This document shows positions 1-28,866 of a stretch of 28,866 nucleotides of DNA, one piece after another. Origin of the DNA: a virus. Made by a program: the position numbers and the translations under genes. Position 1 is the stretch's first letter. Each line of letters opens with the position of its first letter. The stretch spans positions 1-28,866 of IMG/VR virus record IMGVR_UViG_3300041809_001481; one strand, given 5' to 3'. Below the pieces are notes generated by a model. That model did no database searches and was not told where the DNA came from. It saw only the letters and a program-made list of their open reading frames with translations.

Positions 1-284
1 ATATCCAGCACGGCCATTCTATGATTGTCACTCGCATCGTCGCTGTCTCCGTATGCATCAATTAAAAATTTTGTCTCTACAGGAACATCCGATTCCAAAA
101 GCGATGGGTCACCGTATCTGTATTTTTCTACCTTCTCAAGCGCCTGACCATAGATCGATTTATACTTTCCTCCGGGTTTCTTCCTGTACGCATATTGTTG
201 ATATTTTACGCAGACGTACCCGTTTGCATCATCAATGAGATGAACCTTCGCGGCTTTACGATCATAATAGACAGCTTGATACAT
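1..284 (-). CDS. DNA polymerase family B, N-terminal fragment
   Basis: Start of a gene that leaves the window at its 3' end; 94 complete codons are visible with no stop. The product would be the phage replicative DNA polymerase (T4 gp43 role). The N-terminal region carries the pattern I know from phage family B polymerases: a basic-aromatic stretch ending KYKSIYG (like YKDIYG in T4 gp43), then ESDVPVETKFLID, an AYGDSDD turn, and the hydrophobic strand HRMAVLD at the very edge, which is where the Exo I motif (D-I-E) of the 3'-5' exonuclease should begin. The catalytic palm is outside the window. The ATG at 284 has only a weak AGGTG two bases upstream of it. It is the last gene visible in the minus-strand series, 32 bases after the kinase stop. 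The assignment rests on recalled family patterns, not on a search. Confidence 0.8.
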   Translation of the reverse strand, partial: MYQAVYYDRKAAKVHLIDDANGYVCVKYQQYAYRKKPGGKYKSIYGQALEKVEKYRYGDPSLLESDVPVETKFLIDAYGDSDDASDNHRMAVLD

Positions 285-316
285 ACACCTACATCATAAC
301 AGAGATACACCGCCCG

Positions 317-769
317 TCAAGACTTTATCGTTACAGTCTTGTCGAACCCCTCAGACTTTGTTGGCACAATAAGCTTTGATACTTGCCTATCGATAACCCA
401 GTCAGGCACTTTCCTTAATCGAGAGTTGTTCCTCTGTTTTGCAACTTCTGGCGAAACATTAATAAAATACGCGATGACCTCGGCGTTGTTGGCTTTACCA
501 ATATTAATCCAGTCCTTGCGCTCCTTGGGATTTAAACTGGTAGCGTCAATGATTGCATTCTTTCCTTGGGCCAAATAATCATTTACCCGCTTTTTTGCAA
601 CCTGAAACACTCGACCGTTTTGCGTCTGATCGTCAGCCGTTCCTGTCAATTCTACACGAATTGCGTCGGTCTCCACCAATTCTGCATTAAGTGAAGTTTT
701 AAGGCCGTGTGCGAACGTGCTCTTTCCAGAGCCACTTATTCCTACCATAACTGCTAACTTAGATTGCAT
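317..769 (-). CDS. Polynucleotide-kinase-like P-loop ATPase (150 aa)
   Basis: A small P-loop kinase of the T4 PseT/AAA_33 type, which transfers a phosphate from ATP to nucleic acid 5' ends or small substrates. Walker A is GISGSGKST at residues 10-18, followed by ETDAIR (33-38, the substrate aspartate position), DATSLNPKERK (75-85, equivalent to the ATNLN-type motif of this family) and an arginine lid QRNNSRLRKVP (112-122) with the common family ending EGFD. At 150 residues it is only the kinase domain: the C-terminal 3'-phosphatase of T4 Pnk is absent. I chose the ATG at 769 because the P-loop then starts at residue 10; the open frame continues to 859 but that extension overlaps the end of the upstream gene. 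The substrate cannot be told from sequence; RNA/DNA end repair is inferred from the family. Confidence 0.8.
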   Translation of the reverse strand: MQSKLAVMVGISGSGKSTFAHGLKTSLNAELVETDAIRVELTGTADDQTQNGRVFQVAKKRVNDYLAQGKNAIIDATSLNPKERKDWINIGKANNAEVIAYFINVSPEVAKQRNNSRLRKVPDWVIDRQVSKLIVPTKSEGFDKTVTIKS

Positions 770-800
770 GCCGGTATTTGAAACAGAATTTATACGGATG

Positions 801-1142
801 TCAATCCAGTAATCCAAAAGTCGGAGTCGGAGTCGGCGCAGGAATAAACAACGGTGCATTGCTCAAAAGAGTCCATCCATATGGCGTGCCAGCAATCGTA
901 TTTTTGACATACAGGTACGATCCGGTGTAATAGCTCAACAACTGCGTGTCTGTCTGTGTTAGATAATAACTCGAAACACTACTTGGTTGAAATTGAACGC
1001 TTTCCCACGCATTGCACACCGACCCCGATGTGTTGAGCTTATAAAAGTTATTATTCTTATAAAAGAGTGCACCCTGCGGTGCATCGACAAGTCCCTCGGG
1101 ATTCCCGTCCGGTGGAATATTGGTAGTGTAAATTATACTCAT
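801..1142 (-). CDS. Hypothetical protein, possibly virion-associated (113 aa)
   Basis: Unrecognised protein. The N-terminal part reads PDGNPEGLVDAPQGALFYKN, resembling the small repeat-poor proteins that decorate phage virions or fibres, where a short phrase like 'APQGALFYKNN-FYKLNTSG' forms beta hairpins. The middle is Ser/Thr/Tyr-rich and the end is a PTPTPTFG tail. No membrane segment, no signal peptide and only one cysteine. It sits 15 bases after the stop of the small membrane protein and 31 bases before the kinase start, so it is probably co-transcribed with both. Structural role is only an impression from composition. Confidence 0.6.
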   Translation of the reverse strand: MSIIYTTNIPPDGNPEGLVDAPQGALFYKNNNFYKLNTSGSVCNAWESVQFQPSSVSSYYLTQTDTQLLSYYTGSYLYVKNTIAGTPYGWTLLSNAPLFIPAPTPTPTFGLLD

Positions 1143-1157
1143 TACACCACATAATTA

Positions 1158-1370
1158 TCATTTCACAGAGGTTTCCTCATCAGTTTGTTCCTCATTTTCC
1201 GATGGTGGATATCCCCGGAATAGAGTTGGCAAGGTTTGATTTACAAACTCCCTGATTGCCTCAATCAACGCCAGCACCACCAAAGTGCCAAGCGATGCTA
1301 TTATAATAACAAAGAAAAATTGGGCCAGTATTGGCCAACCTCTTATCATGGTTAGGAATGCGCTGATCAT
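1158..1370 (-). CDS. Small single-pass membrane protein (70 aa)
   Basis: Unrecognised small protein with one clear hydrophobic helix, from about residue 12 to 37 (ILAQFFFVIIIASLGTLVV and following), then an amphipathic linker and an acidic tail (ENEEQTDEETS). Its ATG overlaps the TGA of the preceding gene as ATGA, so translation is likely coupled. The layout, short N-terminus, one TM helix and a charged C-terminus, would suit a phage inner-membrane accessory such as a spanin- or lysis-regulator-like protein, but nothing identifies a specific role. Confidence 0.7.
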   Translation of the reverse strand: MISAFLTMIRGWPILAQFFFVIIIASLGTLVVLALIEAIREFVNQTLPTLFRGYPPSENEEQTDEETSVK

Positions 1371-1693
1371 GCTTTATTTTTATCCGGTTCTGATTGTTTT
1401 CGTTTATCTTCCGCCGATGGGTTCCAGTTGAATAACACAGGCGGTGTTTTCTTTCTCCACCCTTGCGTGCCATCACGTTCAAAATACCACAATACACATG
1501 GCCTGCGCTTAAATTCGGTCACTTCCTTGTTTATTGCGCGGATCGTACCAACCACGAGATTTAAGCTTCCATACGAAATCGGCTCGCCCATATCCGAATC
1601 GTACAGGGCATATGTTGATTCCTCTAAATTAAACCAATAAAAGACGGTTTCCTTTGAATCAATTTTCTTTAAATGGAGCGGCTTCTGTTTCAT
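1367..1693 (-). CDS. Hypothetical protein (108 aa)
   Basis: Unrecognised soluble protein with a mixed alpha/beta look in residues 1-90 (alternating aromatic strands such as VFYWFNLEESTYALYD) and a basic, lysine-rich tail (DKRKQSEPDKNKA). No membrane segment. It is the first gene after a strong hairpin and starts three bases after a CTATTTATA motif, so it may begin a small transcription unit that runs through the membrane protein (ATGA overlap). No ribosome binding site of the AGGA kind precedes the ATG. Confidence 0.65.
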   Translation of the reverse strand: MKQKPLHLKKIDSKETVFYWFNLEESTYALYDSDMGEPISYGSLNLVVGTIRAINKEVTEFKRRPCVLWYFERDGTQGWRKKTPPVLFNWNPSAEDKRKQSEPDKNKA

Positions 1694-1696
1694 GTG

Positions 1697-1705
1697 TATA
1701 AATAG
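1697..1705 (-). promoter_or_regulatory. CTATTTATA motif before gene at 1693
   Basis: The minus strand reads CTATTTATA, three bases before the ATG at 1693 and directly after a 12-bp hairpin. The same nonamer occurs at 9150, 19426 and 26002, with a one-base variant at 18084, always intergenic and in the same orientation. Likely a phage promoter or start-region element; function is inferred. Confidence 0.45.
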
Positions 1706-1737
1706 TCAACCGCCGAGATTAATTCCTCGGCGGTTGA
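1706..1737 (-). terminator. Strong hairpin, probable terminator
   Basis: Perfect 12-bp inverted repeat (TCAACCGCCGAG / CTCGGCGGTTGA) with an 8-base loop, lying 37 bases after the stop of the gene ending at 1775. It is GC-rich in the stem but on the minus strand is followed by CTATTTATA instead of a U-run, so it may be an imperfect terminator, an RNA-processing hairpin or a 5' stabiliser of the next mRNA. Confidence 0.55.
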
Positions 1738-1774
1738 TTAGTACACTAAAAACCAACAATACAAAACTCCATGC

Positions 1775-2200
1775 TTATTCCGTTGGTCCCGGCTGTGCAG
1801 CGGCAACTGGTGTCGCGGCGGTGTCCACCGTTTCCTTGGGTGCGGTTGCGGGAACAACAGCTTTGGGCTGTTTCTTCTCAACCTTTACCTCGGCCACGGT
1901 CACAGCAGTGTTTCCTCCCTCGGTTGGGGGAAGTACACCAGCGGCGGTGGCGTTGGCAAGCAACTCAGCACTCGGGTTTGCCTTGGCAAACACTAGCTTC
2001 GGGCGACCGATTGCTGGTTTGATTTTTCCAATGACAACGAGTTCCTTTGTTTCATCAACCGCTTTGTTGACGCGAAACCGAAGCGTGATGTTCACGACAT
2101 CGGGATACTTTTTCTGGATATCGTCAATCGTGAAATGCGTGGTAGGCCACTCAATCTTTGCTGTCGGTTTCTTTCCTGACTTATTTATTTTATTTGCCAT
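1775..2200 (-). CDS. Hypothetical protein with winged-helix-like N-terminus (141 aa)
   Basis: Residues 18-75 look like a small winged-helix fold: a helix FTIDDIQKKYP, a second helix NITLRFRVNKAVDE, then a beta wing ELVVIGKIKPAIGRPKLVF. This order (helix, NITLR-type helix, VIG...GRP..VF) is a pattern I associate with small phage DNA-binding proteins. The remaining half is an alanine/proline/threonine-rich tail (TAATPVAAAQPG) that is probably disordered. It lies 39 bases after rIIB and may share its transcript. DNA binding is inferred; the actual target is unknown. Confidence 0.65.
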   Translation of the reverse strand: MANKINKSGKKPTAKIEWPTTHFTIDDIQKKYPDVVNITLRFRVNKAVDETKELVVIGKIKPAIGRPKLVFAKANPSAELLANATAAGVLPPTEGGNTAVTVAEVKVEKKQPKAVVPATAPKETVDTAATPVAAAQPGPTE

Positions 2201-2239
2201 ATATTTTATATTATGTTGAACGTTATAATGCTTGTGATC

Positions 2240-3259
2240 TTAGGCGTCCAAGTAACCGTCTGCATATCCGGCCTTAAACTCGTCGCTCGCCTCTGATGGA
2301 AGACCGTACCCCCAAACCGTGCCATCGTTTTTATCTGTCACGCCTGCGGTGTACCCCTCGTCGTACTCTGACTGGTCCGTATCCTCATCCTCGCCATCGG
2401 GATCGTCCGCATCCGGCTCGTCGTCGTCCTCGGGATAAGAATCGGCGGGTTTCTCGAAATCGGGCGCAAGTGTCTCGGCCTTGGCTGTGTAAACAACCTT
2501 GTCCAATTCCTTCACGACATCCTTGATTTCTGAAACCACGGTGTACTGGCTGACCCGCATCTTGGGATGCCCCGCATAAAGAGGAACGCTAACAACATCC
2601 TTGGGATTCACTTTGACGAGAAGCAACCTGTTGCCACCCTCAGAGACGACCGCTCCCTTGACGAAATGGCCATATTGCACAACATAGTCCAACGCGCCAA
2701 CGTGCAACCCTGTGGAGCAGTCACGCTCATAAACCTCGTCAACCATGTTGCGAGGCATGCTCGGCGTAGCACCAATACTATTGTCGATGGTGCCACTGTA
2801 GATATCCTTGTAATCGTTGCGGACAGCCTTGTACGCAAGGAAGCAGCCATCGTCGGTGATCGGAAGGCCGTAGTTCTCAAGGAATGTATACGTTTCGTTG
2901 ACCGCACGATTCGAGGGATTTTGAAGAAGGTTCTCAAGGAATTTGATCATGTGATCAAACTTGAATCCCTCATTCATCATCCGAAGAATGCGATTGGTGA
3001 GAGTATTGTGAAGTTCAAATGAACCATAGAACACAACACCATTTTCAACCCTAATCTGGCCGCTGGCGTATTGCACGACAGCCTTTGCCACGTTGATAAG
3101 AGTTTCGAGGCCATCGGTCTCACCCGTCTTGAGGGCGTCGATGACTTTGTTATAATTCGGGTGATCGGTTGCAACAGTCATGCACTCGCCATTGAGGTAG
3201 AGTGTAATGGAACCATTCGTTTTGATGGTGTAGGGAACGTTAGTATTGGTATTGCTCAT
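2240..3259 (-). CDS. rIIB: RIIB-like protein (339 aa)
   Basis: Homologue of the phage protein usually annotated rIIB, partner of rIIA. The diagnostic core is at residues 137-195: DDGCFLAYKAVRNDYKD, MPRNMVDE and CSTGLHVGALDYV, which is the conserved RIIB-type domain. Upstream is a largely helical N-terminus; downstream is a highly acidic stretch at about 273-300 (EDDDEPDADDPDGEDEDTD) and a C-terminal Gly/Tyr/Asp-rich end with two similar units (YDEGYTAG and FKAGYADG). In T4, rIIA and rIIB act together at the membrane in superinfection/lambda-Rex exclusion phenotypes; the biochemistry is unclear. The gene follows rIIA by 61 bases, and that gap contains a good sigma70-like promoter, so it can be transcribed separately. 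Confidence 0.85.
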   Translation of the reverse strand: MSNTNTNVPYTIKTNGSITLYLNGECMTVATDHPNYNKVIDALKTGETDGLETLINVAKAVVQYASGQIRVENGVVFYGSFELHNTLTNRILRMMNEGFKFDHMIKFLENLLQNPSNRAVNETYTFLENYGLPITDDGCFLAYKAVRNDYKDIYSGTIDNSIGATPSMPRNMVDEVYERDCSTGLHVGALDYVVQYGHFVKGAVVSEGGNRLLLVKVNPKDVVSVPLYAGHPKMRVSQYTVVSEIKDVVKELDKVVYTAKAETLAPDFEKPADSYPEDDDEPDADDPDGEDEDTDQSEYDEGYTAGVTDKNDGTVWGYGLPSEASDEFKAGYADGYLDA

Positions 3260-3282
3260 ATAGTTTTACTTGTTGATTGTTG

Positions 3283-3313
3283 ATTATATTATGTGGAGTT
3301 TATCAAATGTCAA
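3283..3313 (-). promoter_or_regulatory. Sigma70-like promoter upstream of rIIB
   Basis: On the minus strand a perfect TTGACA (-35) lies at 3313-3308, followed after 16 bases by TAATAT, or after 19 bases by a perfect TATAAT at 3288-3283. The overlapping -10 choices make the exact start uncertain. It sits in the 61-base gap between rIIA and rIIB and would drive rIIB with host RNA polymerase, consistent with early expression. Confidence 0.6.
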
Positions 3314-3320
3314 ACATATT

Positions 3321-5498
3321 TTAGCTGTTTTTGTCGATAAAATTGATGATATTGGCGAGGGTGCGAACCTTGGTATTATCATAGCAATATTCTTCGAATG
3401 CGTCAAAAATACCCATGTACTTCTTGTTAAGGACGTTCTTCAACGCATCGAGGTCGATTGGATCGTCGGTATGCTTCTTTGCCGTGATCCCAAAGAGACT
3501 ATAAAAATCTTCCAACGACTCAGCCTTACCAGCCTTATTATACACCGCCATAAACGACTGAAACAATTCCTTCGTCTCTTTGTTCTCAAAATTTGAGATA
3601 AGCCCTTTGTAATTGAAGAAAATTTTGTACAACGAAGAATGCTCGTGTATCTGAGTGTAGTAGTTCTCTAAGTGATACGCCTCTTCGTACTTCTCCTTGT
3701 TTTTAATAACCACCTTCTTGACCTCGGCAACAATGTTCACCCACTTGCCAACCTTGAGAAGATTCTGATTCTTCTTGTTGATGCCATACACGACCGTCTG
3801 GCCCTCATTCAATTTGTAGCTCACAAATTCCCTGAGAATATTGTCCAGTTGGTGTTTGATCTTCTTGTCGCCCCACATTGCCTCGTTATAAAAGTAATCG
3901 ACGTAATAATACGTCTTTGTCGAATCGATAGTCTCGGCTCGCCTACTCCAACGGTAGTGTGCGGAATTATTGTACGATGTTGCCGATATGGTGGCGGGAA
4001 TCTCCGCATACCAAATCTCGTCGGTGCTCGCCGTCCTCTTTGCGCGAGGAACAACTGGCGGTTTCGGGAGTGCCTCGATTTCCATTACGATGCTGTCGGC
4101 CCATCCGAAGTGTTTCTTGTGGGCAAAAAACGTCGCAGCACCCGGAGACAAATCGGTGATGACATAACAGATCGGAAAATTTGTGGCAGAAAGACTCTTG
4201 ATAAAATGACGAAAACGAGCTATCTTGATTCTGCCCCCGTTGGTGTAGAAAAACAACACCTTGCGGTCCTTGTGAGCATAATAAGTGCTGCTACGACGAA
4301 GTTTTCCCGTCGGAGAATCTATCGCGTACAACTGAAACAGTGGAAGGGAAGTGTTAACACTGAGAAGTTTTGCGTCAGCATGCACTGTCGTAACATTGAT
4401 GCGGCTCGAATTGACCTCTTTGTTATTAAACTTAATCGGGATGTTTCCGATGATGTTTCGAAGGCTGTAATAAACACTGCCATAGCTGTTGTATTTATCC
4501 TCCAATTCCATTGCTTCCCACAGAGTGGTAGGAATCTCGACCGAGTTCATCACCATGGACTTCAATTCCTTAGTGGCGTCAATGGCGGCATGAATTATGG
4601 CCCGCGTAGTGCTGTTATCATCCTCATATTGAAGCTGTTCCTTGTTTGGTGCAACCTCAAGATCACCGATATTGAAAAAGAAATCGAATGAGCCATTATT
4701 AAGGGCCGATTCGACCAAATTAGAATTCACAGGACCGAGTTTGTATATCGCCGTTCGCAGAGCATTCGAAGATATAGGGTAGCAGTAATTACCCATAAAA
4801 GCATTGCACCCATGAGAATAGGTGTTAGCAGACTTGCGAAGTGCCCAATTCTTTCCCTTGTAGAGATATTCCCGCTCGGGATAAATGATGCTGGCCCCCT
4901 TAATCACTGGCCGGAAACGAAATGGCTCAAATGCGCGAGTGATCTTGTCCACCCACATGCTGATATCAGACAATTTGACACCAAACTTGACTTCCAACCC
5001 GCTGTGGTCTGCCGAGTCTTCGGTTGCGATATGGACAATGTTCGGGCTTCCCGTTTCGTCAATGAAACAGCTATACACATGCTTCCTACCGTTATACCAC
5101 GAGGTTACGTTAAAATTGTCCGTGTAATTGAAGGGCGTCTTGCTCCCAAGCCCCATACAACCATCACTGTCATTCTCGCCCGTTTTAGTGCTCTCGAAAT
5201 AAGTCGTGTAAATTGTATCGATATCTTCGGCAGACAGGCCCGTACCAAAATCACGAATGCTAAACCACGGTTCCATCGAGTTGGGAGCGTGGACTTCAAA
5301 CATCCGATCCGTGTTGCCTTTCTTAACATGGCTGTCCCAAGCATTTGCGCCAAGCTCCCTCGGGATTGCCAGAATCGGCTCGGAATAAAATCCACTCAGG
5401 ATTTTGAACGCCTTTGCGCTGGCTTTGATCTTAAATCGGCTCGGCGCAGAGGGAATGTTGGTAACGATTGGTGAGGAGACTGTTTCAGAGATAATCAT
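3321..5498 (-). CDS. rIIA: RIIA-like GHKL ATPase (725 aa)
   Basis: RIIA homologue with an N-terminal GHKL (Bergerat) ATP-binding domain, like Hsp90/MutL/gyrase B. Numbered from the ATG at 5498: the N box is RELGANAWD (E48, N52, D55), G1 is DFGTGLS (83-89), and G2 is GCMGLGSKTPF (113-123). The remaining ~550 residues are the RIIA-specific middle and C-terminal regions, with many aromatic residues and no membrane helix. T4 RIIA is 725 residues, the same size. An alternative GTG at 5555 would add 19 residues but lies inside a perfect hairpin, so I prefer 5498; neither start has a clear Shine-Dalgarno. It follows the cysteine peptidase and precedes rIIB. Role with RIIB in exclusion/membrane control is from T4 knowledge. 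Confidence 0.9.
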   Translation of the reverse strand: MIISETVSSPIVTNIPSAPSRFKIKASAKAFKILSGFYSEPILAIPRELGANAWDSHVKKGNTDRMFEVHAPNSMEPWFSIRDFGTGLSAEDIDTIYTTYFESTKTGENDSDGCMGLGSKTPFNYTDNFNVTSWYNGRKHVYSCFIDETGSPNIVHIATEDSADHSGLEVKFGVKLSDISMWVDKITRAFEPFRFRPVIKGASIIYPEREYLYKGKNWALRKSANTYSHGCNAFMGNYCYPISSNALRTAIYKLGPVNSNLVESALNNGSFDFFFNIGDLEVAPNKEQLQYEDDNSTTRAIIHAAIDATKELKSMVMNSVEIPTTLWEAMELEDKYNSYGSVYYSLRNIIGNIPIKFNNKEVNSSRINVTTVHADAKLLSVNTSLPLFQLYAIDSPTGKLRRSSTYYAHKDRKVLFFYTNGGRIKIARFRHFIKSLSATNFPICYVITDLSPGAATFFAHKKHFGWADSIVMEIEALPKPPVVPRAKRTASTDEIWYAEIPATISATSYNNSAHYRWSRRAETIDSTKTYYYVDYFYNEAMWGDKKIKHQLDNILREFVSYKLNEGQTVVYGINKKNQNLLKVGKWVNIVAEVKKVVIKNKEKYEEAYHLENYYTQIHEHSSLYKIFFNYKGLISNFENKETKELFQSFMAVYNKAGKAESLEDFYSLFGITAKKHTDDPIDLDALKNVLNKKYMGIFDAFEEYCYDNTKVRTLANIINFIDKNS

Positions 5499-5539
5499 GA
5501 TGGTTTTTGTTGGTACATCGCCAACAATGGGGATCGGAT

Positions 5540-5562
5540 ATAAAAAGTCAAGCACTTTTTAT
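5540..5562 (-). terminator. AT-rich hairpin between peptidase and rIIA
   Basis: Perfect 9-bp inverted repeat ATAAAAAGT / ACTTTTTAT with a 5-base loop, 20 bases after the peptidase stop. The flanking A- and T-tracts make it look like a weak terminator that could work in both directions. It also contains the GTG that could extend rIIA, an argument against that start. Confidence 0.5.
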
Positions 5563-5581
5563 CGTTTCACTAATTTTTTTA

Positions 5582-6358
5582 TTACCTGCGAATTGTCCAA
5601 AAATCCTGTGCTAAATCGGGATTCTTGATGTAATCGAACGGCATTGTAAAATAACCGTCCATGCCCCACTCTTTGCCCCAACTATTTCTGACAATTATAA
5701 TTTTCTTGTCCATGTCATATCCCACACCACACACAGCGTGGCCACCTTGAAATTGCTCCGTCGCTGCTGGAAGGTTTAACACCCCCGTCGTGGCCACCGA
5801 TACGCTTTCAAATTCGTCATAAACCATAAATCCAAACACAAATGGGTAGCCGTCAGCCAGACATTTGATCATATCTGGAAATGAGTCGAGCCTGTGATAT
5901 TCCGTAATCTTGTGCGTGGCCCCATCTGCATAGCACTCGTCGGATGGTTTGATGGTGAATTTATTTACATCATACACCCACTTTGTCTCGTTGCAAGCAC
6001 CGAACGATGCCGCCGATTTAATGGCGTCCCGCAATGTGCCGCCACAGTCTTCCGTCGCCCTACCTTCCAGATCGCGGGTATTATAATACACAAACAGTCG
6101 GCTAAAGTATTCAAAATTGGTTGTCATGGGACGCACGCCATCTTTAATCTCCAAATATTCCAAGTCTCCAACGGTTGCGTTGGCCGTGCAAGAACCTAGC
6201 GTTGATTGGTCCTCCACCGGAGAACAGTTTTCTCGCAAATCACTCCGCGTAGGTACACCTAACAAATTAGGCGCCCCAAAGGTCATCACTTTGTCTCTGC
6301 CGTCCGTCCTGTCTTTTCTCCATCCATAGCGGTGTATTTTGTGCGATTGCATAGGCAT
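5582..6358 (-). CDS. Papain-like (C1A) cysteine peptidase (258 aa)
   Basis: Papain-family peptidase with all active-site positions intact. From the ATG at 6358: oxyanion-hole Gln51 and nucleophile Cys57 in VEDQSTLGSCTANA, catalytic His207 in GGHAVCGVGYD, and Asn226 in VRNSWGKEWGMDGYF. At 258 residues it is a bare catalytic domain with a short N-terminal segment (about 40 residues) that could act as a minimal propeptide; no signal peptide is visible, so it would act inside the infected cell or in the virion. It starts its own unit after a strong terminator and lies directly before rIIA. Substrate unknown: virion maturation, host-protein cleavage and escape from defence are all possible. An ATG two codons downstream is an equal start candidate. 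Confidence 0.88.
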   Translation of the reverse strand: MPMQSHKIHRYGWRKDRTDGRDKVMTFGAPNLLGVPTRSDLRENCSPVEDQSTLGSCTANATVGDLEYLEIKDGVRPMTTNFEYFSRLFVYYNTRDLEGRATEDCGGTLRDAIKSAASFGACNETKWVYDVNKFTIKPSDECYADGATHKITEYHRLDSFPDMIKCLADGYPFVFGFMVYDEFESVSVATTGVLNLPAATEQFQGGHAVCGVGYDMDKKIIIVRNSWGKEWGMDGYFTMPFDYIKNPDLAQDFWTIRR

Positions 6359-6378
6359 GATATGTTTCAAAATAACTA

Positions 6379-6390
6379 TGGTATATACCA
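6379..6390. promoter_or_regulatory. 12-bp palindrome before the peptidase gene
   Basis: Perfect palindrome TGGTATATACCA, 21 bases upstream of the peptidase ATG and immediately after the terminator of the previous gene. Its position suits an operator or part of a promoter, but no protein is known to bind it. Confidence 0.3.
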
Positions 6391-6397
6391 ACAAAAA

Positions 6398-6419
6398 GCC
6401 TCGTGAAATCTCACGAGGC
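6398..6419 (-). terminator. Rho-independent terminator after gene 6446-6889
   Basis: Perfect 9-bp stem GCCTCGTGA / TCACGAGGC with a 4-base loop, followed on the minus strand by TTTTTGTT. Classical intrinsic terminator ending the unit that contains the Pth2-like gene and the 147-residue protein. Confidence 0.85.
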
Positions 6420-6445
6420 CAGTGTATTTGATTTAAATTTCTGCG

Positions 6446-6889
6446 TTATGCAGGAACCAGTTCTTTTTGCTTTCGCAGCACGTATTGCGCATGGGACTTC
6501 AACTTTCCAGCCTTGCGGACAATGAGCATATGCCACACAAGATAGAGGGAGAAGGAACTATAACATGGTGGATTATATGCAGCCAAGAATTGCTTGACGA
6601 GAGTTCCATAGCGATTTATATCTTCCACGGTGAACTTCGGGAGCGAATCAAGCTTCTTCTGGTAATACGCAATCTTTTCCGGTCTGATGCAACCGTTCTT
6701 TTTGTATTCCCACGTGTCAAACTTATATTGTGTCATTACAAGTTTAAAGTCCGACTTCCACTGATCCACCCATGCAAGATATTCCTCCTTCGTGGTGAAA
6801 GGTAGCTTTGAAACTTGGTTCATCGCCAGTTGTATAAACAACTCTTCAAAAGTTGTTGTTTTCTTATTCCTGTTTATTAACGAGTTCAT
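6446..6889 (-). CDS. Hypothetical protein (147 aa)
   Basis: Unrecognised, mostly helical, basic protein with several aromatic residues (for example WVDQWKSDFKLVMTQYKF at 41-58). The start is decided by the strong ribosome binding site AAAGGA eight to nine bases before the ATG at 6889; the frame is open further upstream to 7069, but that part lies over the Pth2-like gene in another frame and is a shadow. It is the last gene before a strong terminator and follows the Pth2-like stop by 20 bases. No membrane helix or catalytic motif seen. Confidence 0.7.
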   Translation of the reverse strand: MNSLINRNKKTTTFEELFIQLAMNQVSKLPFTTKEEYLAWVDQWKSDFKLVMTQYKFDTWEYKKNGCIRPEKIAYYQKKLDSLPKFTVEDINRYGTLVKQFLAAYNPPCYSSFSLYLVWHMLIVRKAGKLKSHAQYVLRKQKELVPA

Positions 6890-6909
6890 ATGATGTATCC
6901 TTTTTGTTA

Positions 6910-7296
6910 TTACTTGTGTAACTGAAACTTCTTGAGAAACGGCGCTTGCGCCTTCGTAACGGGACCAATACCCAATGCGGTAGCAGTAGGTACTCCGTTG
7001 AATCCGTTGTTTCCCGTATCGACGATGTACGCCGTGGGCAGGCCCAATTCTTGAGCCTGTTGGTGACACCTAATTAGGGCACCTAAATTTGGGCATTCAA
7101 GGCAAACCTTCGTGCCTATGCCGTCTTCACCCTGATATTCTTTTTGTATCTATGGCGGGGCTTGTAAAAATGCCCCAATGTATGCGTGGCCCGCCTGCGA
7201 ACAACTCTTTCCCACGCTCATGTTGAGGTCTGTGCGTAATATTGCATACAATCTCAACGTTTTATCTTCTATCTATTCATTTTCCATATTTGTCAT
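6910..7296 (-). CDS. Peptidyl-tRNA hydrolase 2-like gene with two in-frame amber codons
   Basis: A 128-codon frame interrupted only by TAG at 7275-7273 (codon 8) and 7152-7150 (codon 49). Decoded with TAG as sense it has the Pth2 (PTH2 family) architecture at the usual size of about 115-130 residues: YAILRTDLNMSVGK near the start and GKSCSQAGHA in the first helix (family: VVRTDLKMGKGK...QAAHA), then KVCLECPN, QELGLPTAYIVDTGNN (family: GLPTALIRDAG) and TATALGIGP (family: TVTVLAIGP). Pth2 frees tRNA from stalled peptidyl-tRNA. The ATG at 7296 overlaps the TGA of the GIY-YIG gene as ATGA. Without suppression, translation could only restart at TTG 7257 and would stop at codon 49, giving half a domain. 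A tRNA with CUA anticodon lies 690 bases upstream. A decaying pseudogene is the alternative. Too short and broken to appear as one standard-code gene. Confidence 0.75.
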
Positions 7297-8015
7297 ATTT
7301 CTTTCTTCGGTCTTCCAACCGGAAGACCCAATAATTTTCTCTTTTTTAATGTCTCTTTGATTTTTTCTATCTGCTCTATTGAAATAATTTTTCCTCGTTG
7401 GGCATCTCCTATTCTTTTTAAATGCTCCGCCGTTTTCTTTTTTCCAATAAGAGATAGACTAATCTTGATTTTGTGGTCAGCACTCATAGGTCTCCCTCTT
7501 GTGGCGATACTAAGCTTATTTCTCCACGATTCATCTAAAACCTTTCCCCTGTTTGTGTCACCTATTTTCTTCAAAGTTTTTGCGTCATGCTTTTTTCCAT
7601 AAAATGGATTATTTTTTCCACGTGTCTTTTCTGATATTTTTCTTTTGGTTTCTTCACTATGATGAAATCCAGACTGACCCTCCCCACCATCTGTCATGTT
7701 CGCCAGCAACCCTCCATTTTGTATTCTTCCATACAATTTAATTTGCGCTGCTTCGATTGCAAAAGCATCGCACTCACTTAACCCTTCTTGCAATATTTCT
7801 ACAACAGGTTCTTTACCTTCTCTGCGAATTTTCTCAATAATACGCACCTTGATTTCATTTTCATCGCCCTTTAAGTGCCATGGTTTTAGATGTTCATAGC
7901 ACCGATTCCCTTTTCCTTTTCCGGCATAAAAAGGCTTTCCCGTGGGACGCCTCAATAAATACGCATAGTAAACATTTTCTGATAAATTGGCGCAGCTAGT
8001 GGGGATCGAACCCAC
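7293..8015 (-). CDS. GIY-YIG homing endonuclease with NUMOD3 repeats
   Basis: Free-standing homing endonuclease. The GIY-YIG domain begins near 7970: YYAYLLRRPTGKPFYAGKGK (Y-Y-A-Y in place of GIY, F-Y-A-G in place of YIG) followed by GNRCYEHL, with the metal-site glutamate probably in the AIEAAQIKLYG segment. The C-terminal half holds about five NUMOD3-type DNA-binding repeats (HHSEETKRKISEKTRG, LDESWRNKLSIATRG, TAEHLKRIGDAQRG) and ends in a GRPKK AT-hook-like motif. The start is unclear: no ATG/GTG/TTG lies in frame between the tRNA and the domain. In-frame options are GTG 8015 inside the tRNA T-arm or ATG 8099 upstream of it. An out-of-frame ATG at 7975 sits exactly where a start is expected, suggesting a one-base deletion. 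The stop overlaps the Pth2-like start. Confidence 0.8.
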   Translation of the reverse strand: MGSIPTSCANLSENVYYAYLLRRPTGKPFYAGKGKGNRCYEHLKPWHLKGDENEIKVRIIEKIRREGKEPVVEILQEGLSECDAFAIEAAQIKLYGRIQNGGLLANMTDGGEGQSGFHHSEETKRKISEKTRGKNNPFYGKKHDAKTLKKIGDTNRGKVLDESWRNKLSIATRGRPMSADHKIKISLSLIGKKKTAEHLKRIGDAQRGKIISIEQIEKIKETLKKRKLLGLPVGRPKKEI

Positions 8016-8062
8016 TTGCGAAGATTTAGAGTCAACTGGCCGACCATGTGGCCCATAGCTGC
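7988..8062 (-). tRNA. tRNA with CUA anticodon (predicted amber suppressor)
   Basis: 75-base cloverleaf with encoded CCA. Acceptor stem GCAGCTA/TAGCTGC pairs perfectly (7 bp), discriminator G73; D arm GGCC/GGCC with GG in the loop; T arm GTGGG-TTCGATC-CCCAC is canonical. The anticodon loop is CTCTAAA, identical to the loop of the E. coli supF suppressor, giving anticodon CUA that reads UAG. The anticodon stem is weak: GTTGA/TCTTC has three pairs and two adjacent U-U mismatches. The G73 discriminator fits Gln, Trp or Ser charging better than Tyr, but identity is not decidable by eye. It lies just upstream of the GIY-YIG gene and the amber-containing Pth2-like gene. Confidence 0.85.
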
Positions 8063-8115
8063 ATATATGTTGCTGTGCTCGATTGCGTGCGTTTTTCATC
8101 TACATATAACCACGG

Positions 8116-8139
8116 TGACAAATTATATCCAATTTGTCA
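8116..8139. promoter_or_regulatory. Inverted repeat upstream of the tRNA
   Basis: Perfect 9-bp inverted repeat TGACAAATT / AATTTGTCA with a 6-base spacer. On the minus strand the spacer and right arm create TATAAT, a possible -10 box, so the repeat may be an operator over the promoter of the tRNA, or a hairpin after the small membrane gene. No U-run follows, so a terminator is less likely. Confidence 0.4.
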
Positions 8140-8174
8140 ATAACAATGTGCAGACACTTGCTAAGTCGTTGGTA

Positions 8175-8345
8175 CTAGAAAAGCTTGGCAACGATGAATC
8201 CGACCACGAGGCCGACTCCACCGACAACACTAACCACCGTCAACGAAAAATGTTCGACCTTCAGTTTGAGATATTCTGCCACTGCGTCGTTCTTAATCTT
8301 TGCGATTTCTGCCAATGCTGCTGCTTTCAATTGTGCTGCCGTCAT
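8175..8345 (-). CDS. Small membrane protein (56 aa), TAG-terminated
   Basis: Short gene below usual ORF cut-offs. It starts at an ATG with a good ribosome binding site (AAGGA seven bases upstream), 12 bases after the stop of the 256-residue gene. Residues 1-32 form an alanine/lysine-rich amphipathic helix (LKAAALAEIAKIKNDAVAEY) and residues 35-53 a single hydrophobic helix (LTVVSVVGGVGLVVGFIV). It ends in TAG, one of only two genes here that use TAG. If the TAG were suppressed, the frame would continue through a second TAG at 8102-8100 into the open frame carrying the GIY-YIG domain. Function unknown; shape resembles phage holin-like or membrane-anchor peptides. Confidence 0.65.
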   Translation of the reverse strand: MTAAQLKAAALAEIAKIKNDAVAEYLKLKVEHFSLTVVSVVGGVGLVVGFIVAKLF

Positions 8346-8357
8346 AATGTATCCTTG

Positions 8358-9128
8358 TTATTTGTTTTTCTTAGGTGATGGTTTTCCAATTGGTTTTTCG
8401 GTTCCCTTTAATGCGGGAGTTTCCTTAACCTTCACAGAAAGTTTATCGGGGCTCTCTTTCGATGTATCTGTCTTTAGATACGCCGTCTTAGAGTCTGCCT
8501 TGGTCTTATTCTTTAAAACTCTATCGACGATCTTTTCAATTTTATCAACTAACTCTCCGCCCAGCGGCGCGGCGGTGTCATCGTCAACGGGTGCCAATTC
8601 CTTATTAACTTTTTCATCAGCTTTTGTTGTGGTGTCATCAGCTATTTTCAATTGCGTGTCTTCCTTGGTATCTTCCATTTCATCCGTATCTGACACCTTG
8701 TTGCCACCAGCAATTTCTTTCTTCTCATCTTCTTTCTTGACCTCTTTCCCACCATTTATTGATTTCGCACGCGCAGCATCAACGTAAGAAACCTCTGTGT
8801 CTTTTGCGTGCTTCTTGATGAATTCTTCAACCTCTTTCATACTCAAATTTTTTGCGGTACGGCGGTCACTTCCATTGGTGACCGATACCACGTCGTACTT
8901 GTCTTCCGCGAGCTTTGCCAATGCGACTTGATGCTTGGGACCACTCGCCGTGATCTTGCTCGATCCTGCACGCTTTTCGACATTCGCATCCTTGACCGCT
9001 TTTCCCAGAGCCGCGAGTTCCTTTTCGTCGGCAGGCATCACGTCGGTTGTTCCCACACTATTGGCGTTGATGGTGATTTCCTGTAACACAATCTTTTTGA
9101 TGGCCCGCTTAAGAAGTTCTCGATTCAT
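8358..9128 (-). CDS. Lysine/acid-rich hypothetical protein (256 aa)
   Basis: Unrecognised. It opens with the amphipathic segment MNRELLKRAIKKIVLQEI, a pattern often seen at the start of large-myovirus proteins. Residues about 45-125 may be folded (VALAKLAEDKYDVVSVTNGS, then LSMKEVEEFIKKHAKD). The rest is a low-complexity, highly charged linker (KKEDEKKEIAGG, TKADEKVNKELAP) ending KPIGKPSPKKNK, probably disordered. It begins 21 bases after a CTATTTATA motif and follows the NrdJ terminator, so it likely starts a new transcript that also carries the small membrane protein. Confidence 0.65.
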   Translation of the reverse strand: MNRELLKRAIKKIVLQEITINANSVGTTDVMPADEKELAALGKAVKDANVEKRAGSSKITASGPKHQVALAKLAEDKYDVVSVTNGSDRRTAKNLSMKEVEEFIKKHAKDTEVSYVDAARAKSINGGKEVKKEDEKKEIAGGNKVSDTDEMEDTKEDTQLKIADDTTTKADEKVNKELAPVDDDTAAPLGGELVDKIEKIVDRVLKNKTKADSKTAYLKTDTSKESPDKLSVKVKETPALKGTEKPIGKPSPKKNK

Positions 9129-9149
9129 AAATTTGTATATATGTTGTTA

Positions 9150-9158
9150 TATAAATAG
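9150..9158 (-). promoter_or_regulatory. CTATTTATA motif before gene at 9128
   Basis: Second copy of the minus-strand CTATTTATA nonamer, 21 bases upstream of the start codon at 9128 and 15 bases after the hairpin that follows nrdJ. Position between a terminator and a start codon supports a promoter-like role. Confidence 0.5.
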
Positions 9159-9173
9159 TGCCGTCCAAGAAAT

Positions 9174-9196
9174 AAACGCTGTGGCACACCACGTTT
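9174..9196 (-). terminator. Hairpin after nrdJ
   Basis: Minus strand AAACG-TGG ... CCA-CAG-CGTTT: two paired blocks (5 bp and 3 bp) with a 3-base bulge and a TGTG loop, followed by ATTTCTT. A plausible but not perfect intrinsic terminator 16 bases after the nrdJ stop. Confidence 0.5.
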
Positions 9197-9212
9197 ACCA
9201 CTAATTATAATA

Positions 9213-12200
9213 CTATTTTATCTCGCATGCACCACCCGAGCAGGCAGATTCCGCCGTAAGCTGAGTCTCATCATCATCCTCTAAAAATTCTGTGAAGTCG
9301 ATGTGCTTCCACCCTTCTACTAGTTTTTTCCACTTTTCCTCATCTTCGGGGGTAGACACAGCTTCCAACGGAGCCTGCTTGTATATTTTGTCACCCATTA
9401 CCGGCAACAACGATACTGCGGCAAAAAATTGACGATTACTATAAAGAAAATCCATTACGGATTTCCATTCGTCATCTTTGACCAGTACGGTACAACTGAC
9501 ATTGTGTTCAATTGGTTTTTTGTTCGCCTCGGTGGTTCCCGGTAGCACCCAGTTCTTTTGTGTAGACAAAATCATGTCAAGATGTTTGAGCGCATCCAGA
9601 TCAGCTTTAATCAAAGATGTATCCGGCACGGTGAGAGGAAACGTGATAACATCGTCCGTCTTGGTGGCAGAATGTATACTTTCTTCTGTGGCGTGGGGGT
9701 TGATCTTTTTTGCGAATCGATAAACATTGTCCAGCCTATTGCACTGAATGCGCCTAAAATATCTGCGAGCGTGATGTGGATGGATGCCGGATGCAGTTTT
9801 TAAGACCAAAGATGAGGTTCCCTCTGGCTTTACACACGTGATTCGCGCAGCTTGATTTATCCCAATTTTTTCGGCCCACCGCTTATTTTCTTCAATGGCA
9901 TATTTGGCCATTTTTTGCTGAAGTACTGGATCAAGGAGAATTTTTGGATTATCCATGGTACCCGTTATTGACAGCCCCAACAGTGCTTCTTCCTCAGTCA
10001 ATTGTCGTGCCGCATTAGAAAGGTATGGAAAACGCGTGTATGCAGCTTGCAATGTACCGATAATGGTTGCCGCCTTTGTCGCATCACGGAATTTTTCCTC
10101 GGTGTCTATCTTTCCACCGTTCTGTGTGGTAAGATTGCAAAACTGAACGCCGCACACTCCGTCTTTGGTTACTGGAATGAAACCAATCTCGAAACACGGA
10201 TTGAAAAGCTGAGAGACGTGGTTTGCGAAAACGAATCCGGGCTCGCCAAATTGTTTTGTTTTCTCAACAATGGCATGAAATTCTTCCTCTGTCACCTTGT
10301 CGCGCAAAAGCAACACGCTATTATTGCTACGACGGCGTTGCGGTTCGATCTTCCACCAGCCGATTTTTCCTTGCTCCTTTAATTCCTTATATTCAAATTC
10401 ACTGATGTCAACGTCGTACACCCGCTTTTTGATAATGACTTGTCCATAGTAGTTTCCCGTTTCCTCATCTTTAGAAAATCTACGAATTTTGTCCACTTTA
10501 AAATATGTCTTGGCGTTCATCATGTCTTCGTCAGACAATTCGAATACAACAGATGTAGCAGACCTACGAATGCCACCACTTAACACGGCGTCTGCGCAAT
10601 GCATCAATATATCATATGCGTCGATAGTCTTCATTCTATGCTGACCACACTCTTCGATGATGTAATCCAAGAGCTTTTTGATATTCTGGTGAGCCTGCTT
10701 CAACCCCTTGTATCCCGGCGCTTTCCCACCGCCAGTTTTCAATGCCGATCCTTTCTTGCGAATCTTAGAGTAATCAAAAACGATTTTACGCCCCGTGTAT
10801 GCTGTATTTTTAAAATAACTCATGAGCAACGCCTCAACCGAGTCTGCCCATCCTTCAATGGAATCTGTGATGGCATAAACAACAACAATGCCTGTCTTGT
10901 CGTCCGCGTCTACGAGATCGGGAAGCCTCCCGAGAAAACGATTGGACAGCCCAATACCAAGCCCGCACCCGCACAATAAAAGATAAAACGACTCGGCAAA
11001 TGCCCGAATCGAGTCAATGTGTCTCGTCGCACAGTTTCCTGTAACTAGTCCGGTTGCCAACGTAAAGGATTGATCATCTTCTACCTCTAAACACCACGTA
11101 TCTTCGATGATATAGTCTCCTATAGATTCTACCCGAAACGGAACATTTGAATTTTCCAAATTGCTTGGGGAATTAGTGATTCGGAATCGAATGGTATATG
11201 GCCGAACACCAAAATTAGTTTCTTGCCCTGTTAGGTCTTCCTCTGATACGATATAGATCCCGGCAACAGGAAAGCATTCTCTGATAAATTCTATGTGCAA
11301 TAGATCGCTTGCCTGAATACAGGTGAACAAATTTTTGTTAGCTTTATCTCTTGATAAATTCTTATTTTTTGCCGCGTCCGCATCACAATATCCTCTGACA
11401 AATGCCCTGATTAAGCGGGGGGCGTCTTTTGTCGGGTCAGGGGGCGTTTTCAGATAAGCTCCCGTGAATGCTATAAAATCTCCTTTACACGAAAGCGGAC
11501 TGCTTGTAGAGAATCCCAATTCTTCAAATCTGTGTTGGTATTGTTTGTCATGGCCGCACAATCTAATCATAGAATACTGATTTCCTCCTGATTTGACCAA
11601 TGTTCCATCCCCAAAGACCAATCCGTATGCCCAATACAATTTTTCATCGGGTGGCGCAGTATCATAATCAAATGTAGAAAAAATGTCCGCTGCACCGCGA
11701 ATTATATCACCAACGGCGAGAGAAGTTGTTACTGTGCCATCTTTTAATAGCCATCTGTGATTTTTCGTTGCATATATCGTTTGATAATTGCTTGCTCTAG
11801 ACACCACAATCGGATATAATTTATCCTCACCATAACGTTTTACCACTGCCGATTTCCAATTTCCTTTATGTGTTAAAACTGTCACGTTGTCGCCATCGCA
11901 GAAGTCTTGAAATGTTTTTACCCCAACTGTTGTTATAAATTTAGTATCTTTTCGTAAACAGTTGAAAATTCTTGCTTCGTGGGCCTCAATTGCTTTGCCG
12001 CCAAACTGCAATGACCGCATTGATGGTGCTACGAGTTTTTCACGAACACGATCAAACGCCCACCGAATCTCAGCCAAATCCTCTTTGGGAAGCCAATTGA
12101 ACCTCTTCAAATGCATTTTTTCTAACCGCGCAACAGCCTCATCCCACGTTTCCCTTCGTTTTTCTTTCTCGTCATAGCGAGCATATTTACTCGCAAAGGT

Positions 12201-12266
12201 GAAATTGGAAATTTCTTCCAGAAAATCAATGGGTTTATCTTGTGTGGGTGAGATTTTTGCCGTCAT
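9213..12266 (-). CDS. nrdJ: Class II (B12-dependent) ribonucleotide reductase, intein-containing
   Basis: Adenosylcobalamin-dependent ribonucleoside-triphosphate reductase of the monomeric NrdJ type, which makes deoxynucleotides for phage DNA synthesis without oxygen or a second subunit. Key sites (numbered from ATG 12266, intein included): EARIFN then, after the 309-residue intein, CATRHIDS with the first redox cysteine (C412) and AFAESFYLLLCGCGLGIGL; NPCFEI with the radical cysteine (C691); FCNLT with the second redox cysteine (C710); C-terminal SACSGGACEIK for thioredoxin exchange. The spliced host protein is 708 residues, near the 739 of the Lactobacillus enzyme. A TTG at 12293 could add nine residues; ATG 12266 is preferred. 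Termination is at TAG, with another TAG and a TAA five to seven codons later. Confidence 0.93.
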   Translation of the reverse strand: MTAKISPTQDKPIDFLEEISNFTFASKYARYDEKEKRRETWDEAVARLEKMHLKRFNWLPKEDLAEIRWAFDRVREKLVAPSMRSLQFGGKAIEAHEARIFNCLRKDTKFITTVGVKTFQDFCDGDNVTVLTHKGNWKSAVVKRYGEDKLYPIVVSRASNYQTIYATKNHRWLLKDGTVTTSLAVGDIIRGAADIFSTFDYDTAPPDEKLYWAYGLVFGDGTLVKSGGNQYSMIRLCGHDKQYQHRFEELGFSTSSPLSCKGDFIAFTGAYLKTPPDPTKDAPRLIRAFVRGYCDADAAKNKNLSRDKANKNLFTCIQASDLLHIEFIRECFPVAGIYIVSEEDLTGQETNFGVRPYTIRFRITNSPSNLENSNVPFRVESIGDYIIEDTWCLEVEDDQSFTLATGLVTGNCATRHIDSIRAFAESFYLLLCGCGLGIGLSNRFLGRLPDLVDADDKTGIVVVYAITDSIEGWADSVEALLMSYFKNTAYTGRKIVFDYSKIRKKGSALKTGGGKAPGYKGLKQAHQNIKKLLDYIIEECGQHRMKTIDAYDILMHCADAVLSGGIRRSATSVVFELSDEDMMNAKTYFKVDKIRRFSKDEETGNYYGQVIIKKRVYDVDISEFEYKELKEQGKIGWWKIEPQRRRSNNSVLLLRDKVTEEEFHAIVEKTKQFGEPGFVFANHVSQLFNPCFEIGFIPVTKDGVCGVQFCNLTTQNGGKIDTEEKFRDATKAATIIGTLQAAYTRFPYLSNAARQLTEEEALLGLSITGTMDNPKILLDPVLQQKMAKYAIEENKRWAEKIGINQAARITCVKPEGTSSLVLKTASGIHPHHARRYFRRIQCNRLDNVYRFAKKINPHATEESIHSATKTDDVITFPLTVPDTSLIKADLDALKHLDMILSTQKNWVLPGTTEANKKPIEHNVSCTVLVKDDEWKSVMDFLYSNRQFFAAVSLLPVMGDKIYKQAPLEAVSTPEDEEKWKKLVEGWKHIDFTEFLEDDDETQLTAESACSGGACEIK
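11034..11960 (-). mobile_element. Intein with LAGLIDADG endonuclease in NrdJ
   Basis: 309-residue intein, residues 103-411 of the precursor, between IFN and CATRH. Splice block A starts CLRKDTKFITT (Cys1); block B contains TKNH (YATKNHRWLL); the endonuclease carries two dodecapeptide motifs, YGLVFGDGTLV and FVRGYCDADAA; block F is DTWCLEVEDDQSFTLATG and block G is LVTGN followed by Cys+1. The residue before the terminal Asn is Gly, not the usual His, a known but less common variant. Cys+1 is the conserved catalytic cysteine of the reductase, so the enzyme is inactive until splicing occurs. No frameshift, so both splicing and homing could be functional. Confidence 0.93.
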
Positions 12267-12369
12267 GCTTGTATTTTTATAAATTTGGTGCAAGAATTTT
12301 AGTTCATCGCAGATTCATAAGTACTAATTAAAAAAAAAGAATCATCGAAAAATATTTAAGAAAATTTTC
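12267..12369 (-). other. Non-coding leader between helicase and nrdJ
   Basis: 103 bases without a gene. On the minus strand it holds a 12-bp palindrome AGAAAATTTTCT that overlaps the helicase stop by one base (12359-12370), then a T9 tract (12338-12330) and, near the nrdJ start, TATAAAAATA. The palindrome plus T-tract could end the helicase transcript weakly; the AT-rich end could hold the nrdJ promoter. No convincing -35 seen. Confidence 0.35.
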
Positions 12370-13767
12370 TCACAAATTGGTGTTTTCACCATGTTCAAGT
12401 TCGCGAGCACGATTCCATTTTCCCTTCAACATATTCTTTACCGCGTTGCTGTCCCCTTCCATCATGGCCTGAATTTCCAACGCACGCTTCGACTTAACCT
12501 CGAACAATTCGATGTGCCCGTTGTTGGTATCCATTGTTGAGTACAATGTTATGCCGTCAGGTCCAAATCGATTCTTAATTACATGACAACGTGCTGTTCT
12601 ATTCTCCTTGTCCTGCAAATTTCGGGAAACACTAAGTACAAAATCGCCCGTCATAATCTTGCGATAGCTGTCGGAAATATTATGAGCCTGCACAATCTCT
12701 TCTAAAATTCCTGTGCGATTCGTTTGGCTTGCCGTCCAAATCGGGATCTGCAATTCCCCCGCAACTTGCCGAAGCTCCTCATAAATATTTCCCATCTCGG
12801 AGTAACTGTTGCTATTTCTTTCTTTCTCAATCGGACGCAAAATATCCGCGTAATCCACTATCATCTCATCAATCTTAATACCCTTCAAAGACTGAATCCT
12901 CTCGGTATGAAATTTAAGCGACTGTGCACTCACCGTCTTCAACGGGAAATATTTTACATACAGCTTCCCACCTATCGTTTTAAGCTTTTGTTCGACGACG
13001 GATTGCTTATGTTTGATTTGTTGAAAATCAATCCCTGTAAAACAACAATCATACCTAAGACCCACGTAATTTTCGTTTAGTTCAAGAGTAAAATGTGCAA
13101 CATTTTTTCCGGCACTCATCGCCTTCGACCCTAGCGAGCATAACAACCACGATTTCCCAATGCCCGCAGGAGCCACAACAACACCCAATTCTCCCGGCCC
13201 GAGCCCGCCGTCTGTCAAGCTGTCAATAACCTCCCATCCGGTAGATATGGGATTACGACACATTTCACCCATGCGGATAGCAATATCGGCATGATAATCA
13301 TGACCAATATTTCTCTCCATACCAGCTTTCATGGCCCCGTCAACCATGCTCTTGATTTTGTCATATTCCCCTACCTTGAGAAGATCAACTGAATCATAAA
13401 TTGCGTGCTTCAGTTTTTGATTTTTACAAAATTCAAGAAACTGGTCGCGTACAAACTGAAGGTCTGTTTCACTGATTTTTTTTCCAACCTCTCTAAGTTC
13501 TGCTTTCACCGCGTCCTTGAGTTCCCCTTCGGGAAGAGTACCAATCCTCATACCAAGTTGAAATCCTGTTGGGATGGCTTTGTATTCGTTGAATCCCAAA
13601 ATTATTTCCTTAACTAACCATTGGTGGGCCGGATTTTCAAATGCGTCAGGCTCGATTATATCAACTACACGTTCCAAAAACGACTTACTCGACATAATCC
13701 CGGCAATAACTTTAACTTCGAATTCCTTTCCGTACTTGTGAAGATTGTCTATGATTATCGGTGCCAT
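12370..13767 (-). CDS. DnaB-like replicative helicase (T4 gp41 type, 465 aa)
   Basis: Hexameric 5'-3' replicative helicase of the DnaB/gp41 family. N-terminal helical domain (about 1-165), then the RecA-like motor: linker GGLGPGELGVVVA, Walker A APAGIGKS (199-206), the catalytic glutamate in FTLEL (E229), Walker B EMIVDYADIL with D305, and the polar sensor WTASQTNR (Q348). The arginine-containing segment ending HVIKNRFGPDG (395-405) fits the family's arginine-finger region. T4 gp41 is 475 residues. It follows the small membrane protein gene and precedes nrdJ, inside the replication cluster. No T4 gp59-type loader or gp61 primase is visible in the window. Confidence 0.92.
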   Translation of the reverse strand: MAPIIIDNLHKYGKEFEVKVIAGIMSSKSFLERVVDIIEPDAFENPAHQWLVKEIILGFNEYKAIPTGFQLGMRIGTLPEGELKDAVKAELREVGKKISETDLQFVRDQFLEFCKNQKLKHAIYDSVDLLKVGEYDKIKSMVDGAMKAGMERNIGHDYHADIAIRMGEMCRNPISTGWEVIDSLTDGGLGPGELGVVVAPAGIGKSWLLCSLGSKAMSAGKNVAHFTLELNENYVGLRYDCCFTGIDFQQIKHKQSVVEQKLKTIGGKLYVKYFPLKTVSAQSLKFHTERIQSLKGIKIDEMIVDYADILRPIEKERNSNSYSEMGNIYEELRQVAGELQIPIWTASQTNRTGILEEIVQAHNISDSYRKIMTGDFVLSVSRNLQDKENRTARCHVIKNRFGPDGITLYSTMDTNNGHIELFEVKSKRALEIQAMMEGDSNAVKNMLKGKWNRARELEHGENTNL

Positions 13768-13804
13768 AAATGTTCTCGTATATTACGTCCCGGTCTGTTG
13801 TTAG

Positions 13805-14041
13805 TCAACTGATAATAAAGTCGTCGAGGTTGTTTTTTTTCTCCCACACTTCATTTTTAAATTGATCAAGGAAAAATAAAGCAGCGGCGACGGTAGAATA
13901 CATAAACATAACAAATGCAATCCCCAATTTCCAATTTAGGACGAAGCACAGAATAAGCAATCCCCAACTGAATACACCATTGGGGCGTGCTGTTACAAGC
14001 AACTTAAAAAATTTCTTTTTATTTAGAGTATGATTTTTCAT
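13805..14041 (-). CDS. Small two-helix membrane protein (78 aa)
   Basis: Unrecognised. A basic N-terminus (KNHTLNKKKFFKLLV) precedes two hydrophobic helices, about residues 22-36 and 38-58, then a charged tail. The start is fixed by an ATGA overlap with the stop of the RNase H gene (ATG 14041); the frame also runs upstream to 14089, but that would overlap the nuclease by 52 bases. Its place between two replication genes suggests a possible membrane tether for replication, or simply a small lysis/exclusion protein; nothing in the sequence decides. Confidence 0.65.
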   Translation of the reverse strand: MKNHTLNKKKFFKLLVTARPNGVFSWGLLILCFVLNWKLGIAFVMFMYSTVAAALFFLDQFKNEVWEKKNNLDDFIIS

Positions 14042-15105
14042 ATTGATTTTGCCAACACAGATAACGGTTGAAAAACTTCTTGGAGCCACACATGAAAATT
14101 TGGAATAGCAGAGTGCATTCCGTTTGCGGTCAGTTTTTGAACGAACAAAAACTTATTGTATTCATACACGTGCTCTGCCGCCGCGTTTATCTGCATTTGC
14201 AATGACGGAGAAAAACTCGGGATCTTAAGTTGCATCAATTCGTAGTTTCTTTTTACAATCGCCTCCTGCTCCACAACGGTGGAAAACTTCTTGCTCTCAT
14301 TCATGCGATTCTTCGCGGACTCTATCAGTTCTGACACCGATGTTTCTTTCGCCTCTGTAAGAAACGGAAAAATCTTTAGCGCAGTTTTTAACTGTATTCC
14401 TCCGACACCATCTATGCAATCACTGTCATCGCCAGCAAGTATTCTGTAATACACAAAATTTGTTGGATGGATTCCGTACTCATTGACGATATCCTGCACA
14501 CCATAAATTTTCTTCTTTATCGGACTCCATATTTGAATCCTGTCATTTACTAGTTGCAAATAATCCTTGTCTGCGCTCATTATTGTCATGCGCGACGTGT
14601 GATACATTTGTGTAGCAATATATGCAATGGCATCGTCTGCCTCGATATAATCAATAGAAATGACGCTCACTGGCAGGTTTCTCAGGAAATCGACCAATTT
14701 CATCATTTGTTGTATCATCGCCTCGTGCTCTGTCGCCGGATCGCTCATGTCCTCATATGCGCGATTTACCCTCGTTGGCATGGCACGCTTGTTCTTGTAC
14801 CCCGGAAATATTTTTTTTCTGCGCTCGCTTCCGCCTTTCCCGTCGAACACAATGATTACTCTGGTCGGATGAAGCAGCTTAATGGAGTATCCGAGTGTAC
14901 TCAAAAATCCACTTATTCCACCAATATGTTCCCCATTATCGTTTAATGTCGGCGTGGCGATCCACGTCCTGATGAAATTGTTTGTCCCGTCTACCAGAAG
15001 AATATCATCATCGCGGCGGTTCTTGGTATTAACCCCAAGAACCGCATGTTCCGCCTTTATCTGAGAAAAGATGGAAGTGAATTTCTTCTTTGTTTCATTT
15101 TCCAT
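14038..15105 (-). CDS. rnh: RNase H / 5'-3' exonuclease (T4 Rnh, FEN family; 355 aa)
   Basis: Flap/5' nuclease that removes RNA primers from Okazaki fragments. The FEN-family metal-binding acidic residues are in order: VDG (D39) followed by TNNFIRTW; VFDGKGGSERRKKIFPGYK (D88 and the basic bridge region); IEADDAIAYIA (E155, D157, D158); SADKDYLQLV (D179, D181); and LAGDDSDCIDGVGG (D226, D229) leading into the helix-hairpin-helix (H3TH) DNA-binding segment. T4 Rnh is 305 residues; the extra ~50 are mostly C-terminal. It starts 4 bases after the recombinase stop, so translation is likely coupled. Confidence 0.9.
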   Translation of the reverse strand: MENETKKKFTSIFSQIKAEHAVLGVNTKNRRDDDILLVDGTNNFIRTWIATPTLNDNGEHIGGISGFLSTLGYSIKLLHPTRVIIVFDGKGGSERRKKIFPGYKNKRAMPTRVNRAYEDMSDPATEHEAMIQQMMKLVDFLRNLPVSVISIDYIEADDAIAYIATQMYHTSRMTIMSADKDYLQLVNDRIQIWSPIKKKIYGVQDIVNEYGIHPTNFVYYRILAGDDSDCIDGVGGIQLKTALKIFPFLTEAKETSVSELIESAKNRMNESKKFSTVVEQEAIVKRNYELMQLKIPSFSPSLQMQINAAAEHVYEYNKFLFVQKLTANGMHSAIPNFHVWLQEVFQPLSVLAKSI

Positions 15106-15109
15106 GAAA

Positions 15110-16372
15110 TCAATCGTCCATCCCCTCGCCCTCTTCGGAAATTTCGATATCGTCTGCCATTTCCGTATTCGGAGCCTTATACTTCATAATGTACTCTTCA
15201 CACACTTTGTTATACAAATACTCCTTGCAATCAGGACGATCCTGTAGAAGTTTAGGCAAGTCTTTCTTTTCAAATACAACTGTCTCGGGCTCTTTGCCTT
15301 CAACGGTCATAACGAATTGCAAGAATTTTGCTTTCTTCTTATCTTCTTCTTTCTCGTCAGCGATTTCCTTCTTCGTTTTTTTCTTTTCAGGTTTTTCGGG
15401 TTTGTCGGACTTTTCCTTCTTCGCGGGCTGCTTGACAACAATATCCCAATCCATCAGCTTTTCCAGCCAATTTCCATAGTTGTCGATGCCACGATCAAAG
15501 AAAATATTGAACTCGACAGCACGCATGGGTGGACCCATACGGTTCTTGATAATCGTACATTTGGTTTTCATACCAATGACTTCCTTGTTGGCGTTTTTAA
15601 TTTGCCCGATGGCCTTCAAACGTACACGCAGTGATGAATAAAAAGCCAGTGCCTTACCCCCACCAGTTGTCCATGGATCACCAAGACCAACAAAGCCAAC
15701 CTTCGCTCGTAGTTGGTTCGTAAAAACCAAACATATCCGCTGTGTAGCAATCAGTCCCTTGAGTTTCCTCATGGCTGCACTGATAAGAATTGCCTTGCTC
15801 GTGTTGTATCCAGCTATGCTATGGTCGTGCGCCATCTCAGTCTTGGTTGAAGCCGCAGCAATGCTATCAACAACGATTGTCAATAGACGATCCTTGTTTT
15901 CTTTTGCATTACGAACCTTGGCAATGATCTGTTCAATACCATCGAAGATATCCTCCACGGTATCCCAATTTTGTATATGAAGCATCTTAGTCAAATTGAC
16001 TCCAATTGCTTTCAAAAATTCCCGCGAAGCAGCATATTCCGTGTCAATGAAAACCGCCATTCCGCCTTTTTTCTGCGTCTCCGCCAGAATGTGTGCCGCG
16101 AGCAAGCTCTTGCCGGATGATTCGAGCCCAGTAAGCTCGGTGATACGCCCAACAGGAACTCCCGCATGTGGACGATTTGCAATGCCCACGTCAAGAAGGT
16201 CATTGCCAGTAGATACCCAGTCTATGATTTGAGAAGGATTGTCATCGTCTGCATCCAGAAAAAATGCAACCTTGTTGTCTTTATTAAGTGCTTCTGCCAG
16301 CGCGTCCGCAAGCTCGTCACGACCTGCCATGTTTGGCTTTTCCTCGCGCTCTTTCTTTTTTTCTTTGTCCAT
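15110..16372 (-). CDS. uvsX: UvsX/RecA-like recombinase (420 aa)
   Basis: Strand-exchange recombinase for recombination-dependent replication. The ATPase core has Walker A GLESSGKS (82-89), VFIDTEYAA, Walker B LLTIVVDSIAAAS, a DNA-binding L1/L2 region around TNQLRAKVGF and DPWTTGGGKALAFYSS, and NRMGPPMRAVEF. The C-terminal quarter is unusual: a lysine/glutamate-rich stretch (EKPEKKKTKKEIADEKEED), a short folded piece with DLPKLLQDRPDCKEYLYNKV, and an acidic end (DIEISEEGEGMDD). The frame is open to 16426, but the first 18 residues there overlap a terminator hairpin, so ATG 16372 is preferred. No clear Shine-Dalgarno. It forms a unit with the downstream RNase H and helicase genes. Confidence 0.92.
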   Translation of the reverse strand: MDKEKKKEREEKPNMAGRDELADALAEALNKDNKVAFFLDADDDNPSQIIDWVSTGNDLLDVGIANRPHAGVPVGRITELTGLESSGKSLLAAHILAETQKKGGMAVFIDTEYAASREFLKAIGVNLTKMLHIQNWDTVEDIFDGIEQIIAKVRNAKENKDRLLTIVVDSIAAASTKTEMAHDHSIAGYNTSKAILISAAMRKLKGLIATQRICLVFTNQLRAKVGFVGLGDPWTTGGGKALAFYSSLRVRLKAIGQIKNANKEVIGMKTKCTIIKNRMGPPMRAVEFNIFFDRGIDNYGNWLEKLMDWDIVVKQPAKKEKSDKPEKPEKKKTKKEIADEKEEDKKKAKFLQFVMTVEGKEPETVVFEKKDLPKLLQDRPDCKEYLYNKVCEEYIMKYKAPNTEMADDIEISEEGEGMDD

Positions 16373-16390
16373 AATATAGTTGGTTGTTAA

Positions 16391-16427
16391 AATGGGTGTA
16401 CCATCGTGTACCAGCGATACACCCATT
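16391..16427 (-). terminator. Terminator after the gp32-like gene
   Basis: Arms AATGGGTGTA / TACACCCATT (10 bp) with a 17-base loop that can itself pair ATCG/CGAT, 21 bases after the ssDNA-binding protein stop. The minus strand continues TTTTAAC. It separates the abundant gp32-like transcript from uvsX. Confidence 0.65.
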
Positions 16428-16448
16428 CTAATGGTTTAATTTGGAAGA

Positions 16449-17285
16449 TTACACCTTGTTATCAAACAAGGATGCAAACTCGTCAGCAATTTCTTGCGTC
16501 GAGGCTGTTGATTTCACAGCAGCCTTTGCGGTCGCGCTCTCTAGGGCGGGTGCGGCTGCAACTGGTGCAGCGGCGTCGGGAGCAACAGGAACTTCCTCCG
16601 TGGTTGGAGTTGGCTCGGCTCCTTCTGCTGGCCCATTCAAGTATGCGTCCATCACGGCAGCAAGCTCGTCATATGTCAACTCAGGGAATAGCTCAATGAT
16701 ATTCTTCTGGTGCTTGACCTTTTCCTTCAATTCGGTATCAGTGATATCGAATGCGAGACTTGGATTCGGTTTGACGCGGATCGAGGTCTCAGGAAAATCC
16801 TTTCCGGTCTCTTCTGCTGTCTTGAATTCCACCGTAATGTCACGGCCAGTCTTCAAGTCAGTGATGTCGCCGTAATCGGGATCAGCAATAAGTGCAAGTA
16901 TTTCCTGATAAACTTGCTTGCCCATTCCCCAAAACTTAACGCCCTCGGAGTTGAGGCCGCGTACAAGAACGGGAACATATGTGCGAAGCTTCGGCTCCAA
17001 CGAGCGACCTTGCTTCCAATCTTCCTTGTCCCCGCTTTTCTTGAGTTTGTTGGCAAACTCAACGATAGGATCGGGGCGATTGAACGACGCAGGACTCAAA
17101 TAAGTCTTGTTGTTCAAATTGTAATGGAAAAGCAATTCAATAAACGGATTGTCTGGTTGATGCGAGTACGGGACAATGCGAACGACTTGTTTTCCCGGTT
17201 GTGGTTTCCACAGTGCGGTGGACTTTGTTGATGAATTCTTGAGTGCCTCAAGACGATTCTTAATTTTTGCGAGATCGAGCGACAT
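16449..17285 (-). CDS. gp32-like single-stranded DNA-binding protein (278 aa)
   Basis: Single-strand binding protein of T4 gp32 type. The N-terminal basic region has SLDLAKIKNRLEALKN and a LAST-like KSTALWKP; the core has KQVVRIVPY and RTYVPVLVRGLNSEGVKFWGMG; the end is an Ala/Pro-rich linker (VAPDAAAPVAAAPALES) and an acidic, aromatic-tipped tail EIADEFASLFDNKV for partner docking. There is not one cysteine, so the Zn site of T4 gp32 is absent. The ribosome binding site AAAGGA is excellent (seven bases before the ATG), and the gene is closed by a terminator, both fitting high expression. T4 gp32 is 301 residues. Confidence 0.88.
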   Translation of the reverse strand: MSLDLAKIKNRLEALKNSSTKSTALWKPQPGKQVVRIVPYSHQPDNPFIELLFHYNLNNKTYLSPASFNRPDPIVEFANKLKKSGDKEDWKQGRSLEPKLRTYVPVLVRGLNSEGVKFWGMGKQVYQEILALIADPDYGDITDLKTGRDITVEFKTAEETGKDFPETSIRVKPNPSLAFDITDTELKEKVKHQKNIIELFPELTYDELAAVMDAYLNGPAEGAEPTPTTEEVPVAPDAAAPVAAAPALESATAKAAVKSTASTQEIADEFASLFDNKV

Positions 17286-17315
17286 GCGGTTTCCTTTTGA
17301 TTTATTGTTTATTGT

Positions 17316-18053
17316 TTACTTACTATTGATTAACTGAGTATCAGCTAATGATTGAATAGATTGGTCTAGAAATGGTTTATTGTCAAGTTGTAATAACACG
17401 TTTCTGCGCGCCCAACCTTGTTTTATTGATGCTCCTAAATTAAGTTTATGTTGCGCTGAGAATGGCGCTCTCTTTTTTCCGGTTAATGCCGCCGATATTT
17501 TTGCTCTCCACTCAGCAGAAATGTTTTTATGTGATTCGGCTATCTTGCTCCGGTGTGCCTCCGACATTGGGCCTAATTTTCTCCCCTTTTTTGCCGCAGA
17601 TATGTTAGCACCAATCTCAGACGACCGCGCTTCGCGAGCAACTCTTATCTTGTGCCGCATTTCGTCCGTCCAAGGATGGCCCGGTTTTCCTGCTTTTGCG
17701 GCAGACATTTTCATCTTTGTTTCATCAGAAAATTTTCCGTGACTGCCACCCTCACGAATATTATATCCAGTTTTTATGGAGTCATACTCGCGCATCCAAT
17801 ACATTTCTCGATAATCCAATATCCAATCAATTGGATTACACTCTTCTAAGATTATTTTATCAAAATCATCATACCCATATTTAAGCAATGCACGATAAAT
17901 TTTTCGCTGACCCTTACAATTTTTATATTTATAGGCTTTTTCCCACCTATCAAAAATATTAAGACTTTGGCCGACATACCACTTCCCTGTCGTTTTACAT
18001 TTCAAGCCATATATTCCGCACACTATTTTAACTGATAAATCATCACTGGTCAT
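17316..18053 (-). CDS. GIY-YIG homing endonuclease (Seg-like, 245 aa)
   Basis: Free-standing homing endonuclease. GIY motif at residues 13-15 (CGIYGLKCKTTGKWYVGQS, with WYVGQ as the YIG part), the family arginine in NIFDRWEKA, and the metal-binding glutamate probably in DYREMYWM. The C-terminal half has at least four NUMOD3-like helical DNA-binding repeats (FSDETKMKMSAAKAG, MSEAHRSKIAESHK, ISAEWRAKISAALTG, FSAQHKLNLGASIKQG). It sits just upstream of the gp32-like gene, the usual kind of conserved target for such elements. It follows a terminator and a variant CTATTTATT motif, so it may have its own promoter. The catalytic motifs look intact. Confidence 0.88.
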   Translation of the reverse strand: MTSDDLSVKIVCGIYGLKCKTTGKWYVGQSLNIFDRWEKAYKYKNCKGQRKIYRALLKYGYDDFDKIILEECNPIDWILDYREMYWMREYDSIKTGYNIREGGSHGKFSDETKMKMSAAKAGKPGHPWTDEMRHKIRVAREARSSEIGANISAAKKGRKLGPMSEAHRSKIAESHKNISAEWRAKISAALTGKKRAPFSAQHKLNLGASIKQGWARRNVLLQLDNKPFLDQSIQSLADTQLINSK

Positions 18054-18083
18054 TTGTTAATTGTGAGCATTAAATCGCTCAAG

Positions 18084-18092
18084 AATAAATAG
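18084..18092 (-). promoter_or_regulatory. CTATTTATT variant motif before homing endonuclease
   Basis: Minus strand CTATTTATT, one base different from the nonamer seen at four other sites, 15 bases after the terminator at 18108-18126 and 30 bases before the GIY-YIG start. Same hairpin-motif-gene order as the other copies. Confidence 0.35.
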
Positions 18093-18107
18093 CAGCACGC
18101 TCTGAAA

Positions 18108-18126
18108 AACGATTAGAAAAATCGTT
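18108..18126 (-). terminator. Intrinsic terminator overlapping a stop codon
   Basis: 7-bp stem AACGATT / AATCGTT with a 5-base loop; on the minus strand it starts within the TAA of the 132-residue gene and is followed by TTTTTC once the loop closes. Good intrinsic terminator in a compact arrangement. Confidence 0.65.
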
Positions 18127-18523
18127 ATTTTATTCTGAAAATTCTCAGCAATTTTGTCGGGGTTATTTTGACTTTTCCCTCGCGAGTCGTGATGAAACAG
18201 TTCCTATAGTGGTCCCAATCAATCTGATATGTTCGCACCAAAACGCCACCATTGTTTTCTTTGATCAACTCGTTCAATGCGTTGATGGAATAGATTGTAT
18301 TGAATTCTTTCTTACGGTGAACCGAAACTGTGTGAGGATAGAATTGTCCGTTCGATTTTTCCGCGTTGTACGTAAGAAAAATGTCCGTTGGGTCGGCACC
18401 GCTTTGCAAAACATAAACCTTCTTGTCAACGAGATTGTAATAGCTGCAAACAGATTCTATTTCGGTCAAGTACGTTTCGTGCTTAGAAAACGTGCACAGC
18501 AATTGTGTAACCATGGGTTGCAT
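18125..18523 (-). CDS. Hypothetical protein (132 aa)
   Basis: Unrecognised, probably a compact alpha/beta protein: strands around KKVYVLQSG, DIFLTYNAE and HTVSVHRKK, then a helix NALNELIKEN and a strand GGVLVRTYQI. The end is strongly basic (KVKITPTKLLRIFRIK), which would suit nucleic-acid contact. It begins one base after the stop of the 297-residue gene and ends inside a terminator, so these two genes form a unit. The location beside gp32-like and polymerase genes hints at a replication or expression role, but I see no named motif. Confidence 0.65.
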   Translation of the reverse strand: MQPMVTQLLCTFSKHETYLTEIESVCSYYNLVDKKVYVLQSGADPTDIFLTYNAEKSNGQFYPHTVSVHRKKEFNTIYSINALNELIKENNGGVLVRTYQIDWDHYRNCFITTREGKVKITPTKLLRIFRIK

Positions 18524-18524
18524 G

Positions 18525-19418
18525 TCACGTTCGGTTTTTTTCGGCGTAAATCTTCAACTCATCACGATGCACGTTATTGATCGGAACAACTTCACCAGAA
18601 AGTCCTAACACTGCCATTGAGTTTCCCCTATCGTCTCTCCACTCCCCATACGGTGTAGGTTTCCACCCTTTTTGAGTAGCAAATTGTGTTGAGATTGCAA
18701 CGTACTGTGGGGTGATCGGCTGCGGTTCTGGCGCGGGCTCGGGCGCAGTTGTGGGCGGAGTAGCTGGCGCTTCTGGTGCAGGAGCCTTTCCTGCCGGGGA
18801 TGTTCCACCCGACGGCCCGGATGGTGGTAATGCGCTCGATGAATTTGTTGGCGGCGATTCTGTTGGCTCGCCAGTGCCGTCTGTGGCATCCGGTGTTGTC
18901 TTTCCCGGTGCGGGGTTGCTGTTGCCAGAATCATTTTTCGCGGGTGTTTCCGGTTGCTGTGAATCCCCTTGCGCATCTGCTGCCGGAACCTGTCCTGCCA
19001 CGGGTTGCTGTGGAGCATTTGTTGGAACTTCTTCTGGCTCGGTAACGCTCGGGTCTTGCTGCGTCTGCCTGCGCTGCTTACCTTTCCTCTTGTAATACAA
19101 ATTCATCCCCCCTTTACCGTGTGTCGGATCGGTAACGAAATGCGTATGTTTCTTGAGGGCGGCATCGCGATATTCTTTTGATGGGAAAGTAACAAGCCAT
19201 CCTTCCTTATTGTAAGCCTGACGTTCTGGATATTTACCCTCATCGACGAATCGTTGAACAAACTCATTTATGGTCTGCTCATTGATTCCCGAATCGTACA
19301 TCACCTCTGCAATAACTTGAACGTGCTCGACGTTCTTTAAATCTACTATGCCATCCGGTATTCTGGAATCTAGCGCTGCTTCCGAGATAATGCCCAAAAT
19401 AAATTGTTCCGTGTCCAT
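18525..19418 (-). CDS. Hypothetical protein with long Pro/Ala/Thr linker (297 aa)
   Basis: Three parts. Residues 1-120 look folded: helices FILGIISEAAL and NEQTINEFVQRFVDEGKYP, then RQAYNKEGWLVTFPSKEYRD and a basic patch KRKGKQRRQ. Residues about 125-235 are a low-complexity linker rich in Pro, Ala, Thr, Ser and Gly (for example APAPEAPATPPTTAPEPAPE), probably disordered. Residues 236-297 form a second small domain (YVAISTQFATQKGWKPTPYG, then AVLGLSGEVVPINNVHRDELK). I know similar 'YNKEGWLVTFPSKEYRDAA' segments from phage proteins of unknown function. It starts seven bases after a CTATTTATA motif, at the head of a unit, so it may be a late or structural protein. Confidence 0.65.
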   Translation of the reverse strand: MDTEQFILGIISEAALDSRIPDGIVDLKNVEHVQVIAEVMYDSGINEQTINEFVQRFVDEGKYPERQAYNKEGWLVTFPSKEYRDAALKKHTHFVTDPTHGKGGMNLYYKRKGKQRRQTQQDPSVTEPEEVPTNAPQQPVAGQVPAADAQGDSQQPETPAKNDSGNSNPAPGKTTPDATDGTGEPTESPPTNSSSALPPSGPSGGTSPAGKAPAPEAPATPPTTAPEPAPEPQPITPQYVAISTQFATQKGWKPTPYGEWRDDRGNSMAVLGLSGEVVPINNVHRDELKIYAEKNRT

Positions 19419-19425
19419 ATGTCTC

Positions 19426-19434
19426 TATAAATAG
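19426..19434 (-). promoter_or_regulatory. CTATTTATA motif before gene at 19418
   Basis: Third exact copy of the minus-strand nonamer, seven bases before the ATG at 19418 and nine bases after the hairpin that follows the polymerase gene. Confidence 0.5.
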
Positions 19435-19443
19435 TAATATGCA

Positions 19444-19460
19444 CCACGATTGTTTCGTGG
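19444..19460 (-). terminator. Hairpin after the family A polymerase gene
   Basis: 6-bp perfect stem CCACGA / TCGTGG with a TTGTT loop, 12 bases after the stop at 19473. No U-run follows on the minus strand (GCATATTAC), so termination would be weak; it may instead mark the boundary of the next transcript. Confidence 0.45.
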
Positions 19461-19472
19461 TATATATAAATA

Positions 19473-20897
19473 TTACGACAGAGACACAACCTTCATGTCT
19501 TTGTACGATTTTCCGACATATACCTTCACCGGGAGATTGTCACGCTCCATGATCTTCTTGATCTTTTTTATAGTATCTATTCCGTCTTCCTTGTGGGCAT
19601 CAAAGAGAATACTGTCATACGTATACAAGACGGGCATGGTTTTTTTACCATCCAATTGGATCAACAGGTCACTCAGCACGTCCACTGCCATCTCTGTCTC
19701 GTATGCCTGCAATATATAATTAAACAGCTTGCTTGGGTTGGCCTCTTGAATGTGGCAAGGCCGTATTTTTCTTTTATATTTCGGCGTTTCCACATACCCG
19801 TTCTCGGTATAGAACTTCCACCGATGATCAATATATTCTTGAGCTTTGGCCAGATAAGGCACGTGCAGCCATTTCTTGTCTATCCCACCATATATCTGCG
19901 GGAAGGTATATGCCTTAGAAACCGCAATATCCTCTTCATCGACCTCTTTCTTGTCAAAAAAATACTTGGCAAGGTACGCATAAGGATTCTCACTTGCAGG
20001 CATATGGAAGTTTGCCAAATGAGCAATCAAACGAGGATGGAAAGCGTTATAATCCATCAATACCAGCATACCATCGCTTCCATACCGCGTCACAAAACAA
20101 CTTCTGCTTTGATCCTCTTTTTTTAATGCTGCATAATTGACGCCCGCAAACCGATTGCTTGGTCTCCCTGTGCTGGTAAGAAAATTGTACTGGGAAAACA
20201 CGAGATTGCCCTTGATATGCTTTGCTTGGTTGTCGCCAAAATGATCTACAAAGTCATTGTTTACACACAATCCATTTGACTCCAATTTGGCAAAGCAGCA
20301 CGTCATGGTGTCATTTACAAACCGAAACCCCGGATCATCGATGCCGTCCAACTTAATTTTCTTAAAATACTCAACCTTTTCCAAAAATACGCGGGCGTGT
20401 TTGTACAATGGCACGCACCCGTTCGTATCGGGAACATTTCTGAAGTTTTGATTAACAAAATTATGGGCGTTGGTGGTGTATTCGGCGGCATCAATTTCTC
20501 CGTCGTTCAAAAACTTTAAAACGGTGATGTCCACAAGCCCGTGGTCGCCCCTAAATAATTGAACCACATTCTTTTTGTTCCACACAAATTTTCTGCGCTT
20601 GGTTGCCTGAAGTGCGTTATTGAGTTTCTCGGTTCCTCCGACAATTGCCACAGCCTCCTGATGATTAATCGGCAAACAGGCACACGCTTCAGACGCCACA
20701 AAATAGAAAAACAGCAAACTAACGGTATTATTCATGCAATGTTTCTCGGCATCCACACAAACAACATCTATCAATACATCGTCCGTCATTATATTGGACA
20801 CCAGCATGTCTAAATCAACTTGACTTTCTACAATTTGCACGCGAACAGGCTGCACCTTGCTGGCCAATTTGTCAACAAATATTAGTTGCCTCGCCAA
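19473..20897 (-). CDS. DNA polymerase family A-like protein (474 aa)
   Basis: Palm/fingers of a Pol I-type polymerase. From the TTG at 20897: thumb-palm signature TSTGRPSNRFAGVNYAAL (241-258; Pol I has ATGRLSS...LQNIP), motif A MDYNAFHPRLIAHLAN with D282, motif B KAYTFPQIYGGI (K328, Y336), then GYVETPKYKRKI and NYILQAYETEMAVDVL as in Pol I, and motif C YTYDSILFD with D428. Both metal-binding aspartates are present, but the Pol I motif-B arginine is Ile and motif C has YDS instead of HDE. The first ~190 residues do not show a clear exonuclease triad. No ATG is available near the start; a TTG overlaps the upstream gene by 16 bases. A family B polymerase begins elsewhere in the window, so this one may be a repair or accessory enzyme. 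Confidence 0.8.
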   Translation of the reverse strand: MARQLIFVDKLASKVQPVRVQIVESQVDLDMLVSNIMTDDVLIDVVCVDAEKHCMNNTVSLLFFYFVASEACACLPINHQEAVAIVGGTEKLNNALQATKRRKFVWNKKNVVQLFRGDHGLVDITVLKFLNDGEIDAAEYTTNAHNFVNQNFRNVPDTNGCVPLYKHARVFLEKVEYFKKIKLDGIDDPGFRFVNDTMTCCFAKLESNGLCVNNDFVDHFGDNQAKHIKGNLVFSQYNFLTSTGRPSNRFAGVNYAALKKEDQSRSCFVTRYGSDGMLVLMDYNAFHPRLIAHLANFHMPASENPYAYLAKYFFDKKEVDEEDIAVSKAYTFPQIYGGIDKKWLHVPYLAKAQEYIDHRWKFYTENGYVETPKYKRKIRPCHIQEANPSKLFNYILQAYETEMAVDVLSDLLIQLDGKKTMPVLYTYDSILFDAHKEDGIDTIKKIKKIMERDNLPVKVYVGKSYKDMKVVSLS

Positions 20898-21271
20898 TAC
20901 TCCAAGAGATTCGGCAATGCCAATGACAAATCTACCCCATTTTCTACTTTGACCCGATTTATTTCAGAGGTATTCAGTTCTACGACTCCAAAATTGGTGA
21001 TTATTTTCCCCGAATATGTGTTGTTCTTTGGGCCTGAAATTGCCCAACTAAGGGAAACTGTGGCATATAGCGAAGTACTAATATTTTGAACTTGCTGATT
21101 CTGAATCTCTATTACTGCGTTCGAGTTGAGTTTTTTTGCAAATACGCGGGTAATAGATCCATTTGAGTAATCCTGCGACGTGGGAGTTGGCTTATATGGT
21201 ATTGGTGCCGTTCCGATATCGAGCCCGGAAACGTCTCCATATTCAGATACTATGTTTTCATTATAAATCAT
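20882..21271 (-). CDS. Hypothetical structural protein (129 aa)
   Basis: Unrecognised. The start is fixed by ATGA overlap with the stop of the 791-residue gene (ATG 21271). After a Pro/Thr-rich lead (APIPYKPTPTSQ) the chain looks all-beta: alternating strands such as AVIEIQNQQVQNISTSLYAT and SGKIITNFGVVELN, ending in a short helix (SLALPNLLEYWRG). No cysteine, no membrane helix. Its coupling to the large baseplate gene suggests a small virion or baseplate component. It overlaps the TTG start of the polymerase gene by 16 bases. Confidence 0.65.
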   Translation of the reverse strand: MIYNENIVSEYGDVSGLDIGTAPIPYKPTPTSQDYSNGSITRVFAKKLNSNAVIEIQNQQVQNISTSLYATVSLSWAISGPKNNTYSGKIITNFGVVELNTSEINRVKVENGVDLSLALPNLLEYWRGN

Positions 21272-23643
21272 TGTAATGAAGTTAGCGGACGAGCTTGGGC
21301 AACAACCGTTGTAGTCCACATTTTGTTTTCAATTTTTTGCTTCACGTCTGATACCTGCCACACAGCTTGGTCGTATGCATATGAACTAGGCACATGGTCA
21401 AGTGTAAATTGGGACAAGAACGTTATTCCGGCAATTCCCAAGAATTCCAATTCAATATTGGTTCCCGGCATAATCGCGTGGTTGGTATAAATTGCTTTTG
21501 CGTTCTTCAAATTAATCAATATGCTTTTGAGGAAATATGGCTCCGATTCACACAAAATATACACGGTCGGTACCTTCCCCACGGTTTTGGTATATGTAAA
21601 AAAGTTACACTCCGTGTCTTTTGTAAAAAGCCGAGTAAACTCAGATTTGTCACTGTCAGGGGATTCATTCGACGTTTCCACATTTTTTAATATTCCCATT
21701 TCAAACATTCGATCTCCCTTAGAAAATCTACTTCTTAGCATCGTCTTTGGATCTACGGTTGCGGCACCACTGTTTGCTGGAAGTTTATCAGTGCTTTGCC
21801 CACTGGCACTCTGCATGACCATTTGGTTGGACATTTCCCCACTAAGCTTCACATCAAAACTGACCGAACGCACATACGCCGAATTAACAGATCCCAATGA
21901 TATGCGATGCAGTTTTCTGGCGTGTTGGGATGTCGTGATGGCAGAAAAATTTGTATCGACTACAGAATAACTTTGATTTCCATTTACGTCGGGTACAAGC
22001 TTTAATTGGGATATATTGCACATGGCCTCGGAAATGTGTGCTAACAACTCTTCCACAAATTTCAGCACTGTTTCATTTTTTTCCGTCAAGTCCTTAAGAA
22101 ACGACACCGACACAAAAATATCCTCCAACATTCCCCAATACCCAGCATCAGCAGAACCGGGAGTATCGTTTGGCGGAATGTATGCAGAATACTGAGGAAA
22201 CGAGTTTCCCGATGGATTTATAATAGATTGCAAATCGTCATATGATTCATCGAAGCCGTGGTCTTTCATGAAATTTATGACATCTGGAAATAACGCTGTG
22301 TATGGTCCCGTGGGAGATTGTGGAGAAGATGTCGCACTTCCCTGCACTTGCAATGTTTCCAATCGATTTGGACCTATTTCCGAATGTTGCGATCCAGATT
22401 CAATTGATACGAATCGCGGAGCATATTTATTGGGAATAAGGATATCCTTTGACGTGGATTTCAGTCCGGGGTGTCCACAAACCACAATATTCTTTACATC
22501 CAAATACATTGCATTTGTTCCTGTGTCCGCATATTGAGGATCGACAAAGCTTAATGTGAAAAATTTGTTTAATATGTCCGAAACCAAATCCATTCTCAGC
22601 CAAGTTTCTGTCGTGCTATTTGCAGAATCATTTCCACTTGAATTTTGATTATTTATTGTGAACACCCTTCCAGCCGTGTTCAGTGTAGCTGGCACGGATG
22701 GTGGTGTTTGGGAAATTGTGCTTGAGGCTGGTGTAGATTGGGGACTTACGTTGCCTGTACTAACTAAGTTATGCACATCATCCGTTATGAACTCCACAAA
22801 ATCCTTCAATTGAATTGCTCCACCTGTTTTGTTCGGATCTTTTCCTTCCGTGCTGCCACCCACATATGACCTCCCAGCAACCAAATAGTTAGCGTTCGTT
22901 ATTGTTGTGGTGCAATCATATCCTCCAACTTCATTCATGCTGAAGTTATAATCGGTTATGAACCCCATTGCCAGATCATAATTCCCGTTGGATCGTTGCA
23001 CTCTAGCCGTAGTTTCCGCCTGCGTCCCACGGAAGATCTCAAACAGCGTGCCCACATTTTGTAAATCAACCAATGAACTTGGATCGTAATTGTTCCATCC
23101 CCACTCGACCAATACCGACATCCTCGGCACAAAAAAGTATTGAGCCAAATACTCCAATTGAGAAAGAGAATAGCACGTCCAAGAAATTTTTGTCTTCCGA
23201 CACAATGCAGTGAAATTGCTGTTCTGCCCGCCGGAAAATTCAGACTCAACAGAAATAACACTTGGTGGTGGGCGATGCGGAAAGTCGGACAGATGCGAGC
23301 GTGTACCGTCTCCCAATGCACGCTCCGAAGATACTAACGTGTGCGGCTGACCAATTGCATCAACTCCAATAGTTACTGTCCCGTCAACGTTGAAACCATA
23401 ACTATCATCGAATCCAACCGTGCCGCCCATTACAAATCCCTGCAAATTGGGAGCGAACGTAGAAATTCCGTTGGAAAATACCCGCACCCACGCAGTCTTA
23501 GGACCACTATATATTCCATTTCCCTGACCCACACTGGTCGGGTTCATATCATACTCCTGCGCTCGATTTTTCAATTCCGCGTTGATCCAGTCGTCGAGTG
23601 GATGTAATCCCCAAGGAAATATGTTGTTTGCTGGCGGTGCCAT
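21268..23643 (-). CDS. Large baseplate/tail-hub-like structural protein (791 aa)
   Basis: Large virion protein. The N-terminus (NNIFPWGLHPLDDWINAELKN) and early strands (GPKTAWVRVFSNGIS) are typical of phage structural chains. Around residues 155-200, ISWTCYSLSQLEYLAQYFF and PRMSVLVEWGWNN suggest the barrel region seen in tail-hub proteins; the middle is Ser/Thr/Asn-rich, and residues 560-790 contain a regular alpha/beta region with TVYILCESEPYFLKSILINL and FLGIAGITFLSQFTLDHVPS, ending in QVSDVKQKIENKMWTTTVVA. The order tape measure, gpU-like, LysM-like, then this gene parallels the T-U-X-D order of contractile tails (P2 gpD hub position). Function as hub is inferred from synteny; no peptidoglycan hydrolase motif seen. 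Confidence 0.7.
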   Translation of the reverse strand: MAPPANNIFPWGLHPLDDWINAELKNRAQEYDMNPTSVGQGNGIYSGPKTAWVRVFSNGISTFAPNLQGFVMGGTVGFDDSYGFNVDGTVTIGVDAIGQPHTLVSSERALGDGTRSHLSDFPHRPPPSVISVESEFSGGQNSNFTALCRKTKISWTCYSLSQLEYLAQYFFVPRMSVLVEWGWNNYDPSSLVDLQNVGTLFEIFRGTQAETTARVQRSNGNYDLAMGFITDYNFSMNEVGGYDCTTTITNANYLVAGRSYVGGSTEGKDPNKTGGAIQLKDFVEFITDDVHNLVSTGNVSPQSTPASSTISQTPPSVPATLNTAGRVFTINNQNSSGNDSANSTTETWLRMDLVSDILNKFFTLSFVDPQYADTGTNAMYLDVKNIVVCGHPGLKSTSKDILIPNKYAPRFVSIESGSQHSEIGPNRLETLQVQGSATSSPQSPTGPYTALFPDVINFMKDHGFDESYDDLQSIINPSGNSFPQYSAYIPPNDTPGSADAGYWGMLEDIFVSVSFLKDLTEKNETVLKFVEELLAHISEAMCNISQLKLVPDVNGNQSYSVVDTNFSAITTSQHARKLHRISLGSVNSAYVRSVSFDVKLSGEMSNQMVMQSASGQSTDKLPANSGAATVDPKTMLRSRFSKGDRMFEMGILKNVETSNESPDSDKSEFTRLFTKDTECNFFTYTKTVGKVPTVYILCESEPYFLKSILINLKNAKAIYTNHAIMPGTNIELEFLGIAGITFLSQFTLDHVPSSYAYDQAVWQVSDVKQKIENKMWTTTVVAQARPLTSLQ

Positions 23644-23655
23644 GATTTATAACAG

Positions 23656-23955
23656 TTATGTATTAGCGGCTGAAAAGTTTGCTACTATGGAGGCGATGTT
23701 TTGTGGTATCCTTATTTGCGATCCCGTGGGTGCTTTGAGTGTCCCTCGAATGCCGTTGGCCTGCGCAATGACCCACCAAAGCGTGACATCCTTATAAAAT
23801 TTATACGCTAGGCTATCCAAAAAATCGGTCTCATTCGCAACAATGTATATGTCATTCACACTTTGAGGAATCTTTGGATAATGGGTCGTGTAAAAAACCT
23901 GTTTTCCATCGTAGCGATTGAACACCGTTGAACTGTTTATTGGGTATCTGTTCAT
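23656..23955 (-). CDS. LysM-like / gp53-like baseplate protein (99 aa)
   Basis: Small baseplate protein. The C-terminal two thirds read as a LysM-type domain: VNDIYIVANETDFLDSLAYK (strand then first helix), FYKDVTLWWVIAQANGI (second helix, the W-x-x-I-A-x-x-N pattern of LysM in phage tail proteins) and TGSQIRIPQN (closing strand). The N-terminus RYPINSSTVFNRYDGKQVFY resembles the start of T4 gp53-type wedge proteins. Such proteins bridge the tail tube/hub to the baseplate. It stands 3 bases after the upstream gene and 12 before the 791-residue gene, one operon. Confidence 0.82.
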   Translation of the reverse strand: MNRYPINSSTVFNRYDGKQVFYTTHYPKIPQSVNDIYIVANETDFLDSLAYKFYKDVTLWWVIAQANGIRGTLKAPTGSQIRIPQNIASIVANFSAANT

Positions 23956-23958
23956 AAG

Positions 23959-25998
23959 TTACAGTGGCATATTATGTCCGTAGTGATCAGCAGATGTCAT
24001 CGATTGCCCCTTCTCCATAAGTTTCATAGAAACAGACAAGTCCACCTTCAAAGGCAGTTGACGAGACTGAACTCCATTCACAATTATTGACGATATGTTA
24101 GACCCATTCGGCCCAAACAAATATGTGTATTGATCATCGGCCCGCAGTGTTTCCCACGGCGTATCATCAGGAATATTCACAGTGACGTTGCTGATTACAC
24201 ATGGTTGATCGTTAAACATATCTCCCAGACGAAGAGTGACCATTGGCGGGTATATGAATTGACTTTGTATGCCTGTGCTTGCTTTCACATTATTATTTAT
24301 TGGTGTCGGGAGTGCCGTGTATTTGCTCGGCCTCGTCAATCCCACCAAATAATTTATCCGACTCCACATCGGAACCAACTCATTGATACTATTGGCGTAT
24401 ACGGTAAAAGCAATATTCATGTCTCGCGTGAATCCTTTGTAGACATACAACTTGTCGGCCCTGCCCATGTATGCAACTTCTTCCCAGTCTGCCGTGTTTT
24501 GGTCCGAAATACCAGATACCGTTGCCCTGAATGGGATATAAACTTGATTGATTAAGTCATAGAAATAAAAGAAAATAACATCTTTAGATTGACTTGAATC
24601 ATATTGAGCGGTCAATGCAGATGCAACATTTTTTGTTGGACGTGGCCCTGTTACCGACCCACTAGAAAGAGAATTATACGTGTCCGTTCCACCATTCGCT
24701 GATCCTGACGAATTGGCAAACCCGCGATCACTTTCTAAAACATACGCTCCCGGTTGCTGAGATAGTCCGAGATAAAACTTAGCAAGTTGATTTTGAGTGG
24801 ATGGAATTTTCTGATATGGTTGATATGTCGTCTTCCCAATGCTAGTTCCGACACCCGCTGAACTTTTTGGAAAATTGGAATCGGTAACTGTGCTATACCG
24901 CTCCGCCGATCTTAAATACTGTGCAGGCGTTTCTGGTATCAGAGCGTTCGTTTGTGTGCCCAAGATTTTTGCCAACGATTCAATTGTTGTATCTGGGGTT
25001 CCCTCGTATGTTTTCTGCCCCGGATTATTAAGCATCGGAGAAGCATATGGAACTTTCGGCGTGTATTTGTGATAATACGACACAGGGAATGTGGCAGTCG
25101 CAGCAGCCGTCGATGTTGGCCCCGAGTATCCATCATTATACATCACGGGCGGAACGGTTGCGGTCGTGGTGAAAAACCCCGCTCCGTCTGACATGAATTG
25201 ATAATATGCACCTATACCCCCAGCAGGATATTCTGGCCGATATTCCCACGAGGTTCCATTTGGGTTGTCTATCGAAGCTCCCAATGGATTTGTGCCCAGA
25301 ATTGATGTTGCCAACTTATTGACGAGAGTTGATGCAAGACTGTCCAAAAATCCTCCACCCGATGATGGACCATTTCCAAGCCACAGTGATGAAAATCTTG
25401 AAATCGCTGATTGTCCTGTTTCGAATCTGATTAGTCCGTATTTAGCACTACCTGCATCACCAGCATAATCAGACACCCCGCCCGTAGCCGTTCCTTGGAT
25501 TGTTGGCTGTTCTGCTCCCTGTGATTGCATGCCGACCGCACTTAACAACATATTTATTAATCCACCACCAGTATCAAGGTGACGAATTGGATATGCTCCC
25601 TCGGCGTCCGATCCTAGTCTGGCAGCAGCCTCGACGACACCCAATGGATTATATACCCGCGTTTCATTGAACGCATTCATTCCTTGTAGAGTGGACTGCT
25701 TGCTCAAAAACAGCATTCCTCTGCCGCTTGAGAGATAGTTCCCCATTCTCTCAACGTCACGAACCGTAGACCCAAACGGAAAGTCACGAGTATCAGCTTG
25801 AGTCAAATCCTTGGATGATTCCGAATCACTAATAAAAGTATAAATGTACGGTTGATTGCTGTCATTAGAATCACCATATGGCGAGAATTCTGTATAAATT
25901 GCATTTGAGTTCGCGGCGAAATTAGCCAGTCGATCCGATGCTGGCAATCGTTGGATTGGAGCTACTGGATTTGAAGAGACTGGACTGATGGTTGCCAT
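23959..25998 (-). CDS. gpU-like baseplate/tail structural protein (679 aa)
   Basis: Large structural protein just after the tape measure gene. Most of the first 440 residues are Gly/Ser/Thr/Asn-rich (GNGPSSGGGFLDSLASTLVN), with few charged residues and no membrane helix. The C-terminal ~230 residues look like a tail-terminator/baseplate-initiator fold: FRATVSGISDQNTADWEEVA, MGRADKLYVYKGFTRDMNIA, PMWSRINYLVGLTRPSKY, LRLGDMFNDQPCVISNVTV and LPLKVDLSVSMKLME. The 'W-E-E-V-x-Y-x-G-R-A-D' phrase is a pattern I know from contractile-phage baseplate proteins related to P2 gpU. It begins three bases after a CTATTTATA motif, 12 bases after the tape measure stop. Exact baseplate role inferred. Confidence 0.75.
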   Translation of the reverse strand: MATISPVSSNPVAPIQRLPASDRLANFAANSNAIYTEFSPYGDSNDSNQPYIYTFISDSESSKDLTQADTRDFPFGSTVRDVERMGNYLSSGRGMLFLSKQSTLQGMNAFNETRVYNPLGVVEAAARLGSDAEGAYPIRHLDTGGGLINMLLSAVGMQSQGAEQPTIQGTATGGVSDYAGDAGSAKYGLIRFETGQSAISRFSSLWLGNGPSSGGGFLDSLASTLVNKLATSILGTNPLGASIDNPNGTSWEYRPEYPAGGIGAYYQFMSDGAGFFTTTATVPPVMYNDGYSGPTSTAAATATFPVSYYHKYTPKVPYASPMLNNPGQKTYEGTPDTTIESLAKILGTQTNALIPETPAQYLRSAERYSTVTDSNFPKSSAGVGTSIGKTTYQPYQKIPSTQNQLAKFYLGLSQQPGAYVLESDRGFANSSGSANGGTDTYNSLSSGSVTGPRPTKNVASALTAQYDSSQSKDVIFFYFYDLINQVYIPFRATVSGISDQNTADWEEVAYMGRADKLYVYKGFTRDMNIAFTVYANSINELVPMWSRINYLVGLTRPSKYTALPTPINNNVKASTGIQSQFIYPPMVTLRLGDMFNDQPCVISNVTVNIPDDTPWETLRADDQYTYLFGPNGSNISSIIVNGVQSRQLPLKVDLSVSMKLMEKGQSMTSADHYGHNMPL

Positions 25999-26001
25999 AT
26001 G

Positions 26002-26010
26002 TATAAATAG
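26002..26010 (-). promoter_or_regulatory. CTATTTATA motif between tape measure and baseplate genes
   Basis: Fourth exact copy of the nonamer. It fills most of the 12-base gap between the TAA of the tape measure gene and the ATG at 25998, three bases from the start codon. No hairpin precedes it here, so it does not depend on a terminator. Confidence 0.5.
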
Positions 26011-28866
26011 TTACGCGGATATACTTGACATCGCACTCGATAGTTTCTTCCCGTCCATATTAATCCCAATTGCTCCATTTTCTAACAAACCAATTAATTT
26101 ATCAAGCCGGGACTCGACTCCCGTGTTATCAGATTTTGCCACAGCCATCGTTGGCGATGAGGTGGGTGAAGTGGCCGTTGTTCCCGCCCCAACTGACAAT
26201 GCTGACAACACGTTGAGATTCTCCGTACTCATTGATCCCAATTGCTTATTCAATCTTCCAATGGAATCTGCCAATTTTCCAACAGCGACAGCGAACGAAT
26301 TCATCGCCCCAAATGTACTTCCGGCCTCCGACAATTCCGCCATTGCATCGGCTGCTTTCTTGAGTTGGTCACCCATATCAGCAAGTTTTTTAAATTTGGC
26401 AAATGGATCACCAGTAAAGAATGATGTAATTTTTCCAATGACTGATGCGCCAGCAAACGCGGCTAATGCAATACTTAGAGCACCTATCGCCGTCGTTGCG
26501 ATAACCAATTTCGGTGCGACGTTGGCAAATTTTATAAGCGGGTCAATTCCACTCTTAATTCCTTCTCCCAAGAGTTTCATCCCATATCCTGCGGCAATAG
26601 CCGCAACACCAAATGGTATCAGCGCAAGTCCGAGCGCTGCGATTCCCGCGACACCCAACACAAACACTGCGGCACCAACACCCGTCATGAGAAGAGCGCC
26701 CAATGCGAAAGTGGCAGCAGTAAGTACAGCCAATGCGATTCCCGCTTTTCCTATCTGACTCCAATCCACCGCAGAAAGCATCTTCATGGAAAAAGCAAAC
26801 GGGATCAGAGACGCGCCGATTAACGCTATTGCTATAGCACCTTTTATGACCGTAGATGTATCCATTTTACTGATTAGCCATACTGCCCCCATCAGTCCCG
26901 CAAGCGAGACACCCGCCATCGCCATTTCTTTCCAATCTATTCCTTTAAACTGTTTCAATGCAAATGCCATCGCAACCAATCCGCCAGCCAACACAACCAT
27001 TATTACAGCAGCCTTGGCTATGGACGACCAGCTTATTTTACCAATCTCCTTCGCAAAATCCTTTATCGATGTACCAATAGACTTCAAAAATCCGCCAGAC
27101 TTACTAGCCTTTTTTGCCGCATCACCACTACTACCCAACAGTTTTCCCATCACCCCCCCAACTCCGGGAATTTTAGACACGGCGGTTGATGCGAGATTCT
27201 TAACGAGGGTAAATGGTAATGTAAGTGATTTAAGAAGCATCGGCAAACCACCAACACCAAGCAGCAAGACTGTCAAGATCCCTCCACCAACTATACGCTG
27301 TTTCGTTCTACTCAATGAGCCTATCCACGCGGATATTTTCTGCATCGCTGGTAATACAAAATTTGTAAGGGGAGTTATGAATGGTTCCAATATGTCTCCA
27401 AATGTGGCGGCGAGCTGCTCACTGATATTTTGGAGCTTAGTCATCAATCCTTGCATTTTCTGTTGAAGAAGAATTTTTTCATTTTGTTTGACCAAATCAT
27501 CGTCATCGAGGTTGGCCTGTTTTTTCAAATCATCCAAGGCTTTTTCCTGACTTAGCAATATTTTCTTTTTGGCTTCGTCTTGGCCATTCATGATATCACT
27601 ACGCTGCTTTTCAACTGCGAGCGCTTTCGTGATGTCTTTCACATCCATACCCGACGCTTCAGCCAATGCCTGCCGCTGGTAAACAGTCATCTCGTTCCAA
27701 TCACCCGCTTCTTTGACTGTCTCTAATGTGGCCTTGGCTGCTTCGTCAATCTTTCCATCGTAGGCGAGTTGGCGGGCTTTTTGGAAAGAGATGCTTTCTC
27801 CCAACAATGCACTAGCGCTCAATTCATCATTGATGCTTGTAGAATAATCAAGCAACTTTTTCTGAGAGGAAGCTATCTTGTTTATATCCAATCCCAGTGC
27901 TCTGGCGGCAATTGCGGACTTCATCAACTTGGAAGGATTCGACCCTAAGAGAAATGTTGTTTCCGCCGACGCATTAGCAATGTCTTTCATGACCATGCTA
28001 AATGGTACACCGGCCTTCTCCGAGATTCCGGCACCAACCTTTATAACATTCATCGCCGCCTGCTGAGTGACGCCGCCCAAGCCTTGAAAATTAGCCAAAA
28101 CATTTGCACTGTCCTCTTCGGAAACTCCCAAATTAACCGAGAGAAGGGCAACGTTTTGCATTGCATCCTTTGTGAGTAAAGAGGTTCTACCAAAAACGTC
28201 TGTCAATGCTTTAGCAGACTTATACGCCTGCTCAATTCCTATTCCCATATACGCAAATTGTAAATTGATAGCCTGAGCATCTTCGCGGACTTGCGCCATC
28301 TGTGTGATTGTAAACCCGGTTTCTTTTCGGAATTCTTCTGCTGCCTTATCCAACCGCTTAAACCTTTCAATGCCTGCCCCCAACAAAGCTACTAAACCGA
28401 GCCATGCAAGATCCATTAGCATAAACTGAAGTGGGGTCTCTTTTACTTTTTTTACAAATGCAGCAATGCGCTCTTCCCATTTTCCAAATATACCGGCAAG
28501 CTCATGACCAGTGTCCTTCAAGTGCGCCCAATAACCAGCTTGAATTTTAAGCTGTTTGGATGCTTCAATATTCTGCGCGATATTTTCTTTATTTGTGTCA
28601 ATCTCCCCCACGGATTGGAGTTTAGGATCGCGAAGCTTCTTCCGAGTATTACCCAGTACATTTTCAGCTTTTTCTATTTTGTTTTTGGATGCGATCAACT
28701 GCTTATCCATTACCAATTGATTAAATCCCAGTTGTTGCCCCTCTTTTTCAGCGTCCTTTAGTGCAAGTTTGAATCCTTCAACAGACCGTTCCAATTCTTC
28801 AAATGCCCCGCCGCCTTCCATACCCATCCCCTGTGACATCATAGATTGAACATTTTTTAGTTGGAT
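26011..28866 (-). CDS. Tail tape measure protein, 5' end at or beyond window edge
   Basis: Long helical protein that sets tail length and may help DNA entry. The N-terminal ~150 residues are charged coiled coil (KNKIEKAENVLGNTRKKLRD). Residues 150-480 are helical with conserved tape-measure phrases (FRKETGFTITQMAQVREDAQ, VALLSVNLGVSEEDSANVLA, DIANASAETTFLLGSNP). Residues about 505-800 carry some eight to ten hydrophobic helices (GGGILTVLLLGVGGLPMLL, AAVIMVVLAGGLVAMAFAL, GVGAAVFVLGVAGIAALGL), separated by repeated IDWKEMAMAG/VDWSQIGKAG-type spacers. The C-terminus is Ser/Thr-rich. An ATG at 28842 gives 943 residues, but the frame stays open for the eight codons to the edge and no ribosome binding site precedes 28842, so the true start may be outside. 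Confidence 0.88.
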   Translation of the reverse strand: MQLKNVQSMMSQGMGMEGGGAFEELERSVEGFKLALKDAEKEGQQLGFNQLVMDKQLIASKNKIEKAENVLGNTRKKLRDPKLQSVGEIDTNKENIAQNIEASKQLKIQAGYWAHLKDTGHELAGIFGKWEERIAAFVKKVKETPLQFMLMDLAWLGLVALLGAGIERFKRLDKAAEEFRKETGFTITQMAQVREDAQAINLQFAYMGIGIEQAYKSAKALTDVFGRTSLLTKDAMQNVALLSVNLGVSEEDSANVLANFQGLGGVTQQAAMNVIKVGAGISEKAGVPFSMVMKDIANASAETTFLLGSNPSKLMKSAIAARALGLDINKIASSQKKLLDYSTSINDELSASALLGESISFQKARQLAYDGKIDEAAKATLETVKEAGDWNEMTVYQRQALAEASGMDVKDITKALAVEKQRSDIMNGQDEAKKKILLSQEKALDDLKKQANLDDDDLVKQNEKILLQQKMQGLMTKLQNISEQLAATFGDILEPFITPLTNFVLPAMQKISAWIGSLSRTKQRIVGGGILTVLLLGVGGLPMLLKSLTLPFTLVKNLASTAVSKIPGVGGVMGKLLGSSGDAAKKASKSGGFLKSIGTSIKDFAKEIGKISWSSIAKAAVIMVVLAGGLVAMAFALKQFKGIDWKEMAMAGVSLAGLMGAVWLISKMDTSTVIKGAIAIALIGASLIPFAFSMKMLSAVDWSQIGKAGIALAVLTAATFALGALLMTGVGAAVFVLGVAGIAALGLALIPFGVAAIAAGYGMKLLGEGIKSGIDPLIKFANVAPKLVIATTAIGALSIALAAFAGASVIGKITSFFTGDPFAKFKKLADMGDQLKKAADAMAELSEAGSTFGAMNSFAVAVGKLADSIGRLNKQLGSMSTENLNVLSALSVGAGTTATSPTSSPTMAVAKSDNTGVESRLDKLIGLLENGAIGINMDGKKLSSAMSSISA

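Follow-up and report, generated by a model that had tools for sequence, protein, structure and literature searches.

The window analyzed in this study is the whole 28,866-nucleotide stretch of the IMG/VR virus record IMGVR_UViG_3300041809_001481 (positions 1 to 28,866). A compact family A DNA polymerase, assigned below to the divPolA1 type, is encoded on its minus strand at 19473–20897; the protein has 474 aa when counted from a TTG codon, and its conserved part begins at about 20840 (455 aa). Downstream on the same strand follow genes for a 297-aa protein (18525–19418), a 132-aa protein of unknown fold with the motif HRKK..N..Y.INALN, which is a candidate partner subunit of the polymerase (18125–18523), a gp32-like single-stranded DNA-binding protein (SSB; 16449–17285; PF08804, E 1.5e-11), a RecA/UvsX-type recombinase (15110–16426; PF00154, E 1.3e-54), a Pol I-type 5'-3' exonuclease (FEN; 14038–15105; PF02739, E 2.1e-30), and a DnaB/gp41-type replicative helicase (12370–13767). 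A further minus-strand gene (3–284) is cut by the window edge, which leaves 94 aa from the N-terminus of a family B DNA polymerase (PolB) of the T4 type.

The gene order divPolA1, 132-aa protein, SSB, RecA, FEN, and DnaB recurs across divergent relatives. At testable loci, SSB was found downstream of divPolA1 in 113 of 120, RecA in 94 of 101, and FEN in 80 of 86; since some lineages do not carry them downstream, these three proteins need not act directly with divPolA1. The gene lying between the polymerase and its 132-aa companion (18525–19418 in the window, and likewise in loci L130, L150, L153, and L162) is hypervariable, ranging from about 290 to more than 1,800 codons, and gave no Pfam match above the cut-off. 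Many non-Immutovirus relatives have a gene of another length here, and many copies share a similar start of about 50 residues (..I..EWAYR...G.PD..N..H...L...L...), and in Immutovirus-type loci the gene is absent or replaced by homing-endonuclease-like ORFs.

Several other features of the window were also recorded. Two ORFs of the GIY-YIG/NUMOD3 homing-endonuclease type are present on the minus strand (17316–18053 and 7293–8099), and the former lies between the 132-aa companion and SSB genes, unlike in the other related loci mapped. The start of the latter is overlapped by a well-formed minus-strand tRNA (7988–8062) with the anticodon CTA (amber) and an encoded CCA, which is possibly an amber suppressor. 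A TAG stop codon is found in only 1 of the 25 main ORFs (9213–12293, a class II ribonucleotide reductase), and a CTA tRNA was not found in nine of ten related loci, whether at the corresponding site or in the rest of the sequence searched. A papain-family cysteine protease gene, unusual for a phage, is located beside RIIA/RIIB-like genes (5582–6394, minus strand; Pfam Peptidase_C1, E 1.2e-17).

The ORF at 19473–20897 matched the PHROG_17 DNA polymerase profile (E 1.2e-13) and, under the curated cut-off, Pfam DNA_pol_A (E 3.8e-6), and a profile of 16 relatives aligned with Klenow across the template-arginine motif and motifs A, B, and C, namely the palm and fingers. The AlphaFold model of the 474-aa protein (pLDDT 87.9, pTM 0.86) was superposed on the Bst Pol I large fragment with a Z of 26.6 and an rmsd of 3.4 over 417 residues (model residues 1–450), and showed a palm with the catalytic aspartates. 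Because this superposition extends over the whole length, the protein has kept the fold of the exonuclease-like domain; in the model, about 100 residues separate this domain from the TGR motif. The top places of the structural ranking were occupied by Pol I large fragments, and Pol nu and Pol theta were among the matches. The family A reading in the preliminary description was thus borne out by both the profile search and the superposition on Pol I.

The TTG start of the ORF is doubtful. Since residues are clearly conserved from about residue 20 onward, translation may in fact begin at a GTG (20838–20840), which gives 455 aa; a scan for ribosome-binding sites yielded no more matches than expected approximately by chance. 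The ORF itself is not a chance one, because 66 relatives were found in a first scan and at least 569 confirmed candidates in a broader alignment-based scan. In contig L066 (IMGVR_UViG_3300045125_000089; 96.7 kb), nearly all genes are broken by frame changes; stop-codon recoding was considered for this contig and rejected, as the broken ORFs change frame with all three stop codons, which points to an error-rich assembly.

A tblastn search with the polymerase matched six of 50,697 phage records, four of them Immutovirus, in which the gene is annotated as DNA polymerase family A. The match to the divPolA1 prototype of Immutovirus had an E of 2e-38 with 27% identity over 88% of the query. Yutin et al. 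2024 named divPolA1, with Flavobacterium phage vB_FspM_immuto as the prototype. In the available passages it is described from 14 phages, each of which has a regular PolA, PolB, or PolC as well; this additional, divergent PolA has a conserved palm, an inactive exonuclease domain, and a truncated thumb, and replication genes are conserved downstream of it (PMC11348598). It was inferred there to have kept its polymerase activity and to take part in replication, and the function was left open (PMC11348598). Because the divPolA1 features that were open to testing were found in the window gene, it is almost certainly a member of this described family. The preliminary description regarded two polymerases in one phage as unusual; both are indeed present, but an extra polymerase of this kind is not new, as the available passages show it published in 2024 as divPolA1 (PMC11348598). 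What the current study adds is the family-wide replacement of E710 by His and the dedicated 132-aa companion, neither of which was found stated in those passages.

The active site was surveyed in 171 full-length sequences, which formed 75 clusters at 80% identity with a mean pairwise identity of 36%. In the window protein, motif A reads D282-Y-N-A-F-H287-P-R289 (20031–20054, minus strand), where D282 corresponds to Pol I D705 and H287 to the steric gate E710; motif B reads I324...K328...F332...Y336-G337 (19887–19928, minus strand), with Ile324 at the R754 position; and motif C reads Y427-D428-S429 (19611–19619, minus strand) in place of H881-D882-E883, so that the three motifs, both catalytic aspartates (D282 and D428), the replaced motif-B arginine, and the YDS sequence are all as first described. 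Across the family, the D705 and D882 positions are each Asp in 75/75 clusters, K758 is kept in 74/75, and F762 and Y766 are kept in 75/75. The E710 position is His in 75/75, R754 is lost in 72/75, the H881 position is Tyr in 75/75, and the E883 position is Ser in 55 and Ala in 20. Since the catalytic aspartates are invariant at a mean identity of only 36%, selection is predicted to maintain an active enzyme. As a control, regular PolAs of the Immutovirus type keep E710, R754, and H881 in 80/80 relatives, although this control is narrow, the 80 being close relatives of one another.

In the N-terminal, exonuclease-like domain, the only invariant residues of the divPolA1 alignment are H, H, K, K, and D. 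When aligned by eye, the lone D matches the FDT aspartate of Pol I, which is not a catalytic residue, and no acidic exonuclease motif I was found among the conserved columns. E710, R754, and H881 as well as the proofreading residues of replicative family A polymerases of the Pol I/T7 type are not kept in divPolA1.

The YDS motif noted initially is present, but the PolA of phage Tt72, which polymerizes DNA actively, has Ser at the same E883 position, and 76% of the activity remains in its S616A mutant (PMC9324360); YDS alone is therefore weak evidence of odd chemistry. The stronger feature, which had been overlooked, is the change of E710 to His, and it is the strongest anomaly of this polymerase. 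E710 and Y766 are said to be universally conserved in family A and form the fidelity-determining pair of Pol I, E710A being a mutator (PMC4882331), and E710 has been given the role of a ribonucleotide gate (PMC9324360).

These residues bear on two other explanations of the enzyme. One is that divPolA1 is an RNA polymerase, as suggested for the unrelated divPolA2, because it lacks E710 and has Ser as the last residue of motif C. T7 RNA polymerase also has Ser there (HDS). However, the RxxxK motif common to T7 RNA polymerase is lost in divPolA1 and F762 is kept in 75/75 clusters, its closest fold matches come from DNA polymerases, the active Tt72 DNA polymerase likewise has Ser in place of E883, and the bulky His could still act as a sugar gate; an RNA polymerase is accordingly very improbable. 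The other explanation is an enzyme for translesion synthesis or damage tolerance, or one suited to templates with modified bases. It is consistent with the loss of the exonuclease, the change of one residue of the E710/Y766 fidelity pair, the presence of Pol nu and Pol theta among the fold matches, and the DpdA/queuosine-type (7-deazaguanine) genes carried by a distant Immutovirus relative. Nevertheless, Pol I large fragments rather than Pol nu or Pol theta head the structural ranking, its constant placement among replication genes speaks for routine use more than for induction by damage, and neither DpdA or queuosine-type genes nor any other DNA-modification genes were recognized in the window. 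We consider this explanation unlikely. Repair, one of the roles first proposed, or gap filling is the likeliest class, while the handling of modified bases is unsupported by the window.

Concerning the regular polymerase, the product of the gene at 3–284 is 54–74% identical to the starts of PolBs of about 840 aa in eight relatives and matches the annotated PolB of Microcystis phage Mel-JY01 with an E of 1e-9, which confirms the initial reading of a family B N-terminus at the window edge. The PolBs of the eight relatives are intact and keep the exonuclease motif I DIEV, NSLYG, and YIDTDS; the motif DINSLYPS was read in the printed PolB sequence of one relative. Because divPolA1 was the sole family A polymerase found in the PolB-bearing relatives searched, PolB and divPolA1 occur side by side. 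A gp61/DnaG-type primase, for which T4 gp61 served as the positive control, was found in 12 of the 14 relatives of at least 129 kb that were searched (G001, Mel-JY01, Immutovirus, LR756508, G015, G016, G020, G021, and G026–G029), and the two negative ones (132 and 134 kb) may be incomplete. The idea that divPolA1 replaces a missing primase was ruled out by this finding. A regular polymerase was present in 11 of the 12 primase-positive relatives, PolB in seven and a regular PolA in four, and none was found in G020.

The 484-kb phage genome LR756508.1 (L078) has PolB matches in two ORFs about 4.3 kb apart (record positions 260623–266900), which would be an insertion or a split gene. It also has a match of the DNA polymerase III alpha type at 47415–48068 (E 2.5e-42). 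This genome possibly carries three polymerase families in addition to divPolA1.

A further possibility is that PolB and divPolA1 divide the bulk of replication between them, with divPolA1 copying, for instance, the lagging strand. Its position as the first gene of a cassette with helicase, SSB, and FEN, and its retention whichever regular polymerase the phage has, which is also evident in the available passages of PMC11348598, would agree with such a division of labor. On the other hand, an enzyme with no proofreading and an apparently small thumb region would be unsuited to kilobase synthesis, and T4-type forks need just one intact polymerase. Bulk replication is therefore a rather unlikely task for divPolA1, which is probably not the phage replicase.

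The 132-aa protein is encoded downstream of divPolA1 in 168 of the 169 loci with enough downstream sequence to be testable, and the two proteins match exactly the same six of the 50,697 phage records. When the search was started from the 132-aa protein, divPolA1 was found within the flank in 46 of 67 testable loci; of the remaining 21, five contigs were checked, four of which carry divPolA1 elsewhere, and in the fifth the companion lies near the contig end. The 132-aa gene stays with divPolA1 where SSB, RecA, and FEN were not found downstream (e.g., L130, L150, and L162), and in these three loci the variable gene stands between the two. In a mirror-tree comparison of evolutionary distances that covered 31 non-redundant loci, divPolA1 had partial correlations of 0.61 with the 132-aa protein, 0.39 with FEN, 0.38 with gp25 (baseplate), and about 0 with the adjacent upstream gene, compared with 0.79 for the known pair SSB–RecA. 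As all phages are related and the comparison has no significance test, it is supporting evidence only, and the FEN signal is not specific, since the baseplate protein gp25 gives a similar value. The 145-aa upstream gene (20882–21319) was considered as a partner and rejected; it adjoins baseplate genes and has no partial correlation with the polymerase. Taken together, these data indicate that divPolA1 and the 132-aa protein are likely to be a functional pair.

The model of the 132-aa protein (pLDDT 92.1) has a mixed alpha/beta topology. Its only good structural match is an uncharacterized phage homologue; the best Z to other folds was 6.3, no OB-fold match was listed, and the weak partial matches to ferredoxin-like domains and the SV40 T-antigen origin-binding domain are under the noise level stated for the tool. 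An SSB with an OB fold like that of MP was considered for the companion but drew no support from these matches, and T4 RegA, suggested by the topology, was rejected at an hhalign probability of 1.9%.

The presence of such a companion raises the possibility of a two-subunit primase-polymerase, in which divPolA1 and the 132-aa protein would start DNA or RNA strands unprimed, perhaps at origins, beside the gp61 primase. The precedent is CcPol, an A-family polymerase of SCCmec that acquires primase activity by binding the small product of an adjacent gene (PMC7581432, PMC10061031), and the near-invariant small neighbor of divPolA1, its lost proofreading, and its lost E710 sugar gate resemble what such an enzyme might have. 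However, the gp61/DnaG-type primases of the large relatives leave none counted as missing, the companion model gave no match to the OB fold predicted for MP, and CcPol keeps E710; we regard a primase-polymerase as improbable. The same low probability is given to the broader idea that the two proteins form a new type of two-subunit polymerase with His instead of the Glu sugar gate, which would make de novo starts or use unusual nucleotides beside the gp61 primase and PolB.

Our preferred reading is that of an accessory polymerase. The enzyme is a compact polymerase of family A in which the palm retains its two aspartates, the 3'-5' exonuclease domain is vestigial, and the nucleotide pocket is remodeled, and it would form a complex of its own with the 132-aa protein; its class and the partnership are well supported. 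Such a complex may perform short, proofreading-free synthesis on SSB-coated DNA, filling the gaps behind primer removal by FEN and/or extending recombination intermediates made by RecA, while the regular polymerase, PolB in this phage, would copy the genome. divPolA1 probably replaces neither PolB nor the primase. Gap filling or the extension of recombination intermediates fits a Pol I core that lacks proofreading and is encoded next to SSB, RecA, a Pol I-type 5' nuclease, and the replicative helicase, and, as divPolA1 accompanies different replicases, it should therefore serve a step common to them. This accessory gap-filling or recombination-linked role is put forward tentatively, at slightly less than even confidence. 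The E710 and R754 changes might instead mark an enzyme that uses unusual substrates, and in T4 gap filling is done by the phage PolB itself, which counts against the need for a second enzyme.

As divPolA1 is kept while the main polymerase differs (families A and B), it does something that the regular polymerases do not. Earlier it was known from 14 phages (PMC11348598), and here it was found in at least 569 environmental phage contigs. The His at the E710 position and the near-obligatory companion make the role of this second polymerase testable through nucleotide choice and through the binding and activity of the pair, and a cultured host system exists in Flavobacterium phage immuto.

Among known polymerases, Klenow/Bst Pol I has the same general fold as divPolA1, exonuclease-like domain included, and the equivalents of D705, R668, K758, F762, Y766, Q849, and D882 are kept. 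The two differ in that divPolA1 has His for E710, no R754, Tyr for H881, Ser or Ala for E883, and none of the exonuclease acidic residues, at about 16% identity. The PolA of phage Tt72 likewise has Ser where motif C of Pol I has E883, but differs in its active proofreading domain and its E710 equivalent (E389) (PMC9324360). An RM378-type split polymerase was considered from the RM378 annotation alone and set aside.

TV-Pol (Iyer et al. 2008) is likewise a compact superfamily A viral polymerase with a conserved template arginine and two aspartates. In contrast to TV-Pol, divPolA1 does not keep the fingers RxxxK (its R being lost in 72/75 clusters), retains the exonuclease-like domain, and stands in a cassette with a DnaB-type helicase and FEN, whereas TV-Pol is linked to a D5 helicase, resolvase, or transposase, with no nuclease. 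CcPol-MP, of the PolA-SSB primases of SCCmec, shares with the divPolA1 pair an A-family polymerase, a small dedicated neighbor gene, and a location beside a helicase; it differs in the predicted OB fold of MP, to which the divPolA1 companion gave no match, and in the retained E710 of CcPol (PMC7581432), and divPolA1 phages have their own gp61-type primase. With the divPolA1 prototype, as far as the available passages describe it, the window gene shares homology, the status of an extra to the regular polymerase, the kept palm residues, the lost exonuclease residues, and the replication genes downstream. There is no difference in kind between the two; the window gene is only about 27% identical to the prototype, belongs to another lineage, accompanies a PolB, and is separated from its 132-aa partner by an extra gene.
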